Below, in pieces: positions 1 through 64,000 of a stretch of DNA of 64,000 nucleotides; position 1 is the stretch's first letter; each line of letters begins with the position of its first letter. The notes under the pieces were generated by a model that was not told the DNA's origin, made no database searches, and worked only from the letters and a program-made list of their open reading frames with translations. A program made the translations under genes and the position numbers. The stretch comes from Polystyrenella longa (GTDB lineage: Bacteria > Planctomycetota > Planctomycetia > Planctomycetales > Planctomycetaceae): positions 4,177,001-4,241,000 of the forward strand of contig NZ_CP036281.1 in NCBI RefSeq assembly GCF_007750395.1, given 5' to 3'.

Positions 1-160
1 TATTAAATTAGTCTTCATTTCACAGACCACGCCTTTACAGTTCGAAGTTTCGTCCTTCATAATGAACGTTCTCTCTGTGTTCTCTTCATGGGGCTTGATT
101 CTCAGCTTGCTCCATTGCACTGCACCTCACATATTATTCCCACTCAACGAGAACTAAACC
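1..160. other. left-edge intergenic sequence
   Basis: No coding frame with convincing content is seen before the first gene. This stretch probably holds the promoter and leader of the propeller gene that starts at 161, but I cannot point to clear -35/-10 elements. Confidence 0.4.
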
Positions 161-3100
161 ATGCCCAGACTGCTCCGCAGGATTTTGTTGCTGGTCGTCT
201 TGACTGGATTACCCGTCAGCTCCCTCCAGGCCGAAGACTGGCCTACCTACATGCACGACAACACCCGTCGTGGCAGCACCACCGAGGAACTGACATTCCC
301 ATTGCAACTCAATTGGGAAATTAAATCTCCGGCGACTCCGCATACAGCATGGGAAGGACAAAAAGGACGAATCCATGAGGGCAAAGAAATGGGCGACCGC
401 GTCCGTTTTGACGATGCCTTTCATGTCACCACTAAAGAAGGCCGTGTGTATTACGGCTCGACCGTCGATCACCAGGTCCATTGCGTGGATCAAAAGACGG
501 GCGAAGAATTATGGACCTTCTTCACTGATGGACCAGTACGACTCGCACCAACCTTGTGGAACAACTTCGCCTTGTTTGGATCGGATGACGGCTACGTTTA
601 CTGCGTCGATGCCACTGATGGTTCGCAGCAATGGAAGTTTCGTGCCGGACCAGAAGACTACTGGTTGCTAGGACGCGGTGATATGGTATCTCGCTGGCCC
701 GTACGAACCAGCATCACGGTATCTGAGGACGGAACAGCGTACTTCGGTGCAGGGCTCTTCCCCTACGAAAACGTTTTTCTGTACGCCTTGAAAGCTGAAT
801 CTGGTGAGGTAATCTGGAAAAGAAATAACATCAGTCAGTTCAGTGCCAACAGAAGCGACATCGCTCCCCAGGGTTATCTGCTGGTTGAAAACGACGTGCT
901 CGTTGTACCCTCAGGACGATCTCTTCCAGCTGTCTTCAATCGACAGTCGGGCGACTTCATGCATAAACGAACATTCGGTTGGCGAGGCGATGCCGGTGGA
1001 GTCATTGGTGGCACACGCGCCTTTCTGGCAGATGGTCAAATCTACGCTGCTGGACCACACCACATGCTGGCCATGGATCAGGAAACAGGCGATATCGGTT
1101 TCGGTTATTTCCAAGGCAAGCAAGTAGCCGTTTCTGAAGACCTCGTCTTCACTTTGCATGACGGGAAGATTACCTGTTACACACGCATTCCTTACGCAGA
1201 GGCCAGTCTGGAACGACACGCGCTTCAACAAGAGATTAATGGCCTGCAACGAAAACTGTGGAAAGCCAAAGGAGAAGAAGCCGACAACTTGAGAAAAGAG
1301 ATGGCGGCGATCGAACAAAAGATTGCGGATTCGATGCCCACCGGTCAGCTATGGGAAGCGGGATGCGCCCTTGAGGGGTCACTCGCGATCTGCGGAAATG
1401 CTGTCGTCGCGGGTGGGGAACAACGGGTTCAAATATTTGATCGCAAAACCGGCGATCAACTTGAACAACATGAAGTAGAAGGGGAAGCTACCGGGTTTGC
1501 CATTGCAAACGGTTCTCTATTCGTCAGCACGACCACAGGAAACATTTATAATTTCTCTCCTGAGAAAACTTCCGGAGACAAACAAGGCTCTACAGCCAAA
1601 CTCACTTTTTCTGATCAGGATGAAAATGTTGAATTGATTCAACAGGCAGCCGATAAGATCCTCAAGGCAACAGATAGCGATATTGGCTTCTGCTTGATCG
1701 TCGGGGCTGAACGGGGACGCCTCGCTTATGAGCTAGCTCAACGTTCCAACCTGAAGATTTATGGTATCGAGCCCGACCCTGCCAAAGTTCGGGAAGCACG
1801 CGAGAAACTGAAAGCGTCCAACCTCTACGGTCACCGTGTTGTCATCCACCAGGCGGATCTGGCCGACATTCCCTACGCGAACTACTTTGCCAACCTGGTG
1901 GTCTCCGAGACAGAAATCCTCACTGGAGAACTGCCAGCCGACCCAGAGTTGATCGTTCGGCATGTCAAACCGCTCGGAGGACAGGTGTGTTTGCAAGCGA
2001 CCTCTGCTGATTCCACCCGATGGCTGGAGCAAATGGGACTGAAAAAAGACGCCGACATTAAAGAACAGAACGAGCAGGTTGTCCTCACACGTAGTGCCTT
2101 GCCGGGTGCAGCGAACTGGTCGCACCAGTATGGCAACGCGGGAAACACCGCCAGCACCGAAGACCGCCGAGTGAAAGGGGGCTTGAGCGTCCTCTGGTAT
2201 GGCGATCCGGGGGCAAAAGAAATGGTGAACCGCCACGACGCAGCCGTCGGTCCACTTTCGGTTAACGGACGATTGATTGTTCAGGGCCAGGACACCGTCA
2301 TGGCTCACGATGCCTACAACGGTGTAAAATTGTGGGAACGTGAAAATCCTCGTTCGATCCGCACGGGGGTTTTCCGCAATGAAAACCCGGGCAACCTGGT
2401 TGCCAGCGATTCCAGTATCTTCATTATGGAGCGAGAAGTCTGTTGGGAACTGGACGCCGCCACGGGAGAGGTTATCCGTGAGCATCGTGTTCCTGTCGAT
2501 GAAAACCAGGAAGACTATGAATGGGGCTACGTCGCATACAGCGAAGGCAAGCTCTTCGGCACTGCAACGATTCGAAAAGAAATCGAAGAACGAAGCCGTC
2601 GTCGCGGGAAAGCAACCGTTGACAATACGGACTCCATTTTTGCGATTGATGTCGAGACAGGCGATCTGCTCTGGAAGTACCAGGGGCACAACATCACTCA
2701 CCATACAATCGCCCATGGACCAGATCATGTTTACTTTATCGACAGTCATTTGACTGCCGAACAGCGAGCGGAACTGCTTCGGGAGGACAAATCAAAATAC
2801 AAAGATCTTTCGCCCGAAGAACTAGAGCAGGCAGAAAAAGAAATCAAGGAAATCGACGCCCGACTGGCGGTTGCTATTGAAGCCAACAGTGGCGACGTCG
2901 CCTGGGAAGTCGCCGTGGATGTGACCGACTGCAGCGACATCGGAACCGGCGGTGGCAAACTGACTTTAATGTTCCAGAACAATATGCTGATCCTGTGTGG
3001 AGCGAACGCGAACGGACACTACTGGAAACAGTTTATGGAGGGAGAGTTTTCAAAACGGAGATTGGTCGCCCTTTCCTCCATTGATGGGGAAAAAGTCTGG

Positions 3101-4102
3101 GCCAAAGATGCCAACTATCGGCACCGTCCCATCATCGTCGAAGACCAGTTAATCGCGGAACCCTGGTCGTACGACCTCTACAGCGGTGAGCAGAAAATGC
3201 GGGAAGACCCAATCACGGGTGAAGCTGTTCCGTGGAGTCTCATGCGGTCCGGACACCACTGCGGGATGATCACCGGATGCCCCGACATGCTGATGTTCCG
3301 TTCGGGTTTCACCAGCTTCTTCGATCTGAAGGAAGATGGCGGAACGCAACATTTCGCCGGGCATCGCATCGGGTGTTGGATCAACGCCATCCCGGCTAAC
3401 GGATTGGTCATGGTTCCCGAATCGAGTGCCGGTTGTGTCTGTTTGTTCTCACTCGCCTCTACAATTACCCTTGAACCACGTGAGGATGCTCCGCGCTCTC
3501 CATGGACTATCTACAGTCTTGTGGGAGAGCACTTGCCCGTTAAACAGATGCACCTGAATCTTGGAGCCCCGGGGGATCGTCAGGATGCAACCGGCACTGT
3601 CTGGCTAGGCTATCCTCGTCCTCGCCCCAGTAGAGAAACGAGTCTCGATTACGAACTCGATCTGTCCGACAAGTTTGCTGAGTCTGGTAAGTATGAAGAC
3701 TTCAACCCGGAGTTCCTGGAAATTAAGGCTGACGAACCCAAATGGTTATACGCCTCGTACGGAACGGGCCTGACTTCCTGTACGCTGCCCCTGTTACGAG
3801 AAGAAGATGCTCCACGGACTTACTCCGTAAAGTTACATTTCGCAACTCCTTCCATCACCGATACCGCTGAGAAAGTCGTCTTCGACGTGAAGGTGAACGG
3901 AGAAGTTTCCTTAGCGAATGCAGAGCTGGAGCCGTCATCTCAATCGGAATTGGTCACGGGAACAGTTATCGAGATTCCCAATGTGATGATCACTAGAGAT
4001 TTGCAACTTGAACTCGTTCCGCAATCGGCAGAACAGGCGAAGAGCTTAAGGCTCTCTGCGATCGAAGTCATCGTTCAGGAGAAAACGGCTATCAACGAAT
4101 AG
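161..4102 (+). CDS. exported PQQ-like beta-propeller protein with inserted methyltransferase-like domain
   Basis: The 1313-residue product begins with a signal peptide (LLRRILLLVVLTGLPVSSLQAED), so it should act outside the cytoplasmic membrane. Residues about 25-480 hold repeats of the PQQ-binding-like propeller type, for example VDQKTGEELW and VDATDGSQQW. Residues about 490-640 resemble a class I SAM-dependent methyltransferase: a glycine-rich loop (CLIVGAERGRLAYELA), then IYGIEPDPAKV, an acidic strand-2 end. A second set of propeller repeats follows from about 650 to 1170, and the last 120 residues look like a beta-sandwich (malectin/carbohydrate-binding style). Two charged helical inserts (near residues 350-390 and 865-905) interrupt the propeller. 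Family knowledge: such propellers occur in PQQ dehydrogenases and in BamB-like scaffolds, and I cannot assign a substrate. SAM is not expected outside the cytoplasm, so the methyltransferase fold may be non-catalytic. Confidence 0.85.
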   Translation: MPRLLRRILLLVVLTGLPVSSLQAEDWPTYMHDNTRRGSTTEELTFPLQLNWEIKSPATPHTAWEGQKGRIHEGKEMGDRVRFDDAFHVTTKEGRVYYGSTVDHQVHCVDQKTGEELWTFFTDGPVRLAPTLWNNFALFGSDDGYVYCVDATDGSQQWKFRAGPEDYWLLGRGDMVSRWPVRTSITVSEDGTAYFGAGLFPYENVFLYALKAESGEVIWKRNNISQFSANRSDIAPQGYLLVENDVLVVPSGRSLPAVFNRQSGDFMHKRTFGWRGDAGGVIGGTRAFLADGQIYAAGPHHMLAMDQETGDIGFGYFQGKQVAVSEDLVFTLHDGKITCYTRIPYAEASLERHALQQEINGLQRKLWKAKGEEADNLRKEMAAIEQKIADSMPTGQLWEAGCALEGSLAICGNAVVAGGEQRVQIFDRKTGDQLEQHEVEGEATGFAIANGSLFVSTTTGNIYNFSPEKTSGDKQGSTAKLTFSDQDENVELIQQAADKILKATDSDIGFCLIVGAERGRLAYELAQRSNLKIYGIEPDPAKVREAREKLKASNLYGHRVVIHQADLADIPYANYFANLVVSETEILTGELPADPELIVRHVKPLGGQVCLQATSADSTRWLEQMGLKKDADIKEQNEQVVLTRSALPGAANWSHQYGNAGNTASTEDRRVKGGLSVLWYGDPGAKEMVNRHDAAVGPLSVNGRLIVQGQDTVMAHDAYNGVKLWERENPRSIRTGVFRNENPGNLVASDSSIFIMEREVCWELDAATGEVIREHRVPVDENQEDYEWGYVAYSEGKLFGTATIRKEIEERSRRRGKATVDNTDSIFAIDVETGDLLWKYQGHNITHHTIAHGPDHVYFIDSHLTAEQRAELLREDKSKYKDLSPEELEQAEKEIKEIDARLAVAIEANSGDVAWEVAVDVTDCSDIGTGGGKLTLMFQNNMLILCGANANGHYWKQFMEGEFSKRRLVALSSIDGEKVWAKDANYRHRPIIVEDQLIAEPWSYDLYSGEQKMREDPITGEAVPWSLMRSGHHCGMITGCPDMLMFRSGFTSFFDLKEDGGTQHFAGHRIGCWINAIPANGLVMVPESSAGCVCLFSLASTITLEPREDAPRSPWTIYSLVGEHLPVKQMHLNLGAPGDRQDATGTVWLGYPRPRPSRETSLDYELDLSDKFAESGKYEDFNPEFLEIKADEPKWLYASYGTGLTSCTLPLLREEDAPRTYSVKLHFATPSITDTAEKVVFDVKVNGEVSLANAELEPSSQSELVTGTVIEIPNVMITRDLQLELVPQSAEQAKSLRLSAIEVIVQEKTAINE

Positions 4103-4156
4103 AAGATCTGCCAGAGGGATACGGCATTACAGAGATTCGAAATTACATCGAGTAAT

Positions 4157-4201
4157 AAATAAACAGAGCTTCGAGGAAAGTCCCCGAAGCTCTGTTTATT
4201 G
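4157..4201. terminator. bidirectional intrinsic terminator
   Basis: A perfect 13-bp stem (4161-4173 with 4185-4197) encloses a 12-nt loop. A-rich sequence lies to its left and T-rich to its right. It sits between the convergent genes ending at 4102 (+) and 4216 (-) and can serve both. Confidence 0.85.
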
Positions 4202-4215
4202 TTGGTTCTGTAATT

Positions 4216-4974
4216 CTACTTGAGCGAAATCGCTTGGGCCAGGGGCTGTAACACCTGGCTGATCACAAACTCATCCATCAGTTCGTCTGATTTCTCTTTG
4301 AGCTCCAGCAACGTCTGTTCGTACGTTGTTCCGTGGTCGAGGCTGCCGTACTGGCGAATCGTGAAATAGACACTGATTTGTTCTTCAGGAAACTCTCCAC
4401 GCCGCACCTGATAGGCGCTCGTTCGAGTTTCAATCATCAGCCGGGCCTGCCGTCGACAGTTCTCTTCCAAACTAAGAGTGAACGAGGGTTCAAAGTTTAG
4501 AACCTTCACTCCCGGAATTTCACGGACAGGATCAAATCGGGATCCCATTCCTAATGCCTCTGCGACGAGTTCATCATGGTTGCCCCGGTAGTTAAAATCA
4601 AACCCGGTCGTAAAATCGAGCGCTTCACAATCGAGTGGACTGACCGAGAGCATGTAAGGAATCAATTCCAGCACTAACGTGTGCTGCTCCATCGCCGCAT
4701 CCACGTCAGTTGGATTGATGTACCCGCTACATATTCGGCGGCGTTCGATATTCAACCAGCGTTGATGCCCCTGGTCCTTATCTTCTTCCAGTACAAAGTC
4801 CGACGTCCCCTTCCCTTCGTGGTCGCGTGTGTAGAAATTGCGCATACTGGGATAAGTACGCTGAACACGTTCACAAAATCCGAGTACCGTATCCCGTCCC
4901 GCAGGAAGTTCCATCTCGGTATTCAGGATCATATTCGAATAAAAATCATCTGCGAGTGATCCATAAGGATGCAT
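4216..4974 (-). CDS. conserved-looking hypothetical protein
   Basis: I do not recognise this 252-residue acidic protein. It has no signal peptide and no membrane segment, so it is probably cytoplasmic. The sequence reads as a globular alpha/beta protein with a long central part (residues about 75-190) rich in aromatic and acidic residues and a helical C-terminus. It is monocistronic: convergent with the propeller gene on its left across a shared terminator, and divergent from the ogt-like gene on its right. The ATG at 4974 is the only good upstream start, but its ribosome binding site is weak (AAGAAG-like). Real coding is supported by the long uninterrupted frame with ordinary composition. 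Confidence 0.7.
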   Translation of the reverse strand: MHPYGSLADDFYSNMILNTEMELPAGRDTVLGFCERVQRTYPSMRNFYTRDHEGKGTSDFVLEEDKDQGHQRWLNIERRRICSGYINPTDVDAAMEQHTLVLELIPYMLSVSPLDCEALDFTTGFDFNYRGNHDELVAEALGMGSRFDPVREIPGVKVLNFEPSFTLSLEENCRRQARLMIETRTSAYQVRRGEFPEEQISVYFTIRQYGSLDHGTTYEQTLLELKEKSDELMDEFVISQVLQPLAQAISLK

Positions 4975-5253
4975 AGCTGGGACTTTCTTCTTCTGGTTCA
5001 GGAGAGCTAAAATCTATTTAACTGGAATCACTTCAGGGAGCACTCACCAGATCAATTTGTTCGCCGGAAATAATTGCTCACTTCGAAGGTTAACCCTGTG
5101 AGGGCTTTCCACTGGGAAAGGTGAGAATAAGCCAAATCGATTGTATAGTTCCCTTTCCGGCAGGTCAAAGTGGGTGTCAAATGGATGCTTCATTTGTGAA
5201 AAAAGTTCGCCCGGAATCACACCAATATTGAGATTAAAAAGGAGATCGCCAGC

Positions 5254-5787
5254 ATGCTGAATTACAATGTCTTCGACACTGATCTGGGCTACTGGGGATT
5301 TGCTGGTCGGGATCACCAGGTACAGGCAGTCGTCATCGGCCATGAGACCGAACAATCGGCTGCTGACTCTCTGCTCGAAAAGGTCAATCGATACGAATTC
5401 GTAGAAGCGGAATTCGACGACTGGTACCCAGAACTCCGTCGTGATTTACAAAAATTTGCCGCTGGAGAGATGTGCTCCTTTGAGAAAGTGGACCTCCTCT
5501 TGCCGGAGAAGTTGACTCATTTCCAGCGGAAGGTACTGACTCAAACGCGACAGTTACAGTATGGTCAAACCATTACCTATCAGGACCTGGCCGAACGGGC
5601 GGGGCATCCGGGCGCGGCACGTGCCGTTGGCTCCGTGATGGCGAATAACCTGATTCCGATTCTAATTCCTTGTCATCGAGTTCTCGGAACGGGTCGCAAA
5701 TTGGGCGGATTCTCTGCTCCTCAGGGAACATTGCTTAAACGAGATTTATTAAGAATGGAGGATCCTGCTCTGGCTGTTTTGTTATAA
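5254..5787 (+). CDS. ogt: methylated-DNA--protein-cysteine S-methyltransferase
   Basis: The 177-residue protein removes alkyl groups from O6-alkylguanine (and O4-alkylthymine) by irreversible transfer to its own cysteine, a suicide DNA repair reaction. The active site is seen as IPCHRVLGTG with the acceptor Cys near residue 140. It is preceded by the recognition helix region (TITYQDLAERAGHPGAARAVGSVMANN) that in this family carries the arginine finger, and followed by LGGFSAP. The N-terminal 75 residues are divergent, as is usual for Ogt/MGMT enzymes. An AGGAG lies about 9 nt before the ATG. The stop overlaps the start of a 39-codon frame leading to the HIT gene, so ogt, the small frame and the HIT gene are probably co-transcribed. 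Confidence 0.92.
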   Translation: MLNYNVFDTDLGYWGFAGRDHQVQAVVIGHETEQSAADSLLEKVNRYEFVEAEFDDWYPELRRDLQKFAAGEMCSFEKVDLLLPEKLTHFQRKVLTQTRQLQYGQTITYQDLAERAGHPGAARAVGSVMANNLIPILIPCHRVLGTGRKLGGFSAPQGTLLKRDLLRMEDPALAVLL

Positions 5788-5906
5788 TGCTGGAAACAGA
5801 TCTCACTGTTAAAATGGAAAAGGATGCTTCAGTTTCGTTCCAAGAGGGCGATCGACTTCCTCTTTCCCATAATCAAACAGGAATCACCGCAAAGGGAAAT
5901 GTGTGA
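5787..5906 (+). CDS. possible 39-codon ORF linking ogt and the HIT gene
   Basis: An ATG overlaps the ogt stop (TAATG at 5785-5789) and opens a 39-codon frame. The frame ends in TGA at 5904-5906, overlapping the GTG start of the next gene at 5903. The peptide is polar with no recognisable motif. The exact fit at both ends suggests translational coupling, either as a real micro-protein or simply as a ribosome-delivery leader. It could equally be chance, since short frames are common; there is no homology evidence here. Confidence 0.3.
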   Translation: MLETDLTVKMEKDASVSFQEGDRLPLSHNQTGITAKGNV

Positions 5907-6409
5907 CTGATCAACATTTATGGGCCCCCTGGCGACACTCCTATATCACTAGCGATGAAGCCCCAGAACCGGTTTCGTCGGGCTGCTTCCTCTGCGATTA
6001 TCTGCAGCAGCCTGAAGATCAGGATCGTTGCAACCTGATCCTGTCGCGAGGCGAACACTGCGTTGTTCTGCTGAATCGGTATCCCTACAACAACGGGCAC
6101 CTGCTGGTCGCGCCACTCCGCCATCAATCGAAATTGTCGGGGCTCACCCCGGATGAGCATCTGGAATGCATGAATTTGCTTGTCCAGCTTTCGAATATCA
6201 TATCTGAACAAATGAACGCCGACGGCTTTAATATCGGTTTGAATGTTGGTAAAGTGGCGGGAGCCGGACTACCCGCTCATCTCCACTGGCACCTCGTTCC
6301 CCGCTGGAATGGAGACAATAATTTCATGTCTGTCACTGCTGGCACAAAAGTCATATCGCAATCTTTAGACAGTTTGTATGAATTACTCAGCCGGAATCTG
6401 TCGGATTAA
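5903..6409 (+). CDS. HIT-family nucleotide hydrolase/phosphorylase
   Basis: This 168-residue protein carries the histidine triad HLHWHLVPRW (residues about 126-135), the nucleotide alpha-phosphate binding and catalytic motif of the HIT superfamily. Upstream are CFLCDYL, a Cys-x-x-Cys pair seen in one HIT branch, and NRYPYNNGHLLVAP, the conserved substrate-binding strand. This arrangement resembles the bacterial branch that includes the mycobacterial diadenosine tetraphosphate phosphorylase, so cleavage of Ap4A-like dinucleotides is the best guess. The start is GTG: no in-frame ATG precedes the conserved WAPWR segment, and GTG gives a normal N-terminus. The gene follows ogt closely and may share its transcript. 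Substrate specificity cannot be read from sequence alone. Confidence 0.88.
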   Translation: MTDQHLWAPWRHSYITSDEAPEPVSSGCFLCDYLQQPEDQDRCNLILSRGEHCVVLLNRYPYNNGHLLVAPLRHQSKLSGLTPDEHLECMNLLVQLSNIISEQMNADGFNIGLNVGKVAGAGLPAHLHWHLVPRWNGDNNFMSVTAGTKVISQSLDSLYELLSRNLSD

Positions 6410-6810
6410 CCTGACATCCATTTCAGTTTGCCGTTACGGAAACCTACTAATTCCGTATTCATTACTGTATCTGCAAATTGTCCCGTGGAAACGGTACCGA
6501 ATGTTGTAGGATAAATAGTGACATCACACTCAGACAGGAGCCTCCAGCCTGGAAGAAATCTTTCAGTTGTGGGATTCCTGTTGAATTCGAAGAAGCAAAC
6601 GGCAACATTTGAAATCAGCGGTACCGGAACCGATTCATACCTTAATTATTCATCATCAATTATTTTACGAAGCGTTCGCAGACTTATTCTCACCAGTTGG
6701 CGAAGCTTCAGGATTGGAACTTAAGTATGTTCCAAGTTGCAACGGAGTGGCTTACGTAAGATCCCCGTGTCTTATTCATATCTGAAACTCGCTTTTATAC
6801 CGGATAATTC
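6410..6810. other. intergenic region, no gene seen
   Basis: About 400 bases between the HIT and PIN-TRAM genes. A 68-codon frame inside has no protein-like pattern and was not accepted. The region presumably carries the promoter of the PIN-TRAM gene. Confidence 0.4.
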
Positions 6811-7860
6811 ATGATACGTACGATTCTAGTAGTCAGTTACTTTTTGGTCAGCGTAGGCGCAATTGTCACATTCGTGAACAGCGGTGACCAAAGTGCAATG
6901 CCAAATGTTCTGACTGAACGACCCGTCATCTCGATCATCGGCTTGCTGCTAATGGTCATGTCCGTTGTTGCAGTCGATTTCATCTATCCACAAAAGAAAG
7001 TCTCGACGTTTTCGTCGGTTTACTTCGGCTTGCTGACCGGATTTCTGCTTTCTTATATATTGATGCTCGCACTACGACCTGCACTCGAAAATTCGGACTG
7101 GCAGGGAATTGTCACAATCATGGTGACATTAATGCTGTCCTACATGAGCATATCTCTATTGCTACAAACACGAGACGATTTTCGTTTCATCGTGCCTTAT
7201 GTTGAATTCTCTCGAGAACTCAAGGGTTCTAAACCTTTGATCATCGACAGCAGTGCCCTGATTGATGGACGAATCTCGGACGTTCTTGAGACTAAAATTA
7301 TTGATGCACAGCTTGTCGTTCCCGACTTCATTCTGCATGAAATTCAAAGCATTGCTGACAGCAGCGACAAAGGTCGCAGGACACGAGGTCGCCGCGGACT
7401 GGAGATTCTCACCAAGCTGCAGAAAGATTCCGAAGTCGACCTCCGAATGATGGAGACCGATAAACGGACGTATGACGGAGTTCCCGTCGATCAGAAGCTG
7501 GTGCTGCTCGGAAAAGACTTGGGTGGTCGCATCGTCACCAATGACTACAACCTGAACAAGGTGGCCGGCGTGCAAGGTGTGCAGACAATCAATCTGAACG
7601 ATGTCGCCAATGCATTGAAACCTCGCTTCCTGCCGGGAGAACACATCCGCATCAAAGTCATCAAAGATGGCGAATCGCCGGGGCAAGGCGTTGGTTACCT
7701 GGACGATGGCACGATGGTTGTTTGCGAAAATTGCAGCGACAAGAAAGGTCGCGAAGTGGAAATCGCCGTCACCAGCGTACTGCAGTCTAGTGCCGGTCGC
7801 ATGATCTTCGGCAAACCTTACGACGACCGCGAAGGTTCCGAACCAATTCCACCGGCCTGA
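6811..7860 (+). CDS. membrane-anchored PIN-TRAM domain protein (YacL-like)
   Basis: The 349-residue protein has four predicted membrane helices in the first 115 residues. A PIN domain follows, starting at LIIDSSALIDGRISDV, with acidic residues of the metal-binding nuclease site in IIDSSALIDGR, VPDFILHEIQ, DQKLV and IVTNDYNLN. The C-terminus from about residue 275 is a TRAM domain (GEHIRIKVIKDGESPGQGVG), a small RNA-binding beta-barrel. The same order is found in Bacillus YacL and mycobacterial homologues, whose RNA target is uncertain. It is therefore likely a membrane-tethered RNase or RNA-binding protein. The gene ends in a strong terminator that runs into the stop of convergent argS. Confidence 0.9.
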   Translation: MIRTILVVSYFLVSVGAIVTFVNSGDQSAMPNVLTERPVISIIGLLLMVMSVVAVDFIYPQKKVSTFSSVYFGLLTGFLLSYILMLALRPALENSDWQGIVTIMVTLMLSYMSISLLLQTRDDFRFIVPYVEFSRELKGSKPLIIDSSALIDGRISDVLETKIIDAQLVVPDFILHEIQSIADSSDKGRRTRGRRGLEILTKLQKDSEVDLRMMETDKRTYDGVPVDQKLVLLGKDLGGRIVTNDYNLNKVAGVQGVQTINLNDVANALKPRFLPGEHIRIKVIKDGESPGQGVGYLDDGTMVVCENCSDKKGREVEIAVTSVLQSSAGRMIFGKPYDDREGSEPIPPA

Positions 7861-7875
7861 CAATCAGACAATCCC

Positions 7876-7911
7876 AAACGGGCGTTCTCCTTTGGAGCCG
7901 CCCGTTTTTTT
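7876..7911 (+). terminator. intrinsic terminator after the PIN-TRAM gene
   Basis: A 9-bp stem (7876-7884 with 7899-7907) with further pairing inside the loop (CTCC/GGAG) is followed by seven T residues at 7905-7911. The T-run touches the argS stop codon on the other strand. Confidence 0.88.
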
Positions 7912-9868
7912 ACATCTTGTCCGTCGTCTGAATCCCCAGCAGTTCCAGTCCCTGCTGAAAGACGCGAGCCGTTAAATCGCAAAGCACAAGTCGGCTCAGT
8001 TTGATGGCCGGATCCTGTTCATTCTTAACGTGACAGTGGCCATAGAAAGCCGTAAAGGAATTCGCGGTCTCGAATAAATACGCCGTCAAGATATTAGGAC
8101 GATAGTCAGAAACGACCGATTCAATGGTTTCCGCAAAACGGATCAACTGCAGCCCGAGGGCTCTTTCAGCTTCGTGTGTGAAAACCACAGTGGCGGTGTC
8201 GCTTCGCAGTTCAGATCGATCCGCACCCACTTCACGAAAGATTCCGCCGATTCGAGCATAGGCATATTGAATGTAAGTCGCCGTGTCTCCGGTCGTCGCC
8301 AGCATTTTCGTCCAGTTGAAGACGTAATCGCTTTCCCGGTTGTGGCGTAAATCTGCATATTTGATGGCGCCGATTCCCACTAGCTCCGCGACTTCCTGCC
8401 GGGTTGCGTTGTCCAGTTCTGGATTCGGTTTACTATCGTCCCCAGCGTCAACTATCTGGCGGGCCCGTTGAATCGATTCGTCGATCAGGCTTTCCAAACC
8501 CACTGTATCGCCAGATCGAGTTTTGAATGGTTTCTTATCATCGCCCAGGACTGTCCCGAAACTGATATGCCGTAAATCGATTTTATCAAAACCCCACTTG
8601 TCTGCTGTTTCAAACAGAAGTTTGAAATGCTCTCCCTGTCGAGCGTCGACGACATAGAGAATGCTGTCCGCCTTGAGTTCTTCTACACGATATTTGATCG
8701 TCGCCAGATCGGTGGTCGCGTAGGTATAGGCTCCGTCTGTCTTCTGCACGATGAACGGGGCTTCGTTTCCTTCATGAAAGACACAGATCGCTCCCTGACT
8801 TTCCTGGGCGAGCCCCTTCCGTTCCAAATCGGAGACGACATTCCCCAGGAAAGGTTGAAAATAACTTTCTCCAAGAATCATGTCGAACTTCACATCAAGA
8901 CGCTCATAGACTTCTTCAATCGCCGCGATGCAGAGAGGCAAGAATTGATTCCACAATTTCAGGTTTTCGACATCCCCTTTATGAAGTTTCGCCGTCTCTT
9001 CTCTCGCCAGTCGGGCGATATCGGGATGTGCATTTGCCTGAGCAGCTAATTCTGGAGAGCCATTCACTACGGCGATTTTCTCTTCTGCCGAGAGCAAATT
9101 CTCCTTCAAAGAAGCGAGATCATTTTTCAGTTTGCCTAGTGCTTTTCGCTGCTGCTTGTCTTTCGGATCGATTTTCACTTCCAAATCAGTCAATTGCTGA
9201 GCTGTCGCTTCGATCTTTGATTTGAGCTCGGGCACTTTCGCAACCAGCTGATGATATTCCGACAGTTGATTGACTAGTTTGTATAAGCGGGCCAGTTCCT
9301 GGACTGAAGCCTGCTTGAAGCTTTCTTCGTTCAGAAAATTCTTGTAACCGAAGATGATCATCCCGAACTGCGTACCCCAGTCACCCAGGTGATTATCACC
9401 ATAAACTTGGTGCCCCAGAAAGTTCAGAATTCGACAGATGGTATTTCCGATGACCGTACTTCGCAGATGGCCAACGTGCATCGGCTTGGCGACATTTGGA
9501 GCCGAATAGTCAACGATGATCGTCTCCGGTTTTTCAGCTTTGGGTATGGAAAGCCGTTCGTCCTGCTGCATTTCACCGAGTCGTGAAATGAGCCACTCAG
9601 AATTGAATTTGAAATTGATAAATCCAGGACCAGCGACGTTGACCGATTCGCAGATTCCCTCCAGCTGAAGTTTTTCAACAAACTCATCCGCCAGTTCGCG
9701 TGGGTTTTTGCCGAGCTTCTTAGCCAGCGGCATCGCGAAGTTGGCCTGAAAATCGCCGAACTTCGTATCTTGAGCGGGCCTTACCATCTCCAGAAAGGGC
9801 GTGGGGTCTTCGACATATTCCTGGAACAGGGGACTCAATTGTTCGCGAATGACAGCCAGGGGATGCAT
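7910..9868 (-). CDS. argS: arginyl-tRNA synthetase
   Basis: Class I aminoacyl-tRNA synthetase that charges tRNA-Arg. The N-terminal Add-1-type domain (about residues 1-110) precedes the Rossmann fold with the HIGH-type motif KPMHVGHLRSTVIG and the YSAPNVAKP segment. The KMSKS-loop equivalent reads PFKTRSGDTVGL, as is normal for ArgRS, and the DALR anticodon-binding domain forms the C-terminus (YAYARIGGIFREV onward). At 652 residues it is about 75 longer than typical. The excess lies near residues 200-275 and looks like a coiled coil (many Lys, Glu, Leu, Gln), just before PDIARLAREETAKLHKGD. It is transcribed leftward after rsfS with a 190-bp gap. Confidence 0.97.
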   Translation of the reverse strand: MHPLAVIREQLSPLFQEYVEDPTPFLEMVRPAQDTKFGDFQANFAMPLAKKLGKNPRELADEFVEKLQLEGICESVNVAGPGFINFKFNSEWLISRLGEMQQDERLSIPKAEKPETIIVDYSAPNVAKPMHVGHLRSTVIGNTICRILNFLGHQVYGDNHLGDWGTQFGMIIFGYKNFLNEESFKQASVQELARLYKLVNQLSEYHQLVAKVPELKSKIEATAQQLTDLEVKIDPKDKQQRKALGKLKNDLASLKENLLSAEEKIAVVNGSPELAAQANAHPDIARLAREETAKLHKGDVENLKLWNQFLPLCIAAIEEVYERLDVKFDMILGESYFQPFLGNVVSDLERKGLAQESQGAICVFHEGNEAPFIVQKTDGAYTYATTDLATIKYRVEELKADSILYVVDARQGEHFKLLFETADKWGFDKIDLRHISFGTVLGDDKKPFKTRSGDTVGLESLIDESIQRARQIVDAGDDSKPNPELDNATRQEVAELVGIGAIKYADLRHNRESDYVFNWTKMLATTGDTATYIQYAYARIGGIFREVGADRSELRSDTATVVFTHEAERALGLQLIRFAETIESVVSDYRPNILTAYLFETANSFTAFYGHCHVKNEQDPAIKLSRLVLCDLTARVFQQGLELLGIQTTDKM

Positions 9869-10058
9869 GGGAACGAGGACCTTCTAAAGAATCGATCAGT
9901 GGAGAGGCAGGTAGAGACATCGAGATGCAACGATGGCGACGCGTTTGCGAACGACAACCCACAGTATTCCCAAACTCAGCCCAAGAGGAATTGGGGCAGC
10001 AGCCTATCGCGTGAAAATATGGGAAAGAACAGCAGTTGCGGTCCAAAATCGAACAGGT

Positions 10059-10484
10059 TTATTCCGCTTCTTCAGTCTTCCAGTCGACCAGCTTGGCATC
10101 TGCCCATAATCCTTCCAGATTATACATCTCGCGAGCCTCACTGCTAAACAGATGCAGGACGATGTCTCCGTAGTCGTTCAGGACCCAGACATTCGAATCG
10201 CGACCTTCCATCCCAATTCGTCCATTTCCGGTCTGCTCCAGAACACGATCGGACTCATCTGCCGCTGCACGCATCTGGCGCGGTGTGATTCCCGTCCCTA
10301 AGACGAAGAAGTCAACGATCGGAGTTACTGTAGACATATCCAGCACTACAACATCCTTGCACTTGTACTCATCCGCAACTCGTGCGCAGCGAATTGCGTT
10401 TTTTCGGCTCTCGCGTAATTGCTCCTCTCGCGAGTGGTCCATTTCAGGCTGACTAATTTCTGTGTCTCCGTTGGTAGTTTGCAT
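10059..10484 (-). CDS. rsfS: ribosome silencing factor RsfS
   Basis: RsfS (DUF143/Iojap family) binds ribosomal protein uL14 on the large subunit and blocks subunit joining when nutrients are scarce. The family core is visible: CKDVVVLDMSTVTPIVDFFV, then RQMRAAADE, and the C-terminal WVLNDYGDIVLHLFSSEAR followed by YNLEGLW. The ATG at 10484 gives 141 residues, a normal length with a short polar N-terminal tail. A longer frame extends to 10640 but would run through the hppA terminator hairpin (10619-10652), so it was not used. The gene lies between hppA and argS on the same strand. Confidence 0.92.
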   Translation of the reverse strand: MQTTNGDTEISQPEMDHSREEQLRESRKNAIRCARVADEYKCKDVVVLDMSTVTPIVDFFVLGTGITPRQMRAAADESDRVLEQTGNGRIGMEGRDSNVWVLNDYGDIVLHLFSSEAREMYNLEGLWADAKLVDWKTEEAE

Positions 10485-10618
10485 TCGATTAACTTTGTTT
10501 GGTAACACCCGCGCGAACCTATTGCTGGCCCCGAAACCTGTCGGAGTCTTTTTCCACGTTAGTCGCAGCGAGGGAGTGTACACCCGAATTGGGGTGCTGG
10601 TTATCAGGATATCAATAT

Positions 10619-10652
10619 AAAAAGCCGGAAGCGACGTCACTCCCGGCTTTTT
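10619..10652 (-). terminator. intrinsic terminator of the pyrophosphatase gene
   Basis: A perfect 10-bp stem (10619-10628 with 10643-10652) with a 14-nt loop, reading GC-rich stem then T-run on the minus strand. It lies 70 bases after the hppA stop and upstream of rsfS. Confidence 0.88.
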
Positions 10653-10725
10653 AAGCAGAACTGAGGGAACTCTTCGATTCGGAGCCCCCTCAGGGTCTGT
10701 TTTCTCAGTAATTCATTAAAACGAC

Positions 10726-13386
10726 TTAGAAAATCGACAGGGAGTACTGCACGATGAAGCCAGCAGCAATGACGGATACGATGCTCATCAGCTTGATCAA
10801 AATGTTCAGGCTGGGGCCGCTGGTATCCTTGAAGGGGTCTCCAACGGTATCACCAACGACGGCCGCTTTATGAGCTTCAGTTCCTTTACCTCCGTGGGCA
10901 CCCGCTTCGATGTACTTCTTGGCGTTATCCCACGCACCGCCGGAATTCGCCATCATAATTGCGACTGCAAACCCTGAGGTCAAGCCCCCCACCAGCATCC
11001 CCATCACGCCGCCTACACCCAGAACAAGCCCCACCAGAATGGGCGTAACGAGACCCAACAATGCGGGAATAATCATTTCCCGCTGAGCGGCAGCCGTACT
11101 GATAGCGACACAGGCAGCGTAATCGGGTTCGGCTTCTCCCTCCATAATTCCTTTGATTTCGCGGAACTGCCGCCGGACTTCCTCGACCATATCACTGGCC
11201 GAACGCCCCACCGCCTTCATAGTCAGTGAGCAGAACACGAACGTGAGCAGCACCCCCATAAAGACACCAGCCAACACTTTGGGACTCATTAAGTTCGCAT
11301 CGTAGAACCGGACGAAATCAGGCATATTGGCCGTTACCACTGCAATCGCTTTGTCTCTGTTGATCAATTGCTCCAGGTCGATGGGCACCTTCGTTCCGTA
11401 GTCCGCCTCGTGAAATGCCTTCAGTCCCCCGTCATCTTCGAGCGCAATCCCAGCTGGGAAAATCAGGTAGGACCGAGCGGTCTCCTCATCTCCAATTCGT
11501 ACCCCGGCGATTCCTCTCCCGATTTTGGTCGCCTCCGCCTCCGCAAGAGAAACTGATTGGATAATTTCCGTTTCTTCGCTGGTCACCCATTGATCAATTC
11601 CGACCCGCACCTGTTCAATATAGGCTGCCAGAAGTGCCAATGCGGTTAGTGCGGCTGAACCGATAGCGAATCCTTTCCCAATGGCCGCCGTTGTATTACC
11701 CAAACTGTCGAGTGCGTCGGTCCGTTCTCTCACGAGAGGTTCCTGATTACTCATTTCTGCGTTGCCACCCGCGTTATCGGCAATCGGTCCGTAGGCGTCA
11801 GTTGCCAGAGTAATTCCCAGCGTACTCAACATCCCCACAGCTGCGATGGAGACACCATACAGGCCCATTGTTACCAATTTGGGATCCTGAAAATCGAAGC
11901 CCGTACAAAAACCAAATGCAAGCAGAATGGCCGCACTGACAACAAAAATGGGGACCCAGACGCTGTAGAGCCCTTCAGAAACTCCAGCAATAATCAGTGT
12001 CGCCGGCCCCGTTCTTGATTGATCGGCGATTCGCTTAGTAGGGGCAAACTCGGCGCTGGTGCTGTACTCGGTCCAGCGTCCAATGAGTACTCCAGAGACT
12101 AACCCGGTGACGATGGCCCCAAAGACTCCCAGCATCGACCAACCCCCTGGAAGTCCCAAGGTATTATCGGGGTTCGACGGTAATACGAGCATCAGGGTCA
12201 CAAGGATAAATGCAGCGATGGCGACGCCGATGCTGGCGAAATTACTCCCTTTCTCAAGCGACTTCATCAAGGTTGACTCCGACGCTCCTTCGTCGGCTTT
12301 AACCAGAAATACTCCGAAGATGGACAGGCCAATTCCTGCGGCAGCCAATACCAGCGGCAACATCAATAACATGGCTTGAATCAGCGGATCTCCCTGGTAA
12401 GCCGCGACCCCCAGTGCCGCACTCGCGAGAATACAACCGCAATAGGACTCGTACAGGTCGGCCCCCATGCCGGCGACGTCTCCGACATTATCACCCACAT
12501 TGTCCGCAATGGTCGCCGGGTTTCGAGGGTCATCTTCCGGGATACCCGCTTCCACTTTCCCGACCAGGTCAGCTCCGACATCGGCCGCTTTAGTGAAGAT
12601 CCCCCCGCCGACACGGGCAAAGAGAGCCTGACTGCTCGCCCCCATGCTGATCCCCAGGATGGATAGGGTCAGTTCTGCCATACTGAGGTCGAATCCCCAA
12701 TAAAGCAGGGCGAACCAGAAACAGATATCAAATAGCGCCAAACCGACCACGACCAGCCCCATGACGGCACCGCTACGAAAAGCGACCTGCAGGGCATCGT
12801 TTAAAGAAGTCTTCGCTGCCTGAGTTGTTCGTGAACTGGCCATGGTGGCCGTTTTCATTCCAAACCAGCCAGCCAGCCCCGAGTAAATAGCCCCTGTCAG
12901 AAACGAGAAGGGAACCCAAACAGATTGAGTCCGCAGCCCGAAAGCCAAAAGAGCCAGCACGATAAACGTTGCCACAACAAAAATGGCAACGACGGAATAT
13001 TGCCTTGTAAGATAAGCGCGGGCGCCAGCACGCACATGTTGGGCAATCGTGATCATTTTTTCATCGCCCTCATGCTGCAGCTTCATCCAACGATAAAATC
13101 GCAGAGCGAAGAAAAGCGAAGTGATGGCCGCTGCCATGCTGACCACCCAGCAAATGACCAAGGGGATCTGATTCACGGTCGTATCTCCCTCAGCGGCAAG
13201 CAGAGGAGAACTAGTCAGCAGTAGAGAAAACAGGGCGAGAATAAGGGAACGTAAACCTAACCTGCCTCGCCGAGAATTGATTCGTTGATTGGACTTCGTC
13301 GCTGATGGTGGTGTTAGGGGTGAGGAGCACACAATCTTGTGAGAAGATTGACAAACCTGTCGAGTCGCGAGCGAAAAGAAACTCAT
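10726..13386 (-). CDS. hppA: membrane-bound ion-pumping pyrophosphatase
   Basis: Integral membrane enzyme that couples hydrolysis of pyrophosphate to export of H+ or Na+. The catalytic loop is unmistakable: [19 protein letters not shown] then [18 protein letters not shown] (residues about 270-310), and near the C-terminus [19 protein letters not shown]. The segment [16 protein letters not shown] has Ala and Gly where K+-independent enzymes carry Lys and Thr, so the K+-dependent class is likely; the pumped ion is not assigned. It is 886 residues, well above the usual 660-770. Extra length comes from an N-terminal segment of about 65 residues resembling a signal peptide ([15 protein letters not shown]) and an insert of about 85 residues near 590-700 between two membrane helices. 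The start codon is uncertain because of the unusual N-terminus. Confidence 0.95.
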
Positions 13387-13936
13387 CCTGGGGATTCGCT
13401 TTCTCTTGAAATACTTTGAACTAGGGAAGCCACCAAAAATTGGTTTTAATATCAGCAGTTTGTGAAATCAGAAAAGAAGTTCAGTGAAGGAATGCTGCCC
13501 GGCGTGAACTGAATTCCGAAATTGGCACGGCAAACCTGCTGGAAACCTGAAATAACAAATGATGAAACGAGTTAAACCGACTGAAAATCAGAAAGTACAC
13601 AGACAATTCAACATGAAGATGGGATTAGAGGCAAGAATAAGAACCAATGGACGGGAACACAGATCAATCAATAGGATTGCGAATCAGAATTGGACAACAT
13701 CATTGACCAGGAGATAATTGACCAAGAGTGCCCCTGAATCCTCGACGTGAAATGGTGTATCTAGCCAGAGAAAGTGGTTAACGACTCCGTTAACGTTTTA
13801 TCTACATTGAATCTATCGCTAGTAATGTTCTAGTGTCAACGACATCCACAACTTCAATCAATCAACATCTCGATTTTATCGAGATCCATATTTTGTGCTG
13901 GCGGATGGTCGTAAATGCTGATTCATGTATCTGATT
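13387..13936. other. 550-bp intergenic region upstream of hppA
   Basis: No gene is seen. It should hold the hppA promoter and leader. The one structured element noted is the inverted repeat at 13777-13794, described separately. Confidence 0.4.
13777..13794. promoter_or_regulatory. perfect inverted repeat, possible operator
   Basis: Two 7-bp arms, GTTAACG and CGTTAAC, flank a 4-bp spacer, giving a perfect dyad about 390 bases upstream of the hppA start. It could be a dimeric regulator site or a weak hairpin ending a transcript; the following TTTT is short. The role is not established. Confidence 0.3.
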
Positions 13937-14566
13937 TTATTCCTCCGCTCCGGCCGAGGGATTCAAGTATTCTTTCAACCGGCGAAGTGCTCTCAAGTGA
14001 CGCATTCCAGCGGCCGCGGGACTTAACCCGAGCAATTTGGCGACTTCTTGATTATCCAACTGCTCAAAATGGCGCATGAGGATAATTTCACGGTCGGTCT
14101 CGTCGAGTTGATCAATTGCACTCAACAGCAGCCCTGTCATCTCGCGGCGCAGGTTCTCTGCAGCCGGAGTCAGTTGAGTGTCCTGGAGTTGGACCCCCAG
14201 ATTTAACGAAGAATGTTCCACCCACTGAGGAGACAGCGGTTGCTCGCGATCTAGAGAGCGTCGCTGCGCTACTCGATGTCGCCGATGCATATCGATAATT
14301 CGATCCTGGGCCAGCTGACGGAGCCAGAGATGAAACGGCATGCCTGGGTTTTCAAAGTAGGCAGCCAATCGGCGATGGGCTTCCAGCAAGACATCCTGCA
14401 CAATATCGGAAGCGTCGACCCTTTGAAGCAACCGACGATCCATCCGGAGTTCGATCATCCGTTTGACCGATTCGCGGTGGCGTTCCAATAGCTGATCGCG
14501 GGCCGAGGAGTCCCCTTGTTCAGCCGCTTTCAGGAATTTTCCCGTTTGTTCTGCTTCAGGCCACAT
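13937..14566 (-). CDS. ECF-type RNA polymerase sigma factor
   Basis: The 209-residue protein has the two core domains of an extracytoplasmic function sigma factor. Region 2 is at residues about 25-100 (HRESVKRMIELRMD, VDASDIVQDVLLEAHRRL). Region 4 is at about 140-200 (LDETDREIILMRHFEQLD, then the helix-turn-helix NQEVAKLLGLSPAAAGMRHL). The sequence style is typical of short sigma factors that are abundant in planctomycetes and Verrucomicrobia. No anti-sigma factor gene adjoins it: the downstream gene is an ABC ATPase 129 bp to the right in its own transcription unit, and the pyrophosphatase lies 550 bp to the left. Its regulon and signal are unknown. Confidence 0.92.
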   Translation of the reverse strand: MWPEAEQTGKFLKAAEQGDSSARDQLLERHRESVKRMIELRMDRRLLQRVDASDIVQDVLLEAHRRLAAYFENPGMPFHLWLRQLAQDRIIDMHRRHRVAQRRSLDREQPLSPQWVEHSSLNLGVQLQDTQLTPAAENLRREMTGLLLSAIDQLDETDREIILMRHFEQLDNQEVAKLLGLSPAAAGMRHLRALRRLKEYLNPSAGAEE

Positions 14567-14695
14567 ATTATTACGATTCTGCTGGACGGCGGATTCTATC
14601 GTGATCCCAAAGCTCCGAGATTGTTATTCGTCTCGATAAGCTCACTTCATTCCAGTCTCGTCAGATCACAGTCAAATCGCAATCTCTGTTGGAAC

Positions 14696-15622
14696 CTATT
14701 GCTGCACCCCTTTTGTTAATTCCATGAAGGCCGTTTCGAGGTTCACTTCTTCCTCACGGAACAGGTTCAATTTGAAACCGGCTTCAAACAGGACGGTTGG
14801 AATTTCGCTGTAATCCATTACGTTCGGCTTCAAAGTGACATTCAATTGCTCGCCAACCATATCAACTCGATCGACAATATCCAGTTGGCCTACCAAATTG
14901 GCTGCCCGTTCTGGTTCCTCAGTCACTCGCACATACAATAATGTCGCTTCTCGTGCCTTTTTCATGACCTCATGCACATAACCATCGACGATCAAGTTTC
15001 CCTTTTCGATCATTCCTACCCGCGTACAGACGTCCGCCAATTCGGGCAGAATGTGGGAACTGACGATTACCGTTTTGTCGAGCTCGCCGAGACGTTTCAG
15101 CAGGTTTCGCATTTCGATGCGGGCACGGGGGTCGAGACCACTCGCAGGTTCATCCAACAGAAGCACGGCAGGATCGTGAAGCAACGTGCGAGCAAGTCCA
15201 ATACGCTGAGTCTGACCACGTGAGAGCTGATTGACCATTGCATCTCGCTTGAAACCCATATCAACCATCTCAAGTTTTTCTTCACAGATGCGTCGTCGCT
15301 CGGAGCTTTTGATGCGGTAAGTCGAGGCGAAGAATTCCAGGTATTCCATGACGGTCATATCATCATAAACACCAAAGAAGTCGGGCGTGTAACCGACAAG
15401 TCGACGAATTTCTTCCGAGTGCGTATAGATCGATTTGCCACAGACATAGGCTTCCCCGTAGTCCGGTTCAAGCAAAGTGGCGATCATCCGCATGGTGGTT
15501 GTTTTTCCGGAACCATTCGGACCGATAAACCCGAAGACATCTCCCTCTTCGAGTTTCAAATCGATCTGATTTACGGCGAACAGATTGCCGTACTGTTTGG
15601 TGAGTTTTCGCGTTTCAATCAC
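14696..15622 (-). CDS. ABC transporter ATP-binding protein
   Basis: A 308-residue ATPase of the ABC-2 exporter type. Visible are Walker A GPNGSGKTTT (about residues 34-43), the signature LSRGQTQRIGLA, Walker B LLLDEPASGLDP and the switch histidine in SSHILPEL. A C-terminal extension of about 80 residues resembles that of the CcmA/NatA branch. The gene on its upstream side (15752-18064) encodes a membrane-anchored protein with an auxiliary-transport look and is on the same strand 129 bp away, so the two may work together. No ABC-2 permease is adjacent, so the transporter is incomplete as seen here. Confidence 0.93.
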   Translation of the reverse strand: MIETRKLTKQYGNLFAVNQIDLKLEEGDVFGFIGPNGSGKTTTMRMIATLLEPDYGEAYVCGKSIYTHSEEIRRLVGYTPDFFGVYDDMTVMEYLEFFASTYRIKSSERRRICEEKLEMVDMGFKRDAMVNQLSRGQTQRIGLARTLLHDPAVLLLDEPASGLDPRARIEMRNLLKRLGELDKTVIVSSHILPELADVCTRVGMIEKGNLIVDGYVHEVMKKAREATLLYVRVTEEPERAANLVGQLDIVDRVDMVGEQLNVTLKPNVMDYSEIPTVLFEAGFKLNLFREEEVNLETAFMELTKGVQQ

Positions 15623-15751
15623 GGCTGAAAACTTTCGTCTTAGATGATGAAATCAGGTTTCGGATAATAATTCGGACAAGATAAGAAGCGAAATGAGAAT
15701 CCATTCGTTGGATAAACCCCTCTCGTTGACGAATTTGCCCACTTCTCCAGC

Positions 15752-18064
15752 CTATTTTACAGGCAACAAAATACGCACGATTGTTTTTCGATAAACGGGT
15801 TCAATCGCTTGATCGTCAATTTTCGTGGTGGAAACAGGAAGGTTCAGCATGCCAAACAGAACTGCTCGTTTCATGTCCAGTTGAGGTGAGAGATCGAACC
15901 CTGCAAATGAATCGTTACTGAGAGTGTAATAACCTTCGCCACCCACTGTCTCATAAAATGTCGCAGCCCGTAAAATGGAATAAGGGTCTGTAGATAACAC
16001 CTCATATTCATCAAGAGCTGTCGCCAATACATCCTGCTCTTTCTGACGACTGTTGCCAATTCGGTTCGTCAGATAGTTTTTAATCGTCCGAATGATCACC
16101 TTTCGATCGTCGGGCTTGAATTCGACATCAGTCTCCAACGGAACCAGATCTTCCGATTTACGATTGCTTCGGGGGAGATAGGCTTGATTTTCATAAGCAA
16201 TAAACCACTCTTCCAGCGGGACCGGGAAGTGATGTTTCAACGTCCCGCTCAGTCGGCCGCTTGTATTCGTGGAGAGATCACTTTCGATCAGAGCCTTGGG
16301 ATCGCTAGATTCCAACCAGTCAGTCTCGATGACTTTGCTCGACCATTGGCCAATCGGGATGCCCGTCATAATGCTTTCAGTTAATGAAAGATCGTACCTT
16401 GGTAAACCGAATGAAATCCCGGGGGTGCGATACATTCCGCTGAAATTCTCTTCGGGAGTACCCGACCAGCGTGTACGAGGTATGCTGAGGTAGTTGTCTG
16501 CATTCACCGTCGACGAGTCCAGTGGCGTCACTGAGGCACTCACTTGCTCGCTTTGCGGTGAATAATAACTTTGCCAGACACGGTTCCGATTTAAACCACT
16601 TTGAGCGTCGAAGTCGATCATATTGACTTGCCGCAGCAATGGCGTTTCGTGGTGCATATTGTCTGCTTTACGAAACGTGAGCAGCACGACAATACCAAGC
16701 ATCAACGGAAAGCTGATCCAAGTCAGGCCAGGTCTCTTCAGAATTTTATGCGTAAGTAGATAGTCCAGCGGGCCGAGCAGAATGATGAGACCCAGAATTC
16801 GAATCATCACTTCCCAGGCACTCAGATTACGAGTCGCCTCAAACTGATCGAGCGTCCCTTGAAGTTGAGTTCGTAAAGAACTGATTCCGGCATGTACCAG
16901 GTTTTTTCCCGATCGTGAATCATCCGCGAGATCATCATTGGGAACGCGCTGAAATATCTTCGAAAAGAAAAGGGGCAAACTTTCCCAGTTGGAAAGAGGC
17001 ATCTGAGTGAGGTCGATCGATGAAACCGTAATGGCTCCGAATCCGTATGCAGACTTCACGACCAATGGTCCTTCAATTGAGGCGATTTCGACTTTGCCAT
17101 TCAGGCTATCAGGTTCGATACGGGCAACATCGATAATCATGCGGGCGAGTCGACCCTGGCCAACATAGTTTTCCAAGTCACCGAGATGCTTCAGGTTGTT
17201 CTCGCCATTGATTTTGACAGGAACCCATTTCGACAGGGAGCCTGCCTGCCACTGCTCAACCTGATCGCCGATCATAACCATCAAGTGACCACCCGCCTGG
17301 ATCCATTTCTGTAAAAGCTGTTCCTGCTCTGGCGGTAGGTCAAAACCTTCGGCGATAATCAAAGCGTCGAACAACCGGAGAGTGTCCAGATCATTCGGTA
17401 GTTCCTCGACCGAATTCAGCGTGATCGCACGTGTGGGTTTATTGGTGGTCATCGAATCGCGTTGAGAATTGATGAAGTTCTCGGGCCAATTTTTTTTCTT
17501 CGAATTCGGTGATGGCTCTTTAGCTGCCGTTCCCCCATTTTCCGTCTCGGTAGGGTGAATGACGCCGATCACAAACAGCGACTGCTTTTGGGCAACGGGG
17601 ATCGAATCGGGGTCGAGCTTTGAACTGGGAAAACTTCGTTCCGCCAGCACACTTTCCCCTAAGATCATCCGAACCGTCAGGTCCGCTTCCATCCTTCCCG
17701 GCAGAAATTTGCCTGAAAGGGTGTGAGTCCCAGCCGCAGAAATGTTTTGCGCAGACGAAACGGCGAAAGGAGCACCGTCTGCGTCGACAGAGACAAGTTC
17801 AAGTTGATAGTCACCCGGTTGCGACACAGAGACGGTCACTTCCACGGGAGCCCAGCGACCGATTTTATAAACGCCATCCAGTCCGACAGAAACGGCATCG
17901 ATTTTCACTTCACTGCGCACGTCATCAAAACTGGCCGCCGGTTTTTCCTGCGCAACAACGTACTTAACCCCACTGCCGAAAAACGTCAGGCAGGTCAGGA
18001 GAATCAACATTATATAGGTGGATCGAGTGAAACCAGATCGCAGCAGACGGGAACAGAACTTCAC
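15752..18064 (-). CDS. large membrane-anchored protein, possible ABC-exporter partner
   Basis: The 770-residue protein has an N-terminal signal peptide or anchor (YIMLILLTCLTFFGSG, then VVAQEKP). A beta-rich exported part covers about 40-190, and a Rossmann-like segment about 190-280 (FVIGVI, then LRLFDALIIAEGFDLP and IQAGGHLMVMIGD) recalls glutamine-amidotransferase-like folds. Two membrane helices lie at about 425-470 (IRILGLIILLGPLDYLL; WISFPLMLGIVVLLTF), and a beta-rich domain follows. The plan resembles GldG-like auxiliary proteins of ABC exporters, but I do not recognise a named family. It lies just upstream of the ABC ATPase on the same strand. The function is inferred from that context only. 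Confidence 0.75.
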   Translation of the reverse strand: MKFCSRLLRSGFTRSTYIMLILLTCLTFFGSGVKYVVAQEKPAASFDDVRSEVKIDAVSVGLDGVYKIGRWAPVEVTVSVSQPGDYQLELVSVDADGAPFAVSSAQNISAAGTHTLSGKFLPGRMEADLTVRMILGESVLAERSFPSSKLDPDSIPVAQKQSLFVIGVIHPTETENGGTAAKEPSPNSKKKNWPENFINSQRDSMTTNKPTRAITLNSVEELPNDLDTLRLFDALIIAEGFDLPPEQEQLLQKWIQAGGHLMVMIGDQVEQWQAGSLSKWVPVKINGENNLKHLGDLENYVGQGRLARMIIDVARIEPDSLNGKVEIASIEGPLVVKSAYGFGAITVSSIDLTQMPLSNWESLPLFFSKIFQRVPNDDLADDSRSGKNLVHAGISSLRTQLQGTLDQFEATRNLSAWEVMIRILGLIILLGPLDYLLTHKILKRPGLTWISFPLMLGIVVLLTFRKADNMHHETPLLRQVNMIDFDAQSGLNRNRVWQSYYSPQSEQVSASVTPLDSSTVNADNYLSIPRTRWSGTPEENFSGMYRTPGISFGLPRYDLSLTESIMTGIPIGQWSSKVIETDWLESSDPKALIESDLSTNTSGRLSGTLKHHFPVPLEEWFIAYENQAYLPRSNRKSEDLVPLETDVEFKPDDRKVIIRTIKNYLTNRIGNSRQKEQDVLATALDEYEVLSTDPYSILRAATFYETVGGEGYYTLSNDSFAGFDLSPQLDMKRAVLFGMLNLPVSTTKIDDQAIEPVYRKTIVRILLPVK

Positions 18065-18576
18065 GGTAAGACAATCACTAAGGGAGACAATCGTACTGGA
18101 GGAGTCGAAGACAATTCTCTAAAACACACTCTTTGATCGGGTTCCTGAACTCTTCAGAACCTTCCTCCATTTGCTATGGGAGGAAGCAGGACGGACCGGC
18201 TGATATGGAATTAAGAATATTTAGACGATGTTTGAGGAGAATGCCGAGAATATCCGGGAAACCAACCTGAAGGAAGTCCTCAGAAGTTCATTTCCACGAT
18301 ACCCGCTCGAATCGGACGATCCTCATGTGAGATGACAGGAAAACAGAGATTGGAAGATGTTGTGGAAAGGCAATTGACCAGAACAAAATCTGGCGAGAAA
18401 GGATGACACTCGCCCCGAAGCTTCTGCGAGTCCGAGTACCCTGTATACGATAACAGGCAACTGATTGTGAGGTGCGACTCGCTTGGACAGTCGGTTTTTC
18501 TGAATTTTATCTCGACCCAACGTTAAACCCAGTCACGAGACCCCGGATCCTGAACACTAGGGCACTATCCCAAAAG
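18065..18576. other. intergenic region, no gene seen
   Basis: About 510 bases between the pgk terminator and the start of the 770-residue gene. A 65-codon minus-strand frame inside has no protein-like features. It presumably carries the promoter for the leftward 770-residue/ABC ATPase unit. Confidence 0.4.
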
Positions 18577-18613
18577 AAAAACCCTGTCCGGCACGAACGC
18601 CAGACAGGGTTTG
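18577..18613 (-). terminator. intrinsic terminator of pgk
   Basis: A perfect 10-bp stem (18579-18588 with 18603-18612) with a 14-nt loop. On the minus strand it is followed by a T-rich run, at 120 bases after the pgk stop. Confidence 0.85.
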
Positions 18614-18678
18614 ATTATTTATCTTCTTACCTCTTACCGCATTATAATTACCGCGCTGTGAGAGTCATCTTGCGGATT

Positions 18679-18710
18679 ACAGCGTTGGTCACAGCGTTAG
18701 TCACAGTGCA
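18679..18710. repeat. short 12-bp tandem repeat
   Basis: Two adjoining 12-bp units (ACAGCGTTGGTC at 18679 and ACAGCGTTAGTC at 18691) are followed by a partial third copy. They lie between the pgk stop and its terminator and probably form part of the 3' untranslated region. A chance slippage product is the simplest explanation. Confidence 0.5.
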
Positions 18711-18730
18711 GGCCTCTGCGTTGGAGCTCA

Positions 18731-19924
18731 TTATTTGTCGTCGAGCAGTTCCACGGCGGCGAATTTTTGGCCTTCCAGCATGGCCAGACTGGCACCTCCA
18801 CCGGTGCTCACATGAGAAACCTGGTCAGCAAATCCGAGCTGCTGAACAGCGGCGGCGGAATCGCCCCCTCCAATAATGCTCACGGCGTCAGAAGCAGCGA
18901 TCGCTTCGGCGACGGCACGAGTTCCTTCGTCGAAGGGAGACATTTCAAACACGCCCATCGGCCCATTCCAAACGACGGTTTTAGCGTTTTTGACGATCTC
19001 GGCGTAGATTTTTGCTGTTTCGGGTCCGATATCAAAACCTTCAAAATCATCTTTGATTTCACCGGCACGGACGTACTCTTTATTGCAGTCTGAGCTGAAG
19101 CCATCGCCACAATGAGTGTCAACAGGCAGGACGAGTTTGTCTCCCCCTTTATCGAGCAGTTCTTTTGCCAGACCGACTTTGTCTGGCTCTACGAGGCTCT
19201 TTCCGATCTTGCCACCCTGTGCGAGGGCGAAGGTATAGGCCATCGCTCCACCGATCAGAATTTTGTCACAAATGCCGAGCAGGTTGTCGATCACTTTGAT
19301 TTTGTCAGAGACTTTCGCCCCTCCCAGAATCGCGACAAATGGACGATCAGGACTCGAAATAACATCCGTCAAGTATTGAATTTCTTTGCTGACCAGAAAA
19401 CCGACCACTCGAGGTTTCCCAGCCATTGCTTCGGGTACAGCAACCATGGAAGCATCGGTCCGATGGCAGGTGCCGAATGCATCGTTACAGTAGATATCGG
19501 CCATAGCCGCCAAATCGCTGGCGAAGGTTGCATCCCCTTTTTTCTCGCCCGCATTGAATCGCAGGTTTTCGAGGACGAGCACTTCACTTGGTTTGAGGGC
19601 AGCCGCTTTCGCTTTGGCATCGGAACCGACAGTATCAGTCGCGAAGATCACCTTCTGATCGATGACCACACCGAGTCGGTCCGCCGCAGGTTTCAGGCTG
19701 TATTTGGCATCATCAGCTGTTCCGTCCCCTTTGGGTCGCCCTAAATGGCTCATCAGAATGACTTTGCCGCCTCGGTCGAGGACTGATTTAATCGAAGGCA
19801 ACGCCATCTGGATTCGACGGTCGTCCGTGATCTGGAGTTGATCGTTCAAAGGAACATTAAAATCGACACGCATTAATACAGTCTTACCAGCGACATCAAC
19901 ATCAGTGATCGTATTTTTAGCCAT
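18731..19924 (-). CDS. pgk: phosphoglycerate kinase
   Basis: Glycolytic and gluconeogenic enzyme that transfers the phosphoryl group of 1,3-bisphosphoglycerate to ADP. Family landmarks are present: [11 protein letters not shown] at the N-terminus, [30 protein letters not shown], and the C-terminal glycine-rich [11 protein letters not shown] with STGGGASL. The start chosen is the ATG at 19924, which gives [10 protein letters not shown] and 397 residues, the normal bacterial length. A longer frame to 19972 adds 16 residues without similarity to the family. The gene stands alone on the minus strand with its own terminator; no gap or tpiA gene is adjacent. Confidence 0.97.
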
Positions 19925-20313
19925 CTCGACAATCTGATTCCTGTAGAAGAGTAAAAAGTTTCGAGTGCTCAACAGGAATTGACATTCCGGGAGCGAAAAC
20001 CAGTAGAGAAAGGAGCCCAGCCGACAGGCCCTTCGGTTTTCGGTATCCTACCGAATTCGTCCCTCTAGGGGAAAGCATCCGGGCAAAATCTTCCCGCCCA
20101 GATTTTGTCCTGGAGAATTGTGGGGGCATTCGAAAGCAAAGAGTGCTTGAAAAAGAGGTTAGATCCCGCCAGAAACGCGAGACACATCCGCCGCCGACTA
20201 GGGACTCAACATCGAAGAGGGGGGGAAGAAATAAGCAACATGGGACCACAGCACGGCCCCCAAAAGGGGCAAAACCCACTAAACTAAGCCGTTTGGCAAT
20301 AAAAAGTAGAAAA
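19925..20313. other. intergenic region between pgk and the tRNA gene
   Basis: About 390 bases with no accepted gene. A 120-codon minus-strand frame overlaps the pgk start and has an unconvincing composition. It should contain the pgk promoter. Confidence 0.4.
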
Positions 20314-20387
20314 TAGGGCCGCAGGGACTCGAACCCTGAACCAACAAATTATGAGTTTGCTGCTCTAACCGATTGAGCTACGGCCCT
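20314..20387 (-). tRNA. tRNA with CAU anticodon (Met elongator or Ile2)
   Basis: The minus strand folds into a full cloverleaf: acceptor stem AGGGCCG/CGGCCCU, D-stem GCUC/GAGC, anticodon stem GCAAA/UUUGU with loop CUCAUAA, and T-stem CAGGG/CCCUG with loop UUCGAGU. Anticodon CAU is read from 20353 to 20351. The discriminator base is A and the CCA end is not encoded. A1-U72 is paired, so it is not an initiator tRNA, which has a C1/A72 mismatch. CAU could be elongator Met or the lysidine-modified Ile2; the sequence alone does not settle this. Confidence 0.95.
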
Positions 20388-20682
20388 TTGTGGGGAAGAG
20401 ATCTTGTCGGAAGAAATTTCCAACCAGTACGAACACTTCGCAGGTCAGCAGAATGACACTCAACCGGCCCGGTCGGTTCGCAGCATCACTATATCGCCAG
20501 ACAGGCATCACTTCAAGCGGATAGTGGGTCGTGACAACGGGATAGATAAAGAGTCCTTCTCTGAGGACAGGCAGGGCTGAAACCGATAATTGGAAGCGGG
20601 TACAGTTACACCTGTTTTCGCTAATCGTTAAAGTGACGCGTAGTCTACTCCCGTTCTACTTTGAACCGAATTGAACACGTTG

Positions 20683-21672
20683 ATGCGCCTGGTTACTTCA
20701 TTTTCTATTGCGATGTTCTCGCTCGCCCTCCCCCTGATCTGCCTGCTTTTGATCGGTTGCGATAAATCGGCGACTAATAGTTCGACAAGTGACAACTCGG
20801 TTCAAATCAACGAAATCGAGATCCCTGCGAATTATCCCCTGACCGTCACGGACGAGTTGCAGCGAGAAGTGAAGATTGTCACTCCTCCACAGAGGATCGT
20901 TTCACTCTCGCCTTCGAATACAGAAACTCTATTCGTACTCGGTTTAGAAGATCGAATCGTAGGGGTCACTCACCTTTGTGACTATCCACCTGCCGCACTC
21001 GAGAAAGAAAAGGTAGGCGACTTCAACGCGAACAGCATCAGTATGGAGCGGATTATCTCGATGAAACCAGACCTCGTCATTTCGGGGGGGGGATTTCATC
21101 AGGACGTGATCAGTAATCTGACCAGATTGAATGTCACCGTCTTAGCAGTGGAACCGAAGCAGTTCGATCAGATCTATGCTCGAATTGAATTGCTGGGAAA
21201 GGTTTGTGATGTCGAACCGAAAGCGACGGAACTGGTGGAGAGCCTGAAGAAGCGAGTCGCAGTGGTCCGAAAAAGGTCTATCGAAATAAAGCCTGATCCA
21301 CCTATTAAAGTCTTTTACCAAATCTGGAATGATCCTATTTCCACGACAGGGAATGTCTCGTTCATTGGTGAAATGCTTCAGACAGTGCAAGTCAATAACG
21401 TCTTCTCCGACTTGAACACAGGCTACGCCCCCATCACCGAAGAAGCCCTGTTAGTCAAAAATCCCGAACTGTTCCTGATTCCGATGTACCATGGAGGAGA
21501 GGAAGACGTAGAACAAATCCTGTCCCGTCCCGCCTGGCAGGGCATCGATGCAATTAAAAACAAACGAATTGCTTTTCTGCCTGACGATGAAGTCTCCCGA
21601 CATGGGCCCCGTTTCGTTGAGGGGCTCGAAGCGATCTTCCACGCCTGCTATCCTGAAGCAACATTGGATTAA
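20683..21672 (+). CDS. btuF: BtuF-like periplasmic binding lipoprotein
   Basis: Substrate-binding protein of a class III (BtuCDF/Fec-type) ABC importer. The ATG at 20683 gives a lipoprotein signal peptide ending in LLIGC with the lipidated Cys at residue 26; a TTG 12 bases upstream is also possible. The mature protein shows the two-lobed helical-backbone pattern: RIVSLSPSNTETLFVLGLED, then ERIISMKPDLVISGG, and TEEALLVKNPELFLIP near the end. These match the cobalamin/haem/siderophore cluster, with the SPSNTE segment closest to BtuF. It heads a three-gene unit with the permease 68 bp downstream. Cobalamin is the best guess, but no B12 riboswitch was found upstream. Confidence 0.88.
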   Translation: MRLVTSFSIAMFSLALPLICLLLIGCDKSATNSSTSDNSVQINEIEIPANYPLTVTDELQREVKIVTPPQRIVSLSPSNTETLFVLGLEDRIVGVTHLCDYPPAALEKEKVGDFNANSISMERIISMKPDLVISGGGFHQDVISNLTRLNVTVLAVEPKQFDQIYARIELLGKVCDVEPKATELVESLKKRVAVVRKRSIEIKPDPPIKVFYQIWNDPISTTGNVSFIGEMLQTVQVNNVFSDLNTGYAPITEEALLVKNPELFLIPMYHGGEEDVEQILSRPAWQGIDAIKNKRIAFLPDDEVSRHGPRFVEGLEAIFHACYPEATLD

Positions 21673-21740
21673 CCGTCCGGTTATTCACTTCATTCTTACC
21701 TGCTCCTTAGACACTATTTACAAACTCTGGATTAACGCTG

Positions 21741-22778
21741 ATGCCGACTGGCCAACCCTCCTCTTCCCGCTGGAGTCGATTTTTAATATTGGGCGGTGGT
21801 GTTGGTCTGTTGATGATCATCAGCCTGGGGGTGGGCGATGTCTATGTCTCACCGGGCGATGTGCTGTCCGCTCTGTTTGGTGGCGGCAATATTGACATCA
21901 CAACACGAAACATTGTCACAGAACTGCGGTTACCCCGCATTTTGCTATCAGTGATCGTGGGTGCGGGGCTGGGAACAGCGGGGGCTGGCTATCAGGGTAT
22001 GTTTCGTAATCCTCTCGCCGATCCGTTCGTGATCGGCGCTTCCAGCGGTGCCGCCTTTGGTGCAGCGGTCGCCATCATGATGCAGTGGGGTGACACTCCA
22101 TTTGGATGGGGGGCCGTTCCCGTGTCCGCCATGGCAGGGGCAATGCTGGCCGTCGGTATCGTTTACGGAATCGCTTCTGCGGGAGGAAAAATCCCGACCG
22201 TCTCACTCTTACTGGCCGGAATCGCCGTCAGCAGTATTTTTAGTTCGATGGTCGCGTTAATCATGTTTATGAATGAAGAAAAACTGGCTCGCATTACAGG
22301 TTGGCTCATGGGAAGTTTCGCCGGAGCTAACTGGGACATCCTCTGGCCCACCGCTGCGGTCATTACCTGTTGTGCCTCATTGCTCTGGTTTTTCTCGCGA
22401 GGACTTGATGTGTTGACCTTCGGAGAAGAGAGTGCCGCATCACTTGGTTTTCAAATGAGTCAAATCAAGTTCATCGTTATTCTGTTGGCAACGCTCGCTA
22501 CGGCCACAGCAGTAGCGGCAGGGGGCATCATCGGGTTCATCGGGTTACTCGCTCCCCACGGCGCTCGAATGTTATTCGGTGCCCGGCACGCGAGGGTCAT
22601 TCCCGCCAGTGCCCTGATCGGCGGAGCGTTGTTACTGCTGGCAGATGATGTTTCCCGCTCCGCCATGGATAGTCGCGAACTACCGGTCGGTGTAATCTGC
22701 GCTTTATTGGGAAGCCCATTTTTTCTGTATCTACTTAAGACTCGACAGTACTCTATTGATGCAGAAGCGGGAGGTTAA
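21741..22778 (+). CDS. btuC: FecCD/BtuC-type ABC permease
   Basis: The 345-residue membrane protein shows the ten-helix FecCD pattern. Hallmarks are LRLPRILLSVIVGAGLGTAG near residues 65-85, YQGMFRNPLADPFVIGASSG (the conserved gating/coupling segment), and GGIIGFIGLLAPHGARML near residues 255-275, which contacts the ATPase. It sits between the binding protein and the ATPase, and its stop precedes the ATPase start by only 4 bases, so the two are translated from the same message. It forms the translocation channel for the ligand bound by the BtuF-like protein. Confidence 0.94.
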   Translation: MPTGQPSSSRWSRFLILGGGVGLLMIISLGVGDVYVSPGDVLSALFGGGNIDITTRNIVTELRLPRILLSVIVGAGLGTAGAGYQGMFRNPLADPFVIGASSGAAFGAAVAIMMQWGDTPFGWGAVPVSAMAGAMLAVGIVYGIASAGGKIPTVSLLLAGIAVSSIFSSMVALIMFMNEEKLARITGWLMGSFAGANWDILWPTAAVITCCASLLWFFSRGLDVLTFGEESAASLGFQMSQIKFIVILLATLATATAVAAGGIIGFIGLLAPHGARMLFGARHARVIPASALIGGALLLLADDVSRSAMDSRELPVGVICALLGSPFFLYLLKTRQYSIDAEAGG

Positions 22779-22782
22779 ACCC

Positions 22783-23565
22783 ATGTTAAAGGCAGATCTC
22801 CTTACATGTGCCTATGGAAATAATCCAATTTTGGACCAAATCTCGGTTGAGTTAATTCCGGGAGAAGTTCTGGTTCTGATCGGTCCCAATGGTGCCGGTA
22901 AAACGACTTTAATGCGCGCGCTCTCTCGTCTGTTAAAACCGACGGCGGGACAAGTCCTATTGGCAGACGAAGATATCTGGAAGCAGAAACCAAGAGACGT
23001 TGCCCAGCGACTCGCCCTCGCCGTACAACAGGAACAACGCGACTGGGCATTGACGCTGGAAGAAGCGGTCAGTTTGGGACGGTCTCCCTATAAAGGGTGG
23101 ACGGGGCGGATGGATGCCACCGACCAGAATATCGTCGAAGAGGCGATGGCTCAGATGGGGGTGCAGGAGCTGCGCGACCGCGAGATCACGTCTTTGTCTG
23201 GTGGAGAGTGGCGCCGGATGATTCTGGCACGGGTGCTGACTCAACAACCCGAAATCCTTCTGCTGGATGAACCGACCTCCGGTTTGGATTTGAAGTATCA
23301 GTATGAAATCCTGACCCTCGTCCGACAGTTGGCGCATGAGAAACAACTGACGATTGCTCTGACGCTCCACGACTTAAACCAAGCGGCGCTCTATGCCGAC
23401 CGGATCGCCTTGATTTCCAAACGGAATATCGTCGCCATTGGTAAACCAGACGAAGTCCTCACACCGGCCATCATCGAGCAGGCCTATGAAGTCGAAGTCC
23501 AGGTATTGCGGCATCCGGAACACCAGACGCCTCTGGTCGTTCCCCTGGGAACGCGTTCCCGCTGA
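22783..23565 (+). CDS. btuD: BtuD/FecE-type ABC ATPase
   Basis: ATP-binding subunit of the importer. It contains Walker [21 protein letters not shown], the signature SLSGGEWRRM, Walker B LLLDEPTSGLDL and switch region ALTLHDLNQAALYAD, all typical of the FecE/HmuV/BtuD branch. The start at 22783 (MLKADLL) was chosen because GGGAGG lies 8 bases before it and it immediately follows the permease stop. An in-frame ATG at 22756 would overlap the permease by 23 bases. This gives 260 residues. The last gene of the btuFCD-like unit, it is convergent with the hypothetical gene ending at 23622. Confidence 0.94.
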   Translation: MLKADLLTCAYGNNPILDQISVELIPGEVLVLIGPNGAGKTTLMRALSRLLKPTAGQVLLADEDIWKQKPRDVAQRLALAVQQEQRDWALTLEEAVSLGRSPYKGWTGRMDATDQNIVEEAMAQMGVQELRDREITSLSGGEWRRMILARVLTQQPEILLLDEPTSGLDLKYQYEILTLVRQLAHEKQLTIALTLHDLNQAALYADRIALISKRNIVAIGKPDEVLTPAIIEQAYEVEVQVLRHPEHQTPLVVPLGTRSR

Positions 23566-23621
23566 ACACGCTCGCGCTGAACCATGCCGACGCCTTCGGA
23601 CTTCAGTCTTCTCCGATTCGA

Positions 23622-24581
23622 TTAGCGAAGCTGCTCGTCTTCCAAACCGTTGGAAAGTCGCGTAGGTTGCTCGAGCGTTTCTCCCATTTGCTGGTAAGCT
23701 TCCAGCGCCTGACTTGCAGTGGATCGCATTGCTGCTGTGGCCTGATCTACGGGCATTGCGTACTCCAGCATCATCTGGATGGTAGGTCCCACATGTTCCC
23801 GATTCATACGGGAAATCCAATGGTCGTGCCTTTGAATGACCTGATTCTGCCGAGCTGTTACGGGCGATTTCAGGCGGATGAAGTAAATGACTCGCTCTCC
23901 CTGCCGCAGGACGTAATGATCGTTCGATTCATGGTCTTTATTGGTGAACAGATCGATTTCAGTGTCGGTAATCACCACTTCAGTCACGAGGCCCAAATTA
24001 TCAACAACTCGATAATGTCCGGGAGTTATGTCTTTCGGGAATGCTTTCTTCGCTTGGTTCTCGGCATTCTCTTCAATGCTTCGCTCACGATTCAGCGTAC
24101 GTAACGACGTCTGGTGAGAAGAGAAGATGAACGGGCTGTGAACAGGTCGTTCTGCCACTGCAGGAGCTCGCTGTGGAATTCCCGCGACAACACGCAGGAA
24201 CTGCCAACCATCGACACCGGCAACTCGCTTCTGCCAAATCTGGATAAGATCAACATCAGAGACTTCCTGCCAGGCGAGATAGGTTTCACGCAAGGTCGGT
24301 TCCGGCTTGTTGACTTCTTCCAGCCATCCCTTGAAGAACTCTTCATCGACGCCGATATTCATGACTGGCTCAGCAACAGAGGCCCCCTCGACTGACCGGC
24401 TGGCCAGCAATTCTGTAGAGAACTCATTCTGCTTACCCTGGTTAGGATTCCCGTACTCCTCCAGATAAGTGAAGAAATCGTACGCTCCCCCATTTGAGGT
24501 GTAATGGTGGATCGTGCCCGCGAACTGGAGACAGAACAGGGGGGTCGCGGCGATGAGAATGAAAATTGCATTGCGAAGAAT
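23622..24581 (-). CDS. hypothetical exported protein
   Basis: I do not recognise this 319-residue protein. The N-terminus (ILRNAIFILIAATPLFCLQFAG) is a signal peptide or single anchor. The mature part is rich in charged residues, with an aromatic segment FLRVVAG near residue 125 and a charged linker near 165-180. A C-terminal helix-rich region follows after residue 260. An upstream ATG at 24611 adds ten residues, and the ATG at 24581 places the hydrophobic stretch right after the start. It is transcribed alone, convergent with btuD. Coding is supported by frame length and signal peptide. Confidence 0.65.
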   Translation of the reverse strand: MLRNAIFILIAATPLFCLQFAGTIHHYTSNGGAYDFFTYLEEYGNPNQGKQNEFSTELLASRSVEGASVAEPVMNIGVDEEFFKGWLEEVNKPEPTLRETYLAWQEVSDVDLIQIWQKRVAGVDGWQFLRVVAGIPQRAPAVAERPVHSPFIFSSHQTSLRTLNRERSIEENAENQAKKAFPKDITPGHYRVVDNLGLVTEVVITDTEIDLFTNKDHESNDHYVLRQGERVIYFIRLKSPVTARQNQVIQRHDHWISRMNREHVGPTIQMMLEYAMPVDQATAAMRSTASQALEAYQQMGETLEQPTRLSNGLEDEQLR

Positions 24582-25063
24582 CATGACGACCAAAACTCCG
24601 TCATCGGACAATTAAGTGGGGGGTGTTCCGTCTGGCAGTCAGACGGGCGCAGAATATTCTATCTCCGGGTGAAGATCCCGGTTGGGTTCCTTTCTCTTGT
24701 CGGACTCTGCGGATCAGCTGGTTCAGGTGAGATAGGTGATTTCTGAGAAGCGACACACTTTGACGTAAAATGCAGAGGTTTTTTTAATTAGTCCGGTTAT
24801 AACAGGCCGCTTTCACAAGGGTTTAGCCTCAAATGGTCCCCAGATGGCAAAGCGTCAAATCCGTACCGCCTTTAATGCCATAAATCCGCTTAAGCGATGT
24901 TCACCCGTTCCAGTTTGCTAAATTCACTGATTTGTTAAGCCTCAACCCGTTCTGCCCTCTTCCGGTTTGCGGTACACTGGGCGAAAATCCCCCCCTCAGG
25001 CTCGCAAATTTCCATCGACTGGCTGAACACAGTTCCGCTCTCTCCCCCCTTGTTTGATCCAAT
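24582..25063. other. divergent intergenic region
   Basis: About 480 bases separate the divergent hypothetical gene and aroA and presumably contain both promoters. No RNA gene, riboswitch or clear repeat was recognised. Confidence 0.4.
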
Positions 25064-26374
25064 ATGACGACTGCCGATACCTATAAAGTTCAACCTGTTA
25101 ATGTCTCCTTGCGCGGGGAAGTTCAGCCCCCTGGCTCTAAAAGTATCACGAACCGGGCCTTTATCACCGCAGCGCTGGCCAGAGGGAAAACTCACTTGAC
25201 CGGTGTCCTGCATTCTCGTGACACCGAAGTCATGGTCGAAAGCCTGCGAAAACTGGGTGTGCAGGTAGAGCAGGATTTATACGCCTGCACTGCCACCATC
25301 ACGGGCTGTGGCGGCCGCCCTCAACTGAAACCCGAAAATGGTGCGGACCAAGTTGAGCTGTTCCTCGAAAACAGTGGAACCAGCATTCGGTTTCTGACTG
25401 CGCTGGTCGCCCTGGCTAAAGGGACATGCCGACTGGATGGCATCGAGCGCATGCGGGAAAGACCGATCGAACATCTTCTCGAAGCCTTGCGGCAACTGGG
25501 AGTCGATTGCCAGAGCGAACTCGAAACAGGCTGCCCCCCCGTCCTCGTCAAGGCCGATGGGATTCAGGGTGGCCAGGTTGAAATTGCCGGGAATCTTTCC
25601 AGCCAATACCTGAGCGGCCTGTTGATGGCGGCTCCAGCAGCGAAAGAGAAAGTTGAGATTTCTATCCAGGGCGATCTGGTCTCTGTTCCTTACGTCGACA
25701 TGACATTAAAAGTCATGAAGGCCTTCGGTGTTGATTGTAAAACAACGGAAACAAAGAAGTACGTTGTTTCGCCACAGAAATACATCGGACAGAACTACCA
25801 CATCGAACCCGATGCCTCCGCTGCCAGCTATTTCTTCGCGGCAGCAGCCATCACGGGTGGGCGCGTAACAATCCACGGGCTTCATCGAAATTCATTGCAG
25901 GGCGATGTCCGCTTTGCGGAAGTGCTCGAAGAAATGGGTTGCCTGGTGACATGGCTCCCGAACAGTATTACTGTAGTAGGAAAACCGCTGCAGGGAATTG
26001 ATATCGACATGAATGATATCAGCGATACAGCACAGACGCTTGCTGTAGTTGCCCTGTTTGCGGAAGGCCCCACGAGTATCCGCAATGTCGAACATATGCG
26101 GCACAAAGAAACAGACCGCGTTGAAGCGATTGCCGTTGAAATGCAGCGGATGGGTATCAAAGTCGAGGTGTATCCCGATGGGCTGACCATCTATCCCGGC
26201 CCAGTTCAACCGGCCGTGATTGAAACCTACGACGACCATCGCATGGCGATGAGCTTTGCTCTGGTTGGGTTACTACACGAAGGAATTCAAATCTCCGATC
26301 CGGGCTGCACTTCTAAAACGTATCCCCACTTCTTTACAGACCTCGAAAAATTATGTAATCAATCTCAGTTGTAA
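25064..26374 (+). CDS. aroA: 3-phosphoshikimate 1-carboxyvinyltransferase (EPSP synthase)
   Basis: Transfers enolpyruvyl from PEP to shikimate 3-phosphate, the sixth step of the shikimate route to aromatic amino acids. Landmarks are [18 protein letters not shown] with the substrate-binding Lys and Ser, [16 protein letters not shown], the [14 protein letters not shown] segment, and near the C-terminus [13 protein letters not shown] and the terminal Lys-containing loop [10 protein letters not shown]. At 436 residues it has normal length. It is 83 bases upstream of rsmB on the same strand and may be co-transcribed with it, though no other shikimate gene is nearby. A serine/glycine-rich NSGT segment places it in the common AroA family, but inhibitor class is not claimed. 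Confidence 0.96.
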
Positions 26375-26457
26375 TGATTGCCCCAGTCACAATGACTAGT
26401 TGAAAACTCTTTACTTTTCCCGTAGCACCTTAATTCATCGAATAGCACTCTTTTCCT

Positions 26458-27963
26458 ATGAAGCCACGCCCCGAATCATTCGAACCTCGCGAAAATCGTC
26501 GACGTCCTTTCAAACAACGTCCGGAGCAACGACCTCCTCAAAAGTCAGAGTTTCGATCTCGTCCACCAGAGGAATATGTTCCGACACCAAAGTCATCGCG
26601 TCAACTCGCCTTCTTTCTGTTACAGGATGGCGACTTGCTCTGTGAGCGAAAACGGACAGCACAGCCGAAACAATTCGCCACAGAACGTCTTGAATCCGCT
26701 TTTACAGAGTACTCGCTTTCACCAGAAGAGCGGCGTCTGTCGCAGGAGTTACTCAACGGGACATTAAGGCGTAAAGGGACGCTCGATATGATCCTTTCCG
26801 CCTGTTGCGAACGCCCATTGAGCGAAATCGAACTGGAACTGGTCTGGCTGATGCGAATAGGCGCTTACCAGATGGTCTTTCTCGATTCGATCCCAGACCA
26901 CGCCGCCGTGAACGAAACAGTCGACGTTGCGCGTTGGTTTGGAAAACCGCGTTGGTGCAATTTCTTAAATGCCAACCTTCGCTCCGTCAGTCGTCTCTTG
27001 GAAGAAGCGGGGGACGAGAAGCTGGTAACCCATTTGCTCCCCACTCGGAACAATCAGGTCCGAAATCTGGGAAAACCGATATTCACGGATCCGGATGTCG
27101 ATCCGTATCGGCATCTGTCGGAAACCTGTAGTTTTCCTCTCTGGCTACTCAAACGATGGAAACAGCATAACGACATCGACGAACTGAGACGTCTTTGTCA
27201 GTGGTTCAATGAACCGGCAGCTCTTTACCTGCGGACAAACTCATTGAAGACAAGTCGTGAGGAACTGCTCGACCTGTTTGCTAAAGAATCCGTAGAAGCG
27301 AGTGCGGGTGAGGCCCCATTCAGTATTCGGTTGGATAAATCTTATCCCGTGAAAAACCTGCCTGGTTTTGAAGAAGGTCTCTTTACAGTTCAGGACGACA
27401 CCCCCCAACAGGTCTGCTCAGCACTCGCTCCTCAACCTGAGGAAGAAGTCTGGGATATGTGTGCCGCACCGGGCACCAAATCGACCTGTTTGGCGGAAAT
27501 GATGCAAAACAAAGGTCTGCTGCTGGCGACCGATATCAACCCGACACGTATCAAACGTATCCGTGAAAATGCGGACCGATTGAATCTGGACATCATAAAA
27601 ACAGAGATTCTCCGTGAACGTCCCCCTTACACGATTAAGGGAACGTTCGACGCGATCCTGATCGATGCTCCCTGTTCCAATACTGGTGTGTTGGGTAAAC
27701 GGTCGGAAGCACGCTGGCGATTGAGAAAAGAGGACATCACCGAGTTGGCGCACTTACAGCGACACTTGCTGGAGTCTGCACTTTCTTTCCTGAAGCCAAA
27801 CGGAAGAATCGTTTATTCGACTTGCAGTATTGAACCGGAAGAGAATGAAGAGCGAATCAAAAGCTTCCTGCAGGGGCATCGCGAGTTTGAATTGAAGCAG
27901 GAAAAACGATTCATCCCGGGCCAACCTGCTGACGGTGGATATTTCGCGTTACTCGTTCGCTGA
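26458..27963 (+). CDS. rsmB: 16S rRNA (cytosine-C5)-methyltransferase RsmB-like
   Basis: SAM-dependent methyltransferase that methylates C967 (E. coli numbering) of 16S rRNA. The first 50 residues are a disordered Arg/Pro-rich tail. A NusB-like RNA-binding domain follows (about 55-190, with LSQELLNGTLRRKGTLD), then the linker and the Rossmann catalytic domain. This contains DMCAAPGTKSTCLAEMM (residues about 332-348), DAPCSNTGVLG with a catalytic Cys near 406, and YSTCSIEPEENE with the second Cys near 455. These two cysteines are characteristic of C5 methyltransferases of this family. The gene ends only 12 bases from the stop of the convergent phosphodiesterase gene. Confidence 0.94.
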   Translation: MKPRPESFEPRENRRRPFKQRPEQRPPQKSEFRSRPPEEYVPTPKSSRQLAFFLLQDGDLLCERKRTAQPKQFATERLESAFTEYSLSPEERRLSQELLNGTLRRKGTLDMILSACCERPLSEIELELVWLMRIGAYQMVFLDSIPDHAAVNETVDVARWFGKPRWCNFLNANLRSVSRLLEEAGDEKLVTHLLPTRNNQVRNLGKPIFTDPDVDPYRHLSETCSFPLWLLKRWKQHNDIDELRRLCQWFNEPAALYLRTNSLKTSREELLDLFAKESVEASAGEAPFSIRLDKSYPVKNLPGFEEGLFTVQDDTPQQVCSALAPQPEEEVWDMCAAPGTKSTCLAEMMQNKGLLLATDINPTRIKRIRENADRLNLDIIKTEILRERPPYTIKGTFDAILIDAPCSNTGVLGKRSEARWRLRKEDITELAHLQRHLLESALSFLKPNGRIVYSTCSIEPEENEERIKSFLQGHREFELKQEKRFIPGQPADGGYFALLVR

Positions 27964-27975
27964 GAAGCGTTCCGT

Positions 27976-30900
27976 CTACTGTCGTTGCTGTTGGGCCTTG
28001 TCCAAGGTGATCCGCGATTGCCAATCAGGGCTTTGTGGCCCCGGGCTCTTTGATCCGTTGGGGCTGGACTCTTGCGGAGGTGCGGCATATGGCTGCGCGG
28101 ATCGCACTGGTCCCGAAGAAGGTGGCACGCGCAATTGCTGTTGATGGCGATACCGTAATCGCATTTGTTCCTGTTGCTGGAACGCCTGCATTGTGGGTCG
28201 GTAATTCGGATCCTGGATGGTGTGACTTACCATCTGCAAGCCTGACGACTGTTGGGGCGAAAGAACAACTTCGGACGGGATTTTGCGGAACGAATTCACC
28301 ATTCGATCGGTACCGTTCTCCACACCGTTCAACAGGTTCTCGTCCAGAACCTGCACGACGATTCTCTGGCCGAACCGGTAGACTTCCCAGACACCATACT
28401 GAGTACCATCAATTCCGCTATGCAGTAAATGAGTTCCCGGCAACTGGTTCCGGCCCATTGACGACGCAAGTAGGTGATCGAGATCGAGACCGCGATGCTG
28501 AACCCAATCGACAGTACGGTTGATTCGCTGCATGTTTCCGAGTGAGGTCACGCTGTAGTCACCAATCGACGTCATCGGCAAGTCAACGGCATGAACCCCT
28601 TCGGAGATCCAGCCACTACTGTTGCTACGCACATTTTGATCGAAACGCTCAACCGAATTCAAAACCTGAACCTTCTGGCTCGATAACGGTGCGATGATGT
28701 CATCGAATAACTTGATCACGTTCCAATCGGAAACGGCGATCATATTATAAGCGATGTTATTCAGGTCGAGGCGACTGGAAGGTCGGTTGATCGAGACGGG
28801 CAGATAGGGATACGGTTTTTTCTCAACGTAGTTCAATCCGTTCCACGCATTAAGGTTGAGCTGTTCCCAGTACAAAGGCTCCTTTCGCACCGCTGGTACG
28901 AATTGCCCTGTATGGGCCACTGGCTGCATTATCGAGGATTGGCTGGAACCAGATTCATAAATCTGTCGCAACGGAATCCCATCAAAATCGTGAGGGTCCG
29001 TTTCCATTCCGATCATATCGAGGATAGTCGGAGTCAAGTCGGTTAACCGGCTCGGCTCTTCAATACGAGCCCCCCGCCGGACATTCGGGCCCGAGACGAA
29101 AAACGAAGCGCGGGTTGCGTCCGCAAAGGGATAACCATGCATCGTTCCCGTCGACCCCTGCTGTCCAAAGTACCATCCGCGGCGTGCTGTCACGACCAAG
29201 TCCGGTGCATACTCAGGTTCCCGGTATTCCAGGTTTTTCTGCCAGAGCATATGTCGGGTCAATGTGACGACCGCATCGGGATACGTTGTGTCCGCAGTTA
29301 GTCTGAGCCAGTCTCGTTCTGTTTGGTAACGATTTAAATCTTGTGGCGTAATCGTCTGGGATAATCCCAGCGGGTCGGTAATCGGAGCCGACACCTGACG
29401 GAATTTCACAAAACCTTCGCTGGTCGGTTGGACGTCAGTCACCACCTGATAACGATAGGCCCACTTTTGATTCTCCAGGCGTTTTCGATGAATGACCGCC
29501 TGCCCACGATCAACAGTGCTGATGAGAATCGAGCTTTCATCCAATCTCATCATCACCAAGTCAATCGGATGCACCTGTCGTCCCTGCTCGTCTGTCGTTC
29601 GCGAAGAAAGAATCGCGTTGATCAGGTTAACAGGCTGCTGTCCCTGTTTGATCGGATAGGCGAGCATCGACGACGGTTTAAACTCTCCCACCCATTTACC
29701 GCTGTGGAAGTGATCGCGGGGAAGGTAGATACGTGCGGCTCCGTCTGAATCACCATCAATAAAAACGAAATCCTGGGTTCCATCTTCCGGGTGACGATTC
29801 CAGAATCGATGTTGACGAACCGACATGCCCATACCGCCCCCAACCCAGCCACCATTGTTCGATAACTGACGTGGCTGGTGGAACAATTCATTCGCGATAT
29901 CAAAGTGTTTGAGGTGAGTCTCCTGGCCACCATGATGACCATGATCGCTGACCAGTATGAAGTAGGTCGAGTTGATTTTGCCCTGCTTTTCGAGCTCGTT
30001 CACGATGTGACCGATATGCACGTCTGCTTCGGCAATGGTGCGACGGGTGATTCCAAACTGACCACGCGAACTCTTATGTGAAATGGAATCGGTCTCGGGC
30101 AACCAGACGACAGTCACCGGTCGATCCCGATGCATCAGGTTGCGAAGGGTATAATGCGTATTGGCGTCGTCAACGTATTTGTAACTTTCATGGGCACTTA
30201 ACATCGGCATTTCCCGCACGATGCTGCGTGTCCAGAGCAGGGGAGGGACTTCGGTCATCATCGGTAAGATACCAGTCGCCCAGTCCGATCCTTGTGAACG
30301 CAAGTGACCAAAGAGAGGCTGAACTCCGGATGTAGTGCTTCCTTCAAAACTTTCTGCTGCCGCATCCCCTTTCAACTTCCCAACGGAAGCGGATTGAGCT
30401 TTATGAATCGCCCCATCCAGTCCTTGTGGTTTAAGTAATCGAGCGGATCGACTCGGCCCCAGAGGTTCCAGGTAGGATTCAGAAACCAATTTGAGACGAC
30501 TGAAGCGAACTTGTCCCTTTAGTCCGTGACGGTCTGAGAAACAGCCTGTCCACATGGTACCGTTCGAAGTAATTGTGTCTGAGGGAAAAGCAGTGCAATT
30601 ACGACTCATCCAGGTACCACCCGAGACAAACAACCGATTGATATTCGGCAGATGCCCCATGGCGACCATTTCCCGAACAACATCCGGGCGCAAACCATCG
30701 ATGTAGAAGACCATAACCTGCGAATTTGGAACAGGTCGTCCCGGCACGGCTGCGGCGGTAACGACTTCTTCCTGTTTGAAAGGTTCCAGATATCCTCCAC
30801 GTGTGATGGTGACGGAAAAGAAACCTTTGTTGTCGCTGCAGTCATAATCGTTGATTCCCAGAAACAACGGTCCGGACGCAGGTGCGTAGAATGATTTTTG

Positions 30901-31407
30901 CGAACCGACATAAAAAGGGGCACCGTTGCCAATACGGCCGATTAACGCATAAGGGGGAGCAGGTCCACGGGTGGCTGAGGGGATGGGAAAGAACTCGTCG
31001 ACCACCTTCTCGGAATAATGGTATGTACCCGTGGGGCCGCATTCCGTGGGGATGTTTTTATCAAAGTATTTTCGCTCATAGAATTCGATTTTACCCTGTG
31101 CCTTGAGCGTAACAACTTCTCCCTGCTGCACGTGAATGCGGGTGTCGCTCCAAGTGGCCGTCGCAGGAACTCTTAAGCCGATCGGTTCGGAAGCGATTTG
31201 TTTCTGTTGTGGAGAAACCACGAGCGATTGGCTGGGCACCGGTTGCAGATAAATACCGGGCGCACTGAGTGACTGAGTTTGTGCCTGAAGGAGAGACCCC
31301 AGAAACAAAAACGAAGTCGAGCTGATCAAGAGCATTTTGATCGTCGTTTTCAATCGAGTTAAACGGCGATAGCTCTTATCAGATGTAGATCGAGAATTCA
31401 GGTTCAT
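27976..31407 (-). CDS. large exported type I phosphodiesterase/pyrophosphatase-family protein
   Basis: The 1143-residue protein has an N-terminal signal peptide (MLLISSTSFLFLGSLLQAQ). An alkaline-phosphatase superfamily domain of the PF01663 type starts near residue 230: metal ligand YIDGLRPDV, catalytic-residue segment FPSDTITSNGTMW (about 272-285), LPETDSISHKS (about 437) and VSDHGHHGGQETH (about 483-495), with a late MHGYPFAD (about 755). The region between residues 45 and 220 is a beta-rich domain, and after about 820 the sequence turns into another beta-rich part and ends in a Gln/Pro-rich low-complexity tail. It likely hydrolyses phosphoesters or pyrophosphates outside the cytoplasm. 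The substrate is unknown. The gene is transcribed alone and ends 12 bases from rsmB. Confidence 0.88.
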   Translation of the reverse strand: MNLNSRSTSDKSYRRLTRLKTTIKMLLISSTSFLFLGSLLQAQTQSLSAPGIYLQPVPSQSLVVSPQQKQIASEPIGLRVPATATWSDTRIHVQQGEVVTLKAQGKIEFYERKYFDKNIPTECGPTGTYHYSEKVVDEFFPIPSATRGPAPPYALIGRIGNGAPFYVGSQKSFYAPASGPLFLGINDYDCSDNKGFFSVTITRGGYLEPFKQEEVVTAAAVPGRPVPNSQVMVFYIDGLRPDVVREMVAMGHLPNINRLFVSGGTWMSRNCTAFPSDTITSNGTMWTGCFSDRHGLKGQVRFSRLKLVSESYLEPLGPSRSARLLKPQGLDGAIHKAQSASVGKLKGDAAAESFEGSTTSGVQPLFGHLRSQGSDWATGILPMMTEVPPLLWTRSIVREMPMLSAHESYKYVDDANTHYTLRNLMHRDRPVTVVWLPETDSISHKSSRGQFGITRRTIAEADVHIGHIVNELEKQGKINSTYFILVSDHGHHGGQETHLKHFDIANELFHQPRQLSNNGGWVGGGMGMSVRQHRFWNRHPEDGTQDFVFIDGDSDGAARIYLPRDHFHSGKWVGEFKPSSMLAYPIKQGQQPVNLINAILSSRTTDEQGRQVHPIDLVMMRLDESSILISTVDRGQAVIHRKRLENQKWAYRYQVVTDVQPTSEGFVKFRQVSAPITDPLGLSQTITPQDLNRYQTERDWLRLTADTTYPDAVVTLTRHMLWQKNLEYREPEYAPDLVVTARRGWYFGQQGSTGTMHGYPFADATRASFFVSGPNVRRGARIEEPSRLTDLTPTILDMIGMETDPHDFDGIPLRQIYESGSSQSSIMQPVAHTGQFVPAVRKEPLYWEQLNLNAWNGLNYVEKKPYPYLPVSINRPSSRLDLNNIAYNMIAVSDWNVIKLFDDIIAPLSSQKVQVLNSVERFDQNVRSNSSGWISEGVHAVDLPMTSIGDYSVTSLGNMQRINRTVDWVQHRGLDLDHLLASSMGRNQLPGTHLLHSGIDGTQYGVWEVYRFGQRIVVQVLDENLLNGVENGTDRMVNSFRKIPSEVVLSPQQSSGLQMVSHTIQDPNYRPTMQAFQQQEQMRLRYRHQQQLRVPPSSGPVRSAQPYAAPPQESSPNGSKSPGPQSPDWQSRITLDKAQQQRQ

Positions 31408-31633
31408 GTCAGCGCAACACGTTCACCAGAGGAATGATTACAGTGCGTATAGCTGACAGAATCGTCACTTTTGGTTCGATCGCCTGAATCAATCCAACCG
31501 ATGCGGACGAGGAACGATTGACCTGTGAGTGTTCTACCGGATGTACCTTATGTACCGGTTAGTTAAACTTTAACGATTACAGGGGTTCTCGGTCCTCCCT
31601 GCGTTGAGAAGCCTCGTTAGAACTTCTTCTGAC

Positions 31634-32500
31634 TTAGAACATTTTCTGACACTGGGAGCAAAAGAAGGTTGAACGTTGCGCCTGCACGATTCGTTCTATC
31701 CTGGTCCGTCGACAGCGGGCACAGAACTCGCCCCCTTTCTGATACACGCGATGCTCATTCTGGTAACCGCCATCCTGATTGAGAACATTCCGGTACGTAC
31801 CATCGCTTAATGTTGAACCTTCGTATCGAATGGCCGTTTCCAGGACTTCGCGAATCGATCGTACCAATGGTTTTATCAAGCGAAGGGGAACTCGGTTTGC
31901 CTCAGTCTCCGGATGAATTCGGCAGAGATGCAGAATCTCACTTGCATACAGATTCCCAATTCCGGCTACCAGCTTTTGGTCCAGAAGAGCAACTTTGATG
32001 GGCCTCGCCGTCCGCTGGAGACGTTTGTGCAGATCATCAGGGGAAATGACCAACGCGTCCGGACCTAATTTGCCCGAAGTCAAGAACGCATCGAATTCTC
32101 TCTGCGAATACAGCGTGACTGTACCCAGCCCGCGGCGATCCCAGAAGGAGACGTTCGGTTGCGGGGCTCCCTTCGACTCCGATTCGAAAACAAACTCAAA
32201 CCGCAAATGTTCGCGGGAGGGAGGGTCGTCAACCAGCAACAGGCCCGTCATGCGGGGTTCAATGACCAGGAAGTGATCATTTGAATCGTTCTTTTGAAGC
32301 CGAACAACGATCCGTTTGGCAATGCGAAAGACCTCCGCAACGACACTTCCTTTCAGTCGACGAGCCAGAGCAGGAAATCCAGGTTTGAAAGAGAGAGGCT
32401 TCCGGACACAGGGATATCGACGTAATTGGGCGAGCATCCGACCCTCCATGAAGGGACGGGCGCCGCGAACCATCGTTTCGACCTCAGGCAGTTCCGGCAA
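31634..32500 (-). CDS. mutM: formamidopyrimidine-DNA glycosylase (Fpg/MutM)
   Basis: Bifunctional base-excision repair enzyme that removes 8-oxoguanine and cleaves the strand by beta/delta-elimination, using its N-terminal proline as nucleophile. Placing the start at the TTG at 32500 gives Met-PELPEVET, which after Met removal leaves Pro1-Glu2 as the enzyme requires. Also visible are the conserved Lys in IAKRIVV, GIGNLYASEILHL with the DNA-binding Asn, and the C-terminal zinc finger CARC with CSQC spaced as in the family. The product is 288 residues, a normal length. The open frame continues upstream to 32728 (76 codons, with a CRLC pair), but a fused N-terminus would block catalysis, so I reject it. 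Confidence 0.93.
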   Translation of the reverse strand: MPELPEVETMVRGARPFMEGRMLAQLRRYPCVRKPLSFKPGFPALARRLKGSVVAEVFRIAKRIVVRLQKNDSNDHFLVIEPRMTGLLLVDDPPSREHLRFEFVFESESKGAPQPNVSFWDRRGLGTVTLYSQREFDAFLTSGKLGPDALVISPDDLHKRLQRTARPIKVALLDQKLVAGIGNLYASEILHLCRIHPETEANRVPLRLIKPLVRSIREVLETAIRYEGSTLSDGTYRNVLNQDGGYQNEHRVYQKGGEFCARCRRTRIERIVQAQRSTFFCSQCQKMF

Positions 32501-33137
32501 GGGACAAATCTTTCTATTGGCTGGTCGTTCAACTGGCAGGTACTGAATGAAGGTCAATTCCGCCCCGCACAAACGGCAATCTGGTGTATTCCTCGCTGCT
32601 CCGCCTAATCGGCTCAGGCGGCGCGAAAAACGCCCCTTGAACCAGCATACTTCCCCCAGCTTCTCGAAGGAAGGATCGGGAATTTTCAGCGCTTTTATGC
32701 ATTCTCTGGCTTGAGCCTTGGACGTCAATTTGAAGAGAATGAGAAAACTGGAAAACTGCTTGACGCAGGCGTTCGTGGGGGTGATGCTAGTATCGGAAGG
32801 AAGCGGTCTGTAGCGCTCAAGGCGAATTCGCTAATTGAGAGCAGTTCAGGCCCGTCGACGGGATTTATCCGGAGCGTTATTGGCGTCTTCGGCTGCTGCG
32901 AACGGAGTCACGCAACACGCCTCTCTGCGACTATTGGAACTTGGGGTTCGCTCTTATTTTAGAGGGAAAATCGTTCCGGTCCAGAGGGAGAATAAAAGCA
33001 CACTTCACATGACAGGTTGGGCAATGAAATGTCTGGCCTGTGTGACCACCGATAAGCTGAACTGACCCGCTCCTGCGTCTGCTCTAATACTCAGGCTGCT
33101 GGTTCTGGAATCACCTCGAAATCCAAAGGACCTAATT
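32501..33137. other. region upstream of mutM with no accepted gene
   Basis: About 640 bases. The part 32501-32728 is the open but probably untranslated extension of the mutM frame. The rest carries divergent promoters and shows no clear structure. Confidence 0.4.
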
Positions 33138-35099
33138 ATGCTGGTAAATTCAAAACATCGAATTAACCAGAATTCCACCTCACGCCGCGGTCAAGCTGCG
33201 GGAATCTGGATCATGGGATTCGCCTTTTTTGCCACCCTGATGATTGCAGTGACCCTGCTTCTTCCCTCTGCGGCAGAATCGGGACCGACTGAAATCACCA
33301 CGAATTCGGCGGAGATCGTCACCCCTCAACCAGCAGTGAACGAGCCGGCGAACTCCGCTCCCAACTTCACCGCTCCTGTGACGACTCTTGTTACGGAACC
33401 GGGTAGTGAACCGTTCATTTCTTCTGAACCCGCTGCTCCTACCAAGTCGCTGCAGAGTCAAATTGACGCACACCTGGCCGTCGGCGAATTCGCTCCGGCA
33501 CTGGAGCTGGCGGACAAAGCCGAGACGCCTGTCGCCAAAACGAAAATGGTGTCACAAGTCGCGATGGCTCAAATTAAAACAGGCGATACCAAAGCCGCGT
33601 TGAATTCAGTTAGCCGAATTCCTGTTCCTGAAATTCGCGAGAAAATCACCGAGTCCGTCGTTCGGGAAACCCGCACTCAGAATCAAGCCGCCGGGGGAGC
33701 CCAAGCCGACTTTAGTAGCTTGATCAATCTGATCCAAACATCCGTCGGTGAATGGGAAGAGACCGGCGAAGGTAGTGGAACGATTCAGCCGTTCGACTCC
33801 CAGGCAGGTGGTATCTCTGTTGATCCCAATGGATTGCTGGCCCACCTGACTGTTGAGGAAAAAGAAGGCCGTTTGAAAGCACTTGGTTTCCAAGCCCGTA
33901 AAGCGGACCTCAACGAAGACATGGCCGAGATCAGCCAACTTCGTCTGGTCTCTCTGACTCGTCTCGAACGCGAAGTCGCCAACCGTATGGCGGCTGGCGA
34001 AGCCATTCCCGAATCCATGAAACGACTTGCGGGACTGCACTCCATTCAATACTTGTTTGTCTATCCCGCAGACGGGGAAGTCATCCTTGCTGGTCCGGCT
34101 GAAGGCTGGGAATACAATTCACAGAATCAAGCTGTCGGTTCCTCCACCGGAGAGCCAACCCTGCATCTGGATGACCTCGTCACTGTCTTGCGAACGTTTT
34201 CCGATGATGGTCTTCAAAAGTTCCGCTGTCTCATTGCCCCTCGTCAGGAAGGACTGAAACAACTCAAAGCTTATGTCGATTCCACCTCTGGTGCTCCACT
34301 GAAACCGGGGACTGTTGGCCGCTGGGTCAAAAACCTGGAGCACGAGCTGGGACGCCAGGACACTGTCTTCGAAGGAATTCCGGCTGACTCCCGTGTCGCC
34401 CGCGTCATTATTGAAGCAGACTACCGCCTGAAAATGATCGGTGTTGGTAAGCTGAAAGGTGCCCCCGGCATGGCGAGCTACTTCGACCTGATGTCCGATA
34501 AAGATGCCCGCGACGCTTCCAGCCTGACTGCTTTACGTTGGTGGCTGACCCTCAAATGCGATGCGATCCGGCATTCAGACGATCATGCTGTTCACGAACT
34601 GGTTGGTTCCTCAGTCCAATGTCTGTCTGAGAACGAACTCGTGAATCAGAATGGCGAACGGGTTCACACTTGGAAGTCTTCTGCCTCCAACGAGGAATTC
34701 GCCCGACGCTTTACTGAAAACTATGAGCAACTGGCTGATCAGCAACTCGTCTTCGCTGACCTGCAGAACATCTTCGACCTCTCTCTGGTTGCCAGTATTC
34801 TCAATCAGAAAAAGTTGGATGACATCGCCGGTTGGGACTACGGAGTCTTTGCCGCCAATGGCTCTTACGAACCGGCCATATATAATGTGCCGCGTGAAAT
34901 CGATTCTGTTGGCGACCATCGCGTCTTCAAAAACCGCGAAATTGCTGTTCAGGTCGCTGGTGGTGTGACTGTCGATGCGAGCGAACTGGTCCTCAACCGG
35001 GAGATCACGAAAGAAGCTCCGCAGATGAAAAATGTCGCGGATGCACATCGATCTGCTCTTCCCGAGAATCGCTGGTGGTGGGACGCCGCCGCGAAGTAG
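33138..35099 (+). CDS. exported planctomycete-type protein, possible DUF1598 family
   Basis: The 653-residue protein has a signal anchor (GIWIMGFAFFATLMIAVTLLL, about residues 22-43), a Pro/Thr/Glu-rich linker to about 110, and a short helical repeat region that resembles TPR-like pairs (residues about 112-165, AHLAVGEFAPALELAD). A large domain with the segments LTRLEREVANRMAAGE and VYPADGEVILAGPAEGW follows. From memory that block matches a planctomycete family of unknown function (DUF1598), which I cannot confirm without a search. The gene is followed by a strong terminator and is probably monocistronic. The function is unknown; export and a structural or envelope role are inferred only from its topology. 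Confidence 0.8.
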   Translation: MLVNSKHRINQNSTSRRGQAAGIWIMGFAFFATLMIAVTLLLPSAAESGPTEITTNSAEIVTPQPAVNEPANSAPNFTAPVTTLVTEPGSEPFISSEPAAPTKSLQSQIDAHLAVGEFAPALELADKAETPVAKTKMVSQVAMAQIKTGDTKAALNSVSRIPVPEIREKITESVVRETRTQNQAAGGAQADFSSLINLIQTSVGEWEETGEGSGTIQPFDSQAGGISVDPNGLLAHLTVEEKEGRLKALGFQARKADLNEDMAEISQLRLVSLTRLEREVANRMAAGEAIPESMKRLAGLHSIQYLFVYPADGEVILAGPAEGWEYNSQNQAVGSSTGEPTLHLDDLVTVLRTFSDDGLQKFRCLIAPRQEGLKQLKAYVDSTSGAPLKPGTVGRWVKNLEHELGRQDTVFEGIPADSRVARVIIEADYRLKMIGVGKLKGAPGMASYFDLMSDKDARDASSLTALRWWLTLKCDAIRHSDDHAVHELVGSSVQCLSENELVNQNGERVHTWKSSASNEEFARRFTENYEQLADQQLVFADLQNIFDLSLVASILNQKKLDDIAGWDYGVFAANGSYEPAIYNVPREIDSVGDHRVFKNREIAVQVAGGVTVDASELVLNREITKEAPQMKNVADAHRSALPENRWWWDAAAK

Positions 35100-35124
35100 G
35101 GCAAAGTGACAACGGATACAGAAG

Positions 35125-35159
35125 AAGACGAGGTGGGAAAATTCTTGCCTCGTCTTTTT
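35125..35159 (+). terminator. intrinsic terminator of the 653-residue gene
   Basis: A perfect 9-bp stem (35125-35133 with 35148-35156) is followed by a run of T residues to 35159, 25 bases after the stop at 35099. Confidence 0.86.
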
Positions 35160-35513
35160 GTTTTCGAGCTACTGTGAAAGATGCACAGCGGGATAGACTC
35201 TGTCAGTTTTCGCTGGCAGATATATCTCCCTGAACCAGACAGGATTGCAGCCTCTCTGTCAGGGTGAAGGCAGTCCAAGCAGGCGTGTCTGGTTGACGCT
35301 GAAGAGCGTCCAGATTACAACAGCAGCAATCTGTCTCTTTCCCCTGGGTGTACCCTGCGTACGATCCGATTTGGCGACTCTTCATTTTTCGCTCTAATTG
35401 GTTACAAAATAAGAGTTTAACGCATAAGCCCGCCTTTCGTCTTCCTCTTTAAATTATCTCTGAACCAGCAAGGGTCGGAATCGGATGGTTACCCCATCCA
35501 CTGGAAAAACGTA
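35160..35513. other. intergenic region upstream of cysH
   Basis: About 350 bases with no gene seen. It presumably holds the cysH promoter. No riboswitch-like structure was recognised by eye. Confidence 0.4.
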
Positions 35514-36305
35514 ATGACTCAACTGACGCAAAAAGATCTAGAAGAACGGAATCAACAACTCGAGGAACGCACCCCTCAGGAATTGATCCGTTGGGCCAAA
35601 GATGTCTTTGGAAGCCGATTGGCGGCTATTTCCGCCATGCAGTCGGCAGGATCAATCGTCTGTTGCATGATGGGTCAGATGAAGTTGAACATTCCCGTTC
35701 TCTTCGTCGACACGGGTGTGCTGTTTCAGGAGACCTTGGATACGCGTGACCGAATCCAGAAAGAGTATGGATTGGAAATCGTTACGTTGAGTCCCAAGCA
35801 AACGATGGCGGAACAAATTCAGGAAAAGGGCGTTCTCTACCTTTCTCCGGAAGGCCAGGAAGTCTGCTGTGATTTACGGAAGACCGAACCGCTGCATGCC
35901 GTTGCCGACCAGTACGACGGAATCATCAGCAGTCTGCGTAGAGGCGACGGTGGAAAACGGGCGAAAATGCCGATTCTTTCTGTCGACCCGAAGATGAACT
36001 GCATCCGCATTAACCCGCTCGCCACGTTCTCCAATGAGCAGATGGAAGAGTTCTCCGCGAACAATAATGTCATCACAAACCCGTTGCACGATCAAGGTTA
36101 TCCCACGATTGGATGTAATCGCTGCACGACTCCTGTTCTCCCTGATGAACCGAAACGAGCCGGTCGCTGGCGACATCTTGGTCCCTGGTCGATGTACTGC
36201 GGAATTAATGCCACCGACGTCGAAGGGGGTACCGAAGGGAAGGTCGATCTCTCGCTTGATCTGATCGACCGTATCCTGGGTCGAGAAACCGACTACGTCA
36301 TCTAA
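35514..36305 (+). CDS. cysH: APS/PAPS reductase, [4Fe-4S] type
   Basis: Assimilatory reductase that converts adenylylsulfate (APS) or PAPS to sulfite with thioredoxin. The cluster ligands are seen as [11 protein letters not shown] (Cys 118-119) and GCNRCTTPV (Cys 201 and 204), the pattern of APS reductases that carry a [4Fe-4S] centre. The catalytic Cys lies in YCGINA (Cys 229). The nucleotide-binding strand reads [14 protein letters not shown], normal for the family, but the usual SFG loop before it is replaced by a less typical AMQSAGSIV segment. At 263 residues the length is normal. No other sulfate-assimilation gene is adjacent, so it is an isolated pathway gene here. The Fe-S ligands favour APS as substrate. 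Confidence 0.9.
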
Positions 36306-36626
36306 ATCTTGTCCAAGATTTGTGTCACTGCTACTGGACCCAAACAGTTCTAGAAAACATGGTTTTGCGCGCCAGAATCTGTCACGTTTAAATGTGATAC
36401 ACGATGGAAAAATTCCTCATTTGGGCCAGAATAACCGGCAATGATTTCTGGTTTAGCTTTGTCGACTCGCTTATTGTGCCGGCCTGTTTTATCGTTTATA
36501 GTTGAATAGATCGACAGGAAAGGAACGGCCCTCACTCCGTTCCCGAGTGCAGTTTCAATCTGTACCCGCATGCCTCTCGCCCCACCTGCTTCATCGTACA
36601 CCCGCCTCAAGTAAAAGGTTGATAAA
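36306..36626. other. intergenic region, no gene seen
   Basis: About 320 bases. A small hairpin (AAATCTT/AAGATTT at 36304-36321) sits directly after the cysH stop but lacks a T-run, so I do not call it a terminator. Confidence 0.4.
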
Positions 36627-37556
36627 ATGGCATCATTTAACCGCCGCGATTTTCTGAAAAACGGTACCGCTCTGGCTGCCGGGCTGAGCCTGTTCGGTTC
36701 CGCTAGTACATCTTTGATGGCCGCGGACAAAAAGCCGCTTTATTCTGTTTCCCTGGCGGAATGGTCTCTACACAGAGCGATTAAAGCAGGAAAGATTAAT
36801 CATCTCGACTTCGCGAAAATCACCAAAAATGATTTCGATATCGACGCGGTTGAGTACGTCAACCAGTTCTTCAAAGACCAGGCGAAGGATACCAAGTACC
36901 TCACCGAAATGAAAAACCGTGCCGAAGGTGAAGGAGTCAAAAGCCTGTTGATCATGATCGACGGCGAAGGGGCTCTGGGCGACGCAGATGATGCCAAACG
37001 AACTCAAGCGATCGAAAATCATTACAAATGGGTCGAAGCCGCCAAGTTTCTCGGGTGTCATTCGATCCGGGTGAATGCCAGCAGCACTTCCAATTATGAA
37101 GAGTCCCAGAAGTTGGCCGCCGATGGCCTGGGCCGACTCACTGAATTCGGTACCGAGCACGGCATTGGAATCATCGTCGAGAATCATGGTGGACTCTCTT
37201 CGAACGGTGCCTGGCTTAGTGGCGTAATGAAGCTGGTTGACAATAAAAATTGCGGCACTCTACCCGACTTCGGAAACTTCGCCTTGAACCGGGAACGGGA
37301 CGAATGGTACGACCGTTACATCGGTGTTCGTCAGCTGATGCCCTATGCCAAAGCCGTCTCCGCCAAATCACATGACTTCGATGAATCTGGCGAAGAGATT
37401 AATACGGACTACTACAACATGATGAAAATAGTGGTCGACGCGGGATACAACGGGTACGTCGGGATTGAATATGAAGGCGCGAACCTCAGTGAACCGGAAG
37501 GCATCAAAGCCACAAAAGCATTGCTCGATCGCGTTCGCGATGAACTCGCCGGTTAA
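36627..37556 (+). CDS. Tat-exported sugar phosphate isomerase/epimerase-like protein
   Basis: The 309-residue protein begins with a twin-arginine signal ([18 protein letters not shown]) and a cleavage-like [10 protein letters not shown], so it is exported folded. The remainder is a xylose-isomerase-like TIM barrel (PF01261 type): [60 protein letters not shown] and YVGIEYEG are successive barrel strands with likely metal ligands Glu, Asp, His and Glu. Exported members of this fold are very frequent in planctomycetes, where they are linked to breakdown of complex sugars, but the substrate is unknown. The gene ends at a terminator shared with convergent hemH. Confidence 0.87.
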
Positions 37557-37611
37557 GCTAAACAGAGCTCGTTCATGTACCTATCTTGATAGGACGTGAT
37601 GATCAAATAAG

Positions 37612-37650
37612 AAAACCGTTTGAAGTCAAAAGGCTTCAAACGGTTTTTTA
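37612..37650. terminator. bidirectional intrinsic terminator
   Basis: A perfect 14-bp stem (37612-37625 with 37634-37647) has an 8-nt loop, A-run on the left and T-run on the right. It serves the gene ending at 37556 (+) and hemH ending at 37680 (-). Confidence 0.9.
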
Positions 37651-37679
37651 ATTGTTGCGAGCGATTGATTGAGATGAAG

Positions 37680-38726
37680 TCAGGCGGGCTTCGCCGGTTC
37701 TCGAACGATGACTGGTTTCGGACAGCAATTCAGTGGGCAGACATCATGGTTGGCAGGAAATTGACCGATGGCTCTTTTTTCTTCTCGATCCGAAATGCGT
37801 TCTTCAATCAGATCTACCCAGCAGCGAATCATCTCGGGATGCGTGCCGACTGTTTCGGCTCGTTCCATCTGCATGCCCAGCTTTTCGCACAACTCTTTGG
37901 CTTCGATGTCCAGATCGAACATGACCTCCATATGGTCCGATAGAAAGCCGACGGGATAGATGACAACATTGTTCACACCCTGCCTGTGTAGTTCTTCAAG
38001 GTGCTCAAGCACATCGGGTTCCAACCACGGATCTTGCGGTCGACCGCTGCGACTCTGGTAAACCAAATCCTGACGATCGTGCGGCCAATCAAGCTGTTCG
38101 CAAACAAGACGGCAAGTTTCCTGCAGCTGTTTTTCGTAATCAGACGTACTCGACATGGAGAAGGGAATGCTGTGAGCAGTGAAAACCAAACGAATTTCTT
38201 CGCGATCCGTCCCCTTGCTGGTCAATTGCTCAATAGCTGAGGCCACGCGATCGCAGCTTGCATTAATAAACTGCGGGTGATTGTAAAATACGCGTAATTT
38301 ATCAACCTGAGGCGCGTTCTCTCCGACCAGTTCTTGAGCGTCTTGAATATTTTCGCGGTACTGGCGACAACCGGAGTAAGAGCTGCAGCTGGAAAGCACG
38401 ATCGAGAGTACCCGTTCGATACCGTCTGCCTTCATTTGTTCCATGGTGTCGGTCAACAGGGGATGCCAGTTTCGATTGCCCCAATAGACTGGAAGATCAA
38501 TTCCGGAATTTTGGAGGGCCGGTTTCAGCGCGGCGAGCAGTTGGCGGCAGTGCTCGTTAATCGGGCTCACTCCATCGAAATGGTAATAATGCTCGGCCAC
38601 TTCCAACATCCGTTCCCGGGGAACCCGTTTGCCGCGGAGGACGTTTTCCAGGAAGGGAAGGACGTCCTCCCGTTTTTCGGGTCCGCCGAAACCGACCAGT
38701 AGTAATGCCTGATAATCTGTGGTCAC
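37680..38726 (-). CDS. hemH: ferrochelatase, probably coproporphyrin type
   Basis: Inserts Fe2+ into a porphyrin, the last or second-to-last step of haem synthesis. The metal-binding His lies in VFTAHSIPFSM (about residue 185), the form seen in coproporphyrin ferrochelatases (CpfC) of Gram-positive bacteria rather than the protoporphyrin enzyme motif. The segment SSCSSYSGCRQYREN contains a Cys at the place of an internal iron-sulfur ligand in actinobacterial enzymes, and the C-terminus has CPLNCCP (about residues 327-333). Together these four cysteines could bind a [2Fe-2S] cluster. It is a 348-residue soluble protein of normal length. No other haem gene is adjacent. Confidence 0.93.
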   Translation of the reverse strand: MTTDYQALLLVGFGGPEKREDVLPFLENVLRGKRVPRERMLEVAEHYYHFDGVSPINEHCRQLLAALKPALQNSGIDLPVYWGNRNWHPLLTDTMEQMKADGIERVLSIVLSSCSSYSGCRQYRENIQDAQELVGENAPQVDKLRVFYNHPQFINASCDRVASAIEQLTSKGTDREEIRLVFTAHSIPFSMSSTSDYEKQLQETCRLVCEQLDWPHDRQDLVYQSRSGRPQDPWLEPDVLEHLEELHRQGVNNVVIYPVGFLSDHMEVMFDLDIEAKELCEKLGMQMERAETVGTHPEMIRCWVDLIEERISDREEKRAIGQFPANHDVCPLNCCPKPVIVREPAKPA

Positions 38727-39089
38727 CTGTTATGCCTGCCTCTCGATGCTGGTTTTCATCCGGTATGCGGGTAATCGCCCCTTCCAGGAGGCCATTTCAT
38801 CCTGGTGGCGAATCATTATTTACGTCCTAACTCGTGGTTATCTCTGATTTTAGTCTTCTGTAGTGGTCCGGCAACAGACTGATCCCAGTTTTTCCTGACC
38901 TCACTCGTGAACGTATATCTGATTTCAAAGTGGCGTGTTTGGCGCATTTCGAATTGAGAGTCGAATCCCCACACTCTAAAATCCAATTAGGAAGCATGCT
39001 ATCATTCGACCGGATGGTTTGCTGCACGCCGAGTTGCTATTACACCAATGTTATACACATTCATGTTTTACAGAGAATAGATAGATACT
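38727..39089. other. divergent intergenic region
   Basis: About 360 bases between divergent hemH and the amidohydrolase gene. A weak 6-bp inverted repeat (CCAGGA/TCCTGG near 38785) is present, without an obvious role. No gene seen. Confidence 0.4.
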
Positions 39090-40604
39090 ATGTGGGTACG
39101 CAAATGGGAACGTGATCAGGCGATGGGAGTCGATTCTCCTGTCCCGACACAAGCAGTTTCCAATGAAGAATTTCTCCCCCGACCGCAGAACGCTCAGCAG
39201 AAGTCCTGGGAAAAAAGAATCGGCGAAATTGCCGAAGAAAAATCGCGGCGAGTCGGTCTTTCGCGGCGTGACTTCATGCGGAGCAGTATGGGGTTGGCCA
39301 CTGCTTTCTTGGCGGCCAACGAAGTCTTCGGTCCGTATTGGCAAGTGGATGCAGCAGAGACAGAAGATGCTGCGTTAACTGCCGAGAAACATCCCGAACA
39401 TGAGTACTTCATCTTTGATGTGCAAACGCACTTCACAGACGGATTCACCTTTCCCTTCCGGGGTGCCGAGTTCTTGAAAAACATCGGTGTCACGCTCGAT
39501 AACGACGCTGACGCTTACAGCTTTCAGAATTTCGTCAAAGAGATCTTCCTGGACAGTGAAACAGACATGGCCGTGATCTCGGGAGTCCCGGGTAAAGAAG
39601 ATCAACGCGCCGACGATGGAAAGGTTCTGGAAGGACGTGCCCGAGGCGGAGGATATCTTCCCAGCTGGCTCATGGCCGAACGACGTAATGAACTGAACGA
39701 GCTGGCGAAATCGCAACGGGTTTTCAGCCAGGGCAACTGTGCTCCGAACCACTACTGGGACCAGAAAACGAAAACTCAGGATCAGACAGCCTTGTTCGAG
39801 CAGATTGAACGGGAAATTAAAAACTACAAGATCGACAGTTGGAAATGGTACTGCCACACCGACCCCGGCCGGTCGGGCGATGGCTTTCGGATGGATGACG
39901 AAAAGCTCACTTACCCGTTCTACGAGAAATCGCGGGACCTGGGGCTGAAGACTTTTAGTATTCATAAAGGTTATGCTGCCCAATCGAAAACCCTTGGACA
40001 TTACGCGCACCCGGGTGATATCGAAAAAGCGGCTCTCGATTTTCCGGACCTGAATTTTATCTGCTATCACAGCGCGATCAAACATGGACCAAGTGAGCCT
40101 GCCTTCCACGAACCGGAGTTCTTCAACCCGGAAACGGGCGACTTCGCCTGGCATGCGGACTTGATGAAAATCAAAGAGCGAAATCCACAGATGGATAACG
40201 TTTACGTCGAGATCGGGTCTGCCTTTTCGACATTGTTGGTGACTCATCCCGTCATGTGTCAGCATTTGATTGGACGAAACATTAAAATGTACGGCGTGGA
40301 TCGAGTCCTCTGGGGTACGGACTGCCTCTGGTGGGGTTCTCCTCAATGGTTAATTGATGCCTTCAAACGGTTCCAGATCACAGATGAACTTTGTGAGAAG
40401 TTTGGCTACACGAAATTAACCCGTGAAGACAAAGCTAAAATCTTTGGTTTGAACGGAGCCAAACTGTACGGCTTCGAGCCCCCTGCGAATCGACTGCAAT
40501 TGCCGGAGGACACACTTGATCGCCTCAAGACTGTCTATCGGGGCGAAGGTGGCCATCGTGAGAACAACGCCTATGGTTGGGTGCGAGAGGAGAAAAAAGC
40601 ATGA
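39090..40604 (+). CDS. Tat-dependent amidohydrolase-family protein
   Basis: The 504-residue protein has a twin-arginine motif ([19 protein letters not shown]) starting near residue 59, after an unusually long, charged leader. No later in-frame start would place the motif at the N-terminus. The rest has the metal-dependent amidohydrolase barrel of PF04909 type: [10 protein letters not shown] near residue 110 (metal-binding His), WYCHTDPG, a His in CYHSAIKHG, and [13 protein letters not shown] near 410. The substrate is unknown. A small acidic protein starts by ATGA overlap at the end of this gene, so the two are coupled. A short hydrolase-like TIM barrel in the extracytoplasmic space is usual for planctomycetes. 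Confidence 0.85.
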
Positions 40605-40903
40605 CCGGTAGTGAATACGCCTCTCCTGACGATAACGATCAGTTCGAGCAGCTTCCTGCAGAGCTCTCCATGGACGAAACGGATATCAACCTAAGGGCAT
40701 ATTTGTCTCGACTCACGGATGATCATTTGCAACAATATCAGCCTGACTGGAGTGATAAGAAGGTGATCGAGTGGGACGGAAACTTCCGGAACAATGGTAA
40801 CCTGATGCTCGTCTGCTGCGAACGCGATGTCGATGTATCTGAGTTCCGTCGGGTTCTCGAAGAACATATCCAGTTTCGTACACTTTCCAACCCTGCGAAA
40901 TAA
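40601..40903 (+). CDS. small hypothetical protein coupled to the amidohydrolase
   Basis: The ATG at 40601 overlaps the amidohydrolase stop (ATGA) and is preceded by an AGGAG about 10 bases upstream. The 100-residue product is acidic, soluble and unrecognised. It contains [13 protein letters not shown] and [19 protein letters not shown], suggesting a small alpha/beta domain. An in-frame ATG at 40577 would overlap the amidohydrolase further and is not preferred. The strict translational coupling implies a stoichiometric or regulatory link with the amidohydrolase, but the amidohydrolase is exported and this protein has no signal, so the physical link is unclear. Confidence 0.75.
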
Positions 40904-40984
40904 ATAGGAATGGAAGTTCAGCAACCTTCATTCAGTAAAACATTCCAGACAAGTTAAAAAACATTTCCAACCAAGGGTACATCA

Positions 40985-42841
40985 ATGATTTTCAGCTGTT
41001 TGAAATCTGAAGAACTATCGCACTCCGTTCGAATGCTCACCCACAGGTTCGTCCTCCTTGGGCTGTTGGTCATGTTTTGCTTGCCTCAAAGTGCACGCGC
41101 CGAAGAATTGAAACCACCCGCAATCGGTGCCCAGGTTCCTGATGTTCCTCTCGTCGACATCTATCGGCGAGAACGGACTCTAAGTGACAGCCAAGGTAAA
41201 CAGGCGATTGTACTTGCCGTCTTGGGAGTCGATTGTCCATTAGCTAATTTATATATTCCACGTCTGAATGAAATGCATGCTGAGTACGCCTCCAAGGGGG
41301 TGCAGTTCGCAGTGATTAACTCTAACCCGCAAGATACGATGGTGCAGGTCGCCGCGCATGCGCTGGAAACGAAGATGACTTTCCCTGTCCTCAAGGACTT
41401 CGAACAGAAGGCGTTGAATGCACTGGGTGCCAAACGGACCCCTGAAGTTTTCCTTCTCGATGGGGATTTTAAGATTCGTTATCACGGGCGTATCGATGAT
41501 CAGTTCACAATTTCACATCGACGGCCAGAACCACAACGTCTCGACCTGAAAATCGCAATCGATGAGTTACTGGCGGGGGACGAGATCACCGTAACAGAAA
41601 CTAATCCTCATGGTTGCCTGATACCCCGATGGGAAGATCAGTTGCCTCGGGAGGAAATTACTTACGCATCGCACATCGCCAAGTTATTTGACAATAAATG
41701 TTACCGCTGCCATCGCGAAGGGCAGGTTGGCCCGTTTGCACTGGAGGATTATCGCGACGCCAAAACCTGGGCGGAACCGATCTATGAAGCGGTTGTCGAA
41801 CAACGCATGCCTCCCTGGCACGCCGAAGATGGTATTCATTCCTTTCTTAACAATCGCAGTTTGACTCAGACCGAGATTGAACAGGTTGTCAAATGGGTCA
41901 AAGCCGACTGTCCGTCCGGAAACCTTGAACAGGTCCCGGAGAAACCAGTAGTTGACGACGAGTGGTCGATTGGAATACCTGATCTGGTCATCGAGATGCC
42001 TCGCGAAGAGCAAGTTCCTTCAACGGGCGTGGTTCCCTATCGTTACCAGACAGCGGAACTTTCGTTTGATGAAGATGTCTGGGTTCAAGCGGCAGAAGCG
42101 CGACCGGGAACAACGGAAGTCGTCCATCACATTCTGGCGTATATCAACACTCCGCGCCGAGATGGTGAAGGAAACGTAAAAAAAGGATTCGACTTTTTTG
42201 GTCGCGATGGCAGTGTGGGACTGCTGGTTGGTTGGGCTCCCGGCGATATGCCTCAGATTTATCCAGAAGGGTATGCGAGAAAAATTCCGAAAGGTTCGCA
42301 GATCGTTTTTGAACTACATTACACTCCAGACGGAGTCGCCCGAACGGACCGTTCTTCAGTCGCAATCAAATTCACGAAAGAACCGCCACAGCATGAAATC
42401 CGTACCAATTTCATGGCTCAAACCAAGATCGAGATTCCGGCACACCGCTTCCGCCATCAGGATTCTCAATCATTCACCTTCCGAAAAGAGGCCCGCATTA
42501 TTAGCCTGATGCCACACATGCACTGGCGAGGTTTGAGTGCGGATTATTTCCTGGAATACCCGGATGGAACTAAAAAAGAAGTGATGTCTGTCCCCTATTA
42601 CGACTTCAACTGGCAAAGCATCTATCGGTTTGAAAATCCGCTGGAGGTTCCTCCAGGTACCAAGCTGACAGTCGTCGGTACCTGGGACAACACCGCCGAT
42701 AACCCGAACAATCCGGATCCGTCGAAGACTGTCTATTGGGGGCAACAAACGTGGGAAGAAATGCTCGCCGGATGGGTCGATTATGTATATGTCGATTCTG
42801 ATGCCGTAAAGACATCTGCTGTCGAAAAGCCGACAGAGTAA
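40985..42841 (+). CDS. exported redoxin / c-type haem / copper monooxygenase-like protein
   Basis: The product (618 residues, or 602 from the ATG at 41033) begins with a signal peptide ending near LPQSARAEE. Domain 1 (about residues 45-195) is thioredoxin/peroxiredoxin-like, with a single Cys in VDCPLANLY and KRTPEVFLLDG. Domain 2 carries a haem c site CYRCH (Cys 239, Cys 242, His 243) followed by MPPWHAEDG, where the Met or His could be the second ligand. Domain 3 resembles the copper type II ascorbate-dependent monooxygenase fold: VVHHILAYI, FELHYTPDG and LMPHMHWRG supply likely copper ligands. The architecture recurs in planctomycetes, and the reaction is unknown. The gene is monocistronic, convergent with the esterase. 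Confidence 0.9.
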   Translation: MIFSCLKSEELSHSVRMLTHRFVLLGLLVMFCLPQSARAEELKPPAIGAQVPDVPLVDIYRRERTLSDSQGKQAIVLAVLGVDCPLANLYIPRLNEMHAEYASKGVQFAVINSNPQDTMVQVAAHALETKMTFPVLKDFEQKALNALGAKRTPEVFLLDGDFKIRYHGRIDDQFTISHRRPEPQRLDLKIAIDELLAGDEITVTETNPHGCLIPRWEDQLPREEITYASHIAKLFDNKCYRCHREGQVGPFALEDYRDAKTWAEPIYEAVVEQRMPPWHAEDGIHSFLNNRSLTQTEIEQVVKWVKADCPSGNLEQVPEKPVVDDEWSIGIPDLVIEMPREEQVPSTGVVPYRYQTAELSFDEDVWVQAAEARPGTTEVVHHILAYINTPRRDGEGNVKKGFDFFGRDGSVGLLVGWAPGDMPQIYPEGYARKIPKGSQIVFELHYTPDGVARTDRSSVAIKFTKEPPQHEIRTNFMAQTKIEIPAHRFRHQDSQSFTFRKEARIISLMPHMHWRGLSADYFLEYPDGTKKEVMSVPYYDFNWQSIYRFENPLEVPPGTKLTVVGTWDNTADNPNNPDPSKTVYWGQQTWEEMLAGWVDYVYVDSDAVKTSAVEKPTE

Positions 42842-42892
42842 AGGCATCGCGCGAACGGAACAGTGGGGATTTCCACCGCGATACTGGACCTA

Positions 42893-43894
42893 TTATTCCG
42901 TTGGTAAATGCGCTTTGATCCAGTCGACAGCATGAGGCACATAGTCGAGCGGTAGCTTATGGCCCGACTCGAAGAATTGTAGTTGATGATGCTCACCCGT
43001 CATCAAGTTCTTTAACGCGATCGCGTTCGCTTCAGGACATAGCGGGTCGGTTTTTCCCATCAGCATCAGGAAAGGCCGACTTTCCAATGCAGGCACAAAG
43101 TTTTCGGGAGCGATGTAAGTAACTCCATAGTTACTCGATGCCGGAACGACACAGCAGACGGAGGCTTTGATTCGCTCGTCCGCGCCCATCAGCATGAAAG
43201 AGTGCGTTCCCCCCATACTGTAACCTACCAGCCCGATACGGTCTGGATCAATTTCTTCGCGCTGTTGCAGATAGTCGAGCGCCCGCCGATAGTCGCGTAC
43301 CGTTTGCACGTAGATCTCACTCAGCGCAAAATAATTCTGTCGAGCTTCACCCTCGGGAGGGGCGTAAACATTCACAGGGGCATAATCATTGACTGCAATC
43401 CGGTCTCCGTGCGCTTGTGCATCCATTGCAAAGACTGCGTACCCGGAATCGAGAAGTGCTTGCCTTACGTTGCCGCCACTGAGATAACCTCCCTCTTTCC
43501 ACCAACTCTCTTTGGAACCAGACCAACCGTGTAACAGCAGGACCAAGGGAACTTTACCTACTGCCTGCGTTGGTATTTCCAGATAGGACGAACACCAGAA
43601 ACCCTGTGTTCCCCGAAAGACAATTTTCTCTTTGACCGTGCCAAGCTTCTGGTCCTCCTGCCTCGCCACCGTTCGGGCATCCAATGGAATTTTTGCATCG
43701 TAGTCCAGGAATTCGAGGCAGAGTTGATGCACTTCGGGGGAAGGGAGCGATAACCTGACTTCTTCTTCCGCAGCGAGGGTCCCTTTCCAAGCGAGAGGAT
43801 TGCACACAGCTACGAGAATCAGGACAATAGCCCAGACAGACCATTCGTTTTGAGAGACAATTGAACGGGCTGATTTCCAAAGAGAGAAGGACAT
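42893..43894 (-). CDS. exported alpha/beta-hydrolase (esterase-like)
   Basis: The 333-residue protein has an N-terminal anchor or signal peptide (WAIVLILVAVCNPLAWKGTLAAEE). An alpha/beta-hydrolase follows, with oxyanion loop LLLHGWSGSKESWW, nucleophile GYSMGGTHSFM (Ser near residue 227), acid in MGKTDPLCPE and His in ESGHKLPLD, so the triad is intact. The fold is closest to the dienelactone-hydrolase/acetyl-xylan-esterase branch. The substrate is probably an ester or acylated sugar, but this is inferred. It converges on the redoxin/haem gene across 51 bases and is otherwise isolated. Confidence 0.86.
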   Translation of the reverse strand: MSFSLWKSARSIVSQNEWSVWAIVLILVAVCNPLAWKGTLAAEEEVRLSLPSPEVHQLCLEFLDYDAKIPLDARTVARQEDQKLGTVKEKIVFRGTQGFWCSSYLEIPTQAVGKVPLVLLLHGWSGSKESWWKEGGYLSGGNVRQALLDSGYAVFAMDAQAHGDRIAVNDYAPVNVYAPPEGEARQNYFALSEIYVQTVRDYRRALDYLQQREEIDPDRIGLVGYSMGGTHSFMLMGADERIKASVCCVVPASSNYGVTYIAPENFVPALESRPFLMLMGKTDPLCPEANAIALKNLMTGEHHQLQFFESGHKLPLDYVPHAVDWIKAHLPTE

Positions 43895-44047
43895 TAGCGA
43901 ACTTCATTTATTCTGGAGTGTGACGGGCAGTACGAATTAACAAGCCGTACAGAAAAATGGGCTTAACAGAACAACAAGTCGTGGCAGAGACAGAATTCCT
44001 GTTACCATCGTAATCAGGTTTCCATCGTACACTGACGGACGGACGAT

Positions 44048-44797
44048 ATGCTACAGTTGACAGAGCTTACGAAGACATTCACGCGACCGGGCGAATCGGA
44101 TCTGGTCGCGGTCAATAAACTGTCGTTCGAAGTCGCAGCAGGCGAAGTCTATGGATTGCTCGGTCCCAACGGAGCAGGTAAGACGACCACCTTGCGAATG
44201 GTTCTTGGATTACTGAAACCGACTTCCGGAGACGCCTGTGTTGAAGGTCATTCCGCCACCACGGACCCGGAAGAAGTGAAACGACAGATCGGCCTCGTCT
44301 CCGCCAGTGCCGGGCTCTATCAGTGGTTGACCCCCCGGGAAATGCTCTATTTCTTCGCCGACCTGTACTCGGTTCCCCAAGAGCAGATCGAGGTGAAGCT
44401 TCAATCACTTGCCGACCTGCTCGACTTGCGCCGGTTTCTTGACCAACGAAGTTCGACCCTCAGCACAGGCCAGAAACAACGAGTTAATCTGGCACGAGCC
44501 TTGATTCATGATCCCCCCGTGATGTTGCTTGATGAACCGACACGAGGACTCGACATTGTCGGCACGAAAGTCATCTTCGATTATGTCGGTCACTTGCGAG
44601 ACATGGGAAAGACGGTCATCGTCTGCACGCATCGTCTTGACGAAGCGGAACGGATCTGTGATCGTTTCGGCCTGCTCTATTTTGGTCGGCTGAAATACGA
44701 AGGTACCATTCAAGCGCTTCGTGAGGAGACTGGAGAGAAATCGCTCGTCGATATGTTCCTTAAGCTGATGCAGGAAAAACAAACGATGACCGCCTGA
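44048..44797 (+). CDS. ABC transporter ATP-binding protein (NatA-like)
   Basis: A 249-residue ABC ATPase with Walker [16 protein letters not shown] (about residues 37-51), signature [17 protein letters not shown], Walker [13 protein letters not shown] and switch segment [14 protein letters not shown]. It resembles the NatA/CcmA branch of export ATPases and lacks the C-terminal extension typical of OppD/OppF. It ends 82 bases before an oligopeptide-type binding protein and two permeases on the same strand. It may therefore belong to that unit or may serve a permease elsewhere. Its usual ABC-2 partner is not in the neighbourhood. Confidence 0.92.
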
Positions 44798-44878
44798 ACA
44801 TGACGACGGCGAATGAATTGGTTAGACTTAAATCACTACGCCCGCATCCAACTATTTTCGACAACGGAGTGATCGACG

Positions 44879-46699
44879 ATGAAATCAGGGATCTCGATTG
44901 GCTACTTCTGCCTAATCGTCATGCTGCCATTCCTCTGCACCGGCTGCCGACCCGGAGACGACGATCAGATTCCACTCACAGAGACGCTCCGCATTCCCAT
45001 GCCGACGGCGGGTCCCAAATCGCTCGATCCGGTGCAGGGAAGCACCGCCTATGAAAACATGGCGGCAAGCCAGGTTTACGAAACGCTCTTTCAGTACAAG
45101 TATCTGAAACGGCCCTTCGAGCTTGAGCCGCTCCTCCTCGTCGAAATGCCGGAAGTCTCTGAGGATGGGAAGGTCTATCATTTTGAGCTGAAACAGGGAG
45201 TCTTTTTTCATGATGACCCCTGCTTTCCCAATGGCAAAGGACGTGAAATCGTCGCGCAGGACGTGATCTATTCCTGGAAACGCATGGCTGATCAGTCACA
45301 GAATCCGAAAAGCTGGTGGCTATTTGAAAATACGATTGTCGGGTTTGACGAACTGCGGGAAGAACAGACGGCTCGGTTCAAGGCAGGTGAGCCTTTTCAA
45401 TACGACAAACCGATTGAGGGAATGAAAGTTCTGAACGACTACGAATTCAAGATCATCTTGAAAGAACCGGTGACGCGGTTTATCTGGATTCTCGCAATGT
45501 TCCAGACTTCGATCGTTCCGCAGGAAGCAGTCACCACTTACAAAGACCAGTTCAATCGACATCCCGTCGGCACCGGTCCGTACACGCTTGATCCCGATGA
45601 CTGGCGCACCAATCAGGGAATGACGTTCTACAAGAACCCGAATTATCACCTTTCGACCTATCCCGAAGAGCACATGCCCGAGGATGAGGCAGACGGGCTG
45701 ACGGCCGATGCGGGTGAAAGGCTTCCTCTGACGGACAAGTTGGAAATGTCTTTCTTCGTCGAAGTGCAACCGATGTGGCTGAAGTTCCAGACAGGCCAAC
45801 TCGATTTCATCACTGTGCCGCCGGACTATTTCAACAGGGCTTATTTCAAACGGAATCAGGAACTACGCCCCGATTACAAGGAAGCAGACATAACTTCCCA
45901 GAAGGTCTCTCTGCTTGATTTTGTATTTACCGGCTTCAACATGGAAGATGAAGTCCTGGGTGGATACACGCCCGAGAAGAAAGCTTTGCGTCAGGCAATC
46001 AGCCTGGCAATCGATTTAAATGAAATCAACAACGCGTTTTATCAGGGGACCAACACCGTCTACGACGGCCCGATCCCTCCCGGTATGGCGGGCTACCCGG
46101 AAGGGGGCGTCGTGTCTGGCAGTTTTCGAGGTAAAGATCTCAGCCGAGCCCGGGCTAAATTAGCGGAAGCAGGTTACCCGAATGGTAAGGGCTTACCTCC
46201 CATAGAATACTACGTCGGTAGGTCAGGTGTCAGCCAGGAACAATCAGAGTTACTGAAACGACAGTTGGCTCAGATTGGAATCAAGCTGAACGTGAACCTC
46301 GTTGATTTCGGAACGCTGATCGAGAATGTAAACAGTAAAAAAGCCCCTATGTTCAGTTTCGCCTGGGGCTCTGATTATCCCGATGCGGAAAATAATCTGG
46401 CTCTGTTTTACGGCCCCAATGAATCACCTGGAAGTAACCATTACAACTACAAGAATCCGGAATACGACGAGCTATACCGGGAGATACTCTCTCTGCCTCC
46501 CTCTCCGGAACGGACAGAAAAGTTTGTGTTGATGCGCGACATGCTTCTCGAAGATGTTCCCTACATTGGTTCCATGGCGCGGCCCCGCTTTTATCTGATT
46601 CATCCACGACTGGAGAATGTCAAAGCTACGGAAGTCTTCAGCAACTGGTACAAGTATCTCAATATCAATCCCGAGACACCCCGGCTTGTTATAGATTGA
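44879..46699 (+). CDS. oligopeptide/dipeptide ABC binding lipoprotein (OppA/DppA-like)
   Basis: The 606-residue extracytoplasmic solute-binding protein (SBP_bac_5 type) has a lipoprotein signal ending LCTGC (Cys at residue 23). Typical segments include VYETLFQYKYL, YHFELKQGVFFHDDP, and IFTYP-like beta-strands. The usual second-half features are present too: LRQAISLAIDLNEINNAFY and LAEAGYPNGKGLPPIEYYV. It should bind peptides or similar oligomers for the permeases that follow (66 and 73 bases apart). A leading CRPG linker and a long insert near residues 260-300 (EDEADGLTADAGERLP) are somewhat acidic. The gene is the first of three importer genes. Confidence 0.93.
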   Translation: MKSGISIGYFCLIVMLPFLCTGCRPGDDDQIPLTETLRIPMPTAGPKSLDPVQGSTAYENMAASQVYETLFQYKYLKRPFELEPLLLVEMPEVSEDGKVYHFELKQGVFFHDDPCFPNGKGREIVAQDVIYSWKRMADQSQNPKSWWLFENTIVGFDELREEQTARFKAGEPFQYDKPIEGMKVLNDYEFKIILKEPVTRFIWILAMFQTSIVPQEAVTTYKDQFNRHPVGTGPYTLDPDDWRTNQGMTFYKNPNYHLSTYPEEHMPEDEADGLTADAGERLPLTDKLEMSFFVEVQPMWLKFQTGQLDFITVPPDYFNRAYFKRNQELRPDYKEADITSQKVSLLDFVFTGFNMEDEVLGGYTPEKKALRQAISLAIDLNEINNAFYQGTNTVYDGPIPPGMAGYPEGGVVSGSFRGKDLSRARAKLAEAGYPNGKGLPPIEYYVGRSGVSQEQSELLKRQLAQIGIKLNVNLVDFGTLIENVNSKKAPMFSFAWGSDYPDAENNLALFYGPNESPGSNHYNYKNPEYDELYREILSLPPSPERTEKFVLMRDMLLEDVPYIGSMARPRFYLIHPRLENVKATEVFSNWYKYLNINPETPRLVID

Positions 46700-46765
46700 C
46701 GTCACCGTTCGACTTTCCTTCATCCATTCCCCCAACTCCCCCATAACGACTATTGAGGTTTCCCG

Positions 46766-47719
46766 ATGTGGAGTTATGTGATTCGCCGGATTTTTTACAA
46801 CATTCCGGTTTATCTGGCGGTCGTGTTATTTGTCATGCTCGCGTTACGAGTGAACGATCCCGTCACGAATTACCTCGGAAAGAATGCCTCCGAGCAGGAG
46901 ATAGAGACCCAACGACAATCGATGGGGTTGGATCGCCCGTTTTACGAACAGTACTTCAGTTTTCTAGGGGACCTGTTCACACTCAGCTTTGATGAAGAAA
47001 GCTGGGGGAACAAAGGGGTCAAGGTTTCGACCATTCTGTCGGACGCAATCGTCCCCAGTCTCTCGTTCACCATCCCCGCTCTGATTATCACTTCGTTAAT
47101 TTCCACCTGTGTGGGCCTGTTCTGTGCTAGTTTTCGCGGACGTTGGCCAGACCGTCTGGTGGCGATTACCGCCGTTCTGGGAATGAGTGTCAGCCTGCTG
47201 GTTTATACGATTCTGGGACAATACTTCGGTGCCTTCTGGCTCACGGTCGAGACCGGTTGGGATCTATTCGCCATCGGCGGATACGAACGGAGCCTGCAAG
47301 CCTGGCCTTACTACTGCCTGCTCCCCATTATCATCACCACCACGGTCGCTCTTGGTTATGACGCGCGGTTTTATCGGGCGGTGATGGTGGAAGAGACAAA
47401 TAAGAACTACATCACCACAGCACGAGCAAAAGGAGCATCGAAAACCCGCGTGATGTTTGGGCACCTGCTGAAAAATGCCATGATTCCCATCACCACTCAC
47501 ATCGCAGCGACCATTCCGTTTCTCATTACAGGGTCTCTGGTGATCGAACAATTCTTTACCATACCGGGGATGGGTCTGACATTAATCCAGGCGGTTCAAA
47601 ATAACGATTTCCCAATCGTACAGGCATTCACGGCAGTGTTGGCGGGCATTTATATCATCACTAATATTCTGACCGACGTCGTCTACGCCTGGCTCGATCC
47701 TCGTATCCGATTGACCTGA
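46766..47719 (+). CDS. oligopeptide-type ABC permease (DppB-like)
   Basis: The 317-residue membrane protein shows the DppB/OppB pattern: a first helix starting MWSYVIRRIFYNIPVYLAVV, an external loop, four or five more helices, and the coupling loop NYITTARAKGASKTRVMFGHLLKNA (the EAA-type motif that docks on the ATPase). Its C-terminus is IEQFFTIPGMGLTLIQAVQNND, the conserved end of this permease family. A typical proline-rich GMGL motif is intact. It is followed by DppC 73 bases downstream. The presence of a normal EAA loop implies that an Opp/Dpp-type ATPase is used, though none is in the window. Confidence 0.94.
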   Translation: MWSYVIRRIFYNIPVYLAVVLFVMLALRVNDPVTNYLGKNASEQEIETQRQSMGLDRPFYEQYFSFLGDLFTLSFDEESWGNKGVKVSTILSDAIVPSLSFTIPALIITSLISTCVGLFCASFRGRWPDRLVAITAVLGMSVSLLVYTILGQYFGAFWLTVETGWDLFAIGGYERSLQAWPYYCLLPIIITTTVALGYDARFYRAVMVEETNKNYITTARAKGASKTRVMFGHLLKNAMIPITTHIAATIPFLITGSLVIEQFFTIPGMGLTLIQAVQNNDFPIVQAFTAVLAGIYIITNILTDVVYAWLDPRIRLT

Positions 47720-47792
47720 TGCTGCACCATCGCACCATCGAGATTCCTTTTCAAACAGATATTTCTTCAACCGTTAACCACTGGCCGGCTTT

Positions 47793-48953
47793 ATGAACAT
47801 CCGACAGACCCGCTTTTGGAAACATCTGATGCGGGATAAATTCGCTTTACTCGCGCTCGGTGTGATTGTGATTTACTTTCTCGTCGCATTGGTCGTCTGG
47901 TTCAACCGATCAGAACTGGCGACATTGAGTACATTTCGCGTGGGTCCCGCCAATATGCCTGGCTTCACGACTCCGACAATCGAGCAGCGGATTGACTTCA
48001 CGGAGTTTTATCTGGAATCGATCTCCGGCGCCCTTCGCAAATCCGATCCGGAAGCAGCCTTACGCGAGATCGACATTGTAAAACTGAATATCGTCGAGAT
48101 ACCCGTGGCTGAGATACAGAAAAACGCCGACCAAGCTTATGTTTCTTTTGACAAGCTGCTCGCCTCTGAGGAAGGCGGATTCGATCTCGAATTGTTACAG
48201 CAATTTGAATCACAGGTCGATGCGTTCTACGTCGAGCCTTCAGGTTGGGATGGCTTCGTGCGGAGCTTTCTCCTGGTGCTGGGGACAGACCGACAGGGGA
48301 GATCGATCTCGCTCCGGGCGATGTTCTCCACACTCGTCGCGATACAAATCGGTTTTGTGACCGCCTTCGTTTCCGTTTTCATCGGAACATTGCTCGGCAC
48401 CGCCGCCGGATTATACGGGGGCATGTTGGACCACGTCGTCATCTGGCTATACACCACATTCTCCTCGATTCCAAATATCGTGTTGCTGGTCCTGTTGGCT
48501 TATATGTTCAAGGGTTCGACGTACGACAATACTCTGCTTCCCGTTTACGTTGCCTTTTGCGCCACGTACTGGATCGGAGTCTGTCGCGTGATTCGAGGTG
48601 AGACGATCAAAATCCGCGATCTGGAATACGTCGACGCAGCACGCGTGCTTGGTCTCAGTAAGTTTTATACCTTATGGCGACATATCTGGCCGAATGTCTC
48701 GCACCTGATGCTCATCAACTTCTCGCTCCTGTTTATTGGTGCCATTAAGTCGGAAGTCATCCTCAGCTTCCTTGGATTGGGAGTAAAAGAAGTTCCCAGT
48801 TGGGGGATTATGATCAGTCAATCAAGTTCCGAAGTAGTAAACGGTTTCTTTTGGCAAATCGGCACGGCGACCGCTTTTATGTTTTTTCTGGTAGTCGCGT
48901 TCAATATCGTCTCCGATTTCCTCCAGGATGTATTCGATCCCAAACATATATAA
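47793..48953 (+). CDS. oligopeptide-type ABC permease (DppC-like)
   Basis: The 386-residue protein has the DppC/OppC layout. A short N-terminal segment RQTRFWKHLMRDKFALLALGVIV is followed by a membrane helix. An unusually large extracytoplasmic domain (about residues 38-155) with acidic helices comes next, then DRQGRSISLRAMF, and the coupling loop ETIKIRDLEYVDAARVLGLSKFYTLWRHIWPN near residues 265-300. The final helix segment is VILSFLGLGVKEVPSWGIMI. The extra domain exceeds the usual 290-300 residues by about 90. It ends the importer unit; 208 bases follow before the WXG-like cassette. Confidence 0.93.
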   Translation: MNIRQTRFWKHLMRDKFALLALGVIVIYFLVALVVWFNRSELATLSTFRVGPANMPGFTTPTIEQRIDFTEFYLESISGALRKSDPEAALREIDIVKLNIVEIPVAEIQKNADQAYVSFDKLLASEEGGFDLELLQQFESQVDAFYVEPSGWDGFVRSFLLVLGTDRQGRSISLRAMFSTLVAIQIGFVTAFVSVFIGTLLGTAAGLYGGMLDHVVIWLYTTFSSIPNIVLLVLLAYMFKGSTYDNTLLPVYVAFCATYWIGVCRVIRGETIKIRDLEYVDAARVLGLSKFYTLWRHIWPNVSHLMLINFSLLFIGAIKSEVILSFLGLGVKEVPSWGIMISQSSSEVVNGFFWQIGTATAFMFFLVVAFNIVSDFLQDVFDPKHI

Positions 48954-49161
48954 AAGACTCAAATTGAAGAGGGAGAGAGTCAAAACTGTTTTTTCCGCAT
49001 TTTCTCCCCTCAGGCGTTAAGCCGTTTGTTACAATTGAACCAGGTGACCGCACCTTGATCTTAGGAATTTGTCGGGTCATTGTCTGGCTGTTTTCCATAG
49101 CCTCCGTCGTTTACCTACCAATTATTTCGCTGTCAATAAATTCGAGATTGGGATACTTTTC

Positions 49162-49434
49162 ATGGCACAGGCAATTGTCAATCCTGAGGACCTGCGGCGG
49201 TTCGCCCAGACATTGAAGAAATTCAATAACGAACTGACCAATCAGGCATCGATGATCAACAATCAACTGGAAACGCTGAGCAACACATGGCGTGACCAGG
49301 AGAACCGTAAGTTCGCCGATGAATTCCAGGGCCACCTGAAAATCCTCGCCCGCTTTATCGAGAACAATGAAGAACACATTCCGTATCTGCTTCGTAAAGC
49401 GGAACGAATCGAAGATTACCTGCAACAACGCTAA
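49162..49434 (+). CDS. WXG100-like small helical protein
   Basis: The 90-residue product (ATG at 49162) is predicted to form a two-helix hairpin of the ESAT-6/WXG100 size class. At the turn the motif reads TWRDQENRKF with Trp at residue 43, where ESAT-6 also has its WXG turn, but Asp replaces Gly in the third position. The pattern W-x-D-x5-F is shared with the 80-residue protein at 50168. A C-terminal ESX export motif (Y-x3-D/E) is not evident. An upstream ATG at 49069 adds 31 residues of random character and was not chosen. The gene starts the cassette; a coiled-coil protein follows 77 bases later. Secretion by a type VII-like system is inferred, not shown. Confidence 0.75.
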   Translation: MAQAIVNPEDLRRFAQTLKKFNNELTNQASMINNQLETLSNTWRDQENRKFADEFQGHLKILARFIENNEEHIPYLLRKAERIEDYLQQR

Positions 49435-49511
49435 ATTCGGTTGGGGGGTGCTGACAATTTCTGTTGCAGCCTCGCTTTTGTTTCTTCCCGCTCACGAAAG
49501 GACCTGCGACA

Positions 49512-50171
49512 ATGTCGACAAATGCCAAGGTTCATTCCTTTGAAGCTATTAAACGCTTCCATGGTTCTCTGATTATCTTCGCGGAAGAAGCAACCGGTTC
49601 GCTCGGCTCGCTGCACCAGGAAATTGTCCGGATCATGCAGTGGCTCACCCACGAACAACCTTCCTACTGGAAGAAGCAAATCCAAAAAGGGTTTGAAGAA
49701 GTTGCCGCTGCCAAGGCGGCATTATCTCGTGCCAAGATGAAGAATTTCGACGGGAATCCTGCCTCCTGTATCGAAGAAAAGAAAGCCCTCCAGAAGGCGA
49801 AATGGGCTCTCGATCATGCGCAGAAACAGATTGATGTGGTCCGGCACTGGGGCATTAAGATGCAACAGGAATCAGACGAATATCGCGGTCGGCTGGCTCG
49901 TTTGGAAACGATGGTGAACCTTGAAATCCCCCGAATGCTGGCACTGCTTGAGAATATGGTGACCGCTCTGGAGGCCTACGCCGCTATTCAGACTGTCGAA
50001 ACAAACCGTATGGCAGGAAACGACGAACAATCTCGACAACAAAGAGCAGTCGGGAACAAACAGGCTCAGGAACAACCTGCTCCGAAGTCAGAAGAAGCTG
50101 TTTCAACTGAAACCGCAGCTCAATCGGCAGCTCAACCGACAAATCAGCCCGTGCCGGAGGAACATCAATGA
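49512..50171 (+). CDS. coiled-coil protein between two WXG-like genes
   Basis: A 219-residue protein, mostly alpha-helical, with heptad-like runs of Lys, Glu, Ala and Leu from about residues 60-165 (GFEEVAAAKAALSRAKMK; AKWALDHAQKQIDVV). A Gln/Ala/Pro/Glu-rich disordered tail follows from about 175. It has no signal peptide. The start at 49512 has an AAAGGA ribosome site; a frame open to 49464 adds 16 residues. It overlaps the next gene by ATGA, so the two are translationally coupled. Its place between two WXG100-like proteins suggests a chaperone or structural role in the same system. No domain name is known to me. Confidence 0.75.
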   Translation: MSTNAKVHSFEAIKRFHGSLIIFAEEATGSLGSLHQEIVRIMQWLTHEQPSYWKKQIQKGFEEVAAAKAALSRAKMKNFDGNPASCIEEKKALQKAKWALDHAQKQIDVVRHWGIKMQQESDEYRGRLARLETMVNLEIPRMLALLENMVTALEAYAAIQTVETNRMAGNDEQSRQQRAVGNKQAQEQPAPKSEEAVSTETAAQSAAQPTNQPVPEEHQ

Positions 50172-50410
50172 AAACTAACAATTTCAGTGGCGTAATTGGT
50201 CGATTAAACGAGGCGATGGAAGAGCTGCTCGCCAGCTGGCAGGAAACCAAGGTGCAGTGGAATGACCACAACAGCCATCAGTTTGAAGAGAATTACCTGA
50301 TCCCCCTGTATAACGCGACACGGCAGACGGTCGAATCGACCCGCATGATGAATGAAACTACCCGTAAGGCGGTTCAAGAGTGTACCCGGGGCCCATTTGA
50401 GTCGAGTTAA
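50168..50410 (+). CDS. second WXG100-like small helical protein
   Basis: The 80-residue product begins by ATGA overlap with the preceding gene. It is predicted helical, with QWNDHNSHQF centred on Trp 31, then EENY. Aligned with the first cassette protein, the shared pattern is W-x-D-x2-[NS]-x-[KQ]-F-x-[DE]-x-[FY]. A second Trp is present at residue 24. It is shorter than a typical WXG100 protein and has a Cys near residue 71. No export signal is recognised. The tight coupling with the coiled-coil gene supports a shared function. Confidence 0.7.
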   Translation: MKTNNFSGVIGRLNEAMEELLASWQETKVQWNDHNSHQFEENYLIPLYNATRQTVESTRMMNETTRKAVQECTRGPFESS

Positions 50411-50721
50411 CCGCTTTCCAACTGCAGATCAGCCGCCAAACTGGACTTCGCTACCTCTTCCAGACATTCCAATTTGTTTTTGCAGCGAGGCCAATTCGTT
50501 CTCCCAGACAGGGCAGTCCATCTTGACACAAAACCGGAACGGAAATAAATTTTAGCCGCGTTCTCTCTAGAATGCGTTTCTGACTCTCGGAATGGTGCCG
50601 TTCTCGCTGCTCGAACGATCCCACACTGAAATTGGAAATCAGCTCTCTTTACATCCACCTATCGAGATTTGCCCTTTAACAAGGCGTTCTCCGAGTTACT
50701 ACCGCACGAATGGAGTCGTCG
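50411..50721. other. intergenic region, no gene seen
   Basis: About 310 bases between the WXG-like cassette and the DegT gene, with no RNA gene or terminator recognised. It presumably holds the DegT promoter. Confidence 0.4.
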
Positions 50722-51933
50722 ATGGCAACTGCGCCTTTGCAGAACACACCTGTTCCGTTTATCGATTTAGTGGCGCAATACGAGCCACTGGCAGAAGAAA
50801 CCCTGGCCGCCGTCAGTCGATTGATGTCTGAACAGAAGTTTATTCTCGGTGAAGAAGTCGAGTTGTTCGAACAGGAAATTGCCACTTATTGCACCGCCCC
50901 CGAAGCGATTGGCTGCTCCTCGGGAACGGATGCACTTATTCTGGCCCTTATGGCGTTGAACATCGGAGCGGGTGACGAAGTTATTACCACCCCGTTCACC
51001 TTCTTCGCCACCGGCAGTTCGATTCACCGAGTCGGAGCAAAACCGGTCTTCGTCGATATCGATCCGATCACGTACAATATCGACCCGGCAAAAATTGAAG
51101 CTGCCATTACACCAAAAACCAAAGCGATCATGCCGGTTCACATTTTCGGCCAATGCGCTGAAATGGATCAGATCAACAGTATTGCTGCCAAACACAACCT
51201 GTTTGTAGTCGAAGACGCTGCCCAGGCCATTGGTTCCGAATACCGGGGCCGACGTGCCGGAGTTTTAGGTGACATTTGTTGTTTCAGCTTTTTCCCCACG
51301 AAAAATCTGGGTGGAGCCGGAGATGGTGGCATGCTCACTACCCGCAGCCCCGAACTGGCAACGCGCCTCAAACAACTTCGTGTCCACGGACAGACTTCCG
51401 TCTACTACCATCAGGAAGTCGGACTGAATGCCCGGCTGGATGCTCTGCAGGCGGCCATTCTACGCGTGAAGCTGAAATCACTCGATGACTGGACTGAAGC
51501 CCGACAGCGCAATGCTGAATGTTACAACGAACTGTTCCAGCATTACGATCTGGAAGAGGTGATTGTCGTACCTGAATCCAAATCTCAGGACCGCCACGTT
51601 TACAATCAGTACACCGTCCGCGTTTTAGATGACCGTCGAGACGATGTGATCCAAAACCTGCGCGACCAGCAGATCGGTGCCGCCGTTTACTACCCTGTTT
51701 CACTCCATCTGCAACCTTGTTTCAGTTACCTCGGTTACAAGAAGGGGGACATGCCCCAGAGCGAAGCTGCTTCGAACGAAGTCCTGTCGCTCCCTATCTT
51801 CGCCGAGCTTGTTGTTTCACAACTGGAAACAGTCGTACGCGGCATCGCCGAAGCAATCGCCCCCGGCAGCGCGGAGAACATCGATCGCCTCTACAGCGAA
51901 TCGGAAGAGCTTCCGCAGAAGAAAGTCGCCTGA
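50722..51933 (+). CDS. DegT/DnrJ/EryC1-family aminotransferase
   Basis: PLP-dependent aminotransferase of the sugar-nucleotide type that makes amino sugars for surface polysaccharides or glycans. It shows FIDLVAQYEPL, CSSGTDALILALMALNIG (cofactor pocket), and PFTFFATGSSIHRVGAKPVF. VVEDAAQAIGSEYRGR and the PLP-binding FFPTKNLGGAGDGG with Lys at 194 follow. The ATG at 50722 has GGAG six bases upstream; an ATG at 50710 is also in frame. The product is 403 residues, a normal length. It ends in a good terminator. No sugar nucleotide partner genes are adjacent, so the specific sugar cannot be named. Confidence 0.95.
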   Translation: MATAPLQNTPVPFIDLVAQYEPLAEETLAAVSRLMSEQKFILGEEVELFEQEIATYCTAPEAIGCSSGTDALILALMALNIGAGDEVITTPFTFFATGSSIHRVGAKPVFVDIDPITYNIDPAKIEAAITPKTKAIMPVHIFGQCAEMDQINSIAAKHNLFVVEDAAQAIGSEYRGRRAGVLGDICCFSFFPTKNLGGAGDGGMLTTRSPELATRLKQLRVHGQTSVYYHQEVGLNARLDALQAAILRVKLKSLDDWTEARQRNAECYNELFQHYDLEEVIVVPESKSQDRHVYNQYTVRVLDDRRDDVIQNLRDQQIGAAVYYPVSLHLQPCFSYLGYKKGDMPQSEAASNEVLSLPIFAELVVSQLETVVRGIAEAIAPGSAENIDRLYSESEELPQKKVA

Positions 51934-51962
51934 TACGCACTTTATTCTGAAGCGAATAATTC

Positions 51963-51997
51963 AAAGGGAGCCATCCTCACAGATGGCTTCCTTTTTT
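51963..51997 (+). terminator. intrinsic terminator of the DegT gene
   Basis: A 13-bp stem with one G-T wobble (51963-51975 with 51982-51994) and a 6-nt loop is followed by T residues. It lies 30 bases after the stop. Confidence 0.88.
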
Positions 51998-52118
51998 ATT
52001 CAAATGTTAGCCTGTTCAGAAGAACGAGTATTCTGATTATGCTCTATCACTTCGCCTTCACACAGATTCTGTATCTTGATTCACAACGACAGAGGTCCGA
52101 TGAAAATCAGGCTCAAAT

Positions 52119-52164
52119 AAAAAACGGTTCTGTCCCAGACGAGGAAGTCTGAAATAGAACCGTT
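52119..52164 (-). terminator. intrinsic terminator of the DUF11 gene (minus strand)
   Basis: A 9-bp outer stem (52123-52131 with 52156-52164) is extended by an inner pairing (CAGAC/GTCTG). On the minus strand it is followed by a T-rich run near 52119. It lies about 40 bases after the stop at 52203. Confidence 0.85.
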
Positions 52165-52202
52165 GTATTATTTTTCGTAAGACAAAGTCAGTGGACGATG
52201 TC

Positions 52203-54476
52203 TCAATCCTGGTAGAACTGGGTTTGTTCCTGGTAGACGAGAGGTTCGTCGTCGTCGAGGCTTTTCAGTTCGACGCTCATGTTGTGTTTACCAGCCAAGC
52301 TGCCGACGACGTGTACACGGAAGATGGCAGTTTCTCCGGCGGGCAATGTTGCCAGCGGTTTAAAGAGAACCACTCCGTTAGCTTCTTTATGAGCCGAGGG
52401 TCCGCGAGCTGACTTGAAGGCAACGCCTCCGGGGAGTTCACAATTCAATTCAACTTGTTGAGCCGCTTTCGAGCCGACATTGCGGACCCGGATTTCGTAA
52501 GCAGTTTCCCGACCAATTTCGACAGGGTCGTCCAGATCAAGAATCTCCAAAGCGAGTGACGGTGTTCCGTCGACGGCAGTTTCCACAACAGCTTCTGTCC
52601 GAGTTGCCTGATCGGAGACAGCCGCAAACTGCTGAACGCCTTTGCCAAGTTCGGTTGCTTCCAACTGAACCTGCACCACGGTCGTCTGGCCCTGATCCAA
52701 GCGACCAACGAACCACTGCACTACGCGGGTGGTTTCGTTGAACTTACCCCCTTTGTCCGCCTGCACGAAATTGAATCCAGTAGGGACACGGTGCAGCAAA
52801 CGAACGTTGCTCGATTCTGCAGAACCAATGTTATTCACAGTCAGTCGATAGGTCGCAGTACGCCCGACGTATCGTAGACGCGGACCTTCCGCCAGCAGAG
52901 CAAGCTCTGGAGCGATCACATCCACGGATGTCGTCGCGACTTCCGTCAGGCCGCTTTCGGCAACCGCCGAGATTTGTAATTTCTGGGTTCCGCCGGCAAC
53001 ACAGACAAGAGGAAGTCGCACGCGACGTTTCTCACCTGGATTCAACGAACCCACTGGCAACGCCACTTTCTTACCTTGAGCATGTTCCAGCCCATCGGGC
53101 ACCTCCGCATGAATCATCACGTTCTGGGCGACACCGGTTCCCGGGTTCGCTACGGTAATAATTTGTGTAGCGGCTTCTCCGACCATCACTCGCTCCGGCC
53201 CTTCCAGAGCCAGTTTCAGCATCGGCTCTTCAACATGAAAAGCAGCGGCCGTCATCGCACTGAACCGGACATGGGCTTCGGCCATTAACGGACCACGTTG
53301 ACGTGGAATGAATTTGATTTTGAAAGAGAGCTCTTCGTCACCCTTCAAGTGATCGATTTCCCAGGATAATTGACCATTGGTCATGGGAGTTTCTGGTTGA
53401 ACAGAGACGAGTTCCACATGAGGAGGCAGCACGGTATCGATCAAGAAGTTATGAACGGATGTCGCCGAGATATTTCGAACCTGAAGTTCACATTCGGCCG
53501 GTTGCCCGACATTGAGTACCCCTTTGTTGATCCAGCGGGTCGCGACACTTGGAGTAATCGGTCCTTTGATCGTCAGTTTCGACCAGGGAGCCGGAGCAAA
53601 GCTTGCCCCAGTCAAACCAGGAGCCGAGAATGAGCTCGGTACCTGATCGAAAGTTTCGGTGTCTTCAGACTGAGGAACCAGATTGAGCATTGAGGTAGAT
53701 GGTGATGGTGCCGAAGTTTTCACTTCAGGTTGAATTTGGAATTCAGTAACAGACGTCTCGTCTGCCTCTTCCAATTCTTCAGCGTCCTCTTTAGCGTCGA
53801 GTTCAAAATCAGGGAAGCTGGGAAAACTAAGTTCTGCCGCGCTTGCTTCCGGCTTTACTGGAGCTGTCGCGGAGACTTTCTTTGTGTTGTCTTGTTGTGC
53901 TTTTTTCAGGAACGGGTTCTGCTCCTGCGAGTTGACCTGTTGAATCATCGATCCACCAGGACTTGCCTGTTCCTCAAATCCTGCTTGGGAAATCATTGAT
54001 TTCGGTTCATCCCCGAATCCAGAGAACGCTGTTTTCCGATTGGATGATGAGCGAGAAAATGAGGACTCTACATTCACACCGATGGAAGGACCCGCAAAGG
54101 TATCGGAATCGAATGATTGCGACTGCCGTGACTGAGTCTTCATAGAAGAGCGATCGAATCCACTATCGCTTTGAGCCGACAGAACGGGTTGCCGCTCAAA
54201 TTCAGATTCGAATCCACTGAATTTACCAGCACCGAGATTTCGTCCGCTGACTCCAAGCATTTTCTCCTGACTTGACGAGGGGAGACGCAAATCTTTTCCC
54301 GGACGTTCCGACTCGAGTGCAGCATCGCCCACTTCGTCTAGAAAGAATTTATTGTCGAGATCGCTTGGCACCAGGTGATCGGGAAATTCATCCAGACTTG
54401 TGCTCTGCGCTGAGAGTAACCCCCAGCCGCCCATTAATAAAAGTAATGTTGTCAGGATCATTAACCCGTTACGCAT
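52203..54476 (-). CDS. exported DUF11-repeat protein
   Basis: The 757-residue protein has a signal peptide (LMILTTLLLLMGGWGLLSAQS) and a Ser/Asp/Glu-rich, low-complexity linker of about 250 residues. Four beta-sandwich repeats of the DUF11/CARDB type fill about residues 305-757. Each repeat has the pattern x-V-x-N-x-G, then an extended strand, then P-x-G-x-x-F and a closing L-x-G-E segment (for example EIRVRNVGSKAAQQVELNCE; LTVNNIGSAESSNVRLLHRV). Such repeats are common in surface and secreted proteins of planctomycetes and may mediate adhesion or envelope stability. It resembles the partial protein at 61520. The gene is isolated with its own terminator. Confidence 0.9.
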   Translation of the reverse strand: MRNGLMILTTLLLLMGGWGLLSAQSTSLDEFPDHLVPSDLDNKFFLDEVGDAALESERPGKDLRLPSSSQEKMLGVSGRNLGAGKFSGFESEFERQPVLSAQSDSGFDRSSMKTQSRQSQSFDSDTFAGPSIGVNVESSFSRSSSNRKTAFSGFGDEPKSMISQAGFEEQASPGGSMIQQVNSQEQNPFLKKAQQDNTKKVSATAPVKPEASAAELSFPSFPDFELDAKEDAEELEEADETSVTEFQIQPEVKTSAPSPSTSMLNLVPQSEDTETFDQVPSSFSAPGLTGASFAPAPWSKLTIKGPITPSVATRWINKGVLNVGQPAECELQVRNISATSVHNFLIDTVLPPHVELVSVQPETPMTNGQLSWEIDHLKGDEELSFKIKFIPRQRGPLMAEAHVRFSAMTAAAFHVEEPMLKLALEGPERVMVGEAATQIITVANPGTGVAQNVMIHAEVPDGLEHAQGKKVALPVGSLNPGEKRRVRLPLVCVAGGTQKLQISAVAESGLTEVATTSVDVIAPELALLAEGPRLRYVGRTATYRLTVNNIGSAESSNVRLLHRVPTGFNFVQADKGGKFNETTRVVQWFVGRLDQGQTTVVQVQLEATELGKGVQQFAAVSDQATRTEAVVETAVDGTPSLALEILDLDDPVEIGRETAYEIRVRNVGSKAAQQVELNCELPGGVAFKSARGPSAHKEANGVVLFKPLATLPAGETAIFRVHVVGSLAGKHNMSVELKSLDDDEPLVYQEQTQFYQD

Positions 54477-55360
54477 CGCCCACTCCCTTTCGACAGGTGC
54501 GTTAATTCAAAACAGACTTATCCGGTGACCCTCTTCTTCGAAGCGTGTCAGCTCTTCCGGATAGCGACAACTGGCGCAATTCAGAGCGCGAGCCATCCAT
54601 AATCTGTATCGGAGGTATCAGTCGTGATGCATGATCAGGATTGGTTGAGATTAGGGGTAATGACGATCACCCGGGGCGCAAACCCAACCTGAACCACCCA
54701 TCTTCACACACTTTAGACCTAATCATTTCCAGGAACATGGTGAACAGGTCCTCTAGATTCGTCGACTCGGGAGTAATCCATAATCTTTCCAGTGAATATC
54801 GAGTATGTGCAATTCAAGCTAAAAGGATGGCTAACTTTGATTTCTAAAGATTTGAAGTATGTCGCCGAACGAGGATGGAAACTCCGCGAAGACAGAAGTA
54901 GAGTGGAATCAGCACATTCAGGAATTGGTGACTCATCAAAAGCCTGAAGCGGGTATGGAATGTTTACGTTTTTCGGCATCTGTCCTTATTTCGAAACACG
55001 TCTCAACTCGTTGCCAACACTTCTGAGAACAGGGCAAACCTGATTTCGATTCACATCTTGAGTATGTTCATCATCACTTCCACGATCATCCAGACGAACT
55101 TCATTTCGTCCGGTGCATTTCGTCATATAGTCTGTCTGTAATAGTTGAGCCTCGTAAGAGAGAGCGTACCTATCATCTTCTCAACGGTACCCTGAACAGA
55201 TCACTTTCAAAACCAAATCCAGCTGTGAATACCCTGTTTTGATTCGAATGGAATAAATTCGAAATTGTGTGCCAGTAGCAGTCGTTGTTGGCGTTTAAAA
55301 TAGATTCTTTTCGGCAGCATTATCACATCAATCTCCGGTCCCTTGAGGAGCTGTATCACG
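54477..55360. other. intergenic region upstream of glnA
   Basis: About 880 bases with no convincing gene. It should contain the divergent promoters of the DUF11 gene and glnA. No sigma-54 promoter matching TGGCAC-N5-TTGC was found in the glnA orientation. Confidence 0.4.
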
Positions 55361-56773
55361 ATGACACCTTCTGAATTCTTTGATTTCGCCAAGAAGCATG
55401 GCGCTGAAATGGTCGATCTGAAGTTCTGCGATCTGCTGGGTACGTGGCAACATTGCTCTTATCCAATCAGCACCTGGGAAGAGGATACTTTTGAAAATGG
55501 AGTAGGATTCGACGGTTCCTCAATTCGAGGTTGGCAAGCGATTGACTGTTCCGACATGCTGGCGGTGCCTGATGCGGAATCGACGAAACTCGATCCATTC
55601 TTCGCCAGCCCGACAATCAGCGTCATCGCCGATATCGTCGATCCGATCACCAAAGAAAAATACCCCAAAGACCCCCGCAACGTCGCCCAAAAAGGGATCG
55701 CCTATCTCAATCAAACAGGTATCGCCGATACTTGTTACATCGGTCCGGAACCCGAGTTCTTTGTCTTCGACGATATTCGATTCCAGACGAATCAATCCGG
55801 TTCGATGTACCAGATCGATTCTATCGAGGCAGCCTGGAACTCCGGGAGAACCGAAGAGCCGAACCTGGGGCACAAACCTAGCTACAAGGGTGGTTACTTC
55901 CCCGTTGCTCCGATTGACACGTTGAATGACTTGCGTGCCGAGATGGTCAAAGAGATGCAAAAAGTAGGCATCGTCGTCGAAGCGCATCACCATGAAGTCG
56001 CGACAGCCGGACAATGTGAGATCGATATGAAGTTCGAGGATCTGCTGAAAATGGCGGATCAATTCATGTGGTTCAAATACATTATCAAGAATGTGGCCAA
56101 ACGAAATGGTCGTACCGTCACCTTCATGCCGAAGCCAATTTTTGAAGATAACGGTTCCGGAATGCATACTCATATTTCTTTCTGGAAAGGGGGCGATCCG
56201 CTCTTCGCTGGTGATGGCTATGCTGGTCTTTCTGAAATGGGACTGCACGCTATTGGAGGTCTCCTCAAGCATGGTCGCGCCTGTCTCGCCTTTGCTGCCC
56301 CCACGGCGAACTCATACCACCGGCTCGTTCCCGGATTTGAAGCCCCCGTTACATTAGCCATGTCACAACGAAACCGATCGGCAGCCGTTCGAATTCCCAT
56401 GTACTCGCCCAGCCCCAAAGCGAAACGGGCCGAGTTCCGCTGCCCCGATCCCAGCGCCAACGGTTACCTGACTTTCACCGCCTTAATGATGGCAATGATC
56501 GACGGGATTCAAAATAAGATCGATCCGGGCGAACCTCTGGACCGGGACATTTATGATATGACTCCCGACGAGCTGGCTGCCACGAATGTGACTCCGGCCA
56601 CATTGGGCGAAGCGATGACCGCATTGGAGACAGGCCATGAATTCCTGACCAAGGGGGACGTTTTCACTCAGGATCTGATCGATACTTGGATTGCCTGGAA
56701 ACGGGACAACGAAATTGATGCTCTGCGTCTACGACCTCATCCCTACGAATTTGACATGTACTACAACTGCTAG
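55361..56773 (+). CDS. glnA: glutamine synthetase type I
   Basis: Condenses glutamate and ammonia to glutamine using ATP. It has the GSI layout: [11 protein letters not shown] near the N-terminus, [51 protein letters not shown], and [15 protein letters not shown]. The metal- and substrate-binding Glu and His residues are all present. The segment DIYDMTPDE has a Tyr at about residue 398, in the position adenylylated in GSI-beta enzymes, so covalent control is possible. The start at 55361 has GAGGAG about 10 bases upstream; 470 residues is normal. A terminator follows. No glnB/glnK or glnE is in the window. Confidence 0.97.
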
Positions 56774-56835
56774 GCCAAGCCACGAATGCTAGCTCCAGCA
56801 GTTATGTCATTAGTTCAAAGGCAGTTTTCAAATAG

Positions 56836-56868
56836 AAAACGACTCTCTCTTGCGGGGGTCGTTTTTTA
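56836..56868 (+). terminator. intrinsic terminator of glnA
   Basis: An 8-bp stem (56836-56843 with 56858-56865) closes with a T-run to about 56868. It lies about 60 bases after the glnA stop. Confidence 0.85.
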
Positions 56869-56992
56869 TTTTGAACAACCTGATTGACTTAAATGGACTT
56901 AAACAGCTCTGGTCCCATGTTTCTCCCCCGTTCCCTTCGGCGGTCCGGCTTCTATAATGGAGGAAGAACCTTGGAAATATCAGGAGGCAACC

Positions 56993-57763
56993 ATGACCGT
57001 CCAAACATATAAAACGAATTTAAATTGCCAGAAATGCATCAACACGGTTACTCCGTTTCTGGACAGTGAACCTGCAATCCATTCCTGGTCGGTGAACACG
57101 AATGATCCGCGTAAGCCGCTCACAATTACAGGGGAGGGGGTGACATCGGAGCGTGTTCAGACGCTGGTGAGCGAAGCAGGCTTCAAGGTGTTGGGTCCGC
57201 TTCCAAGTGATGAACTGTCCAGTTCTGAGCAATCGCATACTGATTCGGCTGTGAGCGAGATGGAAGATTCTCGGAACTGGTTGGAAACTTACTTTCCGCT
57301 CCTGCTGATTCTGGCGTTTCTGATTGGCACAGTTGGGCTGGTCGAATGGCGAATCGGGGAGCTCTCCTGGTCCCGAGTGATGGGGAACTTTATGGGTGGT
57401 TTTTTTCTGATCTTCTCCTTCTTTAAACTGCTGAATCTGACGGGATTTGCCACCGCCTACCAGACTTACGATGTCATTGCCAAACGCTCGACGGGTTATG
57501 CCTACGCCTACCCCTTCATCGAACTTGGCCTCGGAATCGCCTACCTGGCTGCCATGTTCCCAATCGCCACCAATATTGTGACAGCCATCGTGATGCTGAT
57601 CGGACTTGCGGGAGTGATTAACGCTCTGCGGAAGAACCAGACAATCCAGTGTGCCTGTCTGGGTACGGTATTCGACCTGCCTATGACCATCGTCACCTTT
57701 TTCGAAGATGGTATTATGGCCGCGATGGCGATCGGAATGTTGATTTATCATTGGCCCGGTTAA
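56993..57763 (+). CDS. HMA-like domain fused to MauE/DoxX-like membrane protein
   Basis: A 256-residue protein. The first 65 residues are a heavy-metal-associated (HMA) ferredoxin-like domain with CxxC (NLNCQKCINTV, Cys 12 and 15). Membrane helices follow: FPLLLILAFLIGTVGLVEW, then VMGNFMGGFFLIFSFF, YPFIELGLGIAYLAAMF, IVTAIVMLIGLAGVI and a last one. The TM block resembles MauE/DoxX-family redox-associated membrane proteins, and QCACLG (Cys 220 and 222) marks a candidate redox pair in a loop near the end. The start at 56993 has AGGAGG six bases upstream; an upstream ATG at 56957 has no such site. It may move electrons or metal between a copper/thiol pool and the membrane; this is inference. 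Confidence 0.85.
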   Translation: MTVQTYKTNLNCQKCINTVTPFLDSEPAIHSWSVNTNDPRKPLTITGEGVTSERVQTLVSEAGFKVLGPLPSDELSSSEQSHTDSAVSEMEDSRNWLETYFPLLLILAFLIGTVGLVEWRIGELSWSRVMGNFMGGFFLIFSFFKLLNLTGFATAYQTYDVIAKRSTGYAYAYPFIELGLGIAYLAAMFPIATNIVTAIVMLIGLAGVINALRKNQTIQCACLGTVFDLPMTIVTFFEDGIMAAMAIGMLIYHWPG

Positions 57764-57976
57764 GGCACATTGAATGGAAACGGCAGGCAGATCGTCGTCA
57801 ACACGGTTGAAAAACCGGCTCGATTCAATTCGGAATCCCTGATTCTGGTTAGAATGACTTCCGGGTCCTCATTCGTTACAATCCGCGATAGAACATTCAA
57901 GCAGCCGCTTGACGACCTTCAACCGTATTTCGCACCTAATTTAATTGGCTCTTACTCCCTGGAGTCCGCTCTCCCC

Positions 57977-59044
57977 ATGTCTCAAACTTCATACAAAGAC
58001 GCTGGCGTCGATCTCGATTTGTACCAGAAAGCGATGGATCGTCTCCCTGCCATGATGCAGCGAACTCGCTCCAGCCGCGTAATGGAGTTGACGGGGGGCT
58101 TCGCCGGGCTTTTCCGCCTGCAGGATGAGAATCACCAATACACGGACCCTGTACTGGTTTCAGGGACGGATGGGGTTGGCACAAAAATCAAAGTCGCAAT
58201 TCACGCGGGCCAGTTTAATACGATTGGCATCGATCTCGTCGCCATGTGTGTGAACGATTGTCTCTGTCTCGGAGCGGAACCGCTCTTTTTCCTCGATTAT
58301 CTCGCGCTCGGTAAAGACAACCCCGATCTCATCGCCCAACTGGTCGAAGGGGTCACCGAGGGCTGTCTGCAATCGCAGTCTTCCCTTCTAGGGGGCGAGA
58401 CAGCCATCATGCCCGACTTGTATTCGGAAGGCGATTTTGACATGGCCGGCTTCAGCGTCGGTGTCGTCGAACGGTCCCGAATTCTCGACGGTTCTAAAAT
58501 CGCCGCTGGCGACATGGTCATTGGACTCGCCTCCAGTGGATTTCACTCCAACGGGTACAGCCTGCTGCGAAAGGTGATTCTGGAACAATGCGGATTCAAA
58601 GTCACTGACAAAATCGACGAACTGGATTCAACCGTCGGTGAAGTTCTACTCAAACCAACACAGATCTACACCCAATCTGTGCAAGCCGTTTTGAAATCTG
58701 AAGCTGGCCTCGCCGTCCATGGCATGGCGCACATTACCGGTGGAGGACTGGCGGAAAACATCGAACGAATTCTCCCCGAAAAAGCCGCGATCAATATCGA
58801 CCGCAGTACTTGGGAACCAGGACCTGTATATAAATGGTTAAATTCTCTCGGCAAAATCGCTGCCGCAGAGCAGGAGCGGGTCTTCAATATGGGCGTCGGA
58901 TATTGCCTGATTGTCGCCGCTGACCAAGCTGAGAAAATTATGCAGGTCCTCGCCGAACAGAGCCTGACCGCCTGGCAGATCGGATCTGTCAGCACTGGCG
59001 AGAAACAGGTCAAATTGACGGGTGAATTCTCCAACTGGTCTTAA
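57977..59044 (+). CDS. purM: phosphoribosylformylglycinamidine cyclo-ligase
   Basis: AIR synthetase of purine biosynthesis, which closes the imidazole ring of FGAM using ATP. Hallmarks are SYKDAGVDLDLYQKAMDRL at the start, LVSGTDGVGTKIKVAI, VNDCLCLGAEPLFFLDYLA, GGETAIMPDLYSEGDFD, and GMAHITGGGLAENI. The start at 57977 (MSQTSYKDAG) was chosen as the family-typical N-terminus; a longer frame to 57770 adds 69 residues without similarity. The 355-residue length is normal. It is not next to other purine genes. The ABC-2 permease gene starts 107 bases downstream. Confidence 0.96.
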   Translation: MSQTSYKDAGVDLDLYQKAMDRLPAMMQRTRSSRVMELTGGFAGLFRLQDENHQYTDPVLVSGTDGVGTKIKVAIHAGQFNTIGIDLVAMCVNDCLCLGAEPLFFLDYLALGKDNPDLIAQLVEGVTEGCLQSQSSLLGGETAIMPDLYSEGDFDMAGFSVGVVERSRILDGSKIAAGDMVIGLASSGFHSNGYSLLRKVILEQCGFKVTDKIDELDSTVGEVLLKPTQIYTQSVQAVLKSEAGLAVHGMAHITGGGLAENIERILPEKAAINIDRSTWEPGPVYKWLNSLGKIAAAEQERVFNMGVGYCLIVAADQAEKIMQVLAEQSLTAWQIGSVSTGEKQVKLTGEFSNWS

Positions 59045-59151
59045 TTAAACGATCCTGAAACCCTGTGAAGGGTCCTATTCGCCTTTGGTTTGCAGGCACT
59101 CATAGTGCCACAACTGGGCTTCAGGATGGAATCCAATCAAACAGGTAGCCG

Positions 59152-59970
59152 ATGTCGTCCCATCCCAGTTACACGCGCGTCTTTGGAGTCTTTCTGCGAA
59201 ATGCTCTAATCCGGGATATGACGTTCCGCGGAAACTTTATCGTCGAGATCATTACTCGCGCATTCTGGTTCACGGCACAACTTGTTCTGTTTGAATTGAT
59301 TTACCAATCGGTGAATCAGATTAACGACTGGACGCGATACGAATATTTCGCCTTTATGGCGACCGGCATGTTAATTAATGCGATCGTTGAGACTTTATTC
59401 ATGCCCAACTGCGCGAATTTCAGTGAGTTGATTCGCAAAGGAGATCTCGACTTCGTCCTGCTAAAGCCGATCGACACCCAGTTTCTCATCTCGTTTGAGA
59501 AAGTGAATCTGGCGATGTTGAATCAGGTGTTTCTTGCCCTCTGCCTGCTCTCTTATTCCCTGTGGCAACTGGAAACAGTGGTGACCGTCATCAATGTGTT
59601 ACTCTACGCGCTGCTAATTGTTGTTGCGGTCTCCTTCTTTTACAGCATGATGCTGATCCTCTCCAGTACCAGCATCTGGTTCGGACGGAATCAGGGGCTG
59701 TATGACTTCTGGTTTTACATTACCGCCTTTGCCCGCTACCCGCGCAGTATTTACTCGGGGAGCATCATGGGTGAAATGTTGCAAATGGTCTTCAGTTACG
59801 TCATTCCTATTTTGCTGGTGGTAACCGTTCCAGCACGCACACTGCTGGGAAAATCATTGGAACCTTCCTGGCTGCATCTCGTTGCAATTGCCTCCTCCAT
59901 CATTGGGCTTTATCTTGCCCGCCGGATTTTTGTCTGGTCTTTGCGAAGTTATCGAAGTGCCAGTAGCTAG
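59152..59970 (+). CDS. ABC-2 type permease (COG3694-like)
   Basis: The 272-residue protein has six membrane helices and no signal peptide. Its first helix region [21 protein letters not shown] and the hallmark [16 protein letters not shown] are typical of the second permease of three-part ABC-2 exporters (ATPase, permease one, permease two). The sister permease and ATPase are not adjacent, so this gene is an isolated member here. The two ATPases in the window (14696 and 44048) are possible but unproven partners. The downstream SGNH-like gene starts 54 bases after its stop and may share its message. Confidence 0.85.
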
Positions 59971-60024
59971 TTGCGCCGCCATCGATGGGGTTACTTCCTG
60001 TCTGAACACGTCGGACTGAGTCCA

Positions 60025-61245
60025 ATGAATTCCCCCTCCGAAATTCCAAGAAAAAAGCAGCTCAAAACCGCCCGCAGGTTCATGCTGTTTGCCTTGATTA
60101 TGCTCGCCAGCCCAGGCCTGCTTCTATTCTGGCCACAAGTGCCTCAGAACGTGGCCACCGAAAACCGGGCCTTCACTTCGCTGCCTTCCGTTCCAGTTAA
60201 TTGGCAGTCGTACTGTGCTTTCCCCACACATTTCCAGCTCTATTTCGACGATCACTTTGGTTTTCGAAATGCGTTTCTAAATACGCAACATCGGCTTCAA
60301 TACCACTTTTGGGGACAACCCACGTTGAATCCAGGCGAAATGACCAACCCGATTTTAAACCAGGCAACGGCGGCCCAGCTATCGAACGACGTCTTAATCG
60401 GTCGCGAAGGTTGGTTGTTTTTCAAAGGGGACCGCGTGCTGGAAGACGCCCGGGGATTGCGTCCCTATTCAGAAAAGGAACTCAAGGACTGGGCAAACGC
60501 ATTTGTGCAAAACCGACAGAAGTTGGCTGCCCGGGGAATATCCTATCTTGTCGTTTTTACGCCTAATAAATCGACGGTTTATCCTGAATTCCTTCCATCC
60601 GGAATTGAGTTTTCCGACGATCAACGTCGTCTCCCTCAGCTGATCGAGCAACTCCACACAACGACCCAGGTTGAAGTACTCGATCTGACATCACCCCTTC
60701 GACAGACGAAAACAGATCAGCGTTGCTACCACAAGACAGACACCCATTGGAACGAAGTGGGTGCCTATGTCGCCTTCCAACAGATACTCGACCAACTCAA
60801 TCTTTCGACACGGAGACTTCCGCTCTCAAAGACTGTAACTTTTGAGGAGCAATTGACGGGCGGGAAAGACTTGGCTCGCATGCTCGGTTTGCAGGAAACC
60901 TTGGTGGAAACTTCCCCGGTCCTTAAAGAACATGAACTGCCCACCCCTGTTGCTAAGATTGTGGGCGAACTGACACTGCAGACAGGTGCCTGCAATCAAT
61001 ACGAGAATCCATCCAATGCAGACGGACTCGGCAAAGTGATTCTGTTTCACGATTCTTTTGCCTTGGAATGGTTTCCTTGGATGTCGGAAGAATGCTCCGA
61101 TTTAATCTGTTGTTGGTCTTTCGGTCTCGACTTTGAATTAATCGAACAGAAACAGCCCAATTTGGTGATTCATCAAATCGTCGAACGGATGCTGCCCGTC
61201 CGAAAATATGAGGAGCTTGATGTTCAAAACTTAACGCTGCATTAA
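60025..61245 (+). CDS. AlgX/AlgJ-like SGNH acetyltransferase-family protein
   Basis: The 406-residue protein has an N-terminal hydrophobic segment (FMLFALIMLASPGLLLFW) as anchor. The region AFPTHFQLYFDDHFGFRNAFL and REGWLFFKGD match the AlgX/AlgJ-type SGNH family. Catalytic residues are seen as DTHWNEVGAY (Asp 239, His 241) and HDSFALEW (Ser 344), the D-x-H and Ser of the triad. Family members O-acetylate exopolysaccharides such as alginate. The MBOAT partner that usually supplies acetyl groups across the membrane is not nearby. The ATG at 60025 was chosen over a TTG at 59971 that follows the preceding stop. Confidence 0.87.
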   Translation: MNSPSEIPRKKQLKTARRFMLFALIMLASPGLLLFWPQVPQNVATENRAFTSLPSVPVNWQSYCAFPTHFQLYFDDHFGFRNAFLNTQHRLQYHFWGQPTLNPGEMTNPILNQATAAQLSNDVLIGREGWLFFKGDRVLEDARGLRPYSEKELKDWANAFVQNRQKLAARGISYLVVFTPNKSTVYPEFLPSGIEFSDDQRRLPQLIEQLHTTTQVEVLDLTSPLRQTKTDQRCYHKTDTHWNEVGAYVAFQQILDQLNLSTRRLPLSKTVTFEEQLTGGKDLARMLGLQETLVETSPVLKEHELPTPVAKIVGELTLQTGACNQYENPSNADGLGKVILFHDSFALEWFPWMSEECSDLICCWSFGLDFELIEQKQPNLVIHQIVERMLPVRKYEELDVQNLTLH

Positions 61246-61519
61246 GACGGGTAATTTAGGAGACACGGGTCATGTCGATTCTGTTCCAAAATCGAACGAA
61301 AGTCATTTAAGCTGGTATCTTTACAAATTTTGGGCTACAACCAACCGGTCGAATGTGCATAATTTGCAAAAATGTACCGCGCGAAACCTGCGTAAGTACC
61401 ACCCGATTGGCGGACCTCCGCGGAATGACTTCGCGAGCCCAACATCTTATAAGTCAATCGAATTAAAACTACTGCTCTTAAACCAATCCAATAACATTGG
61501 TGGGGGGGAATGGATTCCC

Positions 61520-64000
61520 ATGCAAAATACGATTTGGAAGTTAACCACACTGGCCGCTATTGTCGGTTGTTGTTTCCTGACCGTGCTGGTCTTGAAGGAA
61601 CAGAAAGATTCTCTGTCTCCTGAGAGTAGCGGCGAAACCGATCAGACTTCCGAAGTCTCTTTTATGGAACCTCCCGCGCAGGAATTGAATGGTCTCGCCA
61701 GCAACGAGATCGAATTAATTTCAGCCGAAGGATCGCCTGCTGAACCCGCAGAGATTCCGGCTTGGAACGATACGCCGGCAAATACAAATACTGCTTTCGC
61801 CGGAAATTCGGAGCCCAATTGGGGCACCGAAGAGCAAAACCCGTTTCAAGGCAAGCAGACTAACGCGCTGAATGGAGCCCCTCCTCAGTTCGTAAATCGT
61901 GCTCCCCAGGGAACACCCGCTCAATTGCAACCGAAACAAATTGACGAACCAGCTGCCTTTCCCGCCTTCGGTGCTCAGGCGGAACCAACGCTCGCTCAGG
62001 AAGAACCTGCCGCATTTCAAACCGCTCCTACATTTGGTAGTGAACTCACAAATGAACCGGTACCGAACCCCGAGCCTCAGGAATTCGCTTTCGAAGATTC
62101 TGCCGAGCCTGTCTTCGGGAATCAGTTCGCCGAGAGCCCGGAGCCCGCGTTCGAGTCAGTTAATCCTCAGCCATTAGATAAGACTGCACCCGCTCTTCCC
62201 GCAATGGAGCCCGAGACTGGCACCAATGGTGGTAATGGCCCCATGATGGTTGCCCCGGAAGAAGAAGCGTTTGGTGGAATCGAATCAGAACCAACACCTC
62301 TTAAATCAGTTCCCGCAGAACCGCAATTCGCGATGGAACCTGTGCCTGCATTAGAAACATCGCAGCAGCCTGGGCAAGTCATTAAGAGTCGGCAAGAACC
62401 AGTCGCATTTGATCTTCAGGATCAAGAAACGGATCCTTTTGATCTCGAACTCCCGGCAGAAGAACCTGAAATCGTTGAAAACGAAGCGACTTCAACAGCC
62501 CCCGCAAGTAATGAACCGACGCCACTGCCTGTCTTTGAAATGAACCTCAATGGAGAAGTAGAACCCGAGTTGGTCGACAACGCACCGCAGATGTTGGAAT
62601 CGACGATGGAAGCGACGCCGCTTGCTGAATCAACAAATGATGAATTAATTATTGAAAACGAATTCCACGGTGTGGGAGTTGTTACAGATAATATCCCTCA
62701 GGGAAAACAGTCACCGGAAGTCACGCTCGAAAAATTCGCCCCGGAAACCGTCATCCTCGGCGAGCCGATGATTTACCAGATTGTCGTTAAAAACGTCGGT
62801 GGCAGTCTCGCCCGCAACGTGGTTGTGGAAGACCGCATTCCTAAGGGGTCCAAACTGACCGGAACCAAACCACAGGCAGAACTCGATCCGGAATCGAAAA
62901 AACTAATCTGGGACTTGGGCGATTTGCCCGCTGGGGAAGAAGTGACGATTGCCGTTCGTATCGAACCCACTGCTGAAGGAGAGATCGGTTCCGTCTCGAC
63001 CGTCAACTTCGTTGCCGAAATTGGAGCGACTACCAAAGTCACAGCCCCTAAAGTCGAATTCGATTTTGTAGGACCGGACTCTGCGGAAATCGGACAGTCT
63101 GTACTCTTCAAATACATGGTCAAAAACACGGGTTCCGCTGATGCCGAACAAGTCATCATCAGAAATATGATTCCGGAATCACTTTCACATCCTGCAGGAA
63201 ACGATCTCGAATACGAAATCGGAACCTTGAAATCAGGAGAAGAAAAAGAAGTCAAACTGATGGTGATGGCCGTTCAGCTTGGTGATTGGGAAAATGTTGC
63301 CGTCCTGAAGGCCGCCGGAAATATCGAAATCAAAGATTCCGTCAAATTGAATATTGGTGGAAACCGATTGAGTCTTAGCCGCAAGGGACCAAAAGCCAGG
63401 TACCTGCATAAATCAGCTAATTACGAAACCACCGTCACCAACGATTCCCAAACAATCGCTCATAATGTCACTGTATCGGAAGCCATTCCACCGGGAATGA
63501 AATTCGTCGCAGCAGGGCAGGGTGGACAGTTTGATCCTACGGATCGTGTAATCAACTGGATTATTCCGGAGCTTCCTGGCGAATCATCTCAGACATTGAG
63601 TATTCAACTTGAGGCCATTGCCGAAGGGGACCAGCAGTCGACCGTCACCGTCAGCGAAACCCACGGTAAACCGACTTCACTGGCATCCACGACACAGGTC
63701 AAAGGGTATAGTACGGTATCTCTATCGGTTCAACCCCTTGATCAGAACGCCGGTATCGCGGTTGGCGAAACAGTCGTCATGAAAGTTCACGCGGAAAGCA
63801 AAGGGACTTCACCCTCTACGGCTGTGAAGTTGAAAATGACTATTCCCCCTGAAATGGAAGTCATCAACGTGAAAGGCCCCGCCAAGTTTCACGATAATGG
63901 AAACGAAATTGAGTTCGACGAAATCAGTTCCTTACCACTTTCGAAGTCAGCAGAGTTTGAATTGAAACTCAGAGCGAAATCGCCCGGCGACGTTCGGTTT
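61520..64000 (+). CDS. exported DUF11-repeat protein, truncated by the window edge
   Basis: An open frame of 827 codons from the ATG at 61520 runs to the window end, so the C-terminus is missing. The N-terminus (IWKLTTLAAIVGCCFLTVLVL) is a signal peptide or anchor. Residues about 30-390 are acidic, Pro/Ala/Glu/Gln-rich and disordered, with repeated PAF, FGAQ and EPxP patterns. From about 395 on come at least four DUF11-type beta repeats (for example IYQIVVKNVGGSLARNVVVE and VLFKYMVKNTGSADAEQVII). It shares the motif pattern GxxFVxAxxGGxF with the protein at 52203 and is probably a paralogue. It may be an adhesin or envelope protein; the function is inferred. Confidence 0.88.
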   Translation, partial: MQNTIWKLTTLAAIVGCCFLTVLVLKEQKDSLSPESSGETDQTSEVSFMEPPAQELNGLASNEIELISAEGSPAEPAEIPAWNDTPANTNTAFAGNSEPNWGTEEQNPFQGKQTNALNGAPPQFVNRAPQGTPAQLQPKQIDEPAAFPAFGAQAEPTLAQEEPAAFQTAPTFGSELTNEPVPNPEPQEFAFEDSAEPVFGNQFAESPEPAFESVNPQPLDKTAPALPAMEPETGTNGGNGPMMVAPEEEAFGGIESEPTPLKSVPAEPQFAMEPVPALETSQQPGQVIKSRQEPVAFDLQDQETDPFDLELPAEEPEIVENEATSTAPASNEPTPLPVFEMNLNGEVEPELVDNAPQMLESTMEATPLAESTNDELIIENEFHGVGVVTDNIPQGKQSPEVTLEKFAPETVILGEPMIYQIVVKNVGGSLARNVVVEDRIPKGSKLTGTKPQAELDPESKKLIWDLGDLPAGEEVTIAVRIEPTAEGEIGSVSTVNFVAEIGATTKVTAPKVEFDFVGPDSAEIGQSVLFKYMVKNTGSADAEQVIIRNMIPESLSHPAGNDLEYEIGTLKSGEEKEVKLMVMAVQLGDWENVAVLKAAGNIEIKDSVKLNIGGNRLSLSRKGPKARYLHKSANYETTVTNDSQTIAHNVTVSEAIPPGMKFVAAGQGGQFDPTDRVINWIIPELPGESSQTLSIQLEAIAEGDQQSTVTVSETHGKPTSLASTTQVKGYSTVSLSVQPLDQNAGIAVGETVVMKVHAESKGTSPSTAVKLKMTIPPEMEVINVKGPAKFHDNGNEIEFDEISSLPLSKSAEFELKLRAKSPGDVRF

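What the first reader, a model, noticed from the sequence alone, without database searches (positions are those of the whole stretch)
49162..50410. Three-gene WXG100-like cassette with a Trp-x-Asp hairpin motif
Two short helical proteins (90 and 80 residues) share the pattern W-x-D-x2-[NS]-x-[KQ]-F-x-[DE]-x-[FY]. In the first protein the Trp is at residue 43, the place of the WXG turn in ESAT-6, but Asp replaces Gly. They flank a 219-residue coiled-coil protein with a disordered tail, and the last two genes overlap by ATGA. This looks like a small type VII-like (ESX/WXG100) substrate or structural set in a planctomycete, where such systems are little described. No EccC/EssC-type ATPase is present in the window.
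Basis: partly seen in the sequence, partly recalled or inferred. Interest (0 to 1): 0.72.

Follow-up and report, generated by a model that had tools for sequence, protein, structure and literature searches.

The report
Minimal type-VII-like secretion gene set
Three small genes in a planctomycete bacterium belong, with a membrane-motor gene elsewhere on the same chromosome, to a little-studied stripped-down relative of the type VII protein export machine known from tuberculosis bacteria and staphylococci, and relatives keep or lose all four genes together even when they are scattered.

Summary
P0001 (90 aa) scores above Pfam's cut-off for WXG100; its best solved relative is H. pylori HP0062, which also has WRD at its hairpin bend. 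P0003 (80 aa) is predicted to be a two-helix hairpin with W31-x-D33 at the turn. P0002 is a long helical hairpin with a disordered tail.

In 38 of 80 loci read, an FtsK/SpoIIIE ATPase (about 1,300-1,560 residues) follows; in the window's genome it lies about 714 kb away. By profile it matches EccC and YukB far better than FtsK. Only its middle ATPase-like region has a Walker A motif. Of 294 planctomycete genomes, the same 54 hold P0002, P0003 and ATPase relatives, 53 of them also P0001. In 16 of the 53, P0001 and the ATPase are far apart or on different contigs; one genome has all four genes at four places.

The kind is known: a 2012 table footnote and a 2024 paper describe WXG proteins with an ATPase active only in the middle. 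New here is the planctomycete form: two hydrophobic segments in the motor, no recognised nuclease on the coiled-coil protein, single-copy, often scattered, with a constant four-protein make-up. Export is inferred.

The parts
49162..49434 (+). P0001, WXG100-superfamily protein of 90 aa (WxD type), likely homodimer or partner of P0003 (inferred)
   Evidence: PF06013 31.3 bits over cut-off 27.3; profile A2 to HP0062 3fx7 E 1.6e-9 and EsxB 4j42 1.2e-7; found in 53 of 294 planctomycete genomes
49288..49296 (+). W43-R44-D45 codons of P0001, place of the WXG turn
   Evidence: invariant in 18 of 18 aligned sequences; HP0062 has WRD at its bend (PMC3397514 passage)
49512..50171 (+). P0002, long coiled-coil hairpin (helices 10-80 and 87-182) with disordered C-terminal tail; no toxin domain recognised
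   Evidence: AlphaFold model mean pLDDT 80.5; no Pfam family at E 0.01; A4 family in 54 of 294 genomes, one match each
50168..50410 (+). P0003, second WXG100-like two-helix hairpin of 80 aa, start overlaps P0002 stop (ATGA)
   Evidence: AlphaFold mean pLDDT 87.5, helices 6-30 and 34-73; VIA-align top 14 rows all WXG100/HP0062, Z 7.8-8.9; A3 family in 54 of 294 genomes
50258..50266 (+). W31-N32-D33 codons of P0003, at the hairpin turn
   Evidence: W31 and D33 invariant in 18 of 18; hhalign sets this W-x-D on W43-x-D45 of P0001, 60.8% probability

Best explanation
The three genes encode the soluble part of a minimal type-VII-like export system. Its motor is an EccC/EssC-related ATPase, encoded in this genome at G000:C1:3507565-3512253 (-), about 714 kb away, and within 6 kb of the P0001 gene in 37 of 53 genomes that have both. 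Proposed working (inferred): P0001 (WxD hairpin) and P0003 (second WxD hairpin), as homo- or heterodimers, act as export signal or adaptor; the long coiled-coil hairpin P0002 is the main passenger or an external structural element. The ATPase sits in the inner membrane through two hydrophobic segments, forms a hexamer like other FtsK-type pumps (recalled; also said in PMC11090510), recognises the conserved C-terminus of P0001, and pushes the complex across the inner membrane with its middle ATPase domain. Shown: gene content, families, predicted folds of P0002 and P0003, four-way co-occurrence, ATPase domain pattern. Inferred: membrane insertion, hexamer, export, dimer partners. No outer-membrane step is identified.
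For: P0001 passes PF06013; best solved relatives are HP0062, then EsxB and EsxA. P0003 is a predicted hairpin, ranked nearest to HP0062, EsxB and other WXG100 structures; its profile also hits the Caballeronia WXG100 protein, E 5.2e-7 among the ORFs of four plasmid loci. ATPase profile: EccC 4nh0 E 1.1e-36, EccC5 1.3e-30, YukB 1.5e-25, DNA translocase FtsK 1.5e-10. One Walker A pattern in 52 of 52 planctomycete ATPases; two N-terminal hydrophobic segments in 50 of 52 by a simple hydropathy window. Degenerate last domain homologous to the active one, hhalign 97.3%. In the same 294 genomes: ATPase 54, P0002 54, P0003 54, P0001 53, the same set. All four genes are present in 38 of 80 named loci, in the order listed. 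A Helicobacter plasmid has the same order with a WHH nuclease on the middle protein and a SUKH gene after it.
Against: No secretion data. No EssB/YukC match in 21 genomes with a working control, and no YukD in the window's genome, so no known type VII accessory part was found. P0001 fails NCBIfam's cut-off for TIGR03930 (31.2 against 44.85). Foldseek matches of P0003 are not significant alone (best E 0.61), and Z 8-9 is common for helical hairpins (note). P0002 carries no recognised cargo domain. The first ATPase-like region resembles the active domain hardly at all in hhalign (1.1%). The ATPase core also matches the defence ATPases SspH and mad8. Membrane segments rest on a hydropathy window, not on a trained predictor.
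Confidence: 0.62

Rival explanations
1. A defence or DNA-handling module: the FtsK-type ATPase pumps DNA, or works with nucleases as in TerY-P/CoCoNuT islands, and the WXG-like proteins are adaptors inside the cell.
For: Plasmid relatives sit in such surroundings: Caballeronia with VWA, PP2C, kinase and CARF genes, Rhodococcus with TerD genes. The ATPase core matches SspH and mad8 models. The CoCoNuT paper reports that its ATPases lack transmembrane domains (PMC11090510 passages). Two of 19 P0002-family members have a weak match to exonuclease VII large subunit, best E 8.4e-4; which part of that family it covers was not shown.
Against: The planctomycete ATPases have two hydrophobic segments in 50 of 52. 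Apart from such weak matches no nuclease family was found in the 19 P0002-family members. No recurrent fifth gene: the commonest neighbour cluster is in 9 of 66 loci, and the ten clusters whose examples were scanned show no VWA, PP2C, kinase or TerD family. One match per genome, and kept when scattered, is unlike a mobile defence island (inference).
Confidence: 0.15
2. A cell-envelope or internal scaffold: ATPase and coiled coils organise the inner membrane without exporting anything.
For: Long helices dominate P0002, and the ATPase N-terminal part reads as coiled coil (my reading of the sequence; no predictor run). Genes with one match per genome, scattered and under selection, fit a resident function.
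Against: The papers seen tie WXG100 proteins and EccC/EssC ATPases to export (passages). No match in 240 of 294 genomes, so it is no general envelope need.
Confidence: 0.13
3. A decayed toxin-delivery system: the middle gene lost its toxin domain and the rest lingers.
For: The Helicobacter plasmid version carries a C-terminal WHH nuclease on the middle protein. The Caballeronia one looks nuclease-like at its C-terminus (my reading of the sequence against PMC11090510; Pfam gave none). Three planctomycete P0002 relatives carry an Imm33-like domain.
Against: Intact reading frames and strong purifying selection, and co-occurrence in 16 families, are not decay.
Confidence: 0.05

Closest known systems
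Solo-WXG / YueA-like ATPase sets (Zhang et al. 2012, PMC3482391, Table 1 footnote 6, read as a passage)
   Same: Planctomycetes are named; [quoted passage not shown] Here one Walker A pattern in 52 of 52 ATPases, in the middle region.
   Different: The footnote calls them mobile and names only the WXG protein. Here P0002 and P0003 are constant partners, and the set has one match per genome and is often scattered.
[quoted passage not shown] it cites Anantharaman 2012, which I have not seen)
   Same: EssC-like ATPase with only the central domain active, N-terminal coiled coil, two WXG100 proteins (one without the motif), a coiled-coil protein.
   Different: There: no transmembrane domains, coiled coil fused to a nuclease, TerY-P/CoCoNuT neighbours. 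Here: two hydrophobic segments (50 of 52), no recognised nuclease, no such families in the ten neighbour clusters scanned.
Helicobacter HP0062 and its FtsK neighbour (PMC3397514 passages; PMC4978471 passages and one section); plasmid copy in Helicobacter sp. NHP19-012
   Same: WRD at the hairpin bend in HP0062, best solved relative of P0001, linked FtsK-type ATPase, the same gene order on the plasmid.
   Different: The plasmid's middle protein ends in a WHH nuclease with a SUKH gene after it; its ATPase is shorter (823 aa) without the pair of hydrophobic segments. The H. pylori locus itself was not read.
Type VII secretion systems ESX (Actinomycetota) and Ess/Yuk (Bacillota)
   Same: WXG100 protein plus EccC/EssC-type ATPase.
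   Different: No YukC/EssB match in 21 genomes, no YukD in this genome; Walker A only in the middle region; host from a phylum with two membranes (recalled).

Membership tests
WXG100 / ESAT-6 superfamily (P0001) | Pfam PF06013 score over gathering cut-off | tested here: met
   31.3 bits against 27.3
WXG100 / ESAT-6 superfamily (P0001) | Literal W-x-G at the turn | tested here: not met
   W-R-D in 18 of 18. The same holds for HP0062, described with WRD. I therefore call it a WxD-type relative, inside the Pfam family by score, not a canonical WXG protein.
WXG100 / ESAT-6 superfamily (P0001) | NCBIfam TIGR03930 cut-off | tested here: not met
   31.2 against 44.85 bits
WXG100 / ESAT-6 superfamily (P0001) | Two-helix hairpin of about 100 residues | tested here: inconclusive
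WXG100 / ESAT-6 superfamily (P0003) | Two-helix hairpin with the Trp motif at the turn | tested here: met
   helices 6-30 and 34-73, W31-x-D33 between
WXG100 / ESAT-6 superfamily (P0003) | Sequence or fold homology to the family | tested here: inconclusive
   No Pfam match over a cut-off; hhalign 60.8% to the P0001 family; P0003 profile hits the Caballeronia WXG100 protein at 5.2e-7 in a small set; fold matches rank first but Z 7.8-8.9 is not decisive for helical hairpins
Type VII secretion system (ESX/Ess) | EccC/EssC-type membrane ATPase with tandem FtsK-like domains | tested here: met
   EccC 4nh0 1.1e-36 against FtsK 1.5e-10; three regions, the first only weakly FtsK-like; hydrophobic pair in 50 of 52. 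Walker A only in the middle region, unlike EssC as described in PMC11090510.
Type VII secretion system (ESX/Ess) | EssB/YukC core component | tested here: not met
   0 of 21 genomes, control Bacillus subtilis rang
Type VII secretion system (ESX/Ess) | YukD/EsaB | tested here: not met
   none in G000; 2 of 21 genomes match (G024, G019); the G024 one was read and lies in a ubiquitin-like operon, the G019 one was not read
Type VII secretion system (ESX/Ess) | EccB | tested here: inconclusive
   0 of 21, but no control genome rang
Type VII secretion system (ESX/Ess) | ATP-dependent export of the WXG100 protein | not testable with these tools
   needs an experiment
Solo-WXG set with middle-active YueA-like ATPase (PMC3482391 footnote) | WXG protein without toxin fusion plus ATPase with three FtsK-like regions, only the middle active | tested here: met
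   the first region is only weakly like the others, and activity is judged by the Walker A pattern alone
EssC-like CoCoNuT/TerY-P extension (PMC11090510) | VWA/TerY-P or CoCoNuT neighbours and coiled-coil nuclease | tested here: not met
   none of these families in the examples of ten of the largest neighbour clusters from 66 loci (smaller clusters not scanned); no nuclease family beyond weak matches in 19 P0002-family members
Known anti-phage defence genes (PADLOC) | Match beyond the shared FtsK/HerA core | tested here: not met
   P0001-P0003 match nothing at E 0.001; the ATPase's listed best stretches all lie at 778-1008, its core

The most novel reading that the evidence does not exclude
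Planctomycetes run a resident, self-sufficient four-protein type-VII-like exporter: a membrane-anchored, middle-active EccC-like motor, two WxD hairpins and a toxin-free coiled-coil passenger. It is not a mobile toxin or defence cassette but a fixed function of those planctomycetes that hold it, and the same ancestral four-part plan, with a nuclease added to the passenger, underlies the Helicobacter HP0062-type locus.
Probability: 0.4. Interest if true: 0.75.

Novelty: new variant of a known kind. Interest (0 to 1): 0.55.

Why it matters
A 2024 survey of type VII variants treats the system as one of Bacillota and Actinomycetota (PMC11217815, abstract start and passages), while this ATPase and its hairpins occur in 16 planctomycete families of the sample. 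If it exports, it is a minimal type VII translocon in two-membrane cells with no known accessory part found, and it would help explain HP0062 of H. pylori, whose structure is solved but whose function could not be told from it (PMC3397514, 2012). The fixed list of four proteins, and genomes where the genes are scattered yet all kept, make the question directly testable.

Tried and rejected
Looked for a relative of HP0062 in genome contigs: 39 pattern matches, none confirmed; Helicobacter was then reached through plasmid records, so the H. pylori locus itself was not read.

Looked for a fifth conserved neighbour in 66 of the 80 loci (the 14 cut short were left out): the largest clusters are in 9, 7 and 6 loci; examples of ten clusters match ordinary families such as ABC transporter, LepA, sulfatase and pyridoxamine oxidase.

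Tested whether P0002 is itself WXG100-like: hhalign 3%, rejected. Its fold search gave no match at E 0.001, and the listed ones are mostly coiled coils and helical bundles.

Tested other WXG100 proteins: of 21 genomes 17 match PF06013; 15 at the cassette (14 over the cut-off, G007 below it), and three further matches (G019, G004, a second in G023) are below the cut-off.

Two-cysteine tip motif of P0002 relatives: 50 of 90 unique sequences by a loose pattern. P0002 has only one such cysteine, so no argument rests on it.

Promoter and terminator scan: 2 and 3 hits against 1.4 and 2.5 in shuffles, uninformative.

EccB search: no control rang, so its absence is not claimed.

Full report
What is there. 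P0001 scores 31.3 bits against PF06013 (WXG100; cut-off 27.3); P0002 and P0003 have no Pfam match over a cut-off. In NCBIfam, P0001 matches TIGR03930 with 31.2 bits, below the cut-off of 44.85. W43-R44-D45 of P0001 is invariant in 18 of 18 aligned sequences, and W24, W31 and D33 of P0003 in 18 of 18. dN/dS against two same-genus genomes is 0.005-0.10 in five of six comparisons, the sixth having saturated dS.

Folds. The P0001 profile finds HP0062 of H. pylori first (3fx7, E 1.6e-9; 2gts, 4.1e-9), then EsxB of B. anthracis (4j42, 1.2e-7) and EsxA of S. aureus (2vs0, 5.2e-4). A review describes HP0062 as a dimeric helical hairpin with WRD in the bend, clustered with an FtsK/SpoIIIE protein (PMC3397514, passages). 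P0003 was folded with its alignment: helices 6-30 and 34-73, mean pLDDT 87.5, with W31-x-D33 at the turn. Foldseek's top seven matches are all EsxB or HP0062 but with E 0.6 or worse; in the second look the first 14 rows are all WXG100 or HP0062, Z 7.8-8.9, which the tool itself warns is not decisive for helical hairpins. Profile comparison of the P0001 and P0003 families sets the two W-x-D motifs on each other (60.8%, E 8.2e-5 for the single comparison). P0002 is a long helical hairpin, helices 10-80 and 87-182, then a low-confidence tail; its fold search has no match at E 0.001 and lists mostly coiled coils and helical bundles, and it is not WXG100-like by profile (3%). P0001 itself was not folded.

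The missing fourth part. The window's genome (6.13 Mb, one contig) has two FtsK/SpoIIIE matches, both outside the window. One, at G000:C1:3507565-3512253 (-), encodes up to 1,562 aa and lies beside genes matching DNA gyrase subunits B and A. In 12 of the 20 loci read (picked around matches, some of them pieces of split sets) a homologue of it follows the triplet, in the order P0001-P0002-P0003-ATPase as far as the small gene was listed.

What the ATPase is. Its profile (16 sequences) matches EccC of Thermomonospora curvata (4nh0; the organism is recalled) at 1.1e-36, EccC5 at 1.3e-30, YukB at 1.5e-25, and DNA translocase FtsK only at 1.5e-10. All 52 planctomycete ATPases examined (35 full-length ones from the 80 loci and 17) have exactly one G....GK[ST] motif, and 50 have two N-terminal hydrophobic segments by a simple hydropathy window, two having one. 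The stretches on both sides of the segments read as coiled coil (my reading; no predictor was run). The region after the active domain is homologous to it (hhalign 97.3%); the region before it resembles the last one (68.9%) but not the active one directly (1.1%), although weak PF01580 stretches fall there in several genomes.

Co-occurrence. Over the same 294 planctomycete genomes (at least 90% complete asked for), ATPase relatives at E <= 1e-100 are in 54, P0002 relatives in 54, P0003 relatives in 54 and P0001 relatives in 53. The 54 genomes are the same; the one without P0001 is G019, a draft whose ATPase begins at base 71 of its contig and whose P0002-P0003 pair ends another contig. The small genes give one match per genome; G084 has two ATPase stretches on different contigs. 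P0001 and the ATPase lie within 6 kb (starts) in 37 of 53 genomes, 186 kb to 3.4 Mb apart on one contig in 6, and on different contigs in 10, where the distance is unknown. In G106, a one-contig genome, all four genes are at four distant places (0.71, 2.66, 1.94 and 0.23 Mb). In G006 and G234 they are at three places. Physical linkage therefore cannot explain the whole joint pattern; shared descent among related genomes inflates the count, but the 54 spread over 16 families.

Relatives elsewhere. Among plasmids the ATPase core finds 157 records; of the 40 listed the first five are Caballeronia, two Rhodococcus, Deinococcus and Helicobacter, and 12 of the rest are annotated EccC or EssC. P0001 finds only Caballeronia. 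In Caballeronia sp. SBC2 the order is VWA, WXG100, 436-aa protein, 113 aa, 76 aa, FtsK, then CARF, VWA, PP2C and kinase genes. In Helicobacter sp. NHP19-012 it is 89-aa WXG100-like (24.0 bits, below cut-off), 340-aa protein with a C-terminal WHH nuclease domain (44.6 bits, cut-off 25.1), SMI1/KNR4 gene, 77 aa, FtsK. Against the ORFs of four plasmid loci the P0001 profile hits these two WXG100-like proteins with E 1.2e-24 and 4.8e-15; the P0003 profile hits the Caballeronia WXG100 protein at 5.2e-7 but not the 76- and 77-aa proteins, so their equivalence to P0003 rests on size and place; the P0002 profile hits the Rhodococcus middle protein at 6.8e-5 and Caballeronia's at 0.003. None of the four plasmid ATPases has the pair of N-terminal hydrophobic segments, and the Deinococcus one lacks the Walker A pattern. 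Of the 19 aligned P0002-family members none has a strong Pfam match; two match exonuclease VII large subunit weakly (best E 8.4e-4) and one a Bacillus HBL family (0.0019). Three longer P0002 relatives, the only long-tailed ones scanned, end in an Imm33-like domain; across 103 such ORFs the median tail after the coil is 36 residues.

Known or new. [quoted passage not shown] A 2024 paper on CoCoNuTs describes EssC-like ATPases active only in the central domain, with N-terminal coiled coils and no transmembrane domains, two WXG100 proteins and a coiled-coil nuclease, and cites Anantharaman 2012 (not seen) for a stand-alone form (PMC11090510, passages); its main text does not hold the word planctomycete. 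A pan-genome paper calls WxG and FtsK genes a minimal type VII set, with HP0062 and HP0066 as paralogues (PMC4978471, passages and one section). Six literature searches listed no study devoted to this set in planctomycetes; the other listed papers were seen as listings only, and the library holds open-licence papers alone. The kind is thus known; the planctomycete form with hydrophobic segments, coiled-coil partner without a recognised toxin, one copy and scattered but co-kept genes is a variant that I did not find described in these searches.

How it probably works. See Best explanation. The most conserved stretch of P0001 besides the turn and the N-terminus is its C-terminal part (invariant P74, L76, R78-A80, Y86-L87, Q89). 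In ESX systems the C-terminal tail of the WXG100 partner is what the ATPase recognises (recalled), so this is the likely docking site here. No EssB/YukC (0 of 21, control rang) and no YukD in this genome were found; EccB is undecided for lack of a control. If the set exports, it does so with few parts, or with outer parts not yet recognised.

Noticed in passing
L175:9809-14016 (G024:C2, about 250 kb from its cassette): A YukD-family protein followed by genes matching a ubiquitin-conjugating enzyme, ThiF and JAB: a ubiquitin-like conjugation operon, not type VII.
   Followed up: partly
L171:8278-9333, L088:1474-2604, L093:970-2028: Three P0002 relatives with the longest tails end in an Imm33-like domain (28.9-32.7 bits, cut-off 27); they were the only long-tailed ones scanned.
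   Followed up: partly
L041:3144-7506 and 7565-12253: In the window's genome the EccC-like ATPase gene ends next to genes matching DNA gyrase B and A, convergent with them.
   Followed up: no
L064:7252-10532 (Deinococcus plasmid): The FtsK-type relative lacks a G....GK[ST] motif, and a small protein with a hydrophobic end lies just upstream, as if the anchor were a separate gene.
   Followed up: no
G003:C1:2200899-2201414 and G004:C102:19584-20111: Two relatives without the cassette carry another FtsK-like protein of about 650-670 aa.
   Followed up: no
window 44879-48953, 50710-51933, 52203-54476: Flanking genes: a peptide-type ABC transporter (solute-binding family 5 and two permeases) upstream, a DegT/DnrJ/EryC1-type aminotransferase and a large DUF11-repeat protein downstream.
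   Followed up: partly
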